Below are positions 1-64,000 of a DNA stretch of 64,000 nt, piece by piece. The stretch lies in NCBI RefSeq assembly GCF_011927665.1, contig NZ_JAATJA010000001.1, forward strand, positions 477,019 through 541,018, written 5' to 3'. Within the stretch, counting starts at the first letter, position 1; every line of letters begins with the position of its first letter. A program made the position numbers and the translations under genes. The DNA is from Desulfobaculum xiamenense. Its GTDB lineage: Bacteria; Desulfobacterota; Desulfovibrionia; Desulfovibrionales; Desulfovibrionaceae. The notes under the pieces are model-generated. The model made no database searches, had not been told where the DNA came from, and saw nothing but the letters and a program-made list of their open reading frames with translations.

Positions 1-71
1 GGGACATCCTTGCGTCCAACGGCCACGTTCACGAGGCTGTCGCGGCGCTGGTGACCGGGCGAGACGCGTAG
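1..71 (+). CDS. C-terminal fragment of an unidentified protein
   Basis: A frame open from the window edge encodes 22 C-terminal residues (DILASNGHVHEAVAALVTGR then DA) and stops with TAG at 69-71. The composition and codon use fit a real high-GC gene, but the fragment is too short to assign a family. It is convergent with the NUDIX gene to its right, with a hairpin between them. Function is unknown. Confidence 0.45.
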   Translation, partial: DILASNGHVHEAVAALVTGRDA

Positions 72-86
72 CCTTCGCCATGACGG

Positions 87-116
87 CGCGGTCCGGGCCG
101 TTGGGAACGGACCGCG
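87..116. terminator. Hairpin between convergent genes
   Basis: A perfect 9-bp stem (CGCGGTCCG at 87-95 with CGGACCGCG at 108-116) encloses a 12-nt loop in the gap between two convergent genes. It has no U-tract, so it is only a possible terminator. Confidence 0.3.
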
Positions 117-195
117 AGAGCAAGCGTGCCGCGCACCTGCGGCGTTTCGACGTCGTACCTGATTGGCGGGTGAGCGATTCGATGGGGCGGGGCGT

Positions 196-708
196 TCAGT
201 CCTGTTCGCCGGGGAACAGCAGCCCCAGTTCCCAGAAGTGGACGAGGCCCGGAGTGAGCCTGTCGCGAAAATCGCGGACGAGCAGGGCGAGTTCTTCCCT
301 GTCCACATACATGCCGTCGCTGATCTCATCGGGATTGGTGAGGATGGGACCGGTCACGCGGCCTGCGGAATACAGGGTGACGAAGGCGAACCCCGTTGTG
401 GGGCAGGCCTCCACCTCGTGCAACAGGCGAAGCCCGGCGACGCGTATGCCCAGTTCCTCGCGCAGTTCGCGGATAGCGGCGTCCTCGCGCGATTCGTGGG
501 CCTTGACGTGTCCGGTGGCGGAGAGGTCCCAGCGCCCGGGGAAGAGGCTTTTGCTTCCGGAGCGTTTCTGGAGGTAGAGTCGGCCCTCGTGATCGTAGAC
601 GAGTACCAGGACCGCCCTGTGGCGGAGCGTCTGGCGTGCGGCGTCTGTCAGTGGGAGTACGCACAGCGGGTTGTCGCTGTCGTCCACCACTTCCACGGGG
701 TCTGTCAT
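196..708 (-). CDS. NUDIX hydrolase, YfcD/IDI-like
   Basis: A 170-residue NUDIX-fold pyrophosphohydrolase. The full NUDIX box is visible around residues 67-89: G-x5-E-x7-REL-x-EE-x-G-I, reading GHVKAHE...REDAAIRELREELGI. The N-terminus (VEVVDDSDNPL) matches the YfcD/isopentenyl-diphosphate-isomerase-like branch. These enzymes hydrolyse a nucleoside-diphosphate-linked substrate with Mg2+; the substrate cannot be read from sequence. I chose ATG at 708 because it has an upstream AAGGA and gives the usual family N-terminus. An upstream in-frame ATG at 765 would add 19 residues. It is divergent from rimI with a short shared upstream region. Confidence 0.85.
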   Translation of the reverse strand: MTDPVEVVDDSDNPLCVLPLTDAARQTLRHRAVLVLVYDHEGRLYLQKRSGSKSLFPGRWDLSATGHVKAHESREDAAIRELREELGIRVAGLRLLHEVEACPTTGFAFVTLYSAGRVTGPILTNPDEISDGMYVDREELALLVRDFRDRLTPGLVHFWELGLLFPGEQD

Positions 709-805
709 GATTTCGGCGGGTTCCTTGTCCCGTCTTTCGGGAAATGTGCTTTGCTTGAACGGCATGCGCCGTGTATAGCAGGGCGAGGACAAACTTCCAA
801 CACTC

Positions 806-1291
806 GTGTGGTGTTTTTTCGTGTCTGACGAAATATGTGAATTCGAACGCTTCGGCATGGACGATATCGACGCGCTGGTCGAGTTGGAGCGCGAGTGCTT
901 CTCGCACCCGTGGGGCGCGGAGCAGTTCCGGCTTGGGCTGGAGAACAAGGTTTTCCACGTGTTCGGCCTGCGTCGGGCTGGCGTCATTGTCGCCTACTGT
1001 TCCATGTATATCATCGTTGACGAGGCCGAGGTGCTGAACATCGCGGTGCGTCCGGAGCTTCGCCGGCAGGGCCTCGGCTCGCGCCTGCTGCGGATCGTGT
1101 TGCAAATCTGCCGTAAAATGGGCATACATAACGCGCGCTTGGAAGTTCGCGTGTCCAATGTCGCCGCACGCAACCTGTACGCCAATTTCGGCTTCGAGCA
1201 GGTGGGCATCCGTACGGGCTACTATCCCGATACTGGCGAGGACGCGCTGCTCATGACACTTGATATGGATAAAATCCCCGAGAGGGGATAG
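806..1291 (+). CDS. rimI: Ribosomal-protein-alanine N-acetyltransferase RimI-like (GNAT)
   Basis: A GNAT acetyltransferase expected to acetylate the N-terminal alanine of ribosomal protein S18 or a similar substrate with acetyl-CoA. The RimI signatures are LERECFSHPW near the N-terminus, the acetyl-CoA loop RPELRRQGLGSRLL in the middle, and LEVRVSNVAARNLYANFGF at the C-terminal side. The start is uncertain: GTG at 806 or GTG at 821. An ATG at 857 would cut off the conserved first strand. It precedes pgk by 57 nt on the same strand and may be co-transcribed with the glycolytic genes. Assignment to RimI rather than another GNAT rests on motif similarity. Confidence 0.82.
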   Translation: MWCFFVSDEICEFERFGMDDIDALVELERECFSHPWGAEQFRLGLENKVFHVFGLRRAGVIVAYCSMYIIVDEAEVLNIAVRPELRRQGLGSRLLRIVLQICRKMGIHNARLEVRVSNVAARNLYANFGFEQVGIRTGYYPDTGEDALLMTLDMDKIPERG

Positions 1292-1348
1292 ACTTGTTCG
1301 TTGGTTTTCGCAGCTATCCGACAATGAATTCAGGCAAGGAGAGATGCC

Positions 1349-2530
1349 GTGATACGCTTTATCGATCAGATGGATCTCGACGGAAAGCGGCTTTTGATCA
1401 GAGTGGACTACAATGTGCCCATCAAGGACGGTGTGATCGGTGACGACAACCGCATCCGGGCCAGCCTGCCCACGCTGGAATATGCGCTGAACAATGGCGC
1501 GTCACTTATTCTGTGCTCGCACCTCGGCAAGCCCAAGGGGCAGATCAAGCCCGAGCTGTCGCTTGCGCCGGTGGCCGTGCGCCTTGGCGAGCTGCTTGGC
1601 CGTCCGGTGAAGATGGCCCCCGATTGCGTGGGCGACGAGGTTCGCTCCATGGCAAAGGCCCTTGCCCCCGGCGAGGTGCTGATGCTTGAGAATCTGCGCT
1701 TCCACGCCGAGGAGCAGAGCGGAGACGAGGCCTTCGGCCGCGAGCTGGCCGCACTGTGCGACGTCTACTGTAACGACGCCTTCGGCACCGCCCACCGCGC
1801 CCATGCGTCCATGACCGGCATCCCCGCCTTTGCCCCCGCCCGCTGCGCTGGATTCCTGCTCAAGAAGGAGTGGGAGTTTCTCGGTGAGGCCCTTGCCGCG
1901 CCCAAGCGCCCCTACGTCGCCATTTCCGGAGGCTCCAAGGTGTCCTCCAAGCTCGGCATCCTCAACAATCTGCTCGGCAAGGTCGATGCGCTCATCATCG
2001 GCGGTGCCATGGCCAACACCTTCCTGCTGGCGCAGGGGCACGGCGTCGGCGCATCCCTCGTGGAGCCCGACCTCGTTGAGGAAGCCCGTACCGTCATGAA
2101 GACCGCGAAGGAGCGCGGCGTGGACCTCGTCCTGCCGCTGGACTTTGTCATCGGCGAAGGCCCTGATGCGGCGAAGTCCGCCGGTGTGGTCGATGCCGAG
2201 GCAGGAGTGCCCGAAGGCCTCATGGCCCTCGACGTGGGGCCGAAGACCGTGGAGCGCTACCGTCAGGCCCTTTCCGGCGCGAAGACCGTGGTCTGGAACG
2301 GCCCTGTGGGTGCCTTCGAGAATCCGGCCTTTGCGGAAGGTTCGCTGGAGCTGGCGAAGATCATCGCCGGTCTGGACGCCCTGACCATCGGCGGCGGTGG
2401 CGACACCGGCGCGTGCCTTGCGCTGGCGGGTCTTGCCGACGCTGTGACCTTCATTTCCACCGGTGGCGGTTCCTTCATGGAGTTCATGGAGGGTAAGGAA
2501 CTGCCCGCATTCAAGGCACTGGAGGAGTAG
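1349..2530 (+). CDS. pgk: Phosphoglycerate kinase
   Basis: This cytosolic enzyme transfers phosphate between 1,3-bisphosphoglycerate and ADP in glycolysis and gluconeogenesis. The 393 residues are the normal bacterial length. Visible signatures are RVDYNVPIKDG (N-domain substrate loop), SHLGKPKG, the hinge/nucleotide region GGSKVSSKLGIL, and the C-terminal GGGDTGACLA and STGGGSFMEF. The start is GTG at 1349 with GGAGAG about 7 nt upstream. The gene is followed after 3 nt by tpiA, so the two are almost certainly translated from one message. Confidence 0.97.
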   Translation: MIRFIDQMDLDGKRLLIRVDYNVPIKDGVIGDDNRIRASLPTLEYALNNGASLILCSHLGKPKGQIKPELSLAPVAVRLGELLGRPVKMAPDCVGDEVRSMAKALAPGEVLMLENLRFHAEEQSGDEAFGRELAALCDVYCNDAFGTAHRAHASMTGIPAFAPARCAGFLLKKEWEFLGEALAAPKRPYVAISGGSKVSSKLGILNNLLGKVDALIIGGAMANTFLLAQGHGVGASLVEPDLVEEARTVMKTAKERGVDLVLPLDFVIGEGPDAAKSAGVVDAEAGVPEGLMALDVGPKTVERYRQALSGAKTVVWNGPVGAFENPAFAEGSLELAKIIAGLDALTIGGGGDTGACLALAGLADAVTFISTGGGSFMEFMEGKELPAFKALEE

Positions 2531-2533
2531 CGC

Positions 2534-3286
2534 ATGAAGAAGCTGATGGCCGCCAACTGGAAGATGTACAAGACCGCCGAAGAGGCGAGGACGACCGCCG
2601 AGGAGTTGGTCCGTCTGGTCGGTGACGTCCCCGCGGACCGCGAGGTGCTCGTCATTCCGCCGTTCACGGCGCTGTCCGCCGTGGCGGGCGCGTTTTCGCA
2701 TGGCGGGGCATTCTACCTCGGCGCGCAGAACTTCTATCCCGCCGAGGAAGGCGCCTTCACCGGCGAGATTTCTCCGCGCATGCTGAAGGACGCCTGCTGC
2801 ACCTACGCGCTGGCTGGCCATTCCGAGCGCCGCCACGTGCTGGGCGAGGATGACGCCTTCGTGGGGAGCAAGGTGGAATTCGGCCTCGCGCAGGGGCTGC
2901 GCATGATCCTTTGCGTGGGCGAGAAGATCGAGGAGCGCAGGGCCGGTCAGGTGGAGAGCGTTTTGCGCCGTCAGCTCGAAAAGGGACTGGCCGGTGTGGC
3001 GCGCGACATTTCGACTGAGGACATTGTCATCGCTTATGAACCGGTTTGGGCCATCGGCACCGGCGAGGTTGCGGGGCCGGAGGAAATCGTGCATGCTCAC
3101 GCCTTCGTCCGGAAGATTCTTGTCGAAATCTTCGGCGCGAGGGGCAACGAGATTCGCATCCAGTACGGCGGCAGCGTGAAGCCCGCCAACTGTGCGGAAA
3201 TTCTTGCTCTTGACAATGTGGATGGAGTGCTGGTAGGAGGCGCAAGCCTACAGGCTGACAGCTTCAGCCGGATCGTTAAGGCATAA
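2534..3286 (+). CDS. tpiA: Triosephosphate isomerase
   Basis: A TIM-barrel enzyme interconverting dihydroxyacetone phosphate and glyceraldehyde 3-phosphate. At 250 residues it has the normal length. Catalytic elements visible are Lys in AANWKMYKT (N-terminus), His in GHSERR near residue 95, the catalytic Glu in AYEPVWAIGTG near residue 165, and the phosphate-binding YGGSVKPAN and GVLVGGASL. The ribosome binding site GGAG lies inside the last codons of pgk. It is followed 42 nt later by secG, an order seen in many bacteria. Confidence 0.97.
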   Translation: MKKLMAANWKMYKTAEEARTTAEELVRLVGDVPADREVLVIPPFTALSAVAGAFSHGGAFYLGAQNFYPAEEGAFTGEISPRMLKDACCTYALAGHSERRHVLGEDDAFVGSKVEFGLAQGLRMILCVGEKIEERRAGQVESVLRRQLEKGLAGVARDISTEDIVIAYEPVWAIGTGEVAGPEEIVHAHAFVRKILVEIFGARGNEIRIQYGGSVKPANCAEILALDNVDGVLVGGASLQADSFSRIVKA

Positions 3287-3328
3287 GAAACCAAATCCGC
3301 GCCATTTGCGGGTCCAAGGGAGTTTGAT

Positions 3329-3697
3329 TTGGAATCCTTAGTACTGACTCTGCACATTCTTGCCTGCCTTATCCTCATCGTGCTGGTTCTTCTCCAGTCC
3401 GGCAAGGAGGGTATGGGTGTGATCTTCGGCGGCGGTTCGAGCACCGTTTTCGGTTCCACCGGTGCCGGCGGCCTGCTTACCAAGCTGACCGCGTTTCTGG
3501 CAGGCCTGTTCCTGGTCACGTCGCTGCTCTACAACGTCCTGATCAGCTCCAAGCCCGCTGGTGATTCCATCATGATGGATGTCCCCGCTGTGACCCAGCC
3601 TGCCGACGACATCCAGACGCAGGAGCAGGCGGCCCCCGCTCCCGCGGCGAATACCGACGACATTCCCACCACCGCTGGTGAGAAGACCGCCGAATAG
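3329..3697 (+). CDS. secG: Protein-export membrane protein SecG
   Basis: A small inner-membrane subunit of the SecYEG translocon. It starts with TTG at 3329, with AAGGGAG a few bases upstream. Two hydrophobic segments are visible (about residues 3-22 and 52-72) around the family signature LLQSGKEGMGVIFGGGSS and VFGSTGAG. The C-terminal 45 residues form an Ala/Pro/Thr-rich tail, longer than in E. coli SecG. It is the last gene of the pgk-tpiA-secG group and ends 7 nt before a tRNA-Leu gene, which may be processed from the same transcript. Confidence 0.92.
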   Translation: MESLVLTLHILACLILIVLVLLQSGKEGMGVIFGGGSSTVFGSTGAGGLLTKLTAFLAGLFLVTSLLYNVLISSKPAGDSIMMDVPAVTQPADDIQTQEQAAPAPAANTDDIPTTAGEKTAE

Positions 3698-3704
3698 CCA
3701 CATT

Positions 3705-3791
3705 GCCGAAGTGGTGGAACTGGTAGACACGCTATCTTGAGGGGGTAGTGGCCGAAAGGCCGTGGGAGTTCGAGTCTCCCCTTCGGCACCA
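3705..3791 (+). tRNA. tRNA-Leu (anticodon GAG), copy 1
   Basis: An 87-nt class II tRNA with encoded CCA. The anticodon stem CTATC/GGTAG encloses the loop TTGAGGG, giving anticodon GAG. A long variable arm (TGGCCGAAAGGCCG) and the T-arm GTTCGAGTC are visible. The sequence is identical along its whole length to the copy at 5687-5773. Confidence 0.95.
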
Positions 3792-3801
3792 TAAAGTTGG
3801 A

Positions 3802-3838
3802 AAAGGGTTGCGCCATAATTGGCGCAACCCTTTCTTTT
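3802..3838 (+). terminator. Rho-independent terminator after secG/tRNA-Leu
   Basis: A 13-bp stem (AAAGGGTTGCGCC with GGCGCAACCCTTT) with a 6-nt loop, followed by CTTTTT. It probably ends the pgk-tpiA-secG-tRNA transcript. Confidence 0.85.
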
Positions 3839-3839
3839 T

Positions 3840-4281
3840 GCCGAGAGGGACACCGTCGGGGGCTGGCTTCCCGGCGGACGAGTTGTCCTTTTGGTAAGCC
3901 CGTGGCGTCTTGCTGCGGGTTTTTGTGTTTTTGCGATTTGCAGGTGTTGGGTACCGTGTCTGGAGTTTTATGGGGTGTCCGTGGAGGGAGATGCAATGAT
4001 GATGGCGTTTGGCGCGAGAAGCGTAGGGTGCGTTGGGAACATGGCGAGACGATGGCGGGCGCTTCCCATTCCGAAAGTCTCGCACTTGTCATCATCGCTG
4101 AATTTGTCGAATTGTCGTGACTTTTCAGCTTATTACCCTCTGCACCGAATTTGACTCCGCAGGGCTTGTGATGTAAAAGCCTGCGGTTGAATCAAGGTTG
4201 GGCTGGCTGCGTGGGTGCGCCAGCCGTTGTTTTCACATTTGTCGCACGCCGTCCGGGGGGGATGGCGTCAGAAGGGGTGTC
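3840..4281. other. Non-coding leader region with two hairpins before the Na+ symporter
   Basis: No convincing gene is visible in these 440 nt. Two hairpins lie near the 3' end. At 4157-4186, CCGCAGG-GCTT pairs with AAGCCTGCGG with one bulge. At 4201-4233, GGCTGGC pairs with GCCAGCC and is followed by GTTGTTTT, which resembles a weak terminator or attenuator. They lie 50-125 nt upstream of the symporter start, where a transcribed leader would be. A regulatory role is inferred only from position. Confidence 0.4.
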
Positions 4282-5631
4282 ATGCAACACAGAGATGGTT
4301 TCACGTCGAGCATCGGTGTGACCCTGGCTACGCTCGGGTCTGCCGTCGGTCTCGGCAATATTTGGAAATTCCCGTACATGACGGGTATGAACGGCGGCGC
4401 GTCGTTCCTGCTCGTGTACATCCTCTGCACGTTCCTCGTCGGCCTTCCGGTCATGATCTCCGAGATTCTGATCGGTCGTCACGTCAAGGCCAACGCCATC
4501 ACCTGCTACAAGTCCCTGTCGCCCAAGGGCCAGCCGTGGTTCCTGATCGGCGTGGCGGGCGTCGTTTCCGCCTTCCTGATCATGGCCTTCTACACGGAGG
4601 TCGCGGGCTGGGTGTTCGCCTACATCTTCAAGAGCATCGGTCTGCTGTTCGTCGGCAATGGCAAGGTTGACGGCGGAGCCATGTTTACCACGCTGGTCTC
4701 CGATCCCGTGCAGTCCCTGTTCTGGCAGTGGTTCGTGCTGATCTTCGTCGGCGGTATCATCATGCTGGGCGTGTCCAAGGGTATTGAGGGCACCGTCAAA
4801 CGCCTTATGCCCATCCTGTTCGTGCTGCTCATCATCATCGGCGTGCGCAGCATGACCCTGCCCGGCGCGTCCAAGGGCCTTGAATTTCTGTTCACGCCGG
4901 ACTTCAGCAAGATCGACTTCACCGTCGTGCTGATGGCCATGGGCCTTGCCTTCTTCAAGCTGTCCATCGGCATGGGCACCATGACCACCTACGGCAGCTA
5001 CTACCGTGACGATCAGAATGTTCCCCTGACCACGCTTCGCGTCATGCTGGCCGACCTGACGGTTTCCATGCTTGCGGGCATCGCCGTGTTTCCGGCCGTG
5101 TTCGCCTTCGGCTTCGAGCCGGGCGCCGGTCCGTCCCTGCTGTTCATCACCATTCCGTCCGTGTTCGATTCCATGCCCATGGGCGGCGTGTTTCAGGTTC
5201 TGTTCTTCGTGCTGACCGCCGTGGCGGCCACCGGAGCCATGCTGTCGCTGCTTGAGGTTCCGGTTGCTTTTGCCATCGAGTCCATGGGTTGGTCCCGCGC
5301 GAAGGGCACCGTGGTCACCGTGGTTCTGCTCGGCCTGTTCGGCGCTCCCGCCGCGCTGTCCAGCAGCCTGACCGCAGACGTCACCTTCTTCGGCCTGAAC
5401 TTCTTCGATCTCTATGACTTCCTGTCCTCCAACGTCCTCATGCCCGCGGGCGGACTGTGCATTTGTCTGTTCGCCGGCTGGATCTGGGGCAAGGCGGCCA
5501 TTCGCAAGGCCATGTCCAACCACGGGGCGCTCAATACCGACGCCATCTCCAGCATGTTTACCATGCTGGTCCGCTTTGTGACGCCGGTCCTCATCCTTGT
5601 GGTTCTGCTCAAGGGCCTGAAAATCTTCTAG
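4282..5631 (+). CDS. Sodium-dependent transporter, NSS/SNF family
   Basis: A 449-residue polytopic inner-membrane symporter that moves an amino acid or similar solute with Na+. The NSS signature is in TM1 (GSAVGLGNIWKFPY, about residues 17-30), followed by NGGASFLLVY and about 11-12 hydrophobic segments in total, typical of the bacterial LeuT/TnaT/MhsT branch. I chose ATG at 4282 because AGAAGGGG lies just upstream and TM1 then starts near residue 9. The gene sits alone between two identical tRNA-Leu genes. The substrate cannot be decided from sequence. Confidence 0.9.
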   Translation: MQHRDGFTSSIGVTLATLGSAVGLGNIWKFPYMTGMNGGASFLLVYILCTFLVGLPVMISEILIGRHVKANAITCYKSLSPKGQPWFLIGVAGVVSAFLIMAFYTEVAGWVFAYIFKSIGLLFVGNGKVDGGAMFTTLVSDPVQSLFWQWFVLIFVGGIIMLGVSKGIEGTVKRLMPILFVLLIIIGVRSMTLPGASKGLEFLFTPDFSKIDFTVVLMAMGLAFFKLSIGMGTMTTYGSYYRDDQNVPLTTLRVMLADLTVSMLAGIAVFPAVFAFGFEPGAGPSLLFITIPSVFDSMPMGGVFQVLFFVLTAVAATGAMLSLLEVPVAFAIESMGWSRAKGTVVTVVLLGLFGAPAALSSSLTADVTFFGLNFFDLYDFLSSNVLMPAGGLCICLFAGWIWGKAAIRKAMSNHGALNTDAISSMFTMLVRFVTPVLILVVLLKGLKIF

Positions 5632-5686
5632 CCAAGCTGGAGATTTTCGGATAAATAGTGTTTCCCGAAAGGGAAAACCCCTCGTT

Positions 5687-5773
5687 GCCGAAGTGGTGGA
5701 ACTGGTAGACACGCTATCTTGAGGGGGTAGTGGCCGAAAGGCCGTGGGAGTTCGAGTCTCCCCTTCGGCACCA
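5687..5773 (+). tRNA. tRNA-Leu (anticodon GAG), copy 2
   Basis: An 87-nt tRNA identical to the copy at 3705-3791, with loop TTGAGGG (anticodon GAG), a long variable arm and encoded CCA. The flanking sequences differ between copies except for a few bases. A small hairpin (TTTCCCGAAAGGGAAA, about 5661-5676) separates it from the symporter gene. Confidence 0.95.
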
Positions 5774-5783
5774 GATTGATGAC

Positions 5784-5823
5784 AAGCCCGTGAAGCGCAC
5801 AAACGCTTCACGGGCTTTTTCTT
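5784..5823 (+). terminator. Terminator after second tRNA-Leu
   Basis: A 14-bp perfect stem (AAGCCCGTGAAGCG with CGCTTCACGGGCTT) with a 6-nt loop, followed by a run of T. Confidence 0.88.
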
Positions 5824-6068
5824 TGTCCTTTCACAGCCAGTGGCTAGTGAGCGCAGTGGGCTGGCCGCCCTTTGTGTTGCGCGTTCTTTTGACTTCCCCA
5901 GTGTATTCCTTGTGGTGTGTGCCCCCTTTGCGAAATGCGTAGCGGAAGAGCGTTACCCGCGTCTGTAGTCGGTCCGCATTGAGCGGACGAATCGAGAGTG
6001 CTATTGTCTGCCGGAAGAGCCCCCAGCGCTCATGCTCGGGCAGGGGGAAGCGAACGAAGGAGTTGGCC

Positions 6069-6794
6069 ATGGCAGACAAGAAACCCGTTGGTTGTGCCCG
6101 GCCCACCGGTGGACCGGTGGGGCAGACGGAAGTGGAGACGTCGTCGACGCAGCAAGCCACCCCCCAGCAAGGAGCGAGACCGATGATCAGGATTGGCAGG
6201 AAGGCCCCGGATTTTGTGGCCCCGTCCTTTTTCTGCAACGAGTTCACCTCGGTCCAGCTCTCCGACTTCCTTGGGAAGTGGGTGGTGCTGTGCTTCTATC
6301 CTGGTGATTTCACTTTTGTTTGAGCGACCGAGATCTCGGCGGTCGCCGAGAAGCATGGTGAGTTCGCAAAGCTGGGGGTGGAGGTCCTGTCCATGAGCAC
6401 GGACAGCATGTTCGTGCACAAGATGTGGGTGGACCACGAAATTTCGAAGATGGTCTCGTCCGGAACCGTGCCCTTCCACATGCTTTCGGATGCGGGAGGC
6501 AAGGTGGGTGAGGTGTACGGCGTGTACGATCCGGATAATGGAGTGGACGTACGCGGGCGTTTCATCATTGATCCCGATGGAATTATCGTCGGGTACGAGG
6601 TGCTTACGCCGCCTGTGGGGCGCAACGTTATGGAGACCATCCGTCAGATTCAGGCCTTCCAGTTGGTGCGAGCTTCGGGCGGCGGCGAAGCGACGCCGTC
6701 CGGCTGGCGGCCGGGCAAGATGACGCTCAAGCCGGGGCCGGATCTTGTGGGCAAGGTCTGGGAGGCATGGAAGGTGGGGATGGCCTTCGACTGA
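6069..6794 (+). CDS. Selenocysteine-containing peroxiredoxin (AhpC/TSA family)
   Basis: A thiol/selenol peroxidase that reduces peroxides in the cytosol. The frame contains an in-frame TGA at 6321-6323, exactly where the peroxidatic Cys sits in the family motif FYPxDFTFVCPTE; here it reads [15 protein letters not shown], so codon 85 is probably selenocysteine. Both halves are in the same frame and well conserved (IGRKAPDF before it; [24 protein letters not shown] after it). ATG at 6069 has AAGGAG 6 nt upstream and adds a 38-residue Cys-containing extension; ATG at 6183 is a shorter alternative. The usual C-terminal resolving Cys position reads ATPSGW, so it looks like a 1-Cys/Sec type. Read without Sec it would appear as two truncated genes. 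Confidence 0.9.
6321..6346 (+). promoter_or_regulatory. UGA-Sec codon with adjacent SECIS-like hairpin
   Basis: Directly after the in-frame TGA, GCGACCG (6324-6330) pairs perfectly with CGGTCGC (6340-6346) around a 9-nt loop. Bacterial SECIS elements lie immediately 3' of the UGA inside the coding sequence, so position and form fit. SelB recognition itself cannot be shown from sequence. Confidence 0.6.
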
Positions 6795-6826
6795 CGGGTT
6801 CCCATATTCTGCGGTATCGTTGATGG

Positions 6827-6856
6827 AAAGGCTCCGGGACGCTCGGGGCCTTTTCG
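6827..6856 (+). terminator. Terminator after selenoperoxiredoxin
   Basis: AAGGCTCCG pairs with CGGGGCCTT (one G-U pair) and is followed by TTTCGTTTT. Confidence 0.7.
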
Positions 6857-7033
6857 TTTTGAGGCATTGGGAAATGGGGTGCACACTGTGGCGTGCATTG
6901 CCGTGCCGTGCACACGCGTCTGCGGAAGAGGAATCCCACTTAGCTGATCGTGAATATGTCCGCGCATTGACGCGTGAAGTGCTGTGGAGTACGAACTGTG
7001 CTTTTGAAATCCTGCATGATGCAGAGGTGATTC

Positions 7034-7384
7034 ATGTTGAGTCGTGTGAAGAGGGTCGTGAAGGCGACGAGTTTTTCCATGGCCGGATTGCGGACGGCAA
7101 TCCGCAAGGAAAAGGCCGTTCAGGATGAACTGCTGATTCTCGTGCCGGTGATCGTCCTCGGCCTGGTGCTTGGGGATGGGGGCGTCGAAAAGGCGCTTCT
7201 GATCGGCAGTTGGCTCGTTGTCATCATCGCGGAACTGCTCAATTCGGCAATCGAAGCCGTGACGGACCGCGTGGGCACGGAGTGGAACGAACTGGCCGGG
7301 CAGGCGAAGGACATGGGCTCGGCCGCAGTCTTTGTCGCGCTGTGCCTTGCCGGACTTGTGTGGCTGTTGGTGATTTTCGGATGA
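7034..7384 (+). CDS. dgkA: Diacylglycerol kinase DgkA
   Basis: A small integral membrane kinase that phosphorylates diacylglycerol to phosphatidic acid. At 116 residues it has the E. coli DgkA size and its three hydrophobic segments. The catalytic signature ELLNSAIEAVTDR is visible (about residues 67-79), as is the N-terminal amphipathic GLRTAIRKEKAVQDE. The last codon overlaps the start of the following phosphoethanolamine-transferase gene (ATGA), so they are translationally coupled. The coupling makes sense because PE-dependent lipid A modification releases diacylglycerol. Confidence 0.93.
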   Translation: MLSRVKRVVKATSFSMAGLRTAIRKEKAVQDELLILVPVIVLGLVLGDGGVEKALLIGSWLVVIIAELLNSAIEAVTDRVGTEWNELAGQAKDMGSAAVFVALCLAGLVWLLVIFG

Positions 7385-9003
7385 GCGGAGGGAACGTGAT
7401 CGGGCAAAGGAAGATGTCGCTGGGCATGGCCGCACTTGCGGCTTTTAGTTTTGTTGCAGGTGTGGCCTACAATCCGCATATGTTCGCGCTCCCTGCTGGG
7501 TGGGTTGTGCTGTGCGCGGTTATCATGGCGCTTGTTCATACTGCGCTAACTGTCGTATTCGGCAGGATTCCGTACTTTCGTGGCGCGTTTTTTCCGCTAC
7601 TGCATGTTTCCTGTTGCGCTGGAGCCTATTTCTATATCGTATTCGGCGTCACGGTGAATTACGATTCCATTGCATGGCTTCTTGAGGCGGATGGGTTCGA
7701 GGTCAACAGCTTCCTGACGTGGAAATTGGCGGTGCTGCTGGCGTTTGGCGTCGGCCTTGGCGTGATTCACGCGCGCCTTGCACGGGTGCTGGATGCGCTA
7801 CCTGTGCGCCGGTACTGCGTACTTGTGCTGGCCGTGCTTGGCGTGACGGCGATTGCCTATCGCGGAAGCTGGTTCATGCTGCAACAGCTGGATCGACAGA
7901 CGGTGCGCGAGGCGATTGCCATGCAGCGCATCATGCCCATTTCCATTCCCAAGGCGCTACGCATGTATGTGCATGAGGAGCGCAAGATCGAGGAGATGCT
8001 CAACCTGCCGAGTCCGGCCGAATTGACCTCCGAGGCCGTGGGTGAAGAGAAGCGGCCCGTCGTCGTCTTTGTCATCGGCGAGAGTGCCCAGGCCCAGCAT
8101 TTTGGCATCAACGGCTACGAGCGCGATACGACTCCGAAGCTCGCGGCGGAACAGAATCTTCTCAATTTTGGCGTCTGCCAGGCCTATGCGAATACGACGC
8201 GCAAGGCGCTCATCGGCATGCTGACGGATGCGACCCTTGGCAGGCGCAAGCCAAGCTGTGGTTCGTTCATTCATGTCTATAACAAGCATGGCTATGGGAC
8301 GCATTTCTTCTCCGTGCAGAACAAGCTTGGACGGAGTGGACACCTGACCGATGCGCTCGTGGCGTGCTCCGATGATGTTCGCTACATGCACGGGACGGAT
8401 CATGTGCTGCTGGAGCCGCTTAAGGAAGTGCTTGATGCCCGTAATGGCGGCGAGCTTGTCCTGCTGCATATGCGTGGTTCGCACTTTTCGTACCGTGAGG
8501 ACTATACGGACGAATTTCGCAAATTCGTTCCTGATGACTACGGCAATGAAAATCTGGCGAAATATCGGAATGAAGTCATCAATGCCTACGATAATTCGAT
8601 CGTGAAGACTGATGATTTCCTGTACTCGATCATTTCCATGCTTCGCGACAGGAATGCTGTTGTGGTCTATACATCCGATCATGGAGACTCTCTCGGTAAA
8701 CGTGGCGTGTTCCTGCACGGCGTGACCATTTCCGATGAGCAGTTCAATGTTCCATTCCTCGTGTGGTACAGCAACGCCTATGCGGCGGCCTTCCCCGAGA
8801 GCGTGCGAAGCCTTGCCGCCAGCGTGGGCGGAAAGGTGACTCACGACAACATCTTCCACACGATGATCGGCCTCGGCGGGATTCGTTCGGATAGTGTCAG
8901 CCTTCCTCTTGATCTTGCCCATGCCAAGGCGTCTCCCTCGGATGCGTCCATTGCGGTGCGGGAGGGGGAGGGCGCTCCTACGGATGGAGCCGAGGTCCAG
9001 TAG
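7381..9003 (+). CDS. Phosphoethanolamine transferase, EptA-like
   Basis: A 540-residue inner-membrane enzyme that moves phosphoethanolamine from phosphatidylethanolamine to an envelope acceptor, probably lipid A. Residues ~1-190 hold about five hydrophobic segments. The rest is a periplasmic sulfatase-fold domain with VVVFVIGESAQAQHFGINGY and YERDTTPKL, a nucleophile-region Thr in ANTTRKALIGMLTD, and the metal-binding YTSDHGDSLGKRG. The classical EptA nucleophile region is more SxP/Cys-rich, so this is a divergent branch and the acceptor is uncertain. ATG at 7381 overlaps the dgkA stop. The AT-richer codon use than in neighbouring genes may indicate acquisition. Confidence 0.82.
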   Translation: MSGGNVIGQRKMSLGMAALAAFSFVAGVAYNPHMFALPAGWVVLCAVIMALVHTALTVVFGRIPYFRGAFFPLLHVSCCAGAYFYIVFGVTVNYDSIAWLLEADGFEVNSFLTWKLAVLLAFGVGLGVIHARLARVLDALPVRRYCVLVLAVLGVTAIAYRGSWFMLQQLDRQTVREAIAMQRIMPISIPKALRMYVHEERKIEEMLNLPSPAELTSEAVGEEKRPVVVFVIGESAQAQHFGINGYERDTTPKLAAEQNLLNFGVCQAYANTTRKALIGMLTDATLGRRKPSCGSFIHVYNKHGYGTHFFSVQNKLGRSGHLTDALVACSDDVRYMHGTDHVLLEPLKEVLDARNGGELVLLHMRGSHFSYREDYTDEFRKFVPDDYGNENLAKYRNEVINAYDNSIVKTDDFLYSIISMLRDRNAVVVYTSDHGDSLGKRGVFLHGVTISDEQFNVPFLVWYSNAYAAAFPESVRSLAASVGGKVTHDNIFHTMIGLGGIRSDSVSLPLDLAHAKASPSDASIAVREGEGAPTDGAEVQ

Positions 9004-9042
9004 GCGGAGTCTGCTGTTTGCTTGATGTTCTCACGATAACGA

Positions 9043-9070
9043 AGGGGCTTCGACACACGTCGAAGCCCCT
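9043..9070 (+). terminator. Hairpin after phosphoethanolamine transferase
   Basis: A 12-bp perfect stem (AGGGGCTTCGAC with GTCGAAGCCCCT) and a 4-nt loop, with no clear T-run after it. It is likely a terminator or a stabilising 3' hairpin. Confidence 0.55.
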
Positions 9071-9108
9071 CATGATATGCGCGATGGCGCGGCATGCTGG
9101 AGGTTTTC

Positions 9109-10020
9109 ATGGTGGATTTCGACAAGGTGCGGACCTATCCCATTGCCGAGCGTGACAACAAGTTCACGCTGGACATGATGATCGATCCCGCGCGGTATCT
9201 GGCGGCGGGCATCGAGAACATGGATGCGCTGGCGGACGCCGTGGTTCGCGCCAAGCGCAAGGGGCGGCGCGTGGTGGTCATGATGGGCGGTGCCGTGATC
9301 AAGGAAGGCTGCGGAGCGCTGCTCATCGACCTCATGGAGAAGGGCGTCATCGACCACATCGCGGGAAACGGCGCGGTGTCCATCCACGACTTCGAGATAG
9401 CGCTCATCGGCCAGACCTCGGAGAACGTCCAGAACGGCCTGCGCGACGGCAGTTTCGGCATGGCCGAGGAAACCGGCGCGATGATGAACCTCGCCATCCG
9501 CGACGCGGCGGCAAAAGGGGAGGGCTACGGCCACGGCATCGGGCGCATGATCGCCGAGCGGGAGTTGCCGTTCAGAGATTCGAGCGTGCTGTACAATGCC
9601 TACCGGCTGGGCATTCCGGCCACCATCCACGTGGCCGTGGGCGGAGACATCATCCACCAGCATCCCCTGTGCGACGGCGCTGCGCTTGGCACGGCGTCCT
9701 ATACGGATTTCCGGATCATCACCGACACCGTCGCCGCCATGGCCGAGGGCGTGCTGCTGAACATCGGTTCCGCCGTGCTCATGCCCGAGGTCTTCCTCAA
9801 GGCGCTGACCGTGGCCCGCAATGTCGGGCACGACGTGGCTCGGTTCACCACCGCCAATTTCGATTTCCTCGATATGTATCGCCCCCGCACCCGCGTGCTC
9901 CAGTGGCCCGAGGCCCTTGGCTGCACCGGCATCGACATCCGGGGCGGTCATCGCGACACGGTTCCGGCCCTGCATCGGGGCATTGTGAACCACGAGCTTT
10001 TTGAGCCGAATCCGCGCTAG
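9109..10020 (+). CDS. Deoxyhypusine synthase-like protein of unknown reaction
   Basis: A 303-residue protein resembling bacterial proteins annotated as deoxyhypusine synthase-like (NAD-binding Rossmann-type fold). Conserved-looking blocks are MMGGAVIKEGCGALLIDLM, GNGAVSIHDFEIAL, QTSENVQNGLRDGSFGMAEE and HVAVGGDIIHQHP. The GGG-x-x-KHH active-site lysine motif of genuine deoxyhypusine synthase is not visible, so the reaction is probably different or the match is only structural. ATG at 9109 has TGGAGG 5 nt upstream and is preferred over ATG at 9094. It stands alone between a terminator and the convergent argP gene. Confidence 0.5.
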   Translation: MVDFDKVRTYPIAERDNKFTLDMMIDPARYLAAGIENMDALADAVVRAKRKGRRVVVMMGGAVIKEGCGALLIDLMEKGVIDHIAGNGAVSIHDFEIALIGQTSENVQNGLRDGSFGMAEETGAMMNLAIRDAAAKGEGYGHGIGRMIAERELPFRDSSVLYNAYRLGIPATIHVAVGGDIIHQHPLCDGAALGTASYTDFRIITDTVAAMAEGVLLNIGSAVLMPEVFLKALTVARNVGHDVARFTTANFDFLDMYRPRTRVLQWPEALGCTGIDIRGGHRDTVPALHRGIVNHELFEPNPR

Positions 10021-10102
10021 CCGTTTCGGCCTTTCGGTCATCCGTCGGTGAATGCTCCGGCGGATGACCGCATTTCCTTCTCGCCTGCCCCGGATTTCCT
10101 CT

Positions 10103-10993
10103 CTACTGCGGCAGCACCTTGCGCGCGTGCCGCACCACGAGCTCCGTCAGTCTGTCCACCATGTCCACCTTGAGCCCCCACGTGTGCCAGTGGAGTTTCA
10201 GTTCGATGGTCCTGTCCGGGGCGATGTTCACGAGCATGCCCTCGTCCAGTTCGTCCAGTACCTGCAATTCCGGCACGAGTGTGTAGGCCATGCCGCGCAT
10301 GGTGGCCTCCACGAAGGCTTCGGACGACGGCATGATGTGGAAGGGCGTGTCCCCGAGCGTCAGCCCGTAATGCTTTTCCAGAAAACGGAAGTGGAGCTCG
10401 TCTTTGCGGTTGAAGATCACCGCCGGGGCGCGGGTCAGCTTCGCGGCTGTGACGCCGCCACCGAACCAGCGCTGCGCGAAGTCCGGGGCCGCCACGAGAA
10501 CGTAGCGCATGCGCCCGAGGTACTCGGTGCGTCCGCCCTGCACTGGGGTGGGGTGCGTGCCCACGCAGGCCACCACCTCGCCGCGCCGCAGGAGTTGGTG
10601 TGTGTTTTCCTGATCCTCCAGTACGAGATCCAGCAGTACGCCGTGGCGGAAGGCCATGGGGGCCACGGCTTCGAGGAACCACGTCGCAAGGCTGTCCGCG
10701 TGCACGCCCACGGACAGCGTGACCGGGCCTTCTTCAAGCTCCGGCGAGAGTTCCGCGAGGGTCTGCTCCTCCAGTAGCTTCACCTGCTCGAAGTGCCGCA
10801 AGAGCTTGCGGCCCGCGTCCGTCGGTGTGACGGGCGTTCCCCGCACCACCAGAGCCTGCCCCATCCGCTCCTCCAGGAGCTTCACCCGTTGCGAAACCGC
10901 AGACTGCGTGATGTGTAGCACGCGCGCGGCGTTCTCGAACCCCTGTTCGCGGACGACGACCGTAAGCGCTTCAAGAAGCTTGTAATCCAGCAT
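10103..10993 (-). CDS. argP: LysR-type regulator ArgP/LysG
   Basis: A 296-residue LysR regulator: an N-terminal winged HTH (LEALTVVVREQGFENAARVL then HITQSAVSQRVKLLEE, residues ~8-45) and a C-terminal effector-binding domain. It pairs divergently with a LysE/ArgO exporter 111 nt away, the classic arrangement in which the regulator senses Lys/Arg and activates export. The HTH sequence is typical of the ArgP/IciA/LysG group. The start ATG at 10993 is the only one that keeps the HTH intact. Confidence 0.9.
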   Translation of the reverse strand: MLDYKLLEALTVVVREQGFENAARVLHITQSAVSQRVKLLEERMGQALVVRGTPVTPTDAGRKLLRHFEQVKLLEEQTLAELSPELEEGPVTLSVGVHADSLATWFLEAVAPMAFRHGVLLDLVLEDQENTHQLLRRGEVVACVGTHPTPVQGGRTEYLGRMRYVLVAAPDFAQRWFGGGVTAAKLTRAPAVIFNRKDELHFRFLEKHYGLTLGDTPFHIMPSSEAFVEATMRGMAYTLVPELQVLDELDEGMLVNIAPDRTIELKLHWHTWGLKVDMVDRLTELVVRHARKVLPQ

Positions 10994-11104
10994 TGGGCAC
11001 CATTAGCGTTTCTTATGACCAATTAATAAAATTAGTTTTACTGATGAATGTGAATACCGTAGTGTCCGAAACCGGTCAAACACTTTGAGGAGGATCGAGA
11101 GAAA
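10994..11104. promoter_or_regulatory. argP-argO divergent control region
   Basis: An AT-rich 111-nt gap between the divergent regulator and exporter genes. It contains ATTAATAAAATTAGTTT (about 11020-11036), where a LysR T-N11-A type operator would be expected. An AGGAGG-type ribosome site for argO lies at about 11089-11095. Exact promoter boxes are not clear. Confidence 0.45.
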
Positions 11105-11722
11105 ATGGTTCTGATGCCGTTTCTTCATGGGCTTGGGACGGGAGCCGGTCTGATCGTCGCCATTGGCGCGCAGAACGCGTTCGTCCTGTCGCAGGGACTC
11201 AGGAGAAATTATACCATGCAGATCGCGCTGCTGTGCAGCATGTGCGACGCGCTGCTCATCACCATCGGCGTTTCCGGAGTGGGAACGCTCGTGGTGCAGA
11301 ATCCCGGTCTGGCGAGTTTTGCCGCATGGGGCGGTGCCGCCTTTTTGGCGTGGTACGGATTCGGTTCGCTGCGCTCGGCGTTTTCCGGGGCGGCGATGGA
11401 TCTGGAGGAGGGACAGGCCCGGTCGCTGCGATCGGTGCTGCTGGCCACGCTGGGCGTGACCTTCCTGAATCCTCACACCTATCTCGACACCATCGTGCTG
11501 CTGGGGTCCATCGGCGGGCAATTCCCGGGGCATGGGCGTTTTCTCTTCGGAGCGGGTGCCGTTTCCGCCTCGCTCATCTGGTTCTTCACGCTGAGCTTCG
11601 GGGCGCGGCTGCTTGCACCGCTGTTTCGCAATCCCAAGGCTTGGCAGGTGCTTGACCTCATCATCTGTTCCATCATGTGGGCGATAGCCGCCTCGTTGAT
11701 CAGGGGCCAACTGGCCGCCTGA
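11105..11722 (+). CDS. argO: Basic amino acid exporter, LysE/ArgO family
   Basis: A 205-residue inner-membrane exporter of lysine or arginine. The LysE-family start is clear (HGLGTGAGLIVAIGAQNAFV then LSQGLRRN), and the family motif TFLNPHTYLDT lies in the central loop near residue 120. About six hydrophobic segments are visible. A strong GAGGAGG-like ribosome site precedes ATG 11105. It is divergent from argP, which probably activates it when lysine or arginine accumulates, and a terminator follows directly. Confidence 0.92.
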   Translation: MVLMPFLHGLGTGAGLIVAIGAQNAFVLSQGLRRNYTMQIALLCSMCDALLITIGVSGVGTLVVQNPGLASFAAWGGAAFLAWYGFGSLRSAFSGAAMDLEEGQARSLRSVLLATLGVTFLNPHTYLDTIVLLGSIGGQFPGHGRFLFGAGAVSASLIWFFTLSFGARLLAPLFRNPKAWQVLDLIICSIMWAIAASLIRGQLAA

Positions 11723-11754
11723 TCCGACGCGGATTGGATACGCAAACCGGATCG

Positions 11755-11790
11755 AAAAGGGACTCTGGCGGACACCAGAGTCCCTTTTCA
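11755..11790 (+). terminator. Terminator after argO
   Basis: A 14-bp stem (AAAAGGGACTCTGG with CCAGAGTCCCTTTT) around a 6-nt loop; it can act on both strands. Confidence 0.88.
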
Positions 11791-11882
11791 TTTGGTTTGA
11801 CGATGGCGACGGTATTGACTTTCGGCTCGATTCGGCGACACTTCCTCCCTGTTTCGTCAACCGATTCGCAAAGGATGCCGCC

Positions 11883-13271
11883 ATGTTCGCACCAGAAATC
11901 CACGCGGCGCGCCGTCGCGCACTGCTCGAATCCGGGCTTTCCGGCATTGCCGTCTTCCCCGGCAATGTCGAGGCGCCCATGAACTATCTCGACAACTGCT
12001 ATCCCTTCCGTCAGGACAGCACCTTCCTCTACTATTTCGGTCACGACCTTCCGGGCCTGTGGGGCACGGTGGATTTCGACGCGGGCGAGTGCGCCCTGTG
12101 GGGCGAAGACGCCACCATGGACGACATCATCTGGTCCGGCCCCGTGCCGAGTGTGGCGGAGCGCGCCGCGCGTGTCGGTGCCGAGCGCCACGGCAGTCTC
12201 GCCGGTTTGGCGGATTTCGTCCGCGAGGCGCAGCGACAGGGCCGGGCGGTCCACTTCCTGCCCCAGTACCGCGCCGAGAATCGCGAACGGCTTGAGGCGT
12301 TGACGGGCATTCCCGCCGCGCGGCAGGCCGAGGGCGTGTCGCGTGAGCTGTCCGTCGCCGTTGTGGACCAGCGCAGCGTGAAGGCTCCGGAAGAGGTGGT
12401 CGAGCTTGAGAAGGCGCAGGTCGTCTCCTACGACATGTACGCCGCCGCCATGCGCATGGCGCGCCTCGGCGTGCCCGAGCGCGAAATCGCCGGAGCCATG
12501 ATCGGCGTGGTGGCGCGCTCTGGTGCCATCCCGTCCTTTCCGCTCATCCTTTCCGTGCACGGCGAGACCCTGCACATCCGTTCGCACGCTAATATCCTTG
12601 AAGCCGGGAATCTGCTGCTCATCGACTCCGGAGCCGAATCGCCAGAGCACTATGCCTCGGACATCACGCGCGTGATTCCCGTTGGCGGACGTTTCGATGC
12701 GCGCCAGAAGTCCCTGTATTCCATCCTGCACGATGCGCAGGTGGCGGCCTGTGCGGCCTGCCGTCCGGGCGTGACCTACCGCGAGTTGCACCTCGCCACG
12801 GCCCGGCGCATCGCCGAGGGGCTGACCGCCCTTGGCATCATGAAGGGCAACCCGGCCGAGGCCGTCGAGGCGGGAGCGCATGCGCTGTTCATGCCGCACG
12901 GCCTTGGGCACATGATGGGGCTCGACGTGCACGACATGGAGAACATCGGCGAGAATCTCGTGGGCTACGGCGACGAGCTGACGCGAAGCTCGCAGTTCGG
13001 CCTGTCCGCACTGCGGCTGGCCCGCACGTTGCGCCCCGGCTTTGTGATGACCGTGGAACCCGGCATCTACTTCATCCCCGCGCTGGTGGCCAAGTGGCGC
13101 GCCGAGGGGCGAAACGAGGCGTTCATCGACTACGCCGAGGTAGAAAAGTATCTCGACTACGGCGGCATGCGCCTTGAGGACGACGTGCTCGTCACCGACG
13201 ACGGCGCGCGTGTGCTCGGCCCCGGCATTCCCAAGAGCATTGCGGACATCGAGGCCTTCATGGCCGACTGA
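11883..13271 (+). CDS. Xaa-Pro aminopeptidase-like M24 metallopeptidase
   Basis: A 462-residue cytosolic peptidase expected to remove N-terminal residues preceding proline. Residues ~1-160 form the creatinase N-domain (YLDNCYPFRQDSTFLYYFG). The pita-bread catalytic domain follows with the five metal ligands visible: LLIDSGAE, ASDITRV, PHGLGHMMGL, TVEPGIYF and RLEDDVLVT. The length matches PepP of the aminopeptidase P group. It is a single gene between two terminators. Confidence 0.9.
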   Translation: MFAPEIHAARRRALLESGLSGIAVFPGNVEAPMNYLDNCYPFRQDSTFLYYFGHDLPGLWGTVDFDAGECALWGEDATMDDIIWSGPVPSVAERAARVGAERHGSLAGLADFVREAQRQGRAVHFLPQYRAENRERLEALTGIPAARQAEGVSRELSVAVVDQRSVKAPEEVVELEKAQVVSYDMYAAAMRMARLGVPEREIAGAMIGVVARSGAIPSFPLILSVHGETLHIRSHANILEAGNLLLIDSGAESPEHYASDITRVIPVGGRFDARQKSLYSILHDAQVAACAACRPGVTYRELHLATARRIAEGLTALGIMKGNPAEAVEAGAHALFMPHGLGHMMGLDVHDMENIGENLVGYGDELTRSSQFGLSALRLARTLRPGFVMTVEPGIYFIPALVAKWRAEGRNEAFIDYAEVEKYLDYGGMRLEDDVLVTDDGARVLGPGIPKSIADIEAFMAD

Positions 13272-13299
13272 TCTGCGCGAACTCTCCATTTTCCGGGCA

Positions 13300-13333
13300 A
13301 GGGCGGTTCCGCTTCAGTGGGGCCGCCCTTTGT
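13300..13333 (+). terminator. Terminator after M24 peptidase
   Basis: AAGGGCGG pairs with CCGCCCTTT, with further pairing inside, and is followed by GTCGTTTT. Confidence 0.75.
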
Positions 13334-13413
13334 CGTTTTGACGCAACGGAGCCTCGGCGCTGGACAAGTGCGCATGGGACGTTCACATTGAGAGTGCGAT
13401 ATGGAGGATTGCC

Positions 13414-14478
13414 ATGCCGAGATTCCTGAAACCCATGGATGCGACGCGGGGCCGCCCGCCGGGATCCCTCGTCTTCGTTGGCGAACAGCGCGTCGAGTCG
13501 CCGAGCATCCGCATCATCCACTACGACGCCGAAAGCATCGACGAGCGCGAGCTTGGCACGCTGGAGGGTGTGGAGTGCTGCCGCGAGGCCCCGGCCGTCA
13601 CGTGGGTCAACGTGGACGGCCTGCACGACGTGGAACTCATGGGCAAGGTGCGTGACGCCTTCGGCCTGCATCCGCTGGTCATGGAGGACGTGCTGGATAC
13701 CGGCCAGCGCCCCAAGCTGGCGGAGTTCGACGGCTGCCTCGCGTTGACGGCCAAGATGCTGCGGCTGGTGCCCGAGGACGACACGGTCCATGCGGAGCAG
13801 TTGAGCCTTGTGCTCGGCAGGAACTGGCTTTTGACCTTTCAGGAGCTTCCGGGTGACGTCTTCGATCCCGTGCGCGAGCGGTTGCGCCGCAACCGTGGAC
13901 GTATCCGGAAACTTGGGGCGGATTATCTGGCCTATGCGTTGCTTGATGTGGTCATGGAGAACTACCTGCGTGTGCTGACGCACCTTGGCGAACATATCGA
14001 GTCCTTGGAGGAGGTGGTGCTTCTTACGCCGACTCCGGGCATTCTGGAATCCATCACCGGCTTCAAGATGGAACTCGGTTACATTCGCAAGGCCGCCCGG
14101 CCCACGCGGGATTTCATTCAGGCGCTTTCGCATCTCGATACGGAATTCGTTTCGGACGATCTCGCACCGTTTCTGCGTGATCTCTATGACCTGAGCGAGC
14201 ACGTCAACGAGGCCATAGACGCATACTCGGCGATGCTTTCAGACTATATCGCCATATACAATTCCAATGTCGGCAACAGGCTGAACGACATAATGAAGTT
14301 TCTGACGATGTTCTCGTCCATATTCATTCCATTGGCATTTATTGCCGGAGTGTACGGGATGAACTTCGACAATATTCCGGAACTGCATTATCGGTATGGA
14401 TATTTCGTCTTCTGGGGCCTCATCGTGCTGGTCGTCCTCGGCATGCTGCGCTTCTTTCGCAGCAAGGGATGGCTGTAG
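13414..14478 (+). CDS. corA: Magnesium/cobalt transporter CorA
   Basis: A 354-residue CorA channel for Mg2+/Co2+. It has a long cytoplasmic N-terminal domain, then the stalk helix (HVNEAIDAYSAMLSDYIAIY then NSNVGNRLNDIMKFLT), TM1 (IFIPLAFIAGV) and the diagnostic YGMNF pore motif near residue 318. TM2 and a basic C-terminal tail (RFFRSKGWL) follow. GGAGG lies 8 nt before ATG 13414. It stands alone, bounded by terminators. Confidence 0.95.
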   Translation: MPRFLKPMDATRGRPPGSLVFVGEQRVESPSIRIIHYDAESIDERELGTLEGVECCREAPAVTWVNVDGLHDVELMGKVRDAFGLHPLVMEDVLDTGQRPKLAEFDGCLALTAKMLRLVPEDDTVHAEQLSLVLGRNWLLTFQELPGDVFDPVRERLRRNRGRIRKLGADYLAYALLDVVMENYLRVLTHLGEHIESLEEVVLLTPTPGILESITGFKMELGYIRKAARPTRDFIQALSHLDTEFVSDDLAPFLRDLYDLSEHVNEAIDAYSAMLSDYIAIYNSNVGNRLNDIMKFLTMFSSIFIPLAFIAGVYGMNFDNIPELHYRYGYFVFWGLIVLVVLGMLRFFRSKGWL

Positions 14479-14507
14479 CGGCGCTATGCTGCGTCTAGGC
14501 GAAAGGG

Positions 14508-14543
14508 AAGGGGGCGTGTCCGTGTGGACACGCCCCCTTTTCG
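14508..14543. terminator. Bidirectional terminator between corA and lysA
   Basis: A 14-bp stem (AAGGGGGCGTGTCC with GGACACGCCCCCTT) and a 4-nt loop between convergent genes, with T-rich ends on the + strand. Confidence 0.85.
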
Positions 14544-14567
14544 TTTCATGCTCGCAAACCGTCGGGA

Positions 14568-15806
14568 TCAGCGCTCGGCGGCGATGAGGTCGTCGTAGGT
14601 TTCGCGGCGACGGGCCACGGTGACGTTTTCTCCGTCCACCAGCAACTCACAGGCGCGGGGGCGGGTGTTGTAGTTGGAGCTCATGGAGAAGCCGTAGGCT
14701 CCGGCGGAGAAGCAGGCGAGCAGTTCGCCGGATTCAACGCGGGGCAGGGCGCGGTCGCGCGCGAGGAAGTCGCCGGATTCGCAGATGGGGCCGACCACGT
14801 CCACCGTAAGATCCTCGCGCCCGGCCGGGACCACCTCCGCGATGCGGTGGTAGGAGCCGTAGAGCGAGGGGCGGATGAGGTCGTTCATTGCAGCGTCCAC
14901 GATGACGAAGTGCTTGCTCGGCGTGTCCTTGGTGTAGACGACTTCGGTGACGAGGATGCCCGCGTTGCCCGCAATGCTCCGACCCGGTTCGAGGATCAGG
15001 CGCAGGGGCAGGCCGCCGAGGCGTTCGGTGAGTGCCTGACCGAATTCGGCGGGGTGGGGCGGCTCCTCCTCGTTGTAGGTGATGCCGAGGCCACCGCCGA
15101 GGTCGAGGTACTGGATGTTGATGCCCATGTCGCACAGCTTGTCGTGGAAGGCGAGAATCTTGTCCAGCGCTTCGAGAAATGGCTCCACAGAGGTGAGCTG
15201 CGAGCCGATGTGGCAGTCGATGCCCACCGGCTCCACGCCGGGGAGATCCTTGGCGCGCTGGTAGGCCGCGAGCGAGGCGTCCATGTCCAGCCCGAACTTG
15301 TTCGTCTTCATTCCCGTGGAGATGTAGGGATGGGTGCGGGGATCGACGTCTGGGTTGATGCGCAGGGAGATGCGGGCCGTGGTGCCGAGTTCCGACGCGA
15401 TTTCGCCGATGCGTTCAAGCTCCTGCATGGACTCCACGTTGAACATGAGGATGCCCGCTTCGAGGGCGGCGCGGATTTCCTCCGGGCGTTTGCCCACGCC
15501 GGAGTAGACGATGCGTCCCGGATCGACGCCCGCGGCTAGCGCGCGATACAGCTCGCCGCCGGACACGATGTCCATGCCCGCGCCCATTTCGGCCAGTAGC
15601 CGCAGCACGGAGAGGTTCGAGTTGGCCTTCACCGAGTAGCAGGTCATGTGGTCGAGCCCGGCGAAGGCCGAGTCGTAGGCCTTGAAGTGCCGGCGCAGGG
15701 TCGCGGCGGAGTAGACGTAGAGCGGAGTGCCGTATTCGCGGGCGAGGTCCGCGACGCGCACGCCTTCGGCCTTGAGTTCGCCGTTCTCGTAATTGAAGAA
15801 ATGCAT
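14568..15806 (-). CDS. lysA: Diaminopimelate decarboxylase
   Basis: A PLP-dependent enzyme converting meso-diaminopimelate to L-lysine, the last step of lysine synthesis. It has 412 residues from ATG 15806, which has GGGAGA upstream. Visible signatures are the PLP lysine in MTCYSVKANSN (near residue 55), YSGVGKRPEEI, the glycine loop YLDLGGGLGI, the EPGRSI phosphate site, and CESGDFLARDR with YGFSMSSNYN at the C-terminus. It works with dapL in this window. It is the last gene of a leftward cluster that includes a lipoprotein gene and mutS. Confidence 0.95.
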   Translation of the reverse strand: MHFFNYENGELKAEGVRVADLAREYGTPLYVYSAATLRRHFKAYDSAFAGLDHMTCYSVKANSNLSVLRLLAEMGAGMDIVSGGELYRALAAGVDPGRIVYSGVGKRPEEIRAALEAGILMFNVESMQELERIGEIASELGTTARISLRINPDVDPRTHPYISTGMKTNKFGLDMDASLAAYQRAKDLPGVEPVGIDCHIGSQLTSVEPFLEALDKILAFHDKLCDMGINIQYLDLGGGLGITYNEEEPPHPAEFGQALTERLGGLPLRLILEPGRSIAGNAGILVTEVVYTKDTPSKHFVIVDAAMNDLIRPSLYGSYHRIAEVVPAGREDLTVDVVGPICESGDFLARDRALPRVESGELLACFSAGAYGFSMSSNYNTRPRACELLVDGENVTVARRRETYDDLIAAER

Positions 15807-15826
15807 GGCGTTCTCCCTGTTGAGTG

Positions 15827-16249
15827 CTAGGGAACCATCTGCACCGCGGTGGCGGTTCCCCTGATTGCGGAGTGGATGTTCTCGGCCGTGATGCGCCACA
15901 TGAGCGGCTCGTTGCCCAGTCCGCAGGCGGAAAGGGTGAGCTTGTCAGCGGTGATGCGCAGATCCGCGCTGGCGCGGGTGAACTCGATGCGGCGGTCGGG
16001 CGTGAAGGGGCAGCCCGGGCAGTCCGCCGAGGAGAGTTCCAGATACACGCGGGCGATCTTGTCCGCTTTGCCGGTCACGTCGGCGTTGACGGTGATGCAG
16101 CCCTTTTCAAGCGTGGCGGTGGCGTTCTCGAAGGCGAAGACGTCATCGGAGAGGCGCGGTTCGGGCCACGCCTTCCTGCCGCAACCGGACAGAAGGACCG
16201 CGCATGCCAGCGCGGCGAGAATGCAGGAGACCAGTCGGGGAGTGCGCAT
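15827..16249 (-). CDS. Predicted lipoprotein
   Basis: A 140-residue envelope protein. The signal peptide ends in a lipobox (VLLSGCGRKA), with Cys23 as the predicted lipid anchor. The mature part has an immunoglobulin-like pattern of short strands and a CPGC motif (SADCPGCPF). I do not recognise a family with a known role. It lies 4 nt downstream of mutS and 20 nt upstream of lysA on the same strand, so it is probably part of that operon. Small lipoproteins next to lysA are common in related genomes, but the function is not known. Confidence 0.75.
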   Translation of the reverse strand: MRTPRLVSCILAALACAVLLSGCGRKAWPEPRLSDDVFAFENATATLEKGCITVNADVTGKADKIARVYLELSSADCPGCPFTPDRRIEFTRASADLRITADKLTLSACGLGNEPLMWRITAENIHSAIRGTATAVQMVP

Positions 16250-16253
16250 GGGA

Positions 16254-18941
16254 TCAGTCCTTGTTCAGTCCGGTCGTTTTCCACCGGTGTAAGACGTTGA
16301 GCGCCTCGATGGGCGTCAGGCTATTCACGTCGAGATTTTCGAGTTCATCCATTACTTCGGCCACATGCGGCGGCATGCTCGGCTCCGGGGCCGGTTCAGG
16401 CTGCGAAGCGCCAAAGCCGGGCAGCAGCACGCTCTGGACCTCCGGCGCGGCGGGGTGCCTGCCGTTGCCGTTTTCTTTCGCGCGGCGTTCGAGCTCGTGC
16501 AGGATGTCCTTCGCTCTGCCTACCACGGAACGGGGAACACCCGCCAGCCGTGCCACCTCGATGCCGTAGCTTCTATCCGACGGACCGGGCACGAGGCGGC
16601 GCAAAAAGACGATGTCACCCTTGTATTCCTTGACCGCGATGTTGAAGTTGGCCACCTGCGGCAGCTTGCTCTCCAGCACGGTCAGCTCGTGGTAGTGCGT
16701 GGCAAACAGGGTGCGTACGCCGCCCTTGCCGCGCGCGCACAGCTCCTCCACCACGGCCCACGCCAGCGCGAGGCCGTCGAAAGTGCTGGTGCCACGTCCG
16801 ATTTCGTCGAGGATGACGAGGCTGCGCCGTCCGGCCTGACGCAGGATGCGCGCGGTCTCCATCATTTCGACCATGAATGTGCTCTGCCCCTGCGCGAGGT
16901 TGTCCGACGCGCCGACGCGGGAGAAGATGCGGTCCGCCATGCCGATGCGGGCCGTGCGAGCCGGGACGAAAGACCCCATCTGGGCCATGATGGTGATGAT
17001 GGCCGCCTGCCGGAGCACGGTGGATTTGCCCGCCATGTTCGGACCGGTGATGACCAGCAGGCGCTTGTCCTCGCCGACGCGCACGTCGTTGGGGATGTAG
17101 TTGGTGTCGCCCTGCATGGCCTCGACCACGGGATGGCGTCCGGAGACGATTTCGATATCCAGCCCCTCGTGGACTTCGGGGCGCGACCAGTTGTGCTGGA
17201 CGGCGGCCTCGGCCAGTCCCTGCCAGTAGTCCAGCGCGGCCACACGGCCCGCCATGTCCATGAAGCGGTGACGCGCCTGTGCGAGGCGCTCGCGCAGTTC
17301 GTTGAACAGGCGGTATTCGAGGGCCTTTCGCTTGTCGGACGCGGACAGGAGCTTTTCCTCCAACTCCTTGAGCTGGGGCGTGATGTAGCGCTCGCAGTTC
17401 ACGAGCGTCTGCTTGCGCGTGAAGTGGTAGGGCACCTTGTCGGCGAGGCTCTTGGGGACCTCGAAGTAGTAGCCGAACACCTTGTTGAAGCCGAGGCGCA
17501 GGCGTTCGAGGCCCGAGGTGGATTTCTCCTCCTCCAGCAGATCGTTGACCCGGGCCTCGCCGTGCTCGGTGAGGTCCATGAGTTCGTCGAGTTCCGGCTC
17601 GTAGCCGTAGCGGAACAGGCCGCCCTCTGTGATGAGGTGGGGCGGATTGTCCGCCAGCGCCTTCTGGAGCAGCCCCGCCCAGTCGGCGAGGTTGTCCCAG
17701 CCCTTGAGCATCTGCGCGATCATGCGCGGCAGGCCGTCCTGTTCGGGGATGTCCGCCTCGTCGCCGGACGTGCGCGCCTGCTCCAGCAGTTCCTCCATCT
17801 GCGGCAATACGGAAAGGGAGTTGCGCAGCGCGAGGAAATCCTTGGGATTGGCGCGGTTGAGGAAGATGCGCGTGGACAGGCGCTCCAGATCGTAGACGCT
17901 GTCCAGCCGGGTGCGCAGGTCCTGTCGCAGCGGCTCGTTGTCCACGAGGAAGGCCACGGCCTCCTGCGTGCCCTGAATGGGGCCAAGCTCCTTCCACGGC
18001 CGTTGCAGGCGCTCGGCCAGCAGGCGGCCGCCCATGGGCGTCATGGTCCTGTCGAGCACGTGCCACAGGGTGCCGCGTCCGCGTCCGCCATCGAGCCTGC
18101 GAAAGAGTTCGAGGTTGCGCTCGGTCACTTCGTCCAGCAGCAGATGGCGGGCGAGGTTGAGCGGGCGGAAGGGCGCGAGGTGCGTGAGGTCGTGCTTCTG
18201 CGTCTGGCGCAGGTAGGCGAGGATGGCTCCGCAGGCCTGCGCAAGCTGGGGCTTGTCCGCGAGGTCGAGCGCTTCGAGGTCCGCCACGCCTTGCGCCTCG
18301 CACACGCGGCGGCGCGCGCCGGGCAGGTCGAAGAACGAGGGCACGGGCAGCGGATGGATGCGCGGCTCGAAGTCCGCGTAGCGCTTGGGCACGGCCTGTT
18401 CGCGGGGGATGAGAATCTCGCGGGGGTCGGTCTTCTGCATCCACTGCCAGAGTTCTTCCTCTCTGGATGATTGGATGCCCGTCCATTCGCCGGTGGAGAA
18501 ATCCACCCACGCCAGACCGCCCGCGGCGGCCTTGGCGTCCCACAGGATGGCGGCGAGGTAGTTGTGTGCCTTGGCCGCGAGGTTGGCGTCCTCGACCACG
18601 GTTCCCGGCGTCAGCACGCGGGTGACCTCGCGTTTCACGAGGCCCTTGGCCAGTTTGGGGTCCTCCACCTGATCGCAGATGGCGACATTGTGGCCGCATT
18701 CCAGAAGCTTGGCGAGGTATGGATCGCACGAATGATAGGGCACGCCGCACATGGGTACGGGGGCCTCGGCGTTGGGGTTGCGGGAGGTCAGCGCGATTTG
18801 CAGATCGCGCGCGGCAATTTCCGCATCCTCTAGGAACAGTTCGTAGAAATCGCCCATGCGGTAGAACAGCAGCGCATCAGGATAGTCCTGTTTTATGCGC
18901 AGATACTGTTCGAGCATGGGAGTCATTTTGATATTGCTCAC
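16254..18941 (-). CDS. mutS: DNA mismatch repair protein MutS
   Basis: MutS recognises mismatches and recruits MutL. It has 895 residues, slightly longer than E. coli MutS. The mismatch-binding Phe-x-Glu motif is in LLFYRMGDFYELF near residue 30. The core and clamp domains follow, then the ATPase with Walker A GPNMAGKSTVLRQ (near residue 630), Walker B LVILDEIGRGTSTFDG, and the TLFATHYHEL signature. The start is GTG at 18941; ATG at 18926 is an alternative 5 residues in. It is followed 4 nt later by the lipoprotein gene. Confidence 0.96.
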   Translation of the reverse strand: MSNIKMTPMLEQYLRIKQDYPDALLFYRMGDFYELFLEDAEIAARDLQIALTSRNPNAEAPVPMCGVPYHSCDPYLAKLLECGHNVAICDQVEDPKLAKGLVKREVTRVLTPGTVVEDANLAAKAHNYLAAILWDAKAAAGGLAWVDFSTGEWTGIQSSREEELWQWMQKTDPREILIPREQAVPKRYADFEPRIHPLPVPSFFDLPGARRRVCEAQGVADLEALDLADKPQLAQACGAILAYLRQTQKHDLTHLAPFRPLNLARHLLLDEVTERNLELFRRLDGGRGRGTLWHVLDRTMTPMGGRLLAERLQRPWKELGPIQGTQEAVAFLVDNEPLRQDLRTRLDSVYDLERLSTRIFLNRANPKDFLALRNSLSVLPQMEELLEQARTSGDEADIPEQDGLPRMIAQMLKGWDNLADWAGLLQKALADNPPHLITEGGLFRYGYEPELDELMDLTEHGEARVNDLLEEEKSTSGLERLRLGFNKVFGYYFEVPKSLADKVPYHFTRKQTLVNCERYITPQLKELEEKLLSASDKRKALEYRLFNELRERLAQARHRFMDMAGRVAALDYWQGLAEAAVQHNWSRPEVHEGLDIEIVSGRHPVVEAMQGDTNYIPNDVRVGEDKRLLVITGPNMAGKSTVLRQAAIITIMAQMGSFVPARTARIGMADRIFSRVGASDNLAQGQSTFMVEMMETARILRQAGRRSLVILDEIGRGTSTFDGLALAWAVVEELCARGKGGVRTLFATHYHELTVLESKLPQVANFNIAVKEYKGDIVFLRRLVPGPSDRSYGIEVARLAGVPRSVVGRAKDILHELERRAKENGNGRHPAAPEVQSVLLPGFGASQPEPAPEPSMPPHVAEVMDELENLDVNSLTPIEALNVLHRWKTTGLNKD

Positions 18942-18995
18942 GTGCTCGGTCGATATGGCCGACCGCGACGAATGTCGCGGCCGGGCAAGGGTTTG

Positions 18996-20144
18996 CTATT
19001 CGTTGATGACGATGCGGTACGAAATGGAATGCCAGCTATGGCACCGGGGGCACATGAAGAACACCTGCTCGCGCTTGAGGCCGCAACGGCGGCACACGAA
19101 GCGCTTCAGCTCCCGGGCGCGCAGGATGAAGAATTCAAGCTGCTGCCGGAAGGCCGGGGAAAGCGGCTGGTCGTCCATGCTGATGGCCAGAAGTTCGAGG
19201 CGGGCGGGCCAGAAATCCGGGTTGAGGACGAGGGTCTTCTCAAGCCACTTGCGGGATTCCTCCCTGTCGTGGCTACACACCATCCATGCGGCATAGAACT
19301 GCGCCAGAAGGTCCGGCTCGCGCTTTTCAAGCACGGCCAGCACCGCGTTGCACAGTTCCTCCTCCGGGTGGTAGCGGAAGGGCTTGTCCGTGTCGAGTTC
19401 GCCGCTTTCGCCGTTACGCGCGCGGGCCGCGGCCAGAAGGCCCTCGAACAGCACGAAGGCGAGGCTCTGGTCCACGCGGGAAAGGGCCTTGTTCAGGTGC
19501 TTGGACAGGGTGGGCCAGTCCGCGTCGTTCAAGTCGCGCACGAGGTGTTCGAGCCACGCTTCCACGGAGCCGGGATAGGTCTTGAGGGCCTTTTTCAGCC
19601 ATTTCGTGCCGAGGGCGACGTCGTTATCCGCGAATTTCTCGCGGGCGAGGCGCACCATGTAGTGGGCTTCGGCGATTTCGTTGCCGAGCTGGGCGTAGTA
19701 GCGGGAGGCGCGCTCGTAGTCGCCGGTATCCGCCGTCAGGCGGGCCAGCTCGTCCACGATGGCGGGGCTGTCGCCCGCGATTCTGCGGGCCTGCTCGAAC
19801 GCACCGAGGGAGCGGTCGATGAAGCCGCCGCGTTTGTAGTCGAGGCCGAGTTCGTACCAGGCCTTTGCCTTGAATTCCTCGTTCAGCCCCGGCCGCACGA
19901 TGAGATTCTGGCGAATCTGTACCGCCCGCTCGATTTCGCCGTGCGAGCGGTACAGATTTCCCAGTGCCAGATATATCTCGACGGCGTCGGGGTTGTCTTT
20001 GGCAACCTGGCTGAGCTCCGCGATGGCGGCCTGCGTATCGCGCGAGACAGGGGCATAGTTGCCTGCCGCATCGCGGGAGCTTTCCGTTTCGAGGGCGAAT
20101 TTCATCCCTCTGCGGCCGCGCAGGAGCGATTTGAGCCAGTTCAT
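18996..20144 (-). CDS. lapB: LPS assembly protein LapB (YciM), TPR protein
   Basis: LapB sits on the cytoplasmic face of the inner membrane in enterobacteria and controls LpxC turnover and LPS synthesis. The 382 residues show tandem TPR-like repeats (for example AVEIYLALGNLYRSHGEIER and AWYELGLDYKRGGFIDRSLG). The C-terminal rubredoxin-like zinc finger is diagnostic (CRRCGLK and CPRCHSWHS near residues 355-375). The N-terminal TM helix of E. coli LapB is not obvious; instead there is a basic MNWLKSLLRGRRG. It is 34 nt downstream of lapA, as in enterobacteria. Confidence 0.88.
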   Translation of the reverse strand: MNWLKSLLRGRRGMKFALETESSRDAAGNYAPVSRDTQAAIAELSQVAKDNPDAVEIYLALGNLYRSHGEIERAVQIRQNLIVRPGLNEEFKAKAWYELGLDYKRGGFIDRSLGAFEQARRIAGDSPAIVDELARLTADTGDYERASRYYAQLGNEIAEAHYMVRLAREKFADNDVALGTKWLKKALKTYPGSVEAWLEHLVRDLNDADWPTLSKHLNKALSRVDQSLAFVLFEGLLAAARARNGESGELDTDKPFRYHPEEELCNAVLAVLEKREPDLLAQFYAAWMVCSHDREESRKWLEKTLVLNPDFWPARLELLAISMDDQPLSPAFRQQLEFFILRARELKRFVCRRCGLKREQVFFMCPRCHSWHSISYRIVINE

Positions 20145-20178
20145 GTCGTCCCCTCTGCCCGTCGGGCCATGGCGATGG

Positions 20179-20547
20179 TTACTTTCCTTCCTGAACGTCG
20201 GCTTCGACGGCGGGCATCGGCTCGACGGGGAAGTTCTTGTCCTCCAGCGGCAGGCTGCGCAGGGAGTTCACTTCCTTTTCGAGGTTGCGGAGCTTCTTGC
20301 GGCAGGAGCGCAGCTCGGAGCTGACGCGGATCTTCTCGTACAGGAAGTACAGGGTACACAGGGCGCCGCCCAGCACGAAGGCGGACAGCAGAATGAAGTA
20401 GATGGGCTGGTGGATCAGGAACAGTTCCTGCCCGAACAGGACAAGCCCCAGTTCAACCTGCTGCGACAGGGCCTCCATGTTCTGCGCGAACAGGACCATG
20501 GTCAGGAAGAACAGGGCGAGCAGCGCCAGAACCTTCAGGTATCTCAT
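20179..20547 (-). CDS. lapA: LapA-family membrane protein (DUF1049)
   Basis: A 122-residue inner-membrane protein that partners LapB. There are two hydrophobic segments (about 4-22 and 44-68) followed by a coiled-coil-prone cytoplasmic stretch (YEKIRVSSELRSCRKKLRN and LEKEVNSL). The start ATG at 20547 has an excellent AGGAGGAG site and overlaps the stop of the HIT gene upstream (TGATG), so the two are coupled. Its placement directly before lapB supports the call. Confidence 0.85.
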   Translation of the reverse strand: MRYLKVLALLALFFLTMVLFAQNMEALSQQVELGLVLFGQELFLIHQPIYFILLSAFVLGGALCTLYFLYEKIRVSSELRSCRKKLRNLEKEVNSLRSLPLEDKNFPVEPMPAVEADVQEGK

Positions 20548-21068
20548 CAAATCTCCTCCTTGGCGGATTGTTGCTTCCGTTTGTATTCGTCGAAGTACGG
20601 TTTGAGACTGGCGTAGGTGGAGTCGAGATGCTCCGGTATGACGCGGGTTTCCGAGGCGAATGCCATGAAGGAGGAATCGCCGACCCAGCGGGGTACGAGA
20701 TGGAAATGCAGATGTTCCTTGATGCCCGCACCGGCGGCCTCGCCGATGTTGACCCCCATGTTGATGCCCTGGGGGTGGAAATGCGTCTGCAATATGCGGG
20801 TGCACTCGTGCATGAGGTCCATCATTTCGTGACGTTCCTCGGGACCGATGTCCACGAGGTTCATGACGTGACGGTAGGGCGTCACCATCAGATGGCCGTT
20901 GTTATAGGGGAAAATGTTCATGATGACAAAGGAATAACGGCCTCTGTACAGAACGCGGCGGCGTTCGTCCTCGTCGGTGTGCTCCGGCAGGCAGAACGGG
21001 CAGGTGTCCGGTTTGGGGCCGAGGATGTAGTCGAGCCTCCACGGGGCCCATAGCACTTCCATCGACAT
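20547..21068 (-). CDS. HIT family hydrolase/transferase
   Basis: A 173-residue histidine-triad nucleotide-binding protein. The catalytic triad motif HLHFHLVPRW lies near residue 120, and the N-terminal zinc-type motif CPFC (TCPFCLPEHTDEDE) is as in Ap4A phosphorylase/HIT proteins of this length. ATG at 21068 was chosen; a much longer upstream extension has no family similarity. It is coupled to lapA by a TGATG overlap. The substrate (Ap4A, AMP derivatives) is not decidable. Confidence 0.85.
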   Translation of the reverse strand: MSMEVLWAPWRLDYILGPKPDTCPFCLPEHTDEDERRRVLYRGRYSFVIMNIFPYNNGHLMVTPYRHVMNLVDIGPEERHEMMDLMHECTRILQTHFHPQGINMGVNIGEAAGAGIKEHLHFHLVPRWVGDSSFMAFASETRVIPEHLDSTYASLKPYFDEYKRKQQSAKEEI

Positions 21069-21297
21069 GACCTCACGCGTGCCCTTGGCAGGCGGTTCGA
21101 GTGACAGGAAAGGATGCGGCGCACTGCGGCTCCGCCATCCATGCACGATTGCGCTGCGCAGTGCGGACGTCTGGTCCGGCAGTGGAAGCGCAATGGTGCG
21201 GCATGTATGCTCCCTTGCCGCATCATGCGGCGAAAGCGAAACATTTACACGGCATGCCCCCCGAGGGCAAGAGCGGCATGCCCCGCCGCCGGGCCGG

Positions 21298-23976
21298 TCA
21301 ACGCGGCGCGGCGTCCAATCCGATGTACCGCTGGTCCTTGGCGAGCCTTCGCGCAAGGGCGAGCTGATCGTCCCGGCAGGTGGCCTGTCCGTCGAGCATG
21401 GCGGCGCGTAGCTTGCGGAGTATCTCCCCGTAGAGCGGTCCCGGTTCGAGCCCCATGCCCTTGAGGTCGCGTCCGCTGACGTCGAGCTCCATGCCCTTGA
21501 GCTGCGTCAGGTACATGGACAGGCTCTTGCGGACTTCCTCCTGATTGTAGCGCGACATGAAGAACAGGAGGCCCTCCAGCGGCAGCATCTCCAGCATGAA
21601 GAAGAGTTCGCTGACCGGGCCGCCGCGGTGCCGCCACATCTTGAAGCGGTAGACGGTCTCGTTGGTCTGGGTGCGCAGCGTCAGGATATCCGACGACTGG
21701 CGTTTGGTGAGGTTGAGCCGCGTGCAGACGGACAGGATGTCCTCCTCGGGCATGCCGTTGAAGACTGCCAGCAGGTAGATCATCCAGTTGCGGGGCTTCT
21801 CGTCGAGGTAGAGCAGGCGGTACCAGTCGCGCACCTTTTCTATCTCCTCCAGCAGGTTCTCCTGCGCGGGAGTGAGCGTGAGCAGCGGGTGGATGGCCTC
21901 TAGCAGGCGATAGTCGCGCATCTGGCGCAGGCAGTCCACGGCGTGCTCTTCCTCGAAGATGAGGTTCAGCTCATGGAAGATGCGGGAGCCGGAGAGCTTC
22001 GGGATCATGTCCAACTGCATGGCGTTGCGGATAAGCCGGTCCGTCTGGCCGCCAATGCGGAAGTTGTAGCGCTTGGCGAAGCGGATGGCCCGCAGGATGC
22101 GCGTGGGGTCCTCCACGAAGGACAGCGAATGCAGCACGCGCACCACTCGGTTTTTGATGTCGCGTTGCGCGCCGAAGAAGTCCACCAGCTTGCCGAAGTT
22201 CGCGGGGTTCAGCTGCACGGCGAGGGCGTTGATGGTGAAGTCGCGCCGGTAGAGGTCCATCTTGATGGACGAGAGTTCCACCGTGGGCAGGGCCGCCGGG
22301 TACTCGTAGTATTCGAGGCGAGCCGTGGCCACGTCGATGCGTTGGCCATTTTCGAGGATGACCACCGCCGTGCGGAACTTGTGGTGCGCGCGCACGCGCC
22401 CGCCCATGCTCTGCGCCAGCGTGCGGGCAAAGGCGATGCCGTCGCCCTCCACCACGAGATCAAGGTCCGAATTCGGGGTGTTGAGCAGGATGTCGCGGAT
22501 GAAACCGCCCACCGCGTAGGCCTCCATGCCCACGTCGCGGGCGAGCTCCCCGGCGCGCAGCAGGATGTTGAAGAGCTCGCGCGGGAGCCTGTCGCGCAGC
22601 ATTATGCGCACGTTGCGCTCGCGCATGCGCTCGGGCAAAAGCGATTCCGGAATGCGCGCCGGTTCCTCGATGAGGATATTGATGAGGTCCGTTCGGGTGA
22701 GCACGCCGATGACGTGGCCGTCCTCCACCACGGGAACCAGCCGCTGCCCCTGCCCCAGAATGATTTCCATGACGTTGTAGAGGTCGGAATCCGGGGGGAC
22801 CGAGGCGTTGGAGCGCATGAGATAGTCCGTGGCCGGAGCGGAGCCGAGCCCGTGGGAGACGGCCTTGTCCGCGATCTGGTGTTCGAGGATGCCCTTGCAC
22901 TCGCCGGTTTTCGGATCGACCACCGGGGCGGCCTTGAGCCCGAAGCGGGTCATGGTTTCGCTGGCCTGCGCGGTGGTGTGGTCGCTCTCGATGAGAATCG
23001 GCGGGTGCGACATGAGTTGGCGCACCACCTGCTGCGGGTTGATGTGCGAATAGAGCAGGGCGAAGAGCTCGTCCTTGACCTGCGAGGGCGTGCGGTCCTT
23101 GATGCTGGCCGAGGCCGCGGCGGCGTGCCCGCCTCCGCCGAAGGACGCGCAGATCAGCCCCACGTCCACATCCGGAATGCGCGAGCGGGCCACCATCTGG
23201 ATGCGGTCATTCATCCGCGCCAGCGCGAAGAGCACGTGGATGTGCTCCATGTCGAGCATCTTGTGGGCCAACAGGGCGAAGTCGTTGACGTATTCCTCGG
23301 TGCTCACCTCGGTGATCACCACGGAGACGCCTTTGATCTCGTGGGTTTTGGCCGATTCGAGCATGGTGTTCAGCAGCGCGATCTGGTCGGAACTGAGGTC
23401 GCGGGTGATGAGGTCCGCGATGAAGGTGACGTCCATGCCCTGCGAGAGCAGCCACGACGCGGCGGCGAAATCCTGCGGGGTGGTGGAGTTGAAGGTGAAG
23501 GAGCCGGTGTCCTCGTAGATGCCGAGGCCGATGATGTTTGCCTCGTCGCGGTCGAGGGTGACGCCCCGCTTCATCAGTTCATGGCAGAGGATGGTTGCCG
23601 TGGAGCCCCAGTTCACCACGATGCCGTCACGGTGGACGACGTCGTCCTCGGAGTTGGGGTGATGGTCGTAGGCGTCTATGACGAGGTTCGGATTCTCGAA
23701 GACCTGTGCCACATGGTTCACGCGCGATTTCTGGCGCGTATCCACGACCACCAGCCGCGACACCGAGGAGAGGTCGATTTCCTTCACGCCACGGAAGTTG
23801 AACATGTACATGGCGCTCTGGATGTAGAAATTGCGCAGGTTCTTTTCCTGACTGCCGGGGAAGACGAGCGTCGCGTCCGGATACAGGCGGCTGGCGGCAA
23901 TCATGGCTGCCAGCGCGTCGAAGTCCGCGTTCATGTGCGTGGTGATGATGGTCGGGGCCTTCAACCTGTTGGGCAT
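21298..23976 (-). CDS. A-adding tRNA nucleotidyltransferase with DHH and CBS domains
   Basis: An 892-residue multidomain protein. Residues ~1-320 form a DHH/DHHA1 phosphoesterase (THMNADFDALAA, VDTRQKS, DAYDHHPNSEDD, GGGGHAAAASA). Residues ~325-450 are two CBS domains. From ~490 it is a class II polymerase-beta-type nucleotidyltransferase (AVGGFIRDILLNTPNSDLDL with the catalytic Asp pair, then RRDFTINALAVQ and RILRAIRFAKRY). This architecture is known for the enzyme that adds the terminal A of CCA in bacteria with split CC- and A-adding enzymes. A separate CC-adding enzyme is expected elsewhere. It lies upstream of the HIT-lapA-lapB run on the same strand. Confidence 0.9.
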   Translation of the reverse strand: MPNRLKAPTIITTHMNADFDALAAMIAASRLYPDATLVFPGSQEKNLRNFYIQSAMYMFNFRGVKEIDLSSVSRLVVVDTRQKSRVNHVAQVFENPNLVIDAYDHHPNSEDDVVHRDGIVVNWGSTATILCHELMKRGVTLDRDEANIIGLGIYEDTGSFTFNSTTPQDFAAASWLLSQGMDVTFIADLITRDLSSDQIALLNTMLESAKTHEIKGVSVVITEVSTEEYVNDFALLAHKMLDMEHIHVLFALARMNDRIQMVARSRIPDVDVGLICASFGGGGHAAAASASIKDRTPSQVKDELFALLYSHINPQQVVRQLMSHPPILIESDHTTAQASETMTRFGLKAAPVVDPKTGECKGILEHQIADKAVSHGLGSAPATDYLMRSNASVPPDSDLYNVMEIILGQGQRLVPVVEDGHVIGVLTRTDLINILIEEPARIPESLLPERMRERNVRIMLRDRLPRELFNILLRAGELARDVGMEAYAVGGFIRDILLNTPNSDLDLVVEGDGIAFARTLAQSMGGRVRAHHKFRTAVVILENGQRIDVATARLEYYEYPAALPTVELSSIKMDLYRRDFTINALAVQLNPANFGKLVDFFGAQRDIKNRVVRVLHSLSFVEDPTRILRAIRFAKRYNFRIGGQTDRLIRNAMQLDMIPKLSGSRIFHELNLIFEEEHAVDCLRQMRDYRLLEAIHPLLTLTPAQENLLEEIEKVRDWYRLLYLDEKPRNWMIYLLAVFNGMPEEDILSVCTRLNLTKRQSSDILTLRTQTNETVYRFKMWRHRGGPVSELFFMLEMLPLEGLLFFMSRYNQEEVRKSLSMYLTQLKGMELDVSGRDLKGMGLEPGPLYGEILRKLRAAMLDGQATCRDDQLALARRLAKDQRYIGLDAAPR

Positions 23977-24036
23977 GTATGATTCCTCGATGGCCGTACC
24001 CGTCGGCCGTTTGTCCCGTGTGTGGCGCGTGGTGCG

Positions 24037-25002
24037 CTAGGAGCGCGTTCGCATGTTCGAGCGGGGGTGGAACTGGCTGTGCATCCGCTTGAGCCGGCCG
24101 CTCTGCACGTGGGTGTAGATTTCCGTGGCGGTGATGTCCGCGTGGCCAAGCAGTATCTGCACCGTGCGCAGGTCCGCGCCGCCCTCCAGCAGGTGGGTGG
24201 CGAAGGAATGGCGGAAGGTGTGGGGCGAAATATCGCGCGTGATGCCCGCCTCCGTGGCGTAGCGCTTCACGCATTTCCACACGGCCTGCCGCGAAAGTCC
24301 CTTGCCCGATCGGTTCAGGAAGATGAAGTCCTCCTTGGGCGAGAACATGCTGCGCCAGTGGCGGAGATAGGTCTCCAGAAATTCCTGCGCGGCATAGTGG
24401 ATGGGCACCAGCCGCTCCTTTGCGCCCTTGCCGAAGACCTTGAGCACGCCGACCTGCGGGTCGAAATCGAAAGGCTTGAGGCTTATGAGTTCCGACACGC
24501 GCAGCCCGCCTGCGTAGAGCAGTTCGAGCATCACCCTGTCGCGGAAGCCGAGCTTGTCCTCAAGGCGTGGGCGCTCCAGCAGCGCCGCCATTTCCTCCAT
24601 GGAGAGCACTTCGGGCAGCTTGAGCGGGAGTTTCGGATTCTCTAGATATTGCGAAGGGTTGCCGTGCGCGAGACCTTCATCCTCCAGCCACGCGAAGAAG
24701 CCGCGCAGGGTGGAGAGGTGCCGGGCGAGGCTGCGGCTCGTCAGGCCCTTGCGGCGCATGTGGAAGAGGTAGAGCGAAAGGTCCTGCTGGCTCACGTCGC
24801 CAACGGCGGCGCGCTTGTCGTCCAGAAAGGCGGTGAACGCCGCGAGGTCCGCCTGATATGCGGCCAGCGAATTTTCCGAAAGCCCCCGGACCACGAGCAG
24901 ATGTTCCAGATATGCATCGACCTGCGGATGCCCCCGGTCCGGGGAGGCGGGCGCATCCGGGCGCTTGGCGCAGGCGGTCATGTCATTGTCGGTATTCATC
25001 AT
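24037..25002 (-). CDS. xerD: Tyrosine recombinase XerD (XerC/D family)
   Basis: A 321-residue site-specific recombinase for chromosome dimer resolution at dif. It has an N-terminal SAM-like DNA-binding domain (HPQVDAYLEHLLVVRGLSEN) and a catalytic domain with all active-site residues visible: Arg in LYAGGLRVSEL, Lys in FGKGAKERLVP, His and Arg in SPHTFRHSFATHLL, His in LGHADITATEIYTHV with the Tyr nucleophile. The order and the ATHLLEGGADLRTVQILLGH block are typical of XerC/XerD rather than phage integrases. A candidate dif site lies about 4 kb away at 28998. XerC versus XerD is a family-level judgement. Confidence 0.9.
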   Translation of the reverse strand: MMNTDNDMTACAKRPDAPASPDRGHPQVDAYLEHLLVVRGLSENSLAAYQADLAAFTAFLDDKRAAVGDVSQQDLSLYLFHMRRKGLTSRSLARHLSTLRGFFAWLEDEGLAHGNPSQYLENPKLPLKLPEVLSMEEMAALLERPRLEDKLGFRDRVMLELLYAGGLRVSELISLKPFDFDPQVGVLKVFGKGAKERLVPIHYAAQEFLETYLRHWRSMFSPKEDFIFLNRSGKGLSRQAVWKCVKRYATEAGITRDISPHTFRHSFATHLLEGGADLRTVQILLGHADITATEIYTHVQSGRLKRMHSQFHPRSNMRTRS

Positions 25003-25156
25003 ATTCTCCAGTGATTGGGAGCGTACACGCAGGCACGGCTCTTCTCAAGCCGAAACACCACGGGCGGCGTTGACAGGGCGCGGGGCGGGCAGTTAGTTTG
25101 TGCGACTTTCCATTGGAAACGTATACAACTGGTCAACTCACCGAAGGAGACTTCCC

Positions 25157-26323
25157 GTGTCCGATTTCAAGCTCGCGCGTCGCGTGGCCGAACTGCCCCC
25201 GTACCTCTTTGCCCGCATTGACAAGGTGAAGAAGGAAGTTGCCGCACGAGGCGTGGACATCATCAGCCTCGGCATCGGCGATCCCGATCTGCCGACCCCC
25301 GACTTCATCATCGACGCCCTCTGCGAGGCCGCAAGGAAGCCGGTGAATCACCGCTATCCCGATTATGAAGGTCTTGAGTCCTTCCGCTCCTCCGTGGCCG
25401 GATGGTACGGCCGCCGCTTCGGCGTGGACCTCGACCCCAAGACCGAGGTCGTGAACCTCATCGGTTCCAAGGAAGGCATCGCCCATTTCGCGCTGGCCGT
25501 CACCGATCCCGGCGACGTGAACCTCGTCTGCTCGCCCAACTACCCCGTGTACCCCATCACCACCGATTTTGCGGGTGGCGAGACGGTCTTCATTCCCCAG
25601 CTGGAGGAGAACGGCTTCCTGCCCGATCTCGACTCCATCTCGCCGGAACTGTGGGAGCGCGCGAAGTCCATCTACGTGAATTTCCCGAACAACCCCACGG
25701 CGGCCATGGCCACGCCCGAGTTCTTCCGCAAGCTGGTGGAACGCGCCCGCGAGACCAACACCATCGTCCTGCACGATGCCGCCTACACGGAAATCTACTT
25801 CGACGAGAACAAGCGCCCCATGTCCATCCTTGAGATTCCGGGTGCCAAGGACGTGGCCGTGGAATTCCACTCCCTGTCCAAGACCTACAACATGACCGGC
25901 TGGCGTGTCGGCATGGCCGTGGGCAATCCGCAGCTCATCGGCGCGCTTGGCAACATCAAGACCAACGTGGACTCCGGCTGTTTCCAGGCCGTGCAGGAAG
26001 CCGCCATCGTCGCCATGGAAAAGGGCGACGCCCACGTGGCCGAAACCCGCAAGATCTACCGCCAGCGCCGCGATGTGATGGTCGAGGCCCTGCACAAGGC
26101 GGGCATTGAATGCCGCGTGCCGGACGCCACCATCTACCTGTGGGCCAAGGTTCCGGCCGGTTACACCTCCGCGCAGTTCGTGACCAAGGTCATCGAGGAG
26201 ACGGGCGTGGTCATCACCCCCGGCAGCGGTTTCGGCGCGGCAGGCGAAGGCTTCTTCCGCATTTCGCTGACTGTGCCCACCGAAAGGCTTGAGGAGGCGG
26301 CATCACGCATCTCCAGCCTCTAA
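25157..26323 (+). CDS. dapL: LL-diaminopimelate aminotransferase
   Basis: A PLP-dependent class I/II aminotransferase, 388 residues, converting tetrahydrodipicolinate to LL-diaminopimelate in one step of lysine and peptidoglycan synthesis. Signatures are LGIGDPDLPTPD, the RYPDYEGLESFR block, NFPNNPTAAMA, the PLP lysine in HSLSKTYNMTGWRVG, and FFRISLTVPTERL at the C-terminus. The start is GTG 25157 with GAAGGAGA 6 nt upstream. It is followed by folK, which begins inside its last codons or at its stop. MalY-like or other aminotransferases are alternatives, but the block pattern best fits DapL. Confidence 0.88.
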   Translation: MSDFKLARRVAELPPYLFARIDKVKKEVAARGVDIISLGIGDPDLPTPDFIIDALCEAARKPVNHRYPDYEGLESFRSSVAGWYGRRFGVDLDPKTEVVNLIGSKEGIAHFALAVTDPGDVNLVCSPNYPVYPITTDFAGGETVFIPQLEENGFLPDLDSISPELWERAKSIYVNFPNNPTAAMATPEFFRKLVERARETNTIVLHDAAYTEIYFDENKRPMSILEIPGAKDVAVEFHSLSKTYNMTGWRVGMAVGNPQLIGALGNIKTNVDSGCFQAVQEAAIVAMEKGDAHVAETRKIYRQRRDVMVEALHKAGIECRVPDATIYLWAKVPAGYTSAQFVTKVIEETGVVITPGSGFGAAGEGFFRISLTVPTERLEEAASRISSL

Positions 26324-26823
26324 TTCCGGCTTACGTCTGCCTCGGCTCGAACCTTGGCGACACGGAAGGGAATCTCGCCCACGCCATCGAGCGACTGGGC
26401 GAGGTTCCCGGTTTGACTGTGGACGCGGTCTCCGCCGTCTATTTCACCGAGCCGCAGGACGTGAAGAATCAGCCGTGGTTTGCCAACCGCGTTGCCCGCG
26501 TGCTATGCGAGGGCAAGATTTCGCCGCAGGGGCTTCTGGACGAGCTCCTCCGCGTGGAGGCCGAACTCGGCCGCGTGCGCGGGGAGGGCGTGGTCCGTTT
26601 CGGCCCGCGCGTCATCGACCTTGATCTGCTCCTTTACGGCGATGCGGTCATGGAAACCGAAACCCTGACGCTGCCGCATCCGCGCATGCGCCAACGCGCC
26701 TTCGTGCTGGTGCCGCTGGCGGATGTGGCCCCCGATCTGCGATTTCCCGATGGAGACACGCTACGCGACGCGCTCGCACGGCTGTCGTACAGGGTCGACA
26801 ACTTCAGAATCTGGCAGGATTAG
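26302..26823 (+). CDS. folK: HPPK (FolK), apparently with a non-ATG/GTG/TTG start
   Basis: 2-amino-4-hydroxy-6-hydroxymethyldihydropteridine pyrophosphokinase of folate synthesis. The opening AYVCLGSNLGDTEGNL and the later RFGPRVIDLDLLLYGD and LPHPRMRQRAFVLVPL are diagnostic. The conserved N-terminal GSNLGD block lies upstream of every ATG, GTG or TTG in the frame, and the frame is closed by TGA at 26290-26292. The best start is ATC at 26302, preceded by GAGGAGG at 26291-26297. The alternative is ATT at 26323, overlapping the dapL TAA stop. From ATC the protein is 173 residues. Starts at 26386 or 26413 would delete the substrate-binding N-terminus. Confidence 0.85.
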   Translation: MTHLQPLIPAYVCLGSNLGDTEGNLAHAIERLGEVPGLTVDAVSAVYFTEPQDVKNQPWFANRVARVLCEGKISPQGLLDELLRVEAELGRVRGEGVVRFGPRVIDLDLLLYGDAVMETETLTLPHPRMRQRAFVLVPLADVAPDLRFPDGDTLRDALARLSYRVDNFRIWQD

Positions 26824-26904
26824 CCGCCCGCAGCCTCGGCCGCGGGCGGCCTCCACGTCGGCTCAACCTCCAACGTCTCGGCCCGCAAGGGCGGAAGGTG
26901 AACC

Positions 26905-27177
26905 ATGCTCAAGATCATCGTGCCCATCGTCTGCGCATTCCTGCTGTTCAAGATGCTCAAGGGCGACCAGAAGAAGAAAGTCGCCAAGGAAAACAAGGAC
27001 ATGGAGCGCATGGCCGAGACCGGCGAGACCGTGAAGGACCCGGTGTGCGGCGCGTATGTTCCGCATGATGCGAGCATCCGGGTGAAGGACGCCGACGGCG
27101 TGCATTGCTTCTGTAGCTACGAGTGCCGCGACGCCTACCTGCGCAGGCTCGAATCCGTCGACGTCACGAACGAATAA
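26905..27177 (+). CDS. Small membrane-anchored YHS/TRASH-like metal-binding protein
   Basis: A 90-residue protein: one N-terminal hydrophobic segment (IIVPIVCAFLLFKML), a charged linker, and a C-terminal YHS/TRASH-like finger with DPVCGAYVPHD and CFCSYECRDAY. Such fingers bind a transition metal through Cys residues. Similar small proteins lie next to unrelated housekeeping genes in many proteobacteria, and their role is not established. A ribosome site (AAGG) precedes ATG 26905. It sits between folK and the transaldolase gene on the same strand. Confidence 0.75.
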   Translation: MLKIIVPIVCAFLLFKMLKGDQKKKVAKENKDMERMAETGETVKDPVCGAYVPHDASIRVKDADGVHCFCSYECRDAYLRRLESVDVTNE

Positions 27178-27252
27178 GCGTTTGAAAAGGCGAGGTCTTG
27201 TGCTAGGTTGGGAAAAATTCCGCGTTTTCCCAACCTCCCAAGGAGCTTGCGC

Positions 27253-27906
27253 ATGCGCTTTTTCATCGACACTGCCAACCTTGCGGAAATTCGCGAGGCA
27301 AAGGCATACGGTCTCATCGACGGCGTAACCACCAATCCGTCCCTCTTTTCGAAGGAATCCGAGAACTGGCGCACCCTGGCCGACAAGATCTGCCACGAGG
27401 TGGATGGGCCGGTCAGCCTTGAAGTCGTGGGCACCACCGCCGAGGACATGGTCCGCGAGGCGCGTGATCTCGCGGGCATCGCGCCCAACGTCGTGGTCAA
27501 GATTCCCATGCTCATGGAAGGCCTGAAGGCCGTCCGCCAGCTCTCGGAAGAGGGCATTTCCACCAATGTGACGCTGTGCTTCTCGCCGTCGCAAGCCCTT
27601 TTGGCCGCCAAGGCCGGGGCGACCTACATCAGCCCCTTTGTTGGCCGTCTCGATGACACGTCGTCCGACGGCATGGAGCTGGTGAATCAAATCATCACCA
27701 TCTATCGCAATTACGGGTTCAAGACGCAGGTTCTCGTGGCCAGCGTTCGCAATCCTATCCACATCGTTCAGGCCGCGCTCATGGGCGCGGACGTGGCGAC
27801 CATTCCCTTCAAGGTTCTGAATCGTCTTTCGCGGCATCCGCTCACAGACGCCGGGCTTACCCAGTTCCTCGAGGACTGGAAGAAGACCCCCGGTGCGCAG
27901 GGCTGA
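27253..27906 (+). CDS. Fructose-6-phosphate aldolase/transaldolase (TalC/FSA type)
   Basis: A 217-residue TIM-barrel enzyme of the short transaldolase group: [28 protein letters not shown], the Schiff-base lysine in [11 protein letters not shown] near residue 85, [19 protein letters not shown] and SPFVGRLDD. It moves a dihydroxyacetone unit in the pentose phosphate pathway or splits fructose 6-phosphate; the two activities cannot be separated here. ATG at 27253 has AAGGAGC 8 nt upstream. It ends at a strong terminator, the last gene before the terminus gene desert. Confidence 0.92.
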
Positions 27907-27940
27907 TTCGCCTCGGCGTACGCCGTCTGATTGTCTGGCC

Positions 27941-27971
27941 AAAGGCCCCCACTTCGGTGGGGGCCTTTTTT
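27941..27971 (+). terminator. Terminator after transaldolase
   Basis: AAGGCCCCCAC pairs with GTGGGGGCCTT around a TTCG tetraloop, followed by TTTTT. Confidence 0.92.
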
Positions 27972-28997
27972 GTGCGTTTTGAAACGGGACCGGGCACACG
28001 AAGGGGGTGACAATGACAAAACAGGCCGGGATGGCGGGGAAAAATGGGGAAAAAGGGCGTCACATCGAAAAAAGGCCTCTAGCAGGCCTCTGGACGCGTT
28101 TTGGTCTTCGCGATGAGCAATGATCCGGAAAGATTCTGAAAACGCCTGAGGGGCGGCTTTGCGGAGGTCGGTTTTTTCGATGGATTTCGAAAAATCGGGG
28201 AAGGGCGGAGGCGGGGAGGGGAGTGCTGGAAATGGAAGGGGAAAGGGGAGTCTCCGAAGCTGATGACGCGCGGGGGTGACGGCCGAGGGTGAGACGGACT
28301 TGGAAATCGACCTTCGGACGCGACACAGGTGAGGCGAAGCCTCGCGGTCGTGTTGAGATGGTGAGATGAGGAGCACGCCCGGTGGCGACGCACTCGGGAA
28401 AAGGTGCGTGAACGGGAAGATAGCGTGCAGACCCCATGCGCGACGTGTAGGGGCGGTGCGGCTTGAGGTGCGCAGGCCGAAGCGCGCGCTTGGTCAGTCC
28501 GCGCGCGGACACGGCGTCTGTCACGACAAATTCACGGCATATAGGGCGTTTGAGTCGGCTTCCGATTGATCGGCTGCGGCTGTCGATTGTGGCGTATTGG
28601 CGGGTGGTTGCGTGCGAAGCTTGTAGCGATGTGGACGGTTGGAGTAGGCGCGGAGCCTCGGCCTGCGCGGCTTTTCCGCCATGCGACTCCGATGCTGCGC
28701 GGGGATGAGGCTCGCAGAGGGCCTTCAAGAGCGGCTGGCTTCGGGCGCGCAATGCTGGATTCGTAGCCGGAATCAGGCTGTTGGGCGGCGTTTCGTGGCG
28801 TGTGGTTTTCCGTCGGCGTCTGGAGGTCACATGAGGGGCACGGCATGTGCTAGGCGGAATATGCCCACAAGCAGGTGTCCAGTTGGTCCCAATTCCCGAA
28901 GCGCCGTGAAGCCGGATACGGCCAGAGGTCATGGACCAGCGCGGGCCAAAGCGGGTGGTTTTGCGGTTCGAATCGACAATGTTTCCCGTATCGGAAT

Positions 28998-29025
28998 AAG
29001 TCTCATAATGTAAATTATGTTAACT
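28998..29025 (+). other. dif: Predicted dif site (XerC/XerD recombination site)
   Basis: A 28-bp XerC arm / 6-bp centre / XerD arm arrangement: AAGTCTCATAA at 28998-29008, centre TGTAAA at 29009-29014, XerD arm TTATGTTAACT at 29015-29025. Against E. coli dif (arms GGTGCGCATAA and TTATGTTAAAT, centre TGTATA) the XerD arm differs at one base and the inner XerC arm CATAA is identical. It sits in the only AT-rich patch of a 3-kb gene desert, between xerD and ftsK, and KOPS-like octamers point toward it from both sides. Dimer-resolution function is inferred from this match. Confidence 0.87.
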
Positions 29026-30134
29026 TTAATATATGGAAAACATGCTGGGAAGCCGCATGAATAAAGGATTACGTCTTTGGAAACCCGTGCGTGAAACAAA
29101 ACCTGCGGGTACCTCTTCAACTTCAATGTTCCACGCGTCATTTCTTGAACCTTCACTTGAGCTTTCTGGTGTGTGCGGGTGTTTCGAGGGGGTGTTGATG
29201 AGGCTGGAGCGTGTCCTCTCTTTTAGACGTTCTGCGATGTTCCGGTGAGGCACATAGGCTGATTTGACCTATGCTTTCGATGGGCTAGGAGTGCTGGGTG
29301 GCGTCTGTCCTGGCCTCCCCTGTGGGCTTTCATTGAGGCACTCTGGTGCGCAAAGGCGAATGAGCCGAGGGAGTCCCCTCTCGTTTCGCTTGCAATGGAA
29401 GGGGGCGACTTTGCTCGGGCTTGGGCGGGCTACGCAAAGGTGCGTGGCTTGCGTATCGAAAACCGCCCCACTTTCCACTTGGGTGGTTTCGTGGGGTGAT
29501 TGGGTGGGAAATGCGGCATTCTCAAGCGTTGAGATCTCCGCTGCGGCGAAAGAGAGGTGTCTGGGCAGGCCGACTGCCCTCCCGCTGTGGGACGCTCTGC
29601 AATGCGTCAGGGCTCGCTGTATGGACGTTCGCGGCATGTGGGACTTGACTTGGGGGTGCTCTGTGAGTGCGCGGCAGCGAGAGTGCGGATTCGATCACCA
29701 TTTTGGGCGCTGGCCCTCTGCGTGAACTGCCTGTACGGCCTTTCTCCGGTAAAATCGCACCGAGGGGGGAGTCGTGTTGCGGCTGCGTCTGGGGATCTCC
29801 GGGCGCGTGAGGATGTGGTGGGAAGGTTTTTCTTCGACATGGGTGCCCGGTGTGTGGGCTTGTTGGGGTGGGGGATGGAACTTCCTGTTATCTTTGGCGC
29901 TTCTGTGCGCCCAGCACGGGACCGCGCCGTGAGTAGCGTCGTTGAGGCCTCTTCTTGTTCTCTTATTGCTCCGGGCGCGTGGGTGTGGAGCCTATTCTTG
30001 AGCCATTGGTCGAGGTTTTTAGCTGGAGAGATGTTCGCGGTGCGGGTTGGCTGTCGGTGTGTTTTTCTTTCCGTGGTCTTTTCGTTTGGATAGCTCTTCG
30101 TGTTGCTGGTCGCTTGACGCTGAAACCCCTGCGA

Positions 30135-30161
30135 ACAGGTATTCCTCACAGGAATACCTGT
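30135..30161. repeat. Perfect 12-bp inverted repeat in the gene desert
   Basis: ACAGGTATTCCT (30135-30146) and AGGAATACCTGT (30150-30161) are separated by CAC. There is no T-run and no adjacent gene. It could be a protein-binding palindrome or an RNA hairpin; function is unknown. Confidence 0.6.
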
Positions 30162-31026
30162 GTAATTAGTGGCAGTTGGCGCTGGCTCGCCAGCTACTCG
30201 TGTATGCGGCAAGCCTCGCTCGGTCCTTGGCTCGCTGGCGCAAACGCCCCGCCTCAGCGCGATCCATCTGGTTTTTGCCTGTGTCGTGTCGATTCCGGCG
30301 TGCCCGGCTGGCTCTGTAGCGCGGGTGTACTCCCCTCCCCTGCCGTGGTCCCTGTCGCCCCCAATCGTGGTTTCGGGCTGTTGAGACCTGTTTTGTGGGA
30401 TGGTTTCAGCGGGTAGCGTCCCCGAGAGCAAGAAAGGCAGCGGGGTCGCGTGCCTGCACTGTGTTGCCGTAAAAATTTAAAACGCATCGCGTGCCGCGAG
30501 AATCGAAAACGTGTCCATTTGGGAGGACAACGCCGCGCGAGTTCATGGCCTTTGCGTGCTGAATATGACGCAAAATGCCTTTGCAGCGCGCTTTTACGTC
30601 GTATGTCGTGGAATTCGTTTCGGGATGTGTCGGGATGGTGTGCGTGGATGCCAGGCCTTGGCATGTCATTCTTGCGTGTAGATGACGTGCTGGTGTGCTG
30701 TTGTGCGTGATGTAGGAATTTGCCCTGTAAGACGCGTTTGCATCTTAAAATGGGCCATGGGCCATGCCGGAGGTTGAAAACGCCGCAGAGGGGCATTCTC
30801 GCGGATTGAGTGCCTGGTGGCTGCATGGTGGGGGCTGGGTGTGAGGTATCTCGGCAGGCGTTGCGAGTGCCGGCTCCCGGTCCGGCCCGAGCCAGTAGGC
30901 TGGGGCCGGGAGTCATGCGGACGGACGTTTTGGGAAGCAGACTTGAGACAACAACATGCTGATTTTATTCTTTGTATTGAACAACCTCAAGTTGAGCTTC
31001 AAGTTTCCAAACGCTCCGCGTACGCC

Positions 31027-33399
31027 CTACTTCTTGGTCATCCGGTACACGCCATCCCACGATTCGCCTGCCGGGACAGGCGGATTTTCGCGGTATTCGC
31101 GGCAACGCCCGATGTAGACCTGCGACGGCGTGGTCTTGCCCTCGGGAACGCGTTCGATCTCAAGTGCCCGCGTGAAGGCCTCGATGGCCTCGTCCCAGCG
31201 CATGGCCAGATAGTGGGCCATACCTGCGTCGAACAGCTCGAAGAGGCGCTTCTCCTTGTCCGTCAGTTCGCCCTTCATGGCGCACAGCTCGTAGACGCGG
31301 ACCGGTTCGGCCTTGCCTACCACGGTGATGGTGTCGATGAAGCGCACCTCGACCATGTCGCGCACCGTCGCGGGCTTGCCGTTTTCGTCCATGCAGGGCT
31401 GTTCCAGCACGTATTCGCTGATCATGGAGTAAATGCCGTACTGTTTCGCGCCGGATTCGAGGCGGGCCGCAAGGTTCACCGCGTCGCCCATCATGGTGTA
31501 GTTCATGCGCATGGTGCTGCCCATGTTGCCGACCACGATCTCGCCGGAATTCAGGCCGATGCGGACCTTGATTTCGTGAACGACCTTGGGCCACTTGTCT
31601 CCGGGGGCCCACTGGTCGGCGGGAAAGCCCTTGGTATTGCGCTCCGGTTCCTCGGGGAGCTGCTTCTCCCCTGCCCACTTCCTGCGCAGGTCCACGAGAC
31701 TTGCCTGCATGCCCACCGTGATGCGACAGGCGCGTAGCGCGTGGTCCGGCACCTCCATGGGCGCGCCGACAAAGGCCACGATGGCGTCACCCTCGTACTT
31801 GTCGAGCGTGCCACGATTTTGAATGAGGATGTCCGTCATGGCCGTGAGGTATTCGTTAAGCAGCTCGACGAGCTGCGTGGCTGAGAGCTTCTCCGAGAAG
31901 GTCGAAAAGCTCTGGATGTCCGAGAAGAAGGCCGTGATGGTTCGAGCTTCGCCGCCAAGCTCCGGCATCTGCTTGTTTTCGAACATCTCGTTGATCAGTT
32001 CCGGGGACAGGTAGCTTGAAAACGTGGCGTGGAGGAACTTCTTCTGCCCTTCCTCGCGCCAGAACTTCACCAGCGTGAGCAGCGCGAAGTTGCCGCTAAG
32101 CGCGATGAGCGAATACAGCGGCGAGAGGTAGAAGCCCTTTTCCTGCATGAACCAGACAGCTCCGTACCATATGCCCACGGAGCACGCGCCCACCGGGATG
32201 ATGCTCAACAGTGCCGGTGCCCACGTGAGGAGCAGCGCCGTGAGCAGGCCCGCGCCGAGGGTGAGCAGGAATTCCGTGCCCTTGGCCCATGACGGCGCGT
32301 GGATGAAGTCCTTGGCGAGGATATTGTCCACGACGTTGGCATGCACTTCCACGCCGGGAAGCGTGGCGTCGAAGGGCGTGGCCCGCAGATCGAGCAGGCC
32401 CGCCGCGCTGGTGCCCACGAATGCGATGGTGCCCTTCAGCTCGTCCTTGCCGAGGCTGCCGTCGAGCACTTTGCTGGCCGAGACGTAGCGGAAGGTGTGC
32501 CTGCCGCCCCGGTAATTGCAGAGGAAGCGCCCTTCCCTGTCCACGGGGATGACCGTAGCGCCGATTTTGATGCTCTCAATGCCGGTGGTGCCGACCTTGA
32601 TGGCCGCCTGCTTCACTCCGGAGGCCTTCATCAGTGTGGCGAGGGACAGGTTGGGGTAGATTTCCCCCTGATAATGGACGAGGAGCGGGATTCTGCGCAC
32701 CACGCCGTCAGGGTCTGTGGTGGTGTTGATGTAGCCGGACATGTTCACCGCGCTGGTGAGTTCCGGGAGATTGCAGACCACGGACGGCGCGCTGGTGAGA
32801 AAGCGCGTGTATTCCGGGGCCTGTGGCGTGCGGATGACGGCCCGCGAGAGCTTGTGAAGCTCGCAGCGTTTCGAGACGTCCACGTCCTGCGTCATTTCCC
32901 CGGCAAAATTGAAGAAATAGCCGAGGACATACGGTCCCTGCCCGAGAACGCCAGCCAGCACGGAATCGTTGTCCATTAGCGCTTCGGGCATTCCCGCGAA
33001 GCGCACGTCCACATTGAGGTCGCGCTTGAGATCGTTCTGGAGTGTTTTCGGTGAGGTGCGGTCCGGTTCGGCGAAGAGGATGTCCAGCCCCACGGAGAGC
33101 GCCCCGGCCTGTTGCAGCCGCGCCAGAAGCAGCGCCACGCGGTAGCGCGGCCACGGCCACTGCCCGTACTTGGCGAGGCTTCGTTCGTCGAGGTCCACGA
33201 TGACGGGGACGTTTGTGGTCTTTGTGGTGTGCGTGGAGCGCAGAAGCGCGTCGTAGAGCTTGTAGTCCAGCAATTCGAGGAAGAAGGGCTGCTGGATGTA
33301 CAGCCACGAGACGAGGATGGAAAACGCGACGCCGGTGAGGAAGACGATCCACCGACCGCCGGTCAGGCGACTCCAGAAGCTCCCGTGACGGCCTGCCAT
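31027..33399 (-). CDS. CHASE2-domain adenylate/guanylate cyclase
   Basis: A 790-residue membrane sensor cyclase. It has an N-terminal TM segment (WIVFLTGVAFSILVSWLYI), a periplasmic CHASE2 domain (residues ~40-330, with DYKLYDALLRSTH, VIVDLDERSLAKYGQWPWPR and VGTSAAGLLDLRATPFD), three TM helices (~345-430), and a class III cyclase domain from ~465. The cyclase metal-binding residues are in FFSDIQSFSTF and KYEGDAIVAFVGAP, and the late GEIVVGNMGS and YTMMGDAVNLAARLE blocks are intact. A TPR-like tail follows. It probably makes cAMP in response to an unknown periplasmic signal. No other gene in its transcript is evident. Confidence 0.92.
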   Translation of the reverse strand: MAGRHGSFWSRLTGGRWIVFLTGVAFSILVSWLYIQQPFFLELLDYKLYDALLRSTHTTKTTNVPVIVDLDERSLAKYGQWPWPRYRVALLLARLQQAGALSVGLDILFAEPDRTSPKTLQNDLKRDLNVDVRFAGMPEALMDNDSVLAGVLGQGPYVLGYFFNFAGEMTQDVDVSKRCELHKLSRAVIRTPQAPEYTRFLTSAPSVVCNLPELTSAVNMSGYINTTTDPDGVVRRIPLLVHYQGEIYPNLSLATLMKASGVKQAAIKVGTTGIESIKIGATVIPVDREGRFLCNYRGGRHTFRYVSASKVLDGSLGKDELKGTIAFVGTSAAGLLDLRATPFDATLPGVEVHANVVDNILAKDFIHAPSWAKGTEFLLTLGAGLLTALLLTWAPALLSIIPVGACSVGIWYGAVWFMQEKGFYLSPLYSLIALSGNFALLTLVKFWREEGQKKFLHATFSSYLSPELINEMFENKQMPELGGEARTITAFFSDIQSFSTFSEKLSATQLVELLNEYLTAMTDILIQNRGTLDKYEGDAIVAFVGAPMEVPDHALRACRITVGMQASLVDLRRKWAGEKQLPEEPERNTKGFPADQWAPGDKWPKVVHEIKVRIGLNSGEIVVGNMGSTMRMNYTMMGDAVNLAARLESGAKQYGIYSMISEYVLEQPCMDENGKPATVRDMVEVRFIDTITVVGKAEPVRVYELCAMKGELTDKEKRLFELFDAGMAHYLAMRWDEAIEAFTRALEIERVPEGKTTPSQVYIGRCREYRENPPVPAGESWDGVYRMTKK

Positions 33400-33698
33400 G
33401 ACGTGCCCGACCTTGACGTTTGTTGCGCATGGAAATGCGGCAAGCGTTTTGCGGAGGATGACGGGGGCGTCGTGTGGGCTGCTTCACCGTGGGGAGGATG
33501 TCCTCGGCCGATTCCGGCCCCGGCCTATGTCTCGCCGGTGGTGATGGCGGCTACCGTGGCGCGTAGCGTCCCGTCAAAGGCACATCATTGCATGAAAAGC
33601 CGAGCGAGTTCAATCGGCTTCGGCGTCCCCGTGTGGTGAGCGGTGGCCGCCTGCTCCCGTCTGGCGGGGAAAAACGCGTAATGCACCGATTTTGCGCA

Positions 33699-33724
33699 TG
33701 AAAAAAGGCGGCACGCGCCGCCTT
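33699..33724 (-). terminator. Terminator for the lipid A acyltransferase cluster
   Basis: AAGGCGGC pairs with GCCGCCTT around a 4-nt loop; the minus-strand transcript then runs into TTTTTT. It lies 26 nt downstream of the acyltransferase stop. Confidence 0.85.
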
Positions 33725-33749
33725 GGATTGGAGAACTTGAAGCGAAGCT

Positions 33750-34658
33750 TTAGCTTTCGAGAAGCGGACCGCCGTAGCGCCAGCCCTCTGGCGGTTGAGT
33801 TTTCCAGCGCCTGTGCAGCCAGTACCACTGCTCCGGATAGGCGCGGATCATGCGGACCACGGCGCGGGTGTAGAACTCGGCGGCCTTCTGGATGCGTTCG
33901 TCGCGGCTTCCGGTGAGGGTGCGCGTGTCCAGCGGTGTATCGTTGTGCAGCTCGTATCCGCCCTGCCCGTTGCGGATTATGAAGACCGGGCAGATGCAGG
34001 CCTCGGCGCGCACGGCCAGCAGGGCCGGGCCCATGTTCACAGCGGCGATGTCCTTGAGAAACGGCATGAATAGCGCCTCGGACGTGCTGCTGTTGTGGTC
34101 CACGAGAAAGGCTGTCACTCCACCCTTTCGCAGGCAGCGCAACACCTGCGGCGCGGCCATGCGGTGCGGGATGACGTCCACGCCCGGACGGCTGCGCAGG
34201 CGCGTCATGAGCCGATGCAGCGCTTCGTCCTTGGGACGGCGCACCACGATCTGCTTGGGGTGCTTGTGGACGAGAAGCTGATAGATGCCGGCGAGGAGTT
34301 CCCACGCGCCCATGTGCGCAGTGGCGATGACCACCGGTCGATCGAGGTCCTGAAAAGCGCGAAACGCATCCGGCGTGGCGATGTGCAGGCGTTCGTGGAT
34401 GAAACGCCAGTCTACCCGTGAACTGAGCAGAATTTCCAGAAACGAGCGCCCGGTGTTGCGAAAGCTGTTGCGGGCCATGCGCTGGGCCGTGTGGAGCGGC
34501 AGATCCAGTTGGCGGGCCATGGTCTCGGTGGCCATCTGGCGACGTTCGGGTAGCGTGAGCCAAAGCAGGTCGCCCATGCGAGCGCCCCAGCGGTCGATGG
34601 CGTCGAGGCTCATGCCCTGCATCGAGCGGGCTAGCAATTCGTAGACGATTTCCCTCAT
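33750..34658 (-). CDS. Lipid A late acyltransferase, LpxL/LpxM (HtrB) family
   Basis: A 302-residue inner-membrane-associated acyltransferase that adds a secondary acyl chain to lipid A. The catalytic HxxxxE-type motif is in ATAHMGAWELLAG near residue 112, followed by the family blocks FLVDHNSSTSEALFMPFLKD and CPVFIIRNGQGGYEL, with WLHRRWK near the C-terminus. The N-terminal region (WGARMGDLLWLTLPERR and TARQLDLP-like text) matches HtrB. ATG at 34658 overlaps the polysaccharide deacetylase stop by 4 nt, so the cluster is coupled. Which lipid A position it acts on is not decidable. Confidence 0.88.
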   Translation of the reverse strand: MREIVYELLARSMQGMSLDAIDRWGARMGDLLWLTLPERRQMATETMARQLDLPLHTAQRMARNSFRNTGRSFLEILLSSRVDWRFIHERLHIATPDAFRAFQDLDRPVVIATAHMGAWELLAGIYQLLVHKHPKQIVVRRPKDEALHRLMTRLRSRPGVDVIPHRMAAPQVLRCLRKGGVTAFLVDHNSSTSEALFMPFLKDIAAVNMGPALLAVRAEACICPVFIIRNGQGGYELHNDTPLDTRTLTGSRDERIQKAAEFYTRAVVRMIRAYPEQWYWLHRRWKTQPPEGWRYGGPLLES

Positions 34659-35593
34659 CCTATCCTCATTCCGGCGTACAGGGCGGCAATCGTCGCGTGG
34701 CTGTAGATGATGGTGCGGCTTGTGAACCAGCTCGGGCCCTTGCCGCGCCGGACTTCCAGACGATTGATGGCGGCGGGGTCGGAACCTGCCGTCACGGGGC
34801 CGTTGGCGAGGGTGAAGAGCGTGCGCAGCCCTGCGGCCTTTGCGGCGTCCACAGCAATGGGATGCGCCTTGCCCCACGGCCAGCCGAGAGACGTCACCGC
34901 CTTGCCGAGGCGGCGTTCGAGGTCGCTGCGGCTGGCGGCGAGATTGTCGCGCACGCGAGCGAAGAATTCCCCGTCCGTTTCGGGACGGCCAGCTTCGGCA
35001 TTGAAGAGGTGCGTCGTGAATTCTGGTGCCATTCTGGGCAGTTCGCCCTGCTCCAGCCCTGCATGCCACCGGGCATAGGCCCAGTGTTCTGGCTTCTCGG
35101 GACGCTCGTGCGGAGACACGATGCCCATGACGTGCGTGCCGGAGTGGCTGCCCACGTCGAAAAGGTCGCGCTTCACGAGGTCCGTGAGTTCGGATTCGCT
35201 GAGCCATGCGGAGCGGTTGCCTTCGGTCAGGAAGGCGCGGTGTGCCTCGTGGGCGATGATGTCTTCGTTGGTGCCCGGTTCGTCCTCGGGGCGGATGCGA
35301 TTGTTGATGACGAAGACGGTGCCCCGGAGTCCCAGTTCCTCGAAAAGCGGCGCGACACGGGTGTGCAGGTCGCGGAATCCGTCGTCGAACGTAAGCAGGA
35401 CCGAGGGCGCGCAAAGCGGTTCGCCGCCGAGGAAGGCGTCTAGTTCGGTGAGGGATAGCGTCCTCACGCCGCTGTCGCGCAGCCAGCGAATCTGGCGCGT
35501 GAAGCTCTGCCATGGCATGCCGTTGCCGCCCATGTTGTGGTAGCACAGCACGGGCACGGAGCTTCTGCCGAGAAGCGGCCTAGACCAGCGCAT
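34655..35593 (-). CDS. Polysaccharide deacetylase family protein (NodB/CE4)
   Basis: A 312-residue carbohydrate esterase 4 protein. The N-terminus PVLCYHNMG is typical of the family, and the metal-binding Asp motif LLTFDDGFRDLH and His motif DVGSHSGTHVMG (zinc site) are visible. It removes acetyl groups from a cell-envelope glycan. ATG at 35593 lies inside the 3' end of the upstream acyltransferase gene (14-nt overlap), and its stop overlaps the next gene by 4 nt. Its position between two lipid A-type acyltransferases suggests an envelope or LPS sugar substrate, which is inference. Confidence 0.87.
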   Translation of the reverse strand: MRWSRPLLGRSSVPVLCYHNMGGNGMPWQSFTRQIRWLRDSGVRTLSLTELDAFLGGEPLCAPSVLLTFDDGFRDLHTRVAPLFEELGLRGTVFVINNRIRPEDEPGTNEDIIAHEAHRAFLTEGNRSAWLSESELTDLVKRDLFDVGSHSGTHVMGIVSPHERPEKPEHWAYARWHAGLEQGELPRMAPEFTTHLFNAEAGRPETDGEFFARVRDNLAASRSDLERRLGKAVTSLGWPWGKAHPIAVDAAKAAGLRTLFTLANGPVTAGSDPAAINRLEVRRGKGPSWFTSRTIIYSHATIAALYAGMRIG

Positions 35594-36212
35594 GGAGCTT
35601 TTCCCCGAGTTTGCGGGTTTCCTCGGCGAGGGTTTGCTCGTCGAGCTTCTCGGACGTGACCTCGTAGGGTTCGCCGAAGACGATGCGGCAACGCGAAAAG
35701 GGCAGCGGCAGGACGAACTTGTCCCACGAACGGTCGAAAATCTTGGCCCGCGAGGGAACCATGCGCGTGGGCACCAGAAGGGAGCCCGATTTCTGCGCGA
35801 GGAAGATGACGCCTTCCTTGACCTCGTGCCGAGGGCCACGGGGACCGTCCACTGTCACGAAGCCCTGCCTTCCATCCTTTTTAATGAGGCGGCAGGCGCT
35901 CATGAGGGCGCGCACCCCGCCGCGCGAGCTTGAGCCGCGCGCGATGACGAGGCCGAGCCGGTTGAGCAGTTCCGTGGCGATGGTGCCGTCGCTGCTCAGG
36001 CTGACGATGGCGGTCCACTGCCTGTTCATCTGGATGGTGGGATACGGGAACAGTTCGTTGTGCCAGCAGGCCATGACGACGGTCCTGCCCTGCGCCCACA
36101 CCCGTTCGAGGGCATCGCGGTTTTCGATGTCCATGCGGATGGTGCCGCACCACAGCCGATAGAGCCATGATAGCGGATAGGAAAGAAGAACGGGATCGAC
36201 CTTGATTTTCAT
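35580..36212 (-). CDS. Lysophospholipid/LPS acyltransferase-like protein (DUF374)
   Basis: A 210-residue DUF374-type acyltransferase. It shows a Trp-rich start, the HxxxxD-like acyltransferase motif as MACWHNELFPYP (near residue 49), then SSDGTIATELLNRLG, GSSSRGGVRAL, and FVTVDGPRGPRHEVKEGVI, a block characteristic of this family. It acylates a lipid A or phospholipid intermediate at the inner membrane. ATG at 36212 was chosen because the longer open frame upstream has no family similarity. It is the first gene of the three-gene overlapping cluster. The natural substrate is not known. Confidence 0.82.
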   Translation of the reverse strand: MKIKVDPVLLSYPLSWLYRLWCGTIRMDIENRDALERVWAQGRTVVMACWHNELFPYPTIQMNRQWTAIVSLSSDGTIATELLNRLGLVIARGSSSRGGVRALMSACRLIKKDGRQGFVTVDGPRGPRHEVKEGVIFLAQKSGSLLVPTRMVPSRAKIFDRSWDKFVLPLPFSRCRIVFGEPYEVTSEKLDEQTLAEETRKLGEKLHALV

Positions 36213-36511
36213 GCGTAGTTCCGCGTTGAGGGGCGTGGTCCATGTCGGACGGGCTTTGCGTCGCGTCGGAAGTCGGCAGCGGCGGCGAATCTGTCGCGAG
36301 TGGCTGTTTGAGCCGCCGCGCAAACGAATCAGATAAGAAATTACCGGCCCGAAATCCAGAAAAATATCCCGCAGAAGTTCGCGCCGGTACAGGCGTGGCC
36401 CCTCCCGCTCCGCTAGTGGCGTTTTCGATGGGACACGCCAGAGGCGATTGGAATTATCTATTTGACCCAAAGGCCCCACGGTTGTTCCATGCAGGCAAAG
36501 GAGTACCTCAC

Positions 36512-37150
36512 ATGACGAGAAGAATTCTGGACTGCAAGGGACTTGCCTGCCCTCAGCCTGTCCTGAACGCCCGGAAGCTGGTGGAGACGGAACAGCCCGC
36601 CGAATTTGCGGTGATTGTCGACAACGAGGCCGCGCGCGAGAACGTCGGACGCTTCATTGCGACCCGTGGTTACGAGACGAGCGTTGAGAATGTCGATGGC
36701 GGATGGGCCGTGGTTGGCCGTCGCGCCGCTGAATCTTCCGACGCCGCGCCCTCCCCGGCCGGTGCGTGCCCTGTCTGCCGTCCCATGAGCGCCGATGAAA
36801 TGGCCGCTCTGGAGCAGAAGGTGACCGTGTTCATTCAGCGTGATGTCCTCGGTAGCGGCGACGATGCGCTGGGCGAGAAGCTGATGCTCAACTTCCTTGC
36901 CACGCTGCCGGAGTTCGGTCCCGAACTGTGGCGCGTGGTGCTGGTCAACGGCGGCGTGCGGCTCACCGTGGCTGACAATCCCTGCTGCGAAAAAATCAAG
37001 GCTCTTGAGGAAATGGGCGCAACGATTCTCGTTTGCGGCACTTGTCTTGATCATTTCGGCCTGTTGGACCGCAAGGCCGTGGGCGAAACCACGAATATGC
37101 TCGACGTGGTCACGAGTCTTCAGCTTGCAACGAAGGTCATTACCGTCTAG
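36512..37150 (+). CDS. yedF: Selenium metabolism protein YedF
   Basis: A 212-residue two-domain protein. The N-terminal TusA/SirA-like domain has the sulfur/selenium-carrying Cys in LDCKGLACPQPVLNARKL. The C-terminal DsrE/F-like domain has NPCCEKIKALEEMGA and LVCGTCLDHFG with paired cysteines. This fusion is known as YedF and co-occurs with selenium utilisation in bacteria. ATG at 36512 has AAAGGAG about 10 nt upstream. It is 9 nt before the RluB gene. It fits with the in-frame UGA peroxiredoxin in this window, but its exact biochemical role is not established. Confidence 0.88.
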   Translation: MTRRILDCKGLACPQPVLNARKLVETEQPAEFAVIVDNEAARENVGRFIATRGYETSVENVDGGWAVVGRRAAESSDAAPSPAGACPVCRPMSADEMAALEQKVTVFIQRDVLGSGDDALGEKLMLNFLATLPEFGPELWRVVLVNGGVRLTVADNPCCEKIKALEEMGATILVCGTCLDHFGLLDRKAVGETTNMLDVVTSLQLATKVITV

Positions 37151-37159
37151 TTACGGGGC

Positions 37160-39349
37160 ATGACAAAACACAAACCCGGTGGTCCCTCCAAGGGGACCCC
37201 TTCCGATGGCGCGGAGAGTCTTCTGCGCATCAATCGTGTACTGGCGCAGGCGGGAGTCTGCTCCCGCCGCGCTGCTGACGAACTGATCGAAAGCGGCGTG
37301 GTGCGCCTCAACGGGGTGATCGTCACCCAGCCCGGCATGCGGGTCGATCCCGAGAACGACGTTCTTGAGGTCGACGGCAAGACCATCAACCTCATCGTGC
37401 CGGGGCGCGATCAAAACCTCTACCTTGCCCTCAACAAGCCCATCGAGGTCGTGACCACGGTGAGCGATCCGCAGGCGCGTCAAACCGTCGTCGATATCCT
37501 GCCCGAGGAATACCGCCGTCGGCGAGTCTTTCCCGTGGGGCGGCTGGACTTCTATTCCGAAGGCCTGCTGCTGTTGACCACGGACGGAGACCTCGCCAAC
37601 CGCCTCATGCATCCCCGCTGGCACCTGCCCAAGGTCTACCATGTCCGCGTACGCGGTGAGGTGACCGAGGAGAAGCTGCGCCGGATGCGTTCGGGCATGA
37701 CCCTTGCCGAGGGCGAACGCCTCGCCCCGGTGCGTGTGGACGCGGCCGAGGAACGAAGCGGCAGCATTATGCTGACCATGACCCTCGTTCAGGGCGTGAA
37801 CCGCCAGATTCGCCGCATGTGCCGCGACCTTGAGCTGACCATCCTGCGCCTTGAGCGCGTGAGTCAGGGGCCGGTGTTTCTCGGCACGCTGCCCACCGGT
37901 GAGGTTCGGGAACTGACGGACAAGGAAGTTGCCGCGCTGCGGCAGGCTGTTGGCCTTGCCTCCCCGTTCGCCACGTCCAATGCCTCTTCCGAGGAGCGAG
38001 ACGACAAGGCGAGTGGCGAGTGGCGCACCGATGACGAATCGAACGGCGAATCCGTGCATGGCGGCGGCTTCCGCCCCTTGCGCAAGGCAGGTGCCCGTCG
38101 TGACGACCGCGATGGTGACCGCCGTGACTCCTCGCACGACGAACACCGTGGTCCTCGCCGTGACGAGCGCGATGGAAAGCGCGGTTTCGGTCGTGATGAT
38201 CGTGATGAAAAACGCAGCTTCGGTCGTGATGATCGCGGTGAGAAGCGTGGTTTTGGCCGTGATGATCGCGGTGAGAAGCGTGGCTATGGCCGCGATGACG
38301 AGCGCCGCGGTCCCAAGCGTCGCGACGATCGTGACGAGCACCGCGGTTCCGGCCCCAGACGTGACGACGAACGCGGCGAACGCCGTGCGCCGAGGCGCGA
38401 CGACCGTGGAGACCGCGATGACCGTCGTGGTTATGGTCGTAGCGATGAGCGCAGGGACGGCCGTCGCGACGACGCCCGCCGTGGCTCCTCGCACGACGAA
38501 CACCGTGGTCCTCGTCGTGACGACCGCGGTGAAACGCGCGGCTACGGCCGTGATGATCGTGGTGAGAAACGCGGCTACGGCCGCGATGATCGTGGCGAAA
38601 AACGTGGTTATGGCCGTGATGATCGTGGCGAGAAGCGCGGTTTCGGTCGTGATGATCGTGGTGAGAAGCGCGGCTACGGTCGCGATGATGAGCGTCGCGG
38701 TTCCGGTCCCAGACGTGACAACGAGCGCGGCGAACGTCGCGATCCGTGGCGTGACGCCGAGGGCGAGGAACGCCGTGCGCCGAGGCGTGACGACCGTGGA
38801 GACCGTGACGACCGTCGCGGCTACGGCCGTGGCGATGAGCGCAGGGACGGCCGTCGCGATGACGACCGCCGCGGCTCCTCGCGTGACGAGCGTCGTGGCC
38901 CTCGCCGTGATGACCGCGATGAAAAGCGCGGCTACGGCCGTGATGATCGTGGTGAAAAACGCGGCTACGGCCGTGATGATCGCGGTGAGAAGCGTGGTTA
39001 TGGCCGTGACGACGACCGCCGTGGTCCCAAGCGCCGCGATGATCGTGATGAGCGTCGCGGTTCTGGCCCTAGACGTGACGACGAGCGCGGCGAGCGCCGT
39101 GGTCCGCGCCCCGGTGGCGATCGTGATGGTAGGCCGTCCGGTGGACGCGGGCAGGATCGCCCGTATGGCCGCAAGCCTTCCGGTTCGCGCGGAGGATACG
39201 GCTCCGACGGTGGCCGTAGCGGCGGACGCGACGACAGGCGCTCCGGGCGCTCGGATGACCGTCGCGGTTCCGGCTCCGATAGTTCGCGCGGCTCCGGGCA
39301 TGGTCCCCGGCGCGGCAAGGGCCCCGGTTCCGGTCGCAAGCCCCGTTAG
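37160..39349 (+). CDS. RluB-type pseudouridine synthase with a giant repetitive tail
   Basis: Residues ~15-255 form an S4 domain plus RluB/RsuA-type pseudouridine synthase: LLRINRVLAQAGVCSRRAAD (S4), the catalytic Asp in VGRLDFYSEGLLLLTTDG near residue 133, HVRVRGEVTEE and RQIRRMCRDLELTILRLERV. Family members are usually ~240-300 residues. Here a further ~460 residues consist almost wholly of Arg/Asp/Gly/Glu repeats such as GYGRDDRGEKRG, ending in Gly/Ser/Pro/Lys. It modifies a uridine in 23S rRNA by homology; the tail is probably a disordered RNA-binding RGG-like extension. ATG at 37160 directly follows yedF. Confidence 0.88.
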   Translation: MTKHKPGGPSKGTPSDGAESLLRINRVLAQAGVCSRRAADELIESGVVRLNGVIVTQPGMRVDPENDVLEVDGKTINLIVPGRDQNLYLALNKPIEVVTTVSDPQARQTVVDILPEEYRRRRVFPVGRLDFYSEGLLLLTTDGDLANRLMHPRWHLPKVYHVRVRGEVTEEKLRRMRSGMTLAEGERLAPVRVDAAEERSGSIMLTMTLVQGVNRQIRRMCRDLELTILRLERVSQGPVFLGTLPTGEVRELTDKEVAALRQAVGLASPFATSNASSEERDDKASGEWRTDDESNGESVHGGGFRPLRKAGARRDDRDGDRRDSSHDEHRGPRRDERDGKRGFGRDDRDEKRSFGRDDRGEKRGFGRDDRGEKRGYGRDDERRGPKRRDDRDEHRGSGPRRDDERGERRAPRRDDRGDRDDRRGYGRSDERRDGRRDDARRGSSHDEHRGPRRDDRGETRGYGRDDRGEKRGYGRDDRGEKRGYGRDDRGEKRGFGRDDRGEKRGYGRDDERRGSGPRRDNERGERRDPWRDAEGEERRAPRRDDRGDRDDRRGYGRGDERRDGRRDDDRRGSSRDERRGPRRDDRDEKRGYGRDDRGEKRGYGRDDRGEKRGYGRDDDRRGPKRRDDRDERRGSGPRRDDERGERRGPRPGGDRDGRPSGGRGQDRPYGRKPSGSRGGYGSDGGRSGGRDDRRSGRSDDRRGSGSDSSRGSGHGPRRGKGPGSGRKPR
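37970..39346 (+). repeat. Coding tandem repeat (Arg/Asp/Gly-rich tail of RluB)
   Basis: Near-identical 33-nt units encoding YGRDDRGEKRG recur from about 38160, interrupted by other Arg-rich blocks (RRDDRDERRGSGPRRDDERG). The DNA repeats are imperfect and vary mostly at synonymous positions. Repeats continue into GGRSGG-type units near 39200. Confidence 0.85.
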
Positions 39350-39404
39350 AATATGATGATTCCCGCGATGCGGGAGTTGTGGACGGTTTTTCGCCGATAA
39401 TGGC

Positions 39405-39442
39405 AAGGGCGGCATCCCCGTGTGAGGATGCCGCCCTTTTTG
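39405..39442 (+). terminator. Terminator after RluB gene
   Basis: A 13-bp stem (AAGGGCGGCATCC with GGATGCCGCCCTT) followed by TTTTTGTCG; it can also end the convergent lolA transcript. Confidence 0.88.
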
Positions 39443-39507
39443 TCGTGTCGCGTGCGATTTCGGCATTCAGGCTGTGCGCCGCTGCCGATGGGATTCGGGA
39501 TTGCGCC

Positions 39508-40176
39508 CTAGTCCTTCGGGGTGTCGAGAATCTCCGTGCCCTTGGGCGGCGTGAACTCGAAGGTGCTGGCGGGCAGCTCCGGATTGAGCACGATGCTCTT
39601 GAGCGTGACGTCGTTCTCGTTGCCGAAGAAATCGACGATGACCACGCGGTGCAGGAGCTTACTTTCCGGGATGAGCCACAGCCATGCTTGCACGAGGGAC
39701 GGCTCCGGATCGCGCGGGACCAGCTCCATCTTGATGTATCCGTTGTCGCGCCCCACGACGGAGACGTAGAAGTCCTCGTCGAGGCGCGCCTTGCCGGACA
39801 GGAAGCGCAGCATGGTCTTGGAGCCGAGCACCTGATCCGTGGTGTAGCGGTAGGCGGTCTCCTCGTCCGGGAAGTAGTCCCATACCCTGTCGCTGCCGAC
39901 GACCAGAAGCTCCGGCTCCGGGCTTTCGGTCTGCCAGCGGATGAGCGCGGGCTGCTTGAAGACGAGGGTTCCGGTGCGGGTCTGTGTCGATCCGCTGGCA
40001 GCGTTGGTCAGCTTCTGGACGAGGTCGGCCCGGAATGCGCCGAGGGCCTCGTACTGGCGCTGCATGCTCGCGGTGATTTCCGTGGCGTTGCCATCAGTTT
40101 CGTCGGCATGCGCGGCCACGGGCTGGAAAAGGAAGTACAGGGACATGGCGATGGCCATGAGTCTGAACAGGGGCAT
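39508..40176 (-). CDS. lolA: Outer-membrane lipoprotein carrier protein LolA
   Basis: A 222-residue periplasmic chaperone that ferries lipoproteins to the outer membrane. An N-terminal signal peptide (MAIAMSLYFLFQPVAAHA, cut near residue 24) is followed by LolA blocks: FRADLVQKLT, RTGTLVFKQPALIRWQTES, YFPDEETAYRY, VQAWLWLIPESKLLHRVVIV and FEFTPPKGTEI at the C-terminus. ATG at 40176 has an excellent GGAGGAC site; ATG at 40245 would put 23 residues before the signal peptide. It is downstream of ftsK on the same strand, an order common in related bacteria. Confidence 0.9.
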   Translation of the reverse strand: MPLFRLMAIAMSLYFLFQPVAAHADETDGNATEITASMQRQYEALGAFRADLVQKLTNAASGSTQTRTGTLVFKQPALIRWQTESPEPELLVVGSDRVWDYFPDEETAYRYTTDQVLGSKTMLRFLSGKARLDEDFYVSVVGRDNGYIKMELVPRDPEPSLVQAWLWLIPESKLLHRVVIVDFFGNENDVTLKSIVLNPELPASTFEFTPPKGTEILDTPKD

Positions 40177-40285
40177 TCGTCCTCCGAAACATTTTCCTGT
40201 TGCGGTCCACGTCGAGAAAAGCCGTGAAAAACACACTGCATTCATGGACGGGAATGCGCCGCTTTCGCGGAAAAGTCCAGATATC

Positions 40286-40324
40286 GCGCCCGGAGCTATA
40301 GCTATTTCGCGTAGCTCCGGGCGC
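40286..40324. repeat. 13-bp inverted repeat between ftsK and lolA
   Basis: GCGCCCGGAGCTA (40286-40298) and TAGCTCCGGGCGC (40312-40324) with a 13-nt loop. The T-run lies on the + strand side, opposite to the direction of ftsK and lolA transcription. A role as a leftward terminator is therefore doubtful. Confidence 0.5.
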
Positions 40325-40339
40325 TTTTTCGTCGTTTTT

Positions 40340-42601
40340 TTATTCTCTGCCCGTGATGACCCTGCGCGGCTTGCTGCCGTCCGCCGGGCCGATCACGCCG
40401 TCCTGCTCCATCTGCTCCACGAAGCGCGCCGCGCGGTTGAAGCCGATGCGGAAGCGCCGTTGGATGAGCGAAATGGACGCCTTGCCCTGCTCCATTACGA
40501 ACTGGACGGCCTCCCCGTAGACGGGATCGTCCGGGATGCCGTCCGAGCCGTTGGGGCCATCGCCGTTGCTGCCGCCAACCTCGCCTTCCTTGGACCACTG
40601 GCCGAAGTCGAGTTCGAACTCGGGCTTGGCCTTGGCCTTCCAGTAGTCGATGATCAGGCCGATTTCCTCTTCGCCCACCAGTGCGCCGTGAACGCGGACG
40701 TTCTTGCCGCCGCCGGGCTTGAAGAGCATGTCGCCCTTGCCCAGCAGGTGGTTTGCACCCACGGTGTCGAGGATGGTGCGCGAGTCCTGCGGCGAGGTCA
40801 CGGTGAACGCGATGCGGCTGGGGAAGTTCGCCTTGATGAGACCGGTGACGACGTCCACGGACGGCCGCTGCGTGGCGAGGATCATGTGGATGCCCGCCGC
40901 GCGGGCCAACTGCGCCAGCCGCACGATGGAGGTTTCCACTTCCTTGCGCGCGGTGAGCATGAGGTCCGCCAACTCGTCGATGACGATGACGAGGTACGGC
41001 AGTGGCTGCATCTCTTCGCATCCCTCGGGGCGGTCGTCGCCGAGCTTCCTCAGCTTGGCATTGAAGCCCTCGATGTTGCGCACGCCGAGCTTGGCCATGG
41101 AGTCGTAGCGCTTTTCCATCTCATAGACGGCCCAGTCCAGCGCGTTCTTGGCCAGAGCCATGTCCGTGACCACGGGATGCACCAGATGCGGCAACTCCGA
41201 GTACACGGACAGTTCGATGCGTTTGGGGTCCACCAGCAGGAGCTTCAGCTCGTCCGGTGCGGCCTTGTACAGGAAGCTCAAAAGCAGACAGTTCAGGCAG
41301 ACGCTCTTGCCCTGACCGGTGGCACCGGCCACCAGCAGATGCGGCATCTTGGCCAGATCGGCCACGCGCGGCCTGCCGTAGATGTCCTTGCCAAGGGCCA
41401 GCGTGAGCAGCGACTTGGAGGATTGGAAGTCCTTCGATTCGATGATCTCGCGCAGATAGACCGTCTGGCGCTTTTCGTTGGGGATTTCCACGCCCACGGT
41501 GTCCCTGCCCGCCAGCGGAGCTTCGATGCGTACGGCGCTGGCACGCAGCGCAAGGGCCAGATCGTCTGAAAGATTGGCGATGCGGCTGATCTTCACGCCG
41601 GGCGCGGGCTTGTATTCGAACATCGTGACCACGGGACCGGGCACGGCGTCCTTCACCTCGCCCTGAATGCCGAAGTCCGACAGGCAGGTTTCGAGATCCT
41701 TGGCCTTGGTTTCAAGCACGTCCTTGGGGATGACGTCCTCGTTGTTGCCGGGGGCCTCCAGATACTCGATCGGCGGCGGACCCGACATATCCGTGGGGAT
41801 GGGCGCGTGGGCGGCCTTGGGAGCCGGGGGTGTGGCTGGTTCGGGTTGTGCGGCCGCCCTACCGAGATTCGGAACGTATTCCTCGTCCACGGTGGAGGCG
41901 TCCTTGGCGGCGGGTTCGTCCTTGACGCGCTTTTTGCGCGGCTTGGGCGAGAGCAGACCGCGTCGGGTTTTCTCTTCGGTCTTCGGCTCGTCCTTGTCGT
42001 CCTGCCTGCGGCGGCTGCGGGACAGGCGCTCCCTGAACTTGGTCCACGCATCGACAAGGCGCATCTGTACGCGCTTGGCGAACGCGCCCCACGTCATCCC
42101 GCACATGAGTTGCAGCGAGACGATGGTCGAAAACAGCCAAATCAGGAAGGCCCCTGTGGGTCGCAGGTAGTACTGCGCCTCGTTGTAGAGGACAGCGCCA
42201 AGCAGCCCGCCACCGCGGATGTCGCCGGCGTGCAGGTGCTCGCGCGCCCACTGCGTGGAGCCGAAGCTGGTGAGGCACAGGAAGAAGAGGAAAACGCCGA
42301 GCCATCGCCACCAGGCAGGGAACAGCCTGCGGACGAAGTTTCCGGCGGACAGCGCCGCGAGTGCCGGGGGAAGCAGGCAACTCGACAGGCCGAAGAGCAT
42401 GACCAGTAGATCGGATTGATAGGCGCCGATGAGCCCTGCCGCATTCTTGACCACGTATCCCCTGCTCACGGCCTGATTGAGGCTCGGATCGTGGGGGCTG
42501 TAGGTGGCCAGCGAGACGAGCAGCAGAACTGCCCAGAATGCGAGCGCGAGAGCCATGATCTCCTTGAGGAGTTTGGCGCCGTTCGTCGTGGGTTCCTCCA
42601 T
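40340..42601 (-). CDS. ftsK: DNA translocase FtsK
   Basis: A 753-residue division-linked DNA pump. Four N-terminal TM segments (residues ~15-165) anchor it at the septum. A Pro/Lys-rich linker (~200-290) leads to the motor domain with Walker A GATGQGKSVCLN near residue 420, Walker B VIVIDELADLM near 520, and LATQRPSVDVVTGLIKANFP. The C-terminal winged-helix gamma domain (ASISLIQRRFRIGFNRAARF) reads KOPS and activates XerD at dif. It is an 'essential-length' FtsK with a shorter linker than E. coli. A candidate dif lies about 11 kb away. ATG 42601 is preceded by GGAGGA. Confidence 0.96.
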   Translation of the reverse strand: MEEPTTNGAKLLKEIMALALAFWAVLLLVSLATYSPHDPSLNQAVSRGYVVKNAAGLIGAYQSDLLVMLFGLSSCLLPPALAALSAGNFVRRLFPAWWRWLGVFLFFLCLTSFGSTQWAREHLHAGDIRGGGLLGAVLYNEAQYYLRPTGAFLIWLFSTIVSLQLMCGMTWGAFAKRVQMRLVDAWTKFRERLSRSRRRQDDKDEPKTEEKTRRGLLSPKPRKKRVKDEPAAKDASTVDEEYVPNLGRAAAQPEPATPPAPKAAHAPIPTDMSGPPPIEYLEAPGNNEDVIPKDVLETKAKDLETCLSDFGIQGEVKDAVPGPVVTMFEYKPAPGVKISRIANLSDDLALALRASAVRIEAPLAGRDTVGVEIPNEKRQTVYLREIIESKDFQSSKSLLTLALGKDIYGRPRVADLAKMPHLLVAGATGQGKSVCLNCLLLSFLYKAAPDELKLLLVDPKRIELSVYSELPHLVHPVVTDMALAKNALDWAVYEMEKRYDSMAKLGVRNIEGFNAKLRKLGDDRPEGCEEMQPLPYLVIVIDELADLMLTARKEVETSIVRLAQLARAAGIHMILATQRPSVDVVTGLIKANFPSRIAFTVTSPQDSRTILDTVGANHLLGKGDMLFKPGGGKNVRVHGALVGEEEIGLIIDYWKAKAKPEFELDFGQWSKEGEVGGSNGDGPNGSDGIPDDPVYGEAVQFVMEQGKASISLIQRRFRIGFNRAARFVEQMEQDGVIGPADGSKPRRVITGRE

Positions 42602-42672
42602 GATGATTTCGCGTCCGTCGCGCGCCGCGCCGAGTGCGTGGCGCGCGACGGTTTCTTGTACTCTCTGCGAGG

Positions 42673-43233
42673 CTACTCGCGGTTGAGGTAGGAGCGGGAG
42701 CGGGTGTCGACCTTGATCATGTCGCCGGTGTTGATGAACAGCGGGACGTTGACCACGACGCCGGAGGACAGGGTGGCGGGCTTGGTGGCGCCGCTCACGG
42801 TGTCGCCACGCACGCCGGGCTCGGTCTCGACCACCTGCATGACCACGGAAGCGGGCATGTCGAGGTCGATGGGGCGGCCCTTGTAGAGCATGATCTTCAC
42901 TTCCTGACCGTCAACGAGGAAGGCGGCGGTGGGGCCGAGCTGGTCAGCCTGCGCTTCCATCTGCTCGTAGGAGGTCATGTCCATGAACACGAAGCCGGTA
43001 GCGCCCTCGTGGTAGAGGAACTGCATGGTGCGGGTTTCGACGTCGGCCTTCTCCACCTTTTCGCCGGAGCGGAAGGTCTTGTCGATGACACGGCCGTTCA
43101 GCAGGTTGCGCAGGCGGGTGCGCATGATGGCGCCGCCCTTGCCCGGCTTGTGGTGCTGATGTTCGAGAATCTCGAAGGGGGTGCCGTCGAGTTCGATCTT
43201 GAGGCCGTTCTTGAAATCGGTAGTCGAGTACAT
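42673..43233 (-). CDS. efp: Elongation factor P
   Basis: EF-P relieves ribosome stalling at polyproline stretches. At 186 residues it has the normal size. The three beta domains are visible: KOW-like N-domain ([20 protein letters not shown]), the loop carrying the modifiable residue in HHKPGKGGA (Lys near residue 32), and the OB-fold C-terminus ending SRSYLNRE. The loop residue is Lys, as in bacteria that beta-lysylate it or use other modifications; no epmA/epmB is in this window. It lies between ftsK and aroQ on the same strand. Confidence 0.96.
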
Positions 43234-43268
43234 TCATCCTCCCAAATAACGTATTTTCCAGAATTTCT

Positions 43269-43733
43269 TTACGCTTGTGCCTCTTCGAGGCGACGGACCA
43301 GCGCCGCCACCGCGAGGGCGTAGGATTCGATTCCGAAACCGGCTATCACGCCCACCGCATGGCGGGCGATCCAGCTATGGTGGCGGATCTCCTCCGGTCT
43401 GGCCCACACGTTGGAAATGTGGACCTCCACAAAGGGAATCCTTATCCAGGCAAGGCAGTCGGCCAGCGCGAGGCTGGTGTGCGTGTAGGCTCCGGCGTTA
43501 AAGACGATGCCGTCCACGCCGTCCTCCCGCGCCTTCTCCAGCCGGTCGATCAACTCCCCTTCGCCGTTCTTCTGGTCGAAGACGAGTTGGACGCTGCCGG
43601 ACGCGGTGCCCAGAAGCGAATCGACCAGCGCCGGGACATCATCCATGCCGCGCGAGCCGTAGATTTCCGGTTGCCGCACGCCCAGATGACCCAGGTTCGG
43701 GCCGTTGAGCACGAGTATCGTGTGTTTCGCCAT
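43269..43733 (-). CDS. aroQ: Type II 3-dehydroquinate dehydratase
   Basis: This enzyme dehydrates 3-dehydroquinate in the shikimate pathway. The 154 residues are normal for the dodecameric type II enzyme. The opening motif ILVLNGPNLGHLGVRQPEIY includes the catalytic Tyr, NAGAYTHTSLALADC carries the substrate-binding Asn, and VEVHISNVWARPEEIRHHS carries the catalytic His. Downstream blocks are GVIAGFGIESYALAV. It is 35 nt upstream of efp on the same strand, a pairing seen in many bacteria. Confidence 0.95.
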   Translation of the reverse strand: MAKHTILVLNGPNLGHLGVRQPEIYGSRGMDDVPALVDSLLGTASGSVQLVFDQKNGEGELIDRLEKAREDGVDGIVFNAGAYTHTSLALADCLAWIRIPFVEVHISNVWARPEEIRHHSWIARHAVGVIAGFGIESYALAVAALVRRLEEAQA

Positions 43734-43915
43734 GTTCGGGTATCCTTTGGAAATGACAGGGGACGGCTCCGGGTGGCATCCGTCCCAAGCGCCTATGTAT
43801 TATATGTTTCGCCGTTGGTTGGCAAATCGAAAGAATCCGTGCATACTCGCCGTCCCGGCACGACGCCCGGGCCGAAAGCCGAAACACGCAAAACGCGCCC
43901 CGCGCAGGATCCCAT

Positions 43916-44506
43916 ATGAATCCGACCCTCGAACTCGAAAAGACGATCTATCTCATGAACCAGCTGGAGGAGATGCCCGCCCCGCAGGTGGCCATGGCTG
44001 GCCGCTCCAATGTCGGCAAGTCCTCGCTCATCAACTGTCTGGCCGGGCGTAAGAGCCTCGCCAAGATCAGCGCCACCCCCGGCAAGACCAGAAGCCTCAA
44101 TTTCTACCGCGTCAAGCCGGACGAGTTTTACCTCGTGGACCTGCCGGGATACGGCTATGCCCGTTGTTCCATGTCCGAGCGCGAGAAATGGGGCAAGCTC
44201 ATCGATGCCTATCTGCGCAACAACCACTGGCTGCGTGCCGTGGCTGTGCTGTTGGATTCGCGCCTCACGCCGCAGAAGATCGACCTCGAACTCGTTTCTT
44301 ACCTTCAGGGCGCGGGCATTCCCATGATTCCCGTGCTGACCAAGATCGACAAGACCAAGCAGAAGGACTGCGCCCAGCGCCAGCGCCAGTGGCAGAACAT
44401 CCTCGGTTCCGAGAACCTGCCCCTGCTCTGCTCCGCCAAGACCGGAATGGGGCGCGACGCCCTGTGGCGCGCCATGCGCGAGGCGGCTGGAGCCACGGCC
44501 GAATAG
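43916..44506 (+). CDS. engB: Ribosome biogenesis GTP-binding protein EngB/YsxC
   Basis: A 196-residue P-loop GTPase for 50S assembly. G1 is in AMAGRSNVGKSSLINCL (near residue 30), switch region TPGKTRSLNFY, G3 DLPGYGYA, G4 LTKIDK, and a SAK-like G5 in LCSAKTGMG. The spacing of these motifs and the length are typical of the EngB family. ATG at 43916 has a weak upstream AGGA site; the upstream gap of 182 nt contains no gene. It is divergent from aroQ and bounded by a terminator. Confidence 0.95.
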   Translation: MNPTLELEKTIYLMNQLEEMPAPQVAMAGRSNVGKSSLINCLAGRKSLAKISATPGKTRSLNFYRVKPDEFYLVDLPGYGYARCSMSEREKWGKLIDAYLRNNHWLRAVAVLLDSRLTPQKIDLELVSYLQGAGIPMIPVLTKIDKTKQKDCAQRQRQWQNILGSENLPLLCSAKTGMGRDALWRAMREAAGATAE

Positions 44507-44531
44507 CCCTTCATCGCGTTTCAGAAAAGAG

Positions 44532-44568
44532 AAAGGCTGCCGGGTGGTTTCATCCGGCAGCCTTTTTT
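44532..44568. terminator. Terminator between engB and lptG
   Basis: An 11-bp stem (AAGGCTGCCGG with CCGGCAGCCTT) with a 10-nt loop followed by TTTT; it serves engB and may serve the convergent lptG. Confidence 0.85.
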
Positions 44569-44600
44569 GCGTCCATGGACTTCCGTTCGCGATGAACGGC

Positions 44601-45692
44601 TCAATGCTCCTTGCGGGTGGGCAGTGCGCACCACGCAAGCCGCGCCCCGCCAAGCAGGCAGAAGACGATGTTGCCGAGCCATGCGCCGATGGCCGGGTGC
44701 ATCAGTCCACCCTGCCCCAGCGTCTGGCCGATCATGAACACCGCGTAGTAGGCGAAGGTCAGCACCAGCGACAGGCCGATGTTGAGGTAGATGTTCTCGA
44801 AGATTGTCACCATGGCCATGGCCAGAATGCTCATGGTCAGGATGGAGAAGGCGTAGGCCCACTTGCTGTGCCACGCCGTGCGCAGACCCTCCACGTTGGA
44901 GCCGGAGACTTCCAGCCTGTCGATGACCTGCGAGAGCTGTCGCAGCGGAAGCTGGGCCGGGTCCGTGTCCGGATCGATGACCAGAAACGTCGCGATGTCC
45001 TGCGAGAGCGCAAGCTCAAGCTCCGGGCGAGTTTCCTTGCTGAAGGTCTGCGGGTCCAGAACCCGCGCCTCGTGCAGGAGCCAGTGGCCCTGGCGAACCT
45101 CCGCCCTTTGCGCGGAGTAGACGCGAACCATGGAGCCACGGTCGGGCGCAAGTTCGTAGATGGTCACGCCTTCGGCTTCGTGGCGCAAGGGATAGGCGCG
45201 TTCCATCTCCACGATGTGGTCGCCGTCCTTGAACCACAGATTCCGCAGGACCGTGTTTTCGGCGATGTTGCCGCGAACCTGCTCGGACCAGATGTGCGAG
45301 GATGTCTGCTGGCCGTATACGCCCACGAATTGCGAGAACACGAGCTGGATCACGCACCACGCAAGGGCGTAGGCGATGTAGAACGACGACAGGCGGCCGA
45401 AGGAAATGCCGCCCGCGCGCAGGGCCAGCAGCTCGCGGTGGCGGGCCATAAGGCACAGCTGGGCCACCACGGACAGCAGGAACACCGCCGGAAGAATCTG
45501 CGAGATGATGAGCGGCAGCTTCACCGTGAAGTACAGGGCCACGGTGGAAAAGCCCAACCCCGCTTCAATGAAGTCGTCGAGGCGGTCGAAGATGTCCGTC
45601 ATCAGGTACAGCCCGGCGCCGACGCCGAGGCAGGTCATTAGGTAGAACAGATTCTGGCGCAGGAGGTAGGTGTGGAGGGTTCTAGCGAACAT
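44601..45692 (-). CDS. lptG: LPS export permease LptG
   Basis: A 363-residue inner-membrane subunit of the LptB2FG ABC exporter that extracts LPS. It has three TM helices at each end (residues ~12-30, 60-82, 97-120 and ~275-295, 305-325, 335-355) around a periplasmic jellyroll domain. The coupling-helix motif LMARHRELLALRAGGIS is diagnostic of the LptF/LptG family. Its start lies inside the 3' end of lptF (11-nt overlap), so translation is coupled. The C-terminal position after lptF supports LptG. Confidence 0.9.
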   Translation of the reverse strand: MFARTLHTYLLRQNLFYLMTCLGVGAGLYLMTDIFDRLDDFIEAGLGFSTVALYFTVKLPLIISQILPAVFLLSVVAQLCLMARHRELLALRAGGISFGRLSSFYIAYALAWCVIQLVFSQFVGVYGQQTSSHIWSEQVRGNIAENTVLRNLWFKDGDHIVEMERAYPLRHEAEGVTIYELAPDRGSMVRVYSAQRAEVRQGHWLLHEARVLDPQTFSKETRPELELALSQDIATFLVIDPDTDPAQLPLRQLSQVIDRLEVSGSNVEGLRTAWHSKWAYAFSILTMSILAMAMVTIFENIYLNIGLSLVLTFAYYAVFMIGQTLGQGGLMHPAIGAWLGNIVFCLLGGARLAWCALPTRKEH

Positions 45693-46833
45693 CCGCAGTC
45701 CTCCTGCCGAAGAGCTTGATGTGGCGCAGGCGCTCGATCACCGTGAACGAGCGCTCCCGCGCGGCCTGCCGCAGGCCGTACAGCCCGGTCAACAGGAAGA
45801 CGCCATTGGGCAGCCACAGCCCCAGCGCGGGCGGCATGGCTCCGGTTTCGCCGAGGGACAGGCCGAGGGACAACAGCGTGTAGTAGAAGAGGAAAAAGCC
45901 AAGCGCGAGCAGAAGGCCCCAGTGCCGATGCAGACCGCTGAACATGGACGCCAGCGGCACGGCGAAAAGGCTCAATACGAGGCAGGCCAGCGGCAGCACG
46001 AGGCGCTTGTGGATTTCCACCTGCACCTTGCGCGCGGAGTTGTCGTTCAGGCCCTCGCGCTCGTTGCGTTCGGCGATCTGGTTCAACTGGCTCCACGACA
46101 TTTCCTTGGGACGCATCTCGCCGATTTTGTAGCCGCTGAGCATCTTCGAGAGGTCCATCTTCACCTGATAGGTGCCGAAGCCTATGACGCTCATGCCCTT
46201 GGGTTCCTCGCGGTAGATGCGGCCATTGCGGAGCTGGAAGACGATTTCGCCCCGCTCGGTGTCCGTGCGTACCCTGCCCTCCGGGGCGAGGATGGTCGCT
46301 GCGGAGTCTCCGCGCGTGGCGTCCTTGACGAACACGGTGCGCAGTTCTCCGCTGGCGCCGTCCGCTTGCTGGGCATAGAGTGTGATGCCGGGAAACTCGC
46401 GATTGAACACGCCGGGTTGCAGGACGAGCTGCGTCTTGGAGCGGGCGAGTTCGAGCATGGTGGAACGGAAATTCTCCATGCCCCACGCCAGCCCGTGGAA
46501 GGAAATCCACCAAGCGGCCAGGGTGCACAGCGTGCCCAGCAGTATCGGTGCGGGCAAAAGCTGGTACAGGCTTACGCCCGAGGCGCGAAGGGCCGTGGTC
46601 TCAAGGTCCGTGTTCATGCGCAGAAGCGTCAGAAACACGGAGAGCATGCACGCGATGGGGATGAGCAGAAGCAGGAAGAACGGGCTCAAATACAGGAGCA
46701 TGCGCCCCACGTCCAAGAGACCGAGGTTCTGGTTCAGAAGCAGTTCGCGCAGTTGCAGAAGCCGCCCGATGAGCAGAAGCGTCAAAAGCGACCCCGCGCA
46801 CAGCGCAAACAGGGTCGCCAATTCCTTGAACAT
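45682..46833 (-). CDS. lptF: LPS export permease LptF
   Basis: The 383-residue partner of LptG in the LPS exporter. It has three N-terminal TM helices, a coupling helix (LLRMNTDLETTALRASGVSL), a periplasmic domain of ~170 residues, and three C-terminal TM helices (PLACLVLSLFAVPLASMFS onwards). It overlaps lptG by 11 nt. A 66-codon small gene lies downstream-upstream at 46865 on the same strand, 31 nt before it. LptB, LptA and LptC are not in the window. Confidence 0.9.
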   Translation of the reverse strand: MFKELATLFALCAGSLLTLLLIGRLLQLRELLLNQNLGLLDVGRMLLYLSPFFLLLLIPIACMLSVFLTLLRMNTDLETTALRASGVSLYQLLPAPILLGTLCTLAAWWISFHGLAWGMENFRSTMLELARSKTQLVLQPGVFNREFPGITLYAQQADGASGELRTVFVKDATRGDSAATILAPEGRVRTDTERGEIVFQLRNGRIYREEPKGMSVIGFGTYQVKMDLSKMLSGYKIGEMRPKEMSWSQLNQIAERNEREGLNDNSARKVQVEIHKRLVLPLACLVLSLFAVPLASMFSGLHRHWGLLLALGFFLFYYTLLSLGLSLGETGAMPPALGLWLPNGVFLLTGLYGLRQAARERSFTVIERLRHIKLFGRRTADVR

Positions 46834-46864
46834 CTGCCTATGCAGCAGTGAAGGGGAAAGCGGA

Positions 46865-47065
46865 TTACTCAGGGGACTCGTCCTGTTTCTTTAAGTTCTT
46901 CTTGAAGAAATCGTCCAGATAGATGGTTTCCTTCGGGCCGAGATTGAAGCGCATGGCGGCTTCCTGAATGAGCGCGTCGAGGTTGGACGTGCCGTCCGTC
47001 CGCTGTTCGTCGATCCAGCGGACCGCACGGCGAAACAGTTCGTTGTCGGGCATGATCGTCGTCAT
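46865..47065 (-). CDS. Small conserved-looking protein of unknown function
   Basis: A 66-residue soluble protein starting MTTIMPDNELFRRAVRWIDE and ending in a basic/acidic tail (FFKKNLKKQDESPE). A perfect AAAAGGAG site precedes ATG 47065, and the frame has strong coding bias. It is 31 nt upstream of lptF and probably shares its transcript. I recognise no domain. A longer open frame to 47317 is not supported upstream of this start. Confidence 0.7.
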   Translation of the reverse strand: MTTIMPDNELFRRAVRWIDEQRTDGTSNLDALIQEAAMRFNLGPKETIYLDDFFKKNLKKQDESPE

Positions 47066-47218
47066 GGTTTCTCCTTTTGCGCGGCGGGGTTCCAGCCGTC
47101 GGGCTGCCTTGGCTCTACACCATCGGGAGCGGGCTTGCAACTTGCTGCGGCTTGAGCTAGGCCGCTTGTGTCCGAACCGGACGGCATTTCGTATACATAC
47201 ACAAATGAGGAGTACTGC

Positions 47219-48025
47219 GTGGATTCCATTCTTCAGGCCGCTATTCTCGGCGTCGTCGAAGGATTGACCGAATTCCTGCCCGTGTCGTCCACGGGGCATC
47301 TGATCCTTGTCGGGCATCTGCTGGGCTTTACCGGCGAAAAGGCCGCGACGTTCGAGGTCGTCATCCAGCTTGGCGCCATTCTCGCCGTGGTTGTGCTCTA
47401 CTGGGAGCGCTTCTGGGGGCTTCTGCGCCCTGCGCCGGGGATGCGCTTCTCTGGCGTGCGCGGGCTGTGGCTGCTGTTTCTGACCTCGCTACCCGCCGGG
47501 CTGGCCGGGCTGGCAGCGCATGACGCCATCAAGCAATACCTCTTCGGGCCGTATACCGTGGCGCTGGCTTTGGGTGTCGGCGCGCTGGCCATCCTGTGGG
47601 TGGAGCGTCGGCGTAGGACGCCGACCACGCAGACTCTCGACGACATCACTCCCCTGCTCGCCCTCGGCGTGGGCGCGTTCCAGTGTCTGGCGCTGTGGCC
47701 GGGCTTTTCGCGTTCCGCGGCTACGATCATGGGTGGCATGATCCTTGGTGCTGGGCGCACTGTCGCCGCAGAATATTCCTTTATCGCGGCGGTGCCCATC
47801 ATGTTCGCGGCCACGGGCTATGACATGCTTAAGAGTATGCACCTGTTCACGGCGGCGGACCTGCCCTTTCTCGCCACGGGCTTCGTGGTGAGCTTTCTGT
47901 CCGCGTGGCTGGCTGTAAAGGTGTTCATCCGGCTTCTGGGGCAGGTGACGCTGCGCCCCTTCGCATGGTACCGTCTCGTTCTGGCTCCGATTGTCCTTAT
48001 CTTCTGGCAGATGGGGCTTTTTTGA
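47219..48025 (+). CDS. uppP: Undecaprenyl-diphosphatase UppP (BacA)
   Basis: A 268-residue inner-membrane phosphatase recycling undecaprenyl pyrophosphate for peptidoglycan and LPS synthesis. The family motifs EGLTEFLPVSSTGHL (residues ~14-28) and PGFSRSAATIMGGM (~160) are both present, with eight or so hydrophobic segments. The start is GTG 47219 with GAGGAG 7 nt upstream. It is divergent from the small gene before lptF. A tRNA-Met gene follows. Confidence 0.95.
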   Translation: MDSILQAAILGVVEGLTEFLPVSSTGHLILVGHLLGFTGEKAATFEVVIQLGAILAVVVLYWERFWGLLRPAPGMRFSGVRGLWLLFLTSLPAGLAGLAAHDAIKQYLFGPYTVALALGVGALAILWVERRRRTPTTQTLDDITPLLALGVGAFQCLALWPGFSRSAATIMGGMILGAGRTVAAEYSFIAAVPIMFAATGYDMLKSMHLFTAADLPFLATGFVVSFLSAWLAVKVFIRLLGQVTLRPFAWYRLVLAPIVLIFWQMGLF

Positions 48026-48121
48026 GAAAAGTCCTAATTTCCGCTTGCAATCGGGTTTGAAAATTCTTATATGCCTTTTCGCCGACGGGGTGAGCGTTTC
48101 CCGCTCTTCCCGACGCATCAT

Positions 48122-48198
48122 GGCGAGGTAGCTCAGTTGGTCAGAGCATGCGGCTCATATCCGCAGTGTCGGAGGTTCAAGTCCTCTCCTCGCTACCA
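48122..48198 (+). tRNA. tRNA-Met (CAT), copy 1
   Basis: A 77-nt tRNA with encoded CCA. The anticodon stem TGCGG/CCGCA encloses CTCATAT, anticodon CAT. The acceptor stem GGCGAGG/CCTCGCT and the D- and T-arms look like elongator Met. tRNA-Ile2 with a modified C34 cannot be strictly excluded, but the T-arm and acceptor favour Met. It is identical to 51197-51273. Confidence 0.93.
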
Positions 48199-48207
48199 AG
48201 AGTATAT

Positions 48208-48238
48208 AGCCCTTCCGCGAAAGCGGGAGGGCTTTTTC
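48208..48238 (+). terminator. Terminator after tRNA-Met copy 1
   Basis: AGCCCTTCCGC pairs with GCGGGAGGGCT around a GAAA loop (one G-T pair), followed by TTTT. A very similar hairpin follows the other tRNA-Met copy. Confidence 0.85.
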
Positions 48239-48553
48239 GTTTGGAAAAGGAAGTTGGGCCTCTGGTCCCCTTTTCAAAGGCAATATTCATGTGCTGTGAA
48301 TGTTGCCGCAGTGTTGGATGATTCTCCACCCTGCCCTTGCAATCAACGAAAAGCCCGCCGAGCAGTATGTTTTCTCCCCCATAATTCCTCATGAAAAGGT
48401 ATGGGAATGACAAAATTTCTCCTTGTTTTGGTGAACGGAGCTGGACGTTCTCTTGTTTTATGTTGCCTCGGCGAAGGAAACGAAATAACGTCGCCGCGAA
48501 TATAGCATCGCTAATTTTCACATCGAAACTCAAAATCGATACGAGGCATCATC
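48239..48553. other. AT-richer gap before the SPFH gene
   Basis: No gene is seen in these 315 nt. The composition is clearly AT-richer than the flanking core genes, which fits acquired DNA downstream of a tRNA gene. It probably holds the promoter of the SPFH gene; no clear promoter boxes could be assigned. Confidence 0.45.
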
Positions 48554-49435
48554 ATGGTCGGCGTCCTAATTGTTCTAGTTATTGCACTACTGCCTATAAT
48601 CTCCGGCTGCTTTATCATCACCAAACAACAGAAGGTCCAGATACTCGAAACCTTCGGCAAATACTCCGGCTTCCGAACCGCCGGCCTGTCGATGAAGTTG
48701 CCTTGGCCCATCCAAATCGCCGTGGCGACCGTAGATCTTCGCATTCAGGAAATTGCGGAAACCGTGGAGATAAAGTCCAAGGATAACGCCTTTCTGTGCG
48801 TCCCGGTCAAAGTGCAGGTCAAGGTCATCCCGGAAAAAGTGAAGGATGCCTATTACGCTTTGGACAATCCGTGGAGTCAGATTCTTTCCTATGTCGTTAA
48901 CCAAGTCCGTGCCAAGGCCAGCTCAATGACCATGGACGAAATTTTTTCGGGCAAGTCAGACTTTGAAGCCGTGGTAGAGACTGAACTCAAGTCCACATTT
49001 GAAGAGTACGGTTTCGCCGTAGTCAACGTCCTCGTGGACGATCCGCAGCCAAGCGACCAGCTCAAGGAGGCTTTTGAGAAGGTGTTGGCCGCCCAGCGCG
49101 ACAAGGATGCTGCAGTTCTGGAAAAGGAAGCCGTGCGGGAACGCCTTGTGGGCCGGGCGGAAGCGGAAGCGGAAAGCTTGCGGCTCAAAGCCAAGGGCTA
49201 TGCGGATCAGCGCAATACCATGGCCGAAGGCAACAGCAAAGCCATTGCCGTCTTTTGCGAGGGCCTGAACATTGATCATGCCTTGGCCCTCAAATTCTTT
49301 GAAGGCTGGGATATGCGTGATGCCGTCCGAGAGGCTGCCCAGGGTGAGGGAAATACCGTCCTTATCCCTGTGGAGATGGGCGGTATGGGCCGTATGGCCG
49401 CCGACCTTGAGGCGTTGAAGGGCATCGGGAAGTGA
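48554..49435 (+). CDS. SPFH/band 7 (stomatin-like) protein
   Basis: A 293-residue SPFH-domain protein. A hydrophobic N-terminus (VGVLIVLVIALLPIISGCF) is followed by the SPFH domain (residues ~25-200: VQILETFGKYSGFRTAG, PVKVQVKVIPEKV, GFAVVNVLVDDPQPSD) and a charged Ala/Glu-rich helical part (AVRERLVGRAEAEAESLRLK). The N-terminus ends ISGC, a lipobox-like match, unlike the usual SPFH membrane hairpin. SPFH proteins form membrane microdomain scaffolds; the specific partner is unknown here. GAGG lies 7 nt before ATG 48554. It sits alone downstream of a tRNA-Met, suggesting acquisition. Confidence 0.85.
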   Translation: MVGVLIVLVIALLPIISGCFIITKQQKVQILETFGKYSGFRTAGLSMKLPWPIQIAVATVDLRIQEIAETVEIKSKDNAFLCVPVKVQVKVIPEKVKDAYYALDNPWSQILSYVVNQVRAKASSMTMDEIFSGKSDFEAVVETELKSTFEEYGFAVVNVLVDDPQPSDQLKEAFEKVLAAQRDKDAAVLEKEAVRERLVGRAEAEAESLRLKAKGYADQRNTMAEGNSKAIAVFCEGLNIDHALALKFFEGWDMRDAVREAAQGEGNTVLIPVEMGGMGRMAADLEALKGIGK

Positions 49436-49545
49436 CCAAAGTATATGAATTTTGAAGCGGTGATGACTACTGGTGCGAGTCTACAGCGTTAGTGGCCCTA
49501 TCGTCTTTTTGGCGGGGACGATGGACGCCGAGTCGGATTCCGACA

Positions 49546-49590
49546 GATAAAGAAAAGCCCCCAGCAACACGCTGGGGGCTTTTCTTTATC
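49546..49590. terminator. Long perfect-stem bidirectional terminator
   Basis: A 20-bp perfect stem (49546-49565 with 49571-49590) around AACAC, with A- and T-rich flanks on the two strands. It ends the SPFH transcript and the convergent TSCPD gene. Confidence 0.9.
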
Positions 49591-49655
49591 GAGCTTCAAA
49601 CACGCCTTGCCGCAAGGGGGGCTTCCCACTCGGACGAGGCGGCGCGTTCGACGGG

Positions 49656-49958
49656 CTAGGCGTCGTTCCTGTACGGCTCGAGGGCCTTGGAGAGCTGATC
49701 GGGGCAGGAGGTGGCCTTGTTGCCGCAGCGGATGCCGGAGAGCTTATCCATCACGTCCGCCACACGCATGCCTTCCACGAGTTTGCCGATGCCTTCGAGG
49801 TTGCCGGGGCAACCGCCGGTGAAGGTTACGTCGTGGACTTTGCCCTCTTCCACGCGGAAGGTAATCAGTTTGGAGCACACGCCCTGCGGGACGAAGGTAA
49901 TGGCGGTTTCGTCGGCGGCGGGTTGCTGCGGAGCAAGCGGAGAAAGATTGAGATTCAT
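49656..49958 (-). CDS. TSCPD-domain protein (TIGR03905-like)
   Basis: A 100-residue small protein with the motif TSCPDQLSKAL at the C-terminal end, characteristic of a family of short uncharacterised TSCPD proteins. Conserved Cys are in VPQGVCSKLI, FTGGCPGNLEG and IRCGNKATSCPD, suggesting metal or Fe-S binding. The N-terminal 20 residues are Pro/Ala-rich and non-conserved-looking. Some members are linked with ribonucleotide reductase; here the neighbour is map, with no such link visible. Function is not established. Confidence 0.75.
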   Translation of the reverse strand: MNLNLSPLAPQQPAADETAITFVPQGVCSKLITFRVEEGKVHDVTFTGGCPGNLEGIGKLVEGMRVADVMDKLSGIRCGNKATSCPDQLSKALEPYRNDA

Positions 49959-50320
49959 GATGGCTCGTCTCTTGTACTGTTTGGATAATGGTGAACGGGA
50001 AAACGCCAGCGGGACGCGCGGTTTCGCGTGGCGCGGCCCAGTCTTCTACCCGACGCTGATGTTCCTTGCAAGCGACGGACGTGGAGAATGGCCCGCCATG
50101 GTGCGATTCCCGTTGGGTCAACGGTGTTTTTGCGGTGCGAAATCCCCAGTGCCGCCATGCCTCTCGTCGCGAAATGCTGGCGCGTTGCGGACGCATTTGC
50201 GACATGACGGGACATTGGCGATAGCGGTGGGCTTTCAGGTTTGCGCCCGCTGCGGTTGACATGAGACTCTGAAGGAGTATGAGCTTGCCCTTTGCCCACG
50301 GTAAAAAAGGGAGTCTTGCC
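49959..50320. other. Divergent gap between TSCPD gene and map
   Basis: About 360 nt without a convincing gene. TTGACA at 50256-50261 and TATGAG at 50278-50283 are separated by 16 nt and could be the sigma-70 promoter of map if its start is the TTG at 50321. The remainder shows nothing recognisable. Confidence 0.35.
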
Positions 50321-51103
50321 TTGAAGCTCAAGAACAAATCCGAAATCGCGCTCATGCGCGAAGCGGGCCTTCTGCTCTGGAAGGCCCATATGATCGCCGC
50401 CGAGATGGTTGAACCCGGCGTGACGACCGAGGCCATCGACGCCGAAGTGGAAAAGTTCATCCTCGGCAACAACGCCACCCCGCTCTTCAAGGGTGTTCCC
50501 GGAAAGGTGCCCTTCCCCGCGACGTGCTGCATCTCCGTAAACGAAGAGGTCGTGCATGGCATCCCGTCCTCTCGTCAGCTGATCGCTGGAGATATTGTCA
50601 GCATCGACATCGGCCTCAAGATCAAGGGCTGGTGCGCGGATTGCGCCTGCTCCCATGGCGTAGACGGTCTCGATGACGAGAAGCGCGCCCTCCTGGACGT
50701 GACCGAGGAATGCCTGCGTATCGCCATCAAGGACATCCGCCCCGGCGAGAAGTGGAGCAAGATTGCCAAGAAGATGGCCAAACACGCCCGAAATGCCGGT
50801 TTCTCCGTCGTCGAGGAGCTGGTGGGCCACGGCATCGGCGAAAGCATGTGGGAACTGCCCCAGATTCCGAACTACTTCTCGCATAATTGCGAGGACTTCC
50901 GAATCAAGCAGGGCATGGTTCTCGCCGTGGAGCCGATGATCAACGCCGGAGTGAAGGAAGTGCAGACCCTCGACGATCACTGGACCATCGTGACCGCCGA
51001 CCGCAGGCCCTCCGCCCACTTCGAGCACACCATCGCTGTCACCGCCGCCGGTGCGCAGGTGATGACCTGCGGTCCCAACGGCGAAGGATGGGCGCTGCGC
51101 TAG
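50321..51103 (+). CDS. map: Methionine aminopeptidase, type I
   Basis: This enzyme removes the initiator Met from nascent proteins. It is a pita-bread M24 fold with the five metal ligands visible: Asp in SIDIGLKIKGW and CADCACSHGV, His in GHGIGESMW, Glu in AVEPMINAG and FEHTIAVT. Usual proteins of this family begin MIxLKxxxEIxxMR; the start TTG 50321 gives MKLKNKSEIALMREAG (260 residues) and has AAGGGAG 7 nt upstream. ATG 50279 (274 residues) has a site too close to it, and TTG 50285 with AAGGAG is a third choice. Confidence 0.93.
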   Translation: MKLKNKSEIALMREAGLLLWKAHMIAAEMVEPGVTTEAIDAEVEKFILGNNATPLFKGVPGKVPFPATCCISVNEEVVHGIPSSRQLIAGDIVSIDIGLKIKGWCADCACSHGVDGLDDEKRALLDVTEECLRIAIKDIRPGEKWSKIAKKMAKHARNAGFSVVEELVGHGIGESMWELPQIPNYFSHNCEDFRIKQGMVLAVEPMINAGVKEVQTLDDHWTIVTADRRPSAHFEHTIAVTAAGAQVMTCGPNGEGWALR

Positions 51104-51196
51104 ACCCTTTTGGGGGCTTTTTGGAAAAAAGTCCTTGCAATTTCCGACGGAACGGGTAGATACCGCCTCCGCAGACGACGAAAGTTGTCAACACAT

Positions 51197-51273
51197 GGCG
51201 AGGTAGCTCAGTTGGTCAGAGCATGCGGCTCATATCCGCAGTGTCGGAGGTTCAAGTCCTCTCCTCGCTACCA
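51197..51273 (+). tRNA. tRNA-Met (CAT), copy 2
   Basis: Identical over 77 nt to the copy at 48122-48198, including encoded CCA and the CTCATAT anticodon loop. The flanks differ, apart from the base immediately 5' and the following hairpin. Confidence 0.93.
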
Positions 51274-51282
51274 CGAATGCAT

Positions 51283-51315
51283 AGCCCTCCTGCGAAAGCG
51301 GGAGGGCTTTCTTTT
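51283..51315 (+). terminator. Terminator after tRNA-Met copy 2
   Basis: AGCCCTCCTGC pairs with GCGGGAGGGCT around GAAA (one G-T pair), followed by TTCTTTTT. It resembles the hairpin after copy 1. Confidence 0.82.
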
Positions 51316-51551
51316 TCTCGACGTGCTCCCCGCTCCTCGCGCGTACACGCTTCTGCCATGGCTTTTCGGCGCGGCGCCTTTCGTCCTGTCCTCGCGCTTT
51401 TCTCGTGGAATGGTTTCCCACGGCCCCCGCAGTATGCTATTTTGAATATCGTGGACTATTCCGCCCACGGCTGCACCATGCGGCTGGGCGGGATGGTCGA
51501 GGCGCGTTGGCGGGTATCGGGGGAACGGAACGGCCAGCCCGGGGGATCGCC

Positions 51552-52289
51552 ATGTATCTCAACATCAGGGGTCCGTACGAGAGGTATTACTACTGCCACA
51601 TCCGCAAATGCGCTGGGGCAGCCATCAACCGAATTTTCCTCAACGCCATCGACAACGAAAGCGGTTTCATGTTCGGCGATGTCGGCCGGGGAAATGTTGT
51701 CTATTACAAGGGCCTCGTGTTTGCGGGAGAAACGCGGGACTTCATCGAGAACGGGCGCTTTCTCTACGCCTCGTCCCTTTCCCCATTCCATGAAATGCGC
51801 ATTCCCGATCGCACGTTCATCTTCTCGACGTTTCGCGATCCTGCCGCGCGCATACTTTCCCTGTATCGTACGCTTCTTCGTCAAAGAGACCTGCCTGAAA
51901 AGAATGACGATTCCAGTGCGGAATGCCAGTGGCTCGGTGATTCGTTCATGGACTTTCTGGATACGATCCCGCAGCGTGAACTCATGCGCCAACTGTACAT
52001 GTTCTCGCCCTCATTCGATGTCGGCGAAGCGTACAACTGCATTCGACGACTTGGCGCGTATTTCTTCGTAGAAGATATGGACTGCTCGCTTCGCATGCTG
52101 TCGTCCCTGTTCAACGTTCCCCTGTGCAATACCACCGTCAATCACGGCTGCAACACCATTGCCCTTTCGCCGCCGGAGGCCGTACGCCTGCGGACCATGC
52201 TGAAGGACGAGTATCGTCTCGTGCGCAGGCTCCGGCAGGCATATAACACGTTCGTCTTCCCGAAACCGGCCAACGTCGCCGGCGCATAA
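51552..52289 (+). CDS. Sulfotransferase-family protein
   Basis: A 245-residue protein with the two PAPS-binding signatures of sulfotransferases: a 5'-phosphosulfate loop HIRKCAGAAINRI (residues ~16-28; usual HIPKCGGT) and the 3'-phosphate block FSTFRDPAARILSLYR (~95-110). It would transfer sulfate from PAPS to a sugar or lipid-linked acceptor. The acceptor is not decidable. GGGGGATC precedes ATG 51552. It is 13 nt before the next gene, so they form a two-gene operon. The core motif is slightly degenerate (Arg for Pro), and codon use is a little AT-richer, suggesting an accessory origin. Confidence 0.75.
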   Translation: MYLNIRGPYERYYYCHIRKCAGAAINRIFLNAIDNESGFMFGDVGRGNVVYYKGLVFAGETRDFIENGRFLYASSLSPFHEMRIPDRTFIFSTFRDPAARILSLYRTLLRQRDLPEKNDDSSAECQWLGDSFMDFLDTIPQRELMRQLYMFSPSFDVGEAYNCIRRLGAYFFVEDMDCSLRMLSSLFNVPLCNTTVNHGCNTIALSPPEAVRLRTMLKDEYRLVRRLRQAYNTFVFPKPANVAGA

Positions 52290-52302
52290 ACGGGAGGTGC
52301 CC

Positions 52303-53253
52303 ATGGGCAACGCATTCGCGAACGATGGAGTCATGGAGTTCAACGTGCGATGCGGAATGCGCATCCTCGAAAACTCCATGCTCACGGACGAACTGACCGA
52401 ACGCTTCGATGGGCACCTGCTGCGGGAACTGACGGCTTCCGCCCGATTCTACCCTTCCTCGCCGGATTCGCTGGTGCCCTACTGGGATGGGCCTGCCCTC
52501 TATACGTTCGATGTGGACGGCGTTCCCTTTGAGTTCTTTACAAACCTCAAGCGCGATGCCCACCGCGTCTATGCATTCGGCACGGCAAGCCGCGACAATC
52601 TGCGCATCCTGCCGCGTTTCGACCGCTGGCGCTGGGCCTTTGCCATGCGCGATTCAGTCATCGTCTACAATGACCCGACGCGCTATCTTGGCGGACTGCG
52701 TTGCGGCTGGTGCCTCGGCACGGCGCAGAATCCGTATCTCCCCTGCATTGCGGCCATCCTGCGGGGTTTTGTCCAGGCGCTGGGGCGTCGGTTCGAGGAG
52801 TTGGTGCTTTTCGGCTCCAGCGCGGGCGGATTCACGTCGCTCATGCTTGGGGCGATGCTGCGCGGCGCGTCGGTCGTCGTCAACAATGCGCATACGGACG
52901 TCCTGCTTGCCGACGAGGCCGCCGTGAGCAGACTGCTTCGCGTCTGCTTTGGGGGAATCTCGGCGCGCACGGCGCGCGAGCGCTATCCCACCCGGCTGCG
53001 CGTCATGGATTTTTATCATCACCAGCGATACATGCCGCGCATCTTCTTCGCGCAGAACGCGCGTGACAGCTTCCATATGCAGCGGCATTTCCTGCCCTTC
53101 GCGCGGGAGGCACAGACCCTGCGCGAAAGCGGGCACGACTGGGGAAGGCAGCTTTTCGTGGAGGTCTACTCGTGCCGTTCCGGGCACGCGCCCCTGCCCT
53201 ACGAGCGGATGATGGCGCGCTTTGCGCTGGCGGAACGCCTGTTCGACGGCTGA
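52303..53253 (+). CDS. Alpha/beta-hydrolase-like protein of unknown substrate
   Basis: A 316-residue protein with a serine-hydrolase nucleophile elbow LVLFGSSAGGFTSLM (near residue 172) and an N-terminal beta-rich part (LYTFDVDGVPFEFFTNLKRD). Candidate catalytic Asp and His lie in the C-terminal third (FAQNARDSFHMQRHF, CRSGHAPLPYERM). I recognise no closer family. It directly follows a sulfotransferase gene, hinting at modification of a surface glycan, which is inference. ATG 52303 has GGGAGG 5 nt upstream, better than GTG 52297. Confidence 0.65.
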   Translation: MGNAFANDGVMEFNVRCGMRILENSMLTDELTERFDGHLLRELTASARFYPSSPDSLVPYWDGPALYTFDVDGVPFEFFTNLKRDAHRVYAFGTASRDNLRILPRFDRWRWAFAMRDSVIVYNDPTRYLGGLRCGWCLGTAQNPYLPCIAAILRGFVQALGRRFEELVLFGSSAGGFTSLMLGAMLRGASVVVNNAHTDVLLADEAAVSRLLRVCFGGISARTARERYPTRLRVMDFYHHQRYMPRIFFAQNARDSFHMQRHFLPFAREAQTLRESGHDWGRQLFVEVYSCRSGHAPLPYERMMARFALAERLFDG

Positions 53254-53365
53254 CGCCTTTGCGGCAATGGGGGCGTGCGGCGTAGGATGCATCGCAATCC
53301 TGTGCGAAATGTCGGGGGCTTGGCACGGCGGCGTGGGAAAAATGGGGCATCGCGGGCTTTGCCCC

Positions 53366-53393
53366 TTGCCAAACGCGGGAAAGTGCCTATATT
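53366..53393 (+). promoter_or_regulatory. Predicted ssrA promoter
   Basis: TTGCCA at 53366-53371 and TATATT at 53388-53393 with a 16-nt spacer, about 18 nt upstream of the mature tmRNA 5' end. The 5' leader would be removed by RNase P. Confidence 0.55.
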
Positions 53394-53411
53394 CACCTTG
53401 GTTCTTTGAAT

Positions 53412-53767
53412 GGGGGCGACCTGGTTTCGACGGGGATGGTTGAAGCCGGGGTTGCAGGCCGAGGCGCCGCTGGCCTCGTAAAAAGCGGCAAGGCTTAAAT
53501 GCCAACAATAATGAATACGCTCTGGCTGCTTAATTAAGCCAGCGCCTAACCGGTGGACGTCTGATAAGCCGGGGACGGTGTCAAACCCCCATCAGGCTGG
53601 CTACCGATTCGCGTTCGCCGGAATCGGGGCGAGAACCTAGGTGAACTGGCCGTAAGCACGCCTGTCCATCGGCAGGCAAGCGGCGAGAACAAATCGATGG
53701 ACTAAGCCTGTAGATGCCTCGAGTGGAGCATTCTCGGACGGGGGTTCGATTCCCCCCGCCTCCACCA
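53412..53767 (+). ncRNA. ssrA: Transfer-messenger RNA (tmRNA)
   Basis: A 356-nt tmRNA that rescues stalled ribosomes by tagging the nascent chain for proteolysis. The 5' end GGGGGCGACCTGGTTTCGAC and the 3' GTTCGATTC T-arm with CCACCA form the tRNA-like domain. The resume codon begins at 53501 (GCC), and the tag reads ANNNEYALAA before TAA at 53531-53533. The acceptor stem GGGGGCG/CGCCTCC is intact at the host end of the island. Its 3' end is the integration site of the following island. Confidence 0.95.
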
Positions 53768-53829
53768 AAACCCCCATTTCATAAACGAAAAAGCCCTCGG
53801 ATTTCCGAGGGCTTTTTCGTTTTCTGGCG
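53752..53829 (+). repeat. attL: tmRNA 3' end plus terminator (left direct repeat)
   Basis: A 78-nt stretch spanning the ssrA 3' end and its terminator, repeated at 56550-56627 with a single mismatch (perfect over the first 57 nt). The tmRNA CCA and the hairpin GAAAAAGCCCTCGGATTTCC are included. It marks the left end of an integrated island. Confidence 0.85.
53783..53822 (+). terminator. ssrA terminator
   Basis: An 18-bp perfect stem (53783-53800 with 53805-53822) around ATTT, ending in T-rich sequence. It is duplicated, with one mismatch, at the right end of the island. Confidence 0.9.
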
Positions 53830-53892
53830 GTCAGGATTCGAGGCTCTGGGCCGGGGGGGCACGTCGCGGGTACAAACCGGAGCTGAGAAGCC

Positions 53893-54081
53893 ATGATCCC
53901 GAAGGCCGCCTCCCACCTCGTGAATCGTCGAGGCGTCTACCACTTCCGAATCGTCGTCCCCATCGACCTCCGCCCCGTGCTGGGCAGGAATGAAGTCCGC
54001 CGTTCCCTGCGCACAGCCTTCCTGCAAGAGGCACGTCCTCGGGCTTTACGCCTCACCGCCGTCGCCGACAGGCTTCGCTGA
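53893..54081 (+). pseudogene. Integrase N-terminal remnant
   Basis: Sixty-two codons encode the N-terminal DNA-binding segment of a phage-type tyrosine integrase: HLVNRRGVYHFRIVVPIDLR and VLGRNEVRRSLRT, resembling the arm-binding domain of island integrases. The frame then stops (TGA at 54079-54081), and no catalytic domain follows; a different frame continues for about 55 codons without recognisable motifs. It is adjacent to attL in the normal position of an ssrA-type integrase. The catalytic part has been lost or frameshifted. Confidence 0.7.
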
Positions 54082-54148
54082 CGCTTCCCTAGCTCTCGGC
54101 AAACTCAAGCGCTCTCATACGCTGGCGGGCTGCTTCAGACTTTTTAGA

Positions 54149-56347
54149 TTACAGTTCATCTTTTGCCATCTCGACATGCTTAGCTTCAGGAACGGAACAA
54201 GACCGCCTCCGCCTCTCACTATCACATGCATCTCTCACCTTACGTTTTAAGACTCTATCCGGCAGGTCTTTATTCTCTTCCCGAACTTTATTCGCCATAC
54301 CAACAATATCATGACGTGATTCTACACCATCCATTTCAAATGAATAAACCAAATGAACATTATTGTGGCCTTCCTTGGATAGCATCTCTCTACTTGGTCC
54401 AATGGACAAATTCCGCGAGAGGAAGTCTAACGACATCAGAGGAGACGGTGGCGTCTGCTTGAACTCTTTACACAGTGCATCCCGAATTTGCCAAGCATTG
54501 CTATCAAAAGTTAAAAGCCAATGCTTATAGCCGAACTCAGATACTTTTTCATTCTTCCTGAGGGCTATTACGCCAAGGTAGTTCTCAATATCGTGGTTTA
54601 TAAGCTGTTGTGTAACGGCCTCATCGACTTCATGCCCAGCTCTTGCGCGTCGGGCCTTATGTTTTTCTTCCCAGAGCCTACTCGTAGCAAAGCGTAAATC
54701 TTTGTCTATCTCTTCAAGCTTATTCGCTAAATCGCAGCGCTCTACAGAGAGCTCTTCGTGTAAATATTCTAGTAAATCATCTAGGGGTCTTTCTTTTCCT
54801 TTGAATCCTGAAATCCAACCAGCAAAGTCACTAGGCGTTCTCCCTGAACATGTATATCTATAGTAGAGGAATGGAATATTGCCAACCCATTCCATATGAT
54901 TATAAGATGCGCATAAAGTAGACCTATTCATATGGCTATCAATTTCCTCAAGAACACCTGTTGTCACCATGAATTTTATACCTGCATCATGTGCGGTTTT
55001 CAAAAGCTTGGTAATGTTGCCTTTATTCGTATCATCAAGAAGCGTCTCAGCTATGTATGGGAGTAAAACAGTTGTATCTAGCCAAATTGTTCCGTGTGAA
55101 AAGATACGCTGTGTTACTCTTTTAATATCTGGTGTTTCTTTCATAAATGAAAAAAGTGTGTAAGAGTCAGACAGTGTTCTGAGATATTGCTTAATCTCAT
55201 GTGTCCCAGAGTTTAGTATCTCCTTAATGATGAAGGTAATCACATTAGGATAATGCTCTACATTTGCATCTTGATTTTTATGTCTGTGTCCATTGATGTC
55301 ATTAATAATTATGTCACTTAGCATCGTTGTCTCAATGCGATTCACCCTTGATTGTGCGACAGAAGAAGCGAAGTCTTCACCTAATCTCATCAAAAAACAT
55401 TCGAGTATTCTTCTAGCCATAACAATCAGTACAGAAATTTCCTCTTCACCAAATGCTATGCCCAAGTCATCACCAGATAATAAATGACCAATGAATTCAT
55501 CAATTTTGCCTTCAGTTAGTTGAATCTCAGCCAAACCAGTGAGCGTGCGGCTATATTCTTCATGAGACAAACAAAACTCATCTTTCTTAACCCAATGCCG
55601 AATCTTATCTTTTGTTAATTGTCGTAAGGCCTTATCTGTGAATCTCTCTATCTCGGGGCGAGTTGTTTTAGGCAATACCCCTGAAACTGCATCGTAAATC
55701 TGTGCTCTCGACATCCTATTTTCAGAATTTGTGCGCCGAAGCACAGACCGAACTATTGCTTCGAATGATGACTTCGTCAGACTTTTTTGATTAATGTCAT
55801 CATATAGTTGAAGATTTAGAAATAACAAGGCCGTCTTAGCTTCGCTAGAAGACAATTGAGATGGATTGTTCTCAATTAGACCTTCTCCGGCAAGGATTGG
55901 GCGTCCAACTGTATCTATAAATGCTTCTGCCGCTGACTCGCGTGTATTAGATGTATTCAATCTCTCAATAAACCAATTTCTATCTCTTATATCAAGAGAA
56001 ATGCCTTTATCAAGAGTCTCTGACTTGAGCAAATCTCCATTTGCTCCAATCACCTGAGATGTCATGTAAATGAGAATGCGTACACTATCAATCCCTTCTT
56101 CAAGACGCTGAATAGTCTGATTTATTTTAGTGTTCCAGCCCTTTGCAACAGAGTACTGCGCTGCTACGACGGGCTTACTTATCACACAAAACAGTTCTGA
56201 GTCTCTTCCACCATCACCAGATGGTGCTGCCATAGTTCTAAGTGAACCAAACTCATCGACAAGAAAAGAAGAGGATAACTTCTCGAAATCATCCCAATCC
56301 GAAGGCTTGGCATTGACCAAAGAGAACTCGAATAGTTTTGGATTCAT
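54149..56347 (-). CDS. Predicted nuclease: restriction-endonuclease-like N-terminus with PIN-like C-terminal region
   Basis: A 732-residue AT-rich gene and the only cargo of the island. Residues ~15-75 look like a Mrr/PD-(D/E)XK-type nuclease start: WDDFEKLSSSF (Glu22), then PSGDGGRDSE (Asp49), then AAQYSVAKGW (Gln64), with the usual Lys replaced by Ser66. The middle (~180-400) is alpha-helical and unassigned. Residues ~420 onward contain WLDTTVLLPYIAETLLDD and TTGVLEEIDSH (~466), resembling PIN-domain Asp/Glu motifs, and a later LLTFDSNAWQIRD (~615). I infer an antiphage or toxin-like role from the mobile context. ATG 56347 has a G-rich upstream AAGGGGGGGG; an upstream ATG (56383) would read through a C8/T6 tract. 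Confidence 0.7.
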   Translation of the reverse strand: MNPKLFEFSLVNAKPSDWDDFEKLSSSFLVDEFGSLRTMAAPSGDGGRDSELFCVISKPVVAAQYSVAKGWNTKINQTIQRLEEGIDSVRILIYMTSQVIGANGDLLKSETLDKGISLDIRDRNWFIERLNTSNTRESAAEAFIDTVGRPILAGEGLIENNPSQLSSSEAKTALLFLNLQLYDDINQKSLTKSSFEAIVRSVLRRTNSENRMSRAQIYDAVSGVLPKTTRPEIERFTDKALRQLTKDKIRHWVKKDEFCLSHEEYSRTLTGLAEIQLTEGKIDEFIGHLLSGDDLGIAFGEEEISVLIVMARRILECFLMRLGEDFASSVAQSRVNRIETTMLSDIIINDINGHRHKNQDANVEHYPNVITFIIKEILNSGTHEIKQYLRTLSDSYTLFSFMKETPDIKRVTQRIFSHGTIWLDTTVLLPYIAETLLDDTNKGNITKLLKTAHDAGIKFMVTTGVLEEIDSHMNRSTLCASYNHMEWVGNIPFLYYRYTCSGRTPSDFAGWISGFKGKERPLDDLLEYLHEELSVERCDLANKLEEIDKDLRFATSRLWEEKHKARRARAGHEVDEAVTQQLINHDIENYLGVIALRKNEKVSEFGYKHWLLTFDSNAWQIRDALCKEFKQTPPSPLMSLDFLSRNLSIGPSREMLSKEGHNNVHLVYSFEMDGVESRHDIVGMANKVREENKDLPDRVLKRKVRDACDSERRRRSCSVPEAKHVEMAKDEL

Positions 56348-56549
56348 ATGCGCCCCCCCCTTTTTTAAGCTTTTTGTCGACATATACTTTGTTTTTCAAA
56401 AATCCAGGACCTGCGTGACATAGTGAGATTTGCCCATTTACTGGACTAATCAGGAATGGGAGGATTGCTTTCACTCCCATAAACGGTTAGCAAGTTAGAT
56501 ATTCAGTTAACTATTGGCCAAAAAAGTCAAGACATTAAAAAGGTGGAGG

Positions 56550-56627
56550 CCCCCCGCCTCCACCAAAACCCCCATTTCATAAACGAAAAAGCCCTCGGAT
56601 TTCCGAAGGCTTTTTCGTTTTCTGGCG
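56550..56627 (+). repeat. attR: right direct repeat of the tmRNA 3' end
   Basis: The second copy of the 78-nt ssrA 3' end/terminator sequence with one mismatch (A for G at 56607). It is preceded by GGTGGAGGC, which is complementary to the tmRNA end GCCTCCACC, giving a 9-bp inverted repeat with a 5-nt loop. It marks the right end of the island. Confidence 0.85.
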
Positions 56628-56687
56628 TGCCGGGATTCGAGTTTCAGGCTGGGGCTACACGTTGGCTCTACAACTCTGCAGCAGGAA

Positions 56688-57125
56688 TTACCGGCATCGT
56701 TCCATATGGAGTATGGGATACGGTTTGCCCATGCCATCTGTGGGCGAGCGTCTTGTAACCTTGAATCCTTGGGCAAGATAAAATTTGTGTGCCTCTGGAT
56801 TCTGTTCATTCACATCAACCTTGGTTACGCCACACGTATCGACAGCGTAGGTCGTTAAGGCTTTGCCAAGTCCTTTGCGGAAGTGTTCTGGAGCGATAAA
56901 CAGCATTTCCAACATTTCACCAGAAATGCCCATGAATCCCATGATATTGTCTGCTTGATCTTTAATCAGATAGACATCGACCGCAGGCAGAGCAGAATTC
57001 AATATCAGCGCCCTCAGCTCCTGAATATATTCTTCTGGCACAAAAGCGTGAGTTGCTCTTACAGAAGCTTCCCAGACCTTTATGATTTCTTCGTAATCAT
57101 GTTGTGTTCCATGCTCAATATTCAT
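56688..57125 (-). CDS. GNAT family acetyltransferase
   Basis: A 145-residue N-acetyltransferase with the acetyl-CoA loop FIAPEHFRKGLGKAL (near residue 85), then DVNEQNPEAHKFYLAQGFKV, similar to YjaB-type proteins. The substrate is unknown. It is AT-rich, like the island, but lies outside attR, so it may be older imported DNA or a second insertion. The gap to metE (57126-57282) shows nothing recognisable. Confidence 0.8.
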   Translation of the reverse strand: MNIEHGTQHDYEEIIKVWEASVRATHAFVPEEYIQELRALILNSALPAVDVYLIKDQADNIMGFMGISGEMLEMLFIAPEHFRKGLGKALTTYAVDTCGVTKVDVNEQNPEAHKFYLAQGFKVTRRSPTDGMGKPYPILHMERCR

Positions 57126-57282
57126 TTTTCCGCCTTGATATCAGGTTGCGGTAAGCACTCTTAACGCCAAACACCGCACATCTATCACGCGGATTATTCA
57201 CTCGCAATGGCAATATAAAGCGGATGCGCCACGATAGGTAGCTCAAGCGGCTGCGACATCTCATGCGCCGCAGCCGCATCGT

Positions 57283-59577
57283 TTAAGCCTTTGTGGCGCG
57301 CAGTCGTGCCGCGGCGGCGACCATGTTGGTCAGGGCCGGGATCACTTCGTTCCACTGGCGAGTCTTCAGGCCGCAGTCCGGGTTGATCCATAGGCGTTCG
57401 ACCGGAATGCGCTCGGCGGCCTTGCGCATCAGTTGCACGATGTGCTCCTCCGTCGGGATATTGGGCGAATGGATGTCGTACACGCCCGGTCCGATCTCGT
57501 TGGGATACCTGAACGTGTCGAAGACATCGAGCAACTCCATGTCTGACCGCGAGGTCTCGATGGTGATGACGTCGGCGTCCATGGCTGCAATGGAGTCGAT
57601 AATGTCATTGAATTCGGAATAGCACATGTGGGTATGGATCTGCGTTTCGTCCGACACGCCATTGGCGGTGATGTGGAAGGCGCTGACCGCCCAGTCGAGG
57701 TATTCCTTCCACTGCGCCCTGCGCAACGGCAGCCCTTCGCGAAGCGCGGCTTCGTCAATCTGGATTATGCGCACACCCGCCCTTTCGAGATCGAGCACTT
57801 CCTCGCGAATGGCCAGCGCGAGTTGGGCGCAGGATGCCGAGCGCGGCTGGTCGTCGCGCACGAAGGACCAGTTGAGAATGGTTACCGGCCCTGTCAGCAT
57901 GCCTTTCATCGGCTTGTCGGTCAGCGATTGGGCGTAGGTGATCCAGTCCACCGTCATGGCCTGCGGGCGGCTGATGTCGCCAAACAGGATGGGCGGCTTC
58001 ACGCAGCGCGAACCGTAGGACTGGACCCATCCGAACTGGCTGAATGCGTAGCCTTCGAGACGTTCGCCGAAGTATTCCACCATATCGTTGCGCTCGGCCT
58101 CGCCATGCACGAACACATCAAGCCCCAATCCTTCCTGTTCTCGCACGCACCGCGCGATCTCGGCCCGGATGATCTCACGATAGGCCGTCTCGTCGATGTC
58201 CCCAGCACGGAAGCGGCTGCGCGTCTGGCGGATTTCCGCCGTCTGCGGGAAGGAGCCGATGGTCGTGGTCGGGAACGGCGGCAGCTTCAGCAGCGCGGCC
58301 TGCCTCTGGGCTCGGTGAGCGTAGGGACTGTTGCGGTGGTGCCGCAGTTCGCCAATTTTCGCGACGCGGGCTTGGACTGCGGGGTTGTGCACCCGGGGGG
58401 ACTGTCGGCGTGCGTCCATGGCGGAGCGGTTGGTCTCCAGCGCTGCCTTCACGCTTGCCCGGCCATGATTGAGTGCGTTCGCGAGTACGCGTAGCTCGTC
58501 CAGCTTCTGCCGGGCGAAGGCCAGCCACGATTTCAATTCCGCGTCGAGCTTCTCTTCGCTTTCCAGATCCACGGGCACGTGCAGCAGCGAGCAGGACGGT
58601 GCGAGCCACAGCCGATCGCCCCGCGTCCGGGCCACGGGTTCCAGCCAGTCCAGCGTGGCGTTCAGGTCCGTCTTCCAGATGTTGCGGCCGTTGACGACGC
58701 CTAGCGAGAGCACGCTTTCCGCCGGAAGCTGCGCGTTCAGGGCTTCGACCTCATCTCGTGCGTTCACGGCATCCAGATGCACACCCTGCACCGGCAGCGC
58801 GGCGACCAGCGGCAGGTTCTCGCGCAGTTGACCGAAATACGTTGTCAGCAGCAGCTTGACACTTCCGGTGTTCAGGGTCCGATAGGCTGTGGAGAAGGCC
58901 TGCGTCCACTCTTCGTCGAGTTCCGTGACGAGGATTGGTTCGTCAATCTGTACCCATGTTGCGCCATGCGTGGCCAATGCGTTCAGGAGTTCCACATACG
59001 CTGGCAGCAGGCGCGGCAGCAGTGCAAGCCGATCCGAGTCGTCCCGGGCCTTGCCGATGGCGAGATAGGTGACGGGACCGATGATCACCGGCTTGGCCGC
59101 AACGCCCTGCGCCCGCGCTTCGTCCAACTGTTCCAGCAGTCGCGAGGAGTTCACGGCGAAGGTCGTGTCGGCGGTGAATTCCGGGACGATGTAGTGATAG
59201 TTGGTGTCGAACCACTTGGTCATCTCGCCAGCAGTCACGCCGTTCGGGCACTGCGCCTTCTGGTCCGCCGCAGGGGCCGAGCGTCCGCGCGCAATGCGGA
59301 AAGAGCTATCCAGCGCGTCACCCTCGTGGTGACGCACCCGTTCGGGGAGGTTGCCCAGTGTGAAGCTCATGTCCAGCACGTGGTCGTAGAAGGCGAAGTC
59401 GCCAACCGGAACGAAATCCAGAGCCGATTGATCACGCCAGTGGCGTTGACGCAGTTGCGCGCCCTTGGCCTTGAGTTCGTCGCGGGATATCTGTCCCTTC
59501 CAGTAGGATTCGAGTGCGAATTTCAATTCGCGCCGAGCCCCGATGCGGGGAAATCCGAGATTGTGGGTGTAAGCCAT
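57283..59577 (-). CDS. metE: Cobalamin-independent methionine synthase MetE
   Basis: A 764-residue enzyme that transfers a methyl group from 5-methyl-tetrahydrofolate triglutamate to homocysteine. Zinc ligands are in the C-terminal half: HMCYSEF near residue 650 and NPDCGLKTR near residue 737. The N-terminal [16 protein letters not shown] and the [12 protein letters not shown] hinge are typical. ATG at 59577 has GAAAGGAAAG upstream; an upstream extension to 59667 has no family similarity. It is divergent from metR, which activates it with homocysteine as coactivator. Confidence 0.95.
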
Positions 59578-59667
59578 GAATCTTTCCTTTCTTGTGGTTC
59601 GGGGAAGCCATGACCAGAGATAGCGCTTTGAATCCATGAATGAAAATGGTAAGTTTTCACACTTCAA

Positions 59668-59680
59668 TGAATTCTGTTCA
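59668..59680. promoter_or_regulatory. MetR binding site
   Basis: TGAATTCTGTTCA is a perfect match to the MetR consensus TGAANNNNNTTCA. It lies in the metE-metR divergent gap, 18 nt before the metR start. Confidence 0.75.
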
Positions 59681-59697
59681 TATAAGGAAAGCGCTCA

Positions 59698-60621
59698 ATG
59701 CCCACTCTCGAACGCGACCATTTGGAAATCATCCGTGCTGTGGACCAGTGCGGTTCGCTGACCGCCGCCGCAAAACGGTTGCGCCTCACGCAGTCCGCGT
59801 TGAGTCACAGCATTTGCAAGCTGGAAAGCCAGATCGGCGTTGCCATCTGGCACCGGGAGGGACGCCGCCTGCGGCCGACGCAGGCTGGCGCGTATCTGCT
59901 TGCCATGGCCCATAGGCTTATTCCGCAATTCGTCCAAGCCGAGGAACGCCTCCGGCAGTTCGCACATGGCGAACGCGGAACGCTGCGCATCGGGATGGAG
60001 TGCCACCCCTGCTACCAGTGGCTATTGAAGATCGCCTCTCCCTATCTGGCCGCATGGCCGGGAGTGGACATGGATGTGAGGCAGCAGTTCAAGTTCGGCG
60101 GCATCGGGGCGCTGTTCGGATACGAAATAGACCTCCTGGTGACGCCGGATCCGCTCTTCAAGCCTGGCCTGCTCTTCGAACCCGTCTTCGACTACGAGCA
60201 GGTGCTTGTGGTCGGCACGAGTCATCCCCTGCGCGACGCGGCCCATGCTCTACCCGCTCAGCTGGCCGACGAAACCCTGATCACTTATCCGGTCTCGACC
60301 GACCGGCTCGATGTCTTCACCCGTTTTCTCACGCCCTCAGGGATTGCCCCGAAGCGGCACAAACTGATCGAAACCACGGACATCATCCTGCAGATGGTGG
60401 AAAGCGGTCGTGGTGTCACGGCGTTGCCGCGTTGGCTTGTCGAGGAATACATGGAGAGGTTCGACGTGCTTCCCATTCGCCTTGGTCCGCGAGGAATCGA
60501 CAAGCAGATCTTTCTCGGTATCCGCGAGGCTGATGCCGACATAGACTACCTGCGCGCGTTTCTGGCGCTGGCGCGGTCACATCGCTCCGTAGCGGGGAAT
60601 GTTGAGAACGAGAGTGTGTGA
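59698..60621 (+). CDS. metR: LysR-type regulator MetR
   Basis: A 307-residue LysR activator of methionine genes, with homocysteine as coactivator. The N-terminal HTH (LEIIRAVDQCGSLTAAAKRL then LTQSALSHSICKLES, residues ~8-45) and the effector domain are intact, with FKFGGIGALFGYEIDLL and ETTDIILQMVESGRGVTALP typical of MetR. It is divergent from metE with a perfect MetR box 18 nt upstream, which suggests control of its own gene as well. The pair resembles the enterobacterial arrangement; acquisition by transfer is possible but not shown. Confidence 0.93.
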   Translation: MPTLERDHLEIIRAVDQCGSLTAAAKRLRLTQSALSHSICKLESQIGVAIWHREGRRLRPTQAGAYLLAMAHRLIPQFVQAEERLRQFAHGERGTLRIGMECHPCYQWLLKIASPYLAAWPGVDMDVRQQFKFGGIGALFGYEIDLLVTPDPLFKPGLLFEPVFDYEQVLVVGTSHPLRDAAHALPAQLADETLITYPVSTDRLDVFTRFLTPSGIAPKRHKLIETTDIILQMVESGRGVTALPRWLVEEYMERFDVLPIRLGPRGIDKQIFLGIREADADIDYLRAFLALARSHRSVAGNVENESV

Positions 60622-61006
60622 TTTGGGCGGGACGCTGTCGGCGGATTCAGGAGCTCGCTGAAGGCACCCGCGTTGTGTCCGGATATGGCTCCATGCCCCC
60701 TGCCCCGTTCCCGCATCCGCCATTCACATCCCCTGACCGATTCTGATTCTGCATATCAACTGCAATGCAAAAATGTTGCACTGCGGCTTTTTTTGAGTGT
60801 ATTGATGCGGTTGTCGTACGTGCGAGGTTGCGGATGTGCTTGGCGACATGCCCTATTCCGAATCCTTGAATGCATGATCGTGGCGTGATCGGCGAGAGTC
60901 TTTATGTGTCTCTGCGTCTGCCGCGTTCTCGTGTTTCTGGCGTTTAGGGCGGGATATCCTTTGTGTCACATTCCGCCTTCCGGTACCATGCAACGCAGGA
61001 TGCGCA
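60622..61006. other. Gap between metR and the CDF gene
   Basis: About 385 nt without a convincing gene. An imperfect palindrome around TGCAATGCAAAAATGTTGCA (about 60763-60782) is the only structure noticed. It could be a regulatory site for the CDF exporter; no evidence beyond symmetry. Confidence 0.35.
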
Positions 61007-62029
61007 ATGGATTTGCGGCTTCCCGAAGTGTGTTTCATGATGCCATTGGAAACAGATGTTCAACATGCGAAATGGCGATGTTCGTCGCCATTCGGATACG
61101 GTTCGGAGAATGACGCGTTGACGACGCAATTCAGGGCCATCACGGTTTCCTTTGTGGCGGGAGTCTGTATCCTGCTCTTCAAGTTCGCCGCATATGCGCT
61201 TTCCGGCTCCGCCGCGCTCCTTTCCGATGCGCTGGAGTCCATCATCAACGTGGTGGCGAGCGCCTTTGCCATGTGGAGTGTCCATGTGTCGCTGACGCCG
61301 CCCGACGAGAACCATCCCTATGGACACGGAAAGATCGAGTATTTCTCTGTCCTTTTTGAGGGCGCGCTGATCCTTTTGGCTGCGGCGGGCATCGTCGCGA
61401 CGTCCGTCCCCAAGGTCCTGCACCCACAGCCTCTGCCGAAGCTCGATGTCGCCATGGCGATTTCCGCATTCGCATCGCTGCTGAACCTCGCCGTTGGCCT
61501 GTATCTCATCCGCGTTGGCAAGCGTACGGCCACAATGACGCTCACCGCGGACGGGAAACATCTCATAACGGACGTCTACACGACGGCCGGAGTCATCGCG
61601 GGTCTGATTGTCGTGCGTGTGACGGGATACTTCTGGATTGACGGTGCCATCGCCTGCGTCCTTGCCCTGCATATTTCGCGTACAGGATACGACCTGGTCC
61701 GCCAATCCATAAGAGGCCTTATGGACGAAAAGGACGCCGGGCTCGTCGAGGAACTGTACGCGATACTTGCCGACATCCGACGCCCCGAGTGGCTGTCCGT
61801 GCACAATGTGCGGGCGTGGCGATCCGGGCGCAGCATTCACGTAGACATGCATCTTGTCTTGCCGAGGAAGCTCTCCTTCGAAGAGGCCCAGATCAACACG
61901 CACCTCATCGAAAGCGAAATCCGCAAGCGAATTCCCCATGTTTCGGATATCCTTGTGCGGACGGAACTGTGCGACGAGCGGGACTGCCATGTTTGCCCGT
62001 TTGGCGGCTGCGACATCGCCGGAAAATGA
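61007..62029 (+). CDS. Cation diffusion facilitator (CDF) family metal exporter
   Basis: A 340-residue divalent metal/proton antiporter. The CDF TM2 motif is visible as ALLSDALESIINV (metal site variant SDxxxS) and a second site in TDVYTTAGVIAG (TM5), with about six hydrophobic segments. The C-terminal cytoplasmic domain has IHVDMHLVLP and a Cys-rich end (ELCDERDCHVCPFGGC), unusual and possibly metal-binding. The start ATG 61007 has AGGA 6 nt upstream; TTG 61118 is an alternative that removes 37 poorly conserved residues. The metal is not decidable. Confidence 0.88.
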   Translation: MDLRLPEVCFMMPLETDVQHAKWRCSSPFGYGSENDALTTQFRAITVSFVAGVCILLFKFAAYALSGSAALLSDALESIINVVASAFAMWSVHVSLTPPDENHPYGHGKIEYFSVLFEGALILLAAAGIVATSVPKVLHPQPLPKLDVAMAISAFASLLNLAVGLYLIRVGKRTATMTLTADGKHLITDVYTTAGVIAGLIVVRVTGYFWIDGAIACVLALHISRTGYDLVRQSIRGLMDEKDAGLVEELYAILADIRRPEWLSVHNVRAWRSGRSIHVDMHLVLPRKLSFEEAQINTHLIESEIRKRIPHVSDILVRTELCDERDCHVCPFGGCDIAGK

Positions 62030-62285
62030 CGTCGCCGTTGGTCTGCCCTTTTGCGCGCCCTGATGCGTAACTCCGGCGGCATCGAAGAGGGAGGACACCC
62101 TCTTCCTGGATGACGACCTCTTCCCCGGCGGCTGAGCGGGTGCGACTTTTTCCAACGTTTCCGCATCCGGCGCTTCCTTTCCGTCATTGACGCAAAGCTC
62201 GTGGCCGCCAAGCGCCTTTTGGGATACATTCTGCCGGTGGTCCGAATGTCGGATTGGAAAGCGAAGGGACGGGAGCAACTCGACC

Positions 62286-64000
62286 ATGCACGGCGCAACG
62301 CTTCTCCTGATCATTCTCGCCGCCGGAATGGCGAGCCAGTGGGTGGCATGGCGCATCCGAATTCCGGCCATCGTCATCATGATTGGCGCGGGGCTGACGC
62401 TTGGCCCAGTCGCCGGGATAATCAGGATCGACCTTCCCCAGCGTGAGCTGACCGATCTGATCGGGCTTGGCGTGGCCATCATTCTCTTCGAAGGCGGCAT
62501 GGACCTGAAGTTCGGCGAGTTTCGGCGCGTCGGCCGGGGCATTGGCCGCCTTACCGTCCTCTGCCCTCCGCTGGCATGGCTGTTCGGCGCGCTTGCGGCG
62601 CGCCATGTGGCGGGATTGAGCTGGCCCGTGGCCTGTGTGCTGGGGGCCATTCTCGTCGTCACCGGGCCTACCGTCATCCAGCCGCTCCTACGCCAGAGTC
62701 GGTTGCGCAAAAAATCCACGCTCCTCCTGAAATGGGAAAGCATCGTCAACGACCCCATCGGCGTGCTGTTTGCGGTGCTCACCTTCCAGTATTTCACCAC
62801 CGTCGGCGGCGGATGGGGCGACACGCTCGTCCGCATCGGCGTGGCGCTTGTCGTTGCGGCGGTGCTTGGCGGTCTGGGCGGGTGGCTCATCGCCGGACTC
62901 TACCGACGCGGGCTGGTGCCGGAGCATCTGAAGCCCCCGGCACTCATGCTGCTTGTTCTGCTCGTCTATGCGATCAGCAACATGTTCCAGCACGAAGCCG
63001 GACTTCTGAGCGTGACGGTCATGGGCCTCGTCATCGGCAACGTGCGGCTTGTCGAGCGTAACGCCTTGCAGCGTTTCAAGGAAAACCTCACCGTCATCCT
63101 GCTGGCCATCCTGTTCATCGTCATCCCTTCGCAGCTCGAAGTTCGGCATCTGCAAATGCTCGACTGGCGCAGTGTGCTCTTTGTGCTGGCGATTCTCCTG
63201 ATCGTGCGTCCCGCCTCCATCGCTCTGGCGACCATTGGCGCACCCATCCAGCGCGAGGACAAGCTGCTGCTCGCATGGGTTGCCCCACGCGGCATCGTCG
63301 CCGCCGCAACGGCGGGCATCCTCGGGCCGGAACTCGTGGCTGCGGGGTTTCCCGACGCGCAACGGCTGTTGCCCATCATGTTTCTGGTCATCATTTCCAC
63401 GGTGCTGCTGCATGGGCTGACCATTGGCGGTCTGGCCAGACGCCTCGGCCTTGCCGCGGCGGCGCAGAACGGCCTACTCATCGTGGGGGCTTCGCCTTGG
63501 GCCAGGGCCCTTGCGAGCGCCCTTCACGATCTTGGCATCAACGTCATGCTGGCCGATGGCGCGTTACCCCGGCTCATGGCCGCCCGCGTGGACGGCGTGG
63601 AGGTCTATTTCGGCGAAGTGCTTTCCGAACACGCCGAGCACTCCCTTGAAACGCAGCACCTGAGCTACCTGCTCTGCGCCACCGACAACGATTTCTACAA
63701 CGCGCTGGTCTGCAAGGCTCGCGGGCGCGGCTTTGGCCTGCACCGGACCTTCCAGTTGGCCATCCATCAGGAAATCGGCCCGGAACTGCACCGCGTGCCG
63801 GTGCAGCAGCGCGGACACACCGCCTTTGACGAACGGGCAACATTCGAAGCCCTGCACCAGTACCTTGATGCCGGATGGACAATCCGTGCCGTCGGCCTGC
63901 GGCAGAAGGACGATTTTGCGCTGCTTTCCGAGAGCCTCGGGGTTGCGGGACGTGATTGGTTTCTGCTTGGCGGCGTCTCGCCCAGCGGACAATTCCGGCT
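62286..64000 (+). CDS. Cation/proton antiporter (CPA1/NhaP type), 3' truncated
   Basis: A Na+(K+)/H+ antiporter, 571 residues to the window edge, with about 12-13 hydrophobic segments from residue ~5 to ~400. The CPA1 motif NDPIGVLFAVLTF (near residue 157) gives the ND pair typical of electroneutral antiporters. From ~395 a RCK/TrkA-N-like nucleotide-binding domain begins (LLIVGASPWARALASALHDL and SYLLCATDNDFYNALVCK). The frame continues past 64000. A GGGAG site lies upstream of ATG 62286. The 256-nt gap before it shows nothing recognisable. Confidence 0.9.
   Translation, partial: MHGATLLLIILAAGMASQWVAWRIRIPAIVIMIGAGLTLGPVAGIIRIDLPQRELTDLIGLGVAIILFEGGMDLKFGEFRRVGRGIGRLTVLCPPLAWLFGALAARHVAGLSWPVACVLGAILVVTGPTVIQPLLRQSRLRKKSTLLLKWESIVNDPIGVLFAVLTFQYFTTVGGGWGDTLVRIGVALVVAAVLGGLGGWLIAGLYRRGLVPEHLKPPALMLLVLLVYAISNMFQHEAGLLSVTVMGLVIGNVRLVERNALQRFKENLTVILLAILFIVIPSQLEVRHLQMLDWRSVLFVLAILLIVRPASIALATIGAPIQREDKLLLAWVAPRGIVAAATAGILGPELVAAGFPDAQRLLPIMFLVIISTVLLHGLTIGGLARRLGLAAAAQNGLLIVGASPWARALASALHDLGINVMLADGALPRLMAARVDGVEVYFGEVLSEHAEHSLETQHLSYLLCATDNDFYNALVCKARGRGFGLHRTFQLAIHQEIGPELHRVPVQQRGHTAFDERATFEALHQYLDAGWTIRAVGLRQKDDFALLSESLGVAGRDWFLLGGVSPSGQFR

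Follow-up and report, generated by a model that had tools for sequence, protein, structure and literature searches.

The dif/XerCD/FtsK system of E. coli shares with the locus described here the 11-6-11 form of the site, the XerD arm (with one change), the GGGNAGGG polarity and the gamma domain of FtsK. The genes are scattered in E. coli, unlike in the Desulfobaculum xiamenense genome, where xerD and ftsK flank dif and are about 15 kb apart. According to the accessible part of its source (Carnoy and Roten 2009, PMC2731167), the dif of D. vulgaris Hildenborough is intergenic and identical to the present site at 26 of 28 bases; centre and XerD arm are the same and the two differing bases belong to the outer XerC arm. 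It is located 18.4 kb from the skew maximum, while the site in our genome is located about 22 kb from the raw skew change. As the D. vulgaris dif is tabulated in that paper, this type of site is already in print for this group.

Linkage of a recombinase gene to its site was described, in the portions available of two papers (PMC5357621, PMC2731167), for one-recombinase systems. In xerS/difSL and xerH/difH (PMC5357621, same restriction), the recombinase gene is close to the site, as it is here. However, these systems use one recombinase and a different site, whereas our genome encodes both XerC and XerD, has a canonical dif and carries several kb and several genes between xerD and dif. The distance is 4.5 kb, so that xerD is linked to its own site without being immediately adjacent to it. 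The survey of Kono et al. 2011 (PMC3025954), as far as its text was available, found dif near the skew shift-point, as in our case, with xerC for the most part close to dif and xerD close to the origin. The present genome departs from this pattern, with xerD near dif and xerC on another contig. In searches of the open-library literature, within its accessible portions, no report of xerD-dif linkage in Desulfovibrionales came up.

The dif site occupies positions 28998–29025 on the plus strand of the window, i.e. the whole stretch of 64,000 nucleotides that was analysed, and its exact 28-mer is AAGTCTCATAATGTAAATTATGTTAACT. The sequence-only reading had proposed an XerC arm, a 6-bp centre and an XerD arm, and the 28 bp indeed show an 11-6-11 form with the XerC arm at 28998–29008, the centre at 29009–29014 and a conserved XerD arm at 29015–29025. 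Compared to the E. coli dif, the XerD arm TTATGTTAACT deviates at one base and the inner XerC half CATAA is the same, both as previously noticed, and 21 of the 28 bases are common to the two sites. The arms are palindromic at 7 of 11 positions, including all five inner positions. The site is non-coding and only 6 of its 28 bases are G or C. With up to three mismatches, the inner 20-mer matched once in the window (0.00 matches expected from 100 shuffles). The expectation that the 28-mer would be unique held in the genome-wide search: one copy was found in the 3,641,914 bases of the eight-contig assembly at up to three mismatches, with no second copy and no match of the backward control.

Among relatives, the core of dif was present in 136 of the 149 family genomes (up to three mismatches), and in 119 of the 121 with a completeness of 90% or more and a contamination of 5% or less. 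The backward control matched in 17 of the 149 genomes, as counted from the rows. Thirteen family genomes yielded no dif match, eleven of which are less than 90% complete and two of which are 98% complete. A slightly wider pattern with up to two mismatches found dif in 137 of 150 genomes of the order. The form common among the relatives is (T/A)TGTC(T/C)CATAATGTAAATTATGT(T/A)AACT, followed by TT. When a genome gave several matches, the one with the fewest mismatches was kept; in G113, the match in the form usual for the genus was kept over one with fewer mismatches.

The site lies in a gene-free stretch of 3,120 bases (27907–31026), which extends from the stop codon of talC (27906) to that of a cyclase-like gene (31027); the latter was named by eye and has no NCBIfam match. 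Within this stretch, no recognisable genes or RNA families were detected. Its six open reading frames had no Pfam match over the cut-off, and Rfam yielded nothing at gathering score, with one chance-level match (E = 0.36) at E ≤ 1. Based on these searches, hidden genes or structured RNAs were rejected, and the two-copy repeats of the stretch look like chance. That dif is the only AT-rich patch of the roughly 3-kb region was upheld: the 40-mer with the lowest G + C content (15%) covers dif, and 40-mers with at most 25% G + C start solely at 28988–29012. Comparison by blastn (E ≤ 0.01) with the 200-kb dif regions of G036, G045 and G131 gave matches of 42–45 bases over dif alone, i.e. over dif and a short tail (28996–29040, plus strand, 93% identity). 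In G045, which belongs to a neighbouring genus, the counterpart gap is much shorter, as judged from gene positions. A chance AT-rich palindrome was ruled out by the single copy, the shuffle expectation and the finding that dif is the sole part of the stretch matched in relatives.

Both recombinases and the translocase are encoded in the genome. The gene xerD (24037–25002, minus strand) encodes a tyrosine recombinase (TIGR02225, 357 bits, cut-off 329.6) and is transcribed away from dif. XerC is encoded on contig C5, where the TIGR02224 score of 336.5 bits exceeds the cut-off of 335.15 by 1.3 bits. Pfam Phage_integrase matched six times in the genome, five times over the cut-off, and two of the matches are the Xer proteins. 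A scan of named genomes for XerD relatives gave three loci, one of which is too distant for an orthologue; XerD is 60% identical to that of a Desulfovibrio sp. relative. The gene ftsK (40340–42601, minus strand) is transcribed towards dif, with its near end about 11 kb from the site, and codes for a DNA translocase in which the 4TM, alpha, motor and gamma domains are all present. The protein resembles solved FtsK (2iut, E = 7e-145), its gamma domain resembles 2j5o (1e-15) and 2ve8 (4.8e-15), and the alignment of the gamma stretch to FtsK chains of known structure runs through the NRAAR helix. The gamma domain also retains QR-GN, residues said to contact XerD. At the matching end, the C-terminus of XerD (window 24037–25002) reads RLKRMHSQ; the counterpart end in E. 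coli XerD is RLRQLHQQ.

The motif GGGNAGGG is given as a KOPS-like form for Vibrio cholerae, similar to that of E. coli, in the available part of a review (PMC5357621). Within 200 kb of dif, it occurs 32 times on the plus and 5 times on the minus strand to the left, and 7 times on the plus and 44 times on the minus strand to the right. The likeliest switch of polarity is between −0.8 and +1.3 kb of dif. Step models gave log-likelihoods of −35.1 with the step at dif, −49.1 at +22 kb and −60.4 without a step. The bias was seen in plus-strand genes, in minus-strand genes and outside called genes, and the motif ranked first among 56 composition-matched patterns near dif. In the 22 kb right of dif alone, KOPS counts were 0 plus and 11 minus, against 80/89 summed over 55 patterns of like composition (Fisher 0.0013). 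Farther from dif the bias is weaker, with 10 plus and 27 minus on the right side beyond 200 kb. The nearest KOPS on the left are GGGAAGGG (28198–28205) and GGGGAGGG (28213–28220), both on the plus strand, and the nearest on the right is at 30333–30340 on the minus strand; all of them point at dif. Further pattern positions on the right, all on the minus strand, are 31669, 32530, 32936, 33961, 36749 and 41503.

Near dif, GGGCAGGG took first place among the octamers leaning to dif, both in the own genome (1,712 octamers with 12 or more copies per side) and in a pool of seven genomes (13,075 octamers with 40 or more copies); in a wider sample it was not among the top 30 strand-biased octamers. 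As no motif was specified for this ranking of octamers and the GGGNAGGG type came out on top, FtsK reading seems to be conserved far from E. coli. In six of the seven genomes the interval of the KOPS switch includes dif. For G036, G068, G090 and G131 it is 14–48 kb wide and takes in dif solely, or perhaps solely, for that reason, and the best switch point of G036 is 6 kb off dif. The interval of G065 (−6.3 to −2.3 kb) misses dif by 2.3 kb. Papers in the open literature that join KOPS and Desulfovibrio appeared unrelated in the parts available.

Taken together, the stretch 28998–29025 is almost certainly the chromosomal dif of an XerC/XerD system, in which the position of xerD most simply reflects inherited gene order. 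Its assignment as dif by the sequence-only reading is supported by the form of the site, its single copy, the two recombinases and complete FtsK encoded in the genome, the convergence of KOPS with a switch within about 1 kb, the core found in the family and the conserved neighbourhood. To judge from its sequence, the site itself is an ordinary, textbook dif. For binding, order of cleavage, activation and dimer resolution we rely on what is established in E. coli and Vibrio. At division, septal FtsK would load on GGGNAGGG sites and pump DNA to the point at which their orientation flips, which is dif. There, the gamma domain of FtsK would switch on XerD, and XerD together with XerC would recombine the two copies of dif, so that a dimeric chromosome would be converted to monomers. 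Read in this way, dif shows where FtsK brings the chromosome together.

The site had also been taken to fix the replication terminus. This held for the convergence point of the KOPS, while the replication change can be located from GC skew to no better than tens of kb, so that the agreement with dif is coarse. All 15 stretches of contig C1 left of dif have positive GC skew. To the right, the first two stretches are positive, values are mixed up to about +120 kb and then negative, save for a few near zero. Among the 40 stretches sampled, all on C1, there was no distant skew switch. For the raw skew, the change-point lies +22 kb from dif (bootstrap 16–28 kb), a distance of 0.6% of the genome. 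The third-position skew was split by strand because it strongly follows the coding strand. The strand-corrected replication part changes at +48 kb with an interval of −44 to +76 kb, which is not distinguishable from dif. In terms of GC skew, dif is near the terminus, with the exact place blurred after strand correction.

It is conceivable, though rather doubtful, that replication ends well past dif, nearer the antipode of the origin, and that FtsK polarity, but not termination, is tied to dif. The raw skew changes at +22 kb in the own genome, +14 kb in G045 and +79 kb in G065, with KOPS switches in these three that coincide with dif or are about 4 kb away at most, are consistent with such late termination. 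The same applies to closed G065, in which the point opposite the skew-defined origin is at dif +95 to +98 kb. However, the strand-corrected skew interval includes dif in all seven genomes, and in G036, a member of the same genus, the corrected step is at dif. In addition, points opposite the second DnaA gene, which was taken as the origin in four genomes (the skew check of the origin was made in G065), are at about +64 kb (G131), +13 kb (G068), +8 kb (G090) and +61 kb (G045) from dif, and match the raw skew changes of +5, +2, −9 and +14 kb, respectively, poorly. Since these four genomes fit the pattern of G065 poorly, termination near the antipode is a hint only.

The raw data had given a clean uncoupling of GC skew and KOPS in the own genome, for which a block of some 70–85 kb around dif, inverted relative to G036, had seemed an explanation. 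This inversion is placed in the line of G036, as G045 has the arrangement of our genome. The uncoupling was withdrawn as a finding after the strand-split third-position skew had reduced it to a rival, because much of the raw skew stems from the orientation of the genes.

The neighbourhood of dif is conserved over much of the order. In the own genome, xerD is preceded on its left by a tRNA-nucleotidyltransferase-like gene of the conserved block (21298–23976, minus strand; NF041569, 889 bits, below the cut-off of 1440). Between xerD and dif, all on the plus strand, are dapL (LL-diaminopimelate aminotransferase, 25100–26323; TIGR03540, 594.5 bits, cut-off 593.25), a FolK-like gene named by eye (26413–26823), a gene for a small YHS-like protein (26905–27177; YHS E = 0.029, below cut-off) and, as the last gene before dif, talC (fructose-6-phosphate aldolase, 27253–27906; TIGR00875, 297 bits, cut-off 245.95). 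The recurrent order in 38 loci read gene by gene, which had been chosen as linked, is nucleotidyltransferase, xerD, (dapL), FolK-like, YHS-like, (talC), dif, with losses and insertions. With weak matches counted, the FolK-like gene is found by xerD in 38 of 38 loci and the YHS-like and nucleotidyltransferase genes each in 37; dapL occurs in 23 and talC in 19. On the side of dif away from xerD, the loci vary. Genes between −13.8 and +18.6 kb are in place in six relatives (at most 15 kb from their position in the own genome, on the same strand) more often than genes farther out, several of which are present but shifted or turned. A variable gap lies immediately right of dif.

For the linkage counts, dif positions were those of the matches listed (e.g. 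127 of the 136 matching family genomes), and xerD was called by a match at E ≤ 1e-70 (E ≤ 1e-60 in one of three samples). Of 191 genomes of the order with xerD and dif among these matches, 144 have both on one contig, and in 111 of the 144 they are at most 15 kb apart. This linkage extends over five of the six families in the matches listed: f1 (81/112), f2 (13/13), f4 (12/13), f5 (4/5) and f6 (1/1). None of the six f3 genomes has a listed xerD and dif on one contig. The family sample gave, among the matches listed, 124 genomes with both, 97 with both on the same contig and 77, from 27 genera, with at most 15 kb between them. In the remaining 20 of the 97 the listed distance exceeds 15 kb, e.g. 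339 kb in G087. Transcription of xerD was directed away from dif in all 113 listed cases within 20 kb, which are not independent events. Among the 77 genomes, 10 have the listed dif reversed relative to the xerD neighbourhood; in genus g26 it is reversed in some species and in others not.

Of 90 f1 genomes with both ftsK and dif, again among the matches listed, 64 have them on one contig, and in 33 of these 64 ftsK is within 20 kb of dif. The same holds for one of two same-contig f2 genomes, with ftsK always transcribed towards dif, and for none of the six same-contig cases of f4, f5 and f6. In genus g40 (G201, G214 and G218), the listed matches place dif and ftsK 7.5 kb apart and xerD about 31 kb off on the same side; here the block is altered on the xerD side only. 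As a control, 48 of 189 genomes of the phylum outside the order were kept (strict dif form and a listed xerD). Among the listed matches, eight of them have xerD and dif on one contig and 40 on different contigs; no xerD was found within 10 kb of dif in the 48, and in four the distance is 14–34 kb, so that a looser xerD-dif linkage reaches wider than the order.

The placement of xerD beside dif is old in the order and most readily taken as part of an inherited gene order; with dif inside a conserved block, no special function is needed to account for the linkage. The xerD-dif pair may be under selection, but we regard it as unlikely that xerD is held beside dif by selection on recombinase gene and site, as proposed for xerS/difSL and xerH/difH. 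The listed linkage in 111 of 144 genomes and five families would fit such selection, as would the turnover of the intervening genes dapL and talC and the lack of listed cases within 10 kb outside the order, although 40 of those 48 genomes have the two on different contigs. On the other hand, other neighbours are equally faithful in loci that had been chosen as linked, and the whole block is kept in most of the six relatives. Moreover, the listed xerD is more than 15 kb away in the 20 family genomes mentioned, and the four listed outside cases at 14–34 kb also speak against it.

We tentatively suggest, as one doubtful option among several, that the terminus in this order carries a retained dimer-resolution neighbourhood. 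In this two-recombinase system, dif would be flanked by xerD and, in much of one family, by ftsK on the opposite side, and the arrangement would be kept through rearrangements because site, recombinase and activator act jointly or because few breaks are tolerated around dif. The xerD-dif linkage is a modest new observation that spans an order. It shows that linkage of a recombinase gene to its site also occurs outside one-recombinase systems, and the linked and unlinked genomes are natural cases for asking whether linkage matters.

It is very improbable that a Xer-using mobile element (an IMEX or a Xer-integrating microvirus) left the site behind as its attachment site and that it is not the host dif: such elements are known in other bacteria, according to the accessible parts of the literature, and the same kind of site is found on two gokushovirus-like contigs, but the site is single in the assembly with no better-placed second dif on the eight contigs, the KOPS converge on it, the same gene neighbourhood is seen in many genera, and four of the five neighbours tested match housekeeping families (the recombinase as XerD), with one lacking a match.

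The two viral contigs, L208 (4,660 bases, site at 155–176) and L209 (5,262 bases, site at 388–409), carry a Desulfovibrio-type dif and encode a microvirus capsid protein (Phage_F, E below 1e-190); the 28-mer of L209 is that of D. vulgaris dif. Judged by these sites, L208 and L209 may integrate by XerCD in Desulfovibrio-type hosts, and the sites suggest the hosts of the two gokushovirus contigs. Gokushoviruses with dif-like motifs are already known (PMC7062461, as far as accessible).

Three further repeats were observed in the window. At 53412–56627, the 3' end of tmRNA and its terminator are repeated (78 bases, 99%) at 56550–56627. The repeats bracket about 2.7 kb of AT-rich DNA with an open reading frame of 744 aa, unmatched in Pfam and PADLOC, together with a DUF6538 stub resembling the start of an integrase; this is probably a small island in tmRNA. 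Two copies of tRNA-Leu(gag) at 3698–5773 are 2.0 kb apart (98% over 94 bases) and two copies of tRNA-Met at 48119–51310 are 3.1 kb apart (95% over 117 bases); both pairs are either duplications or island borders.
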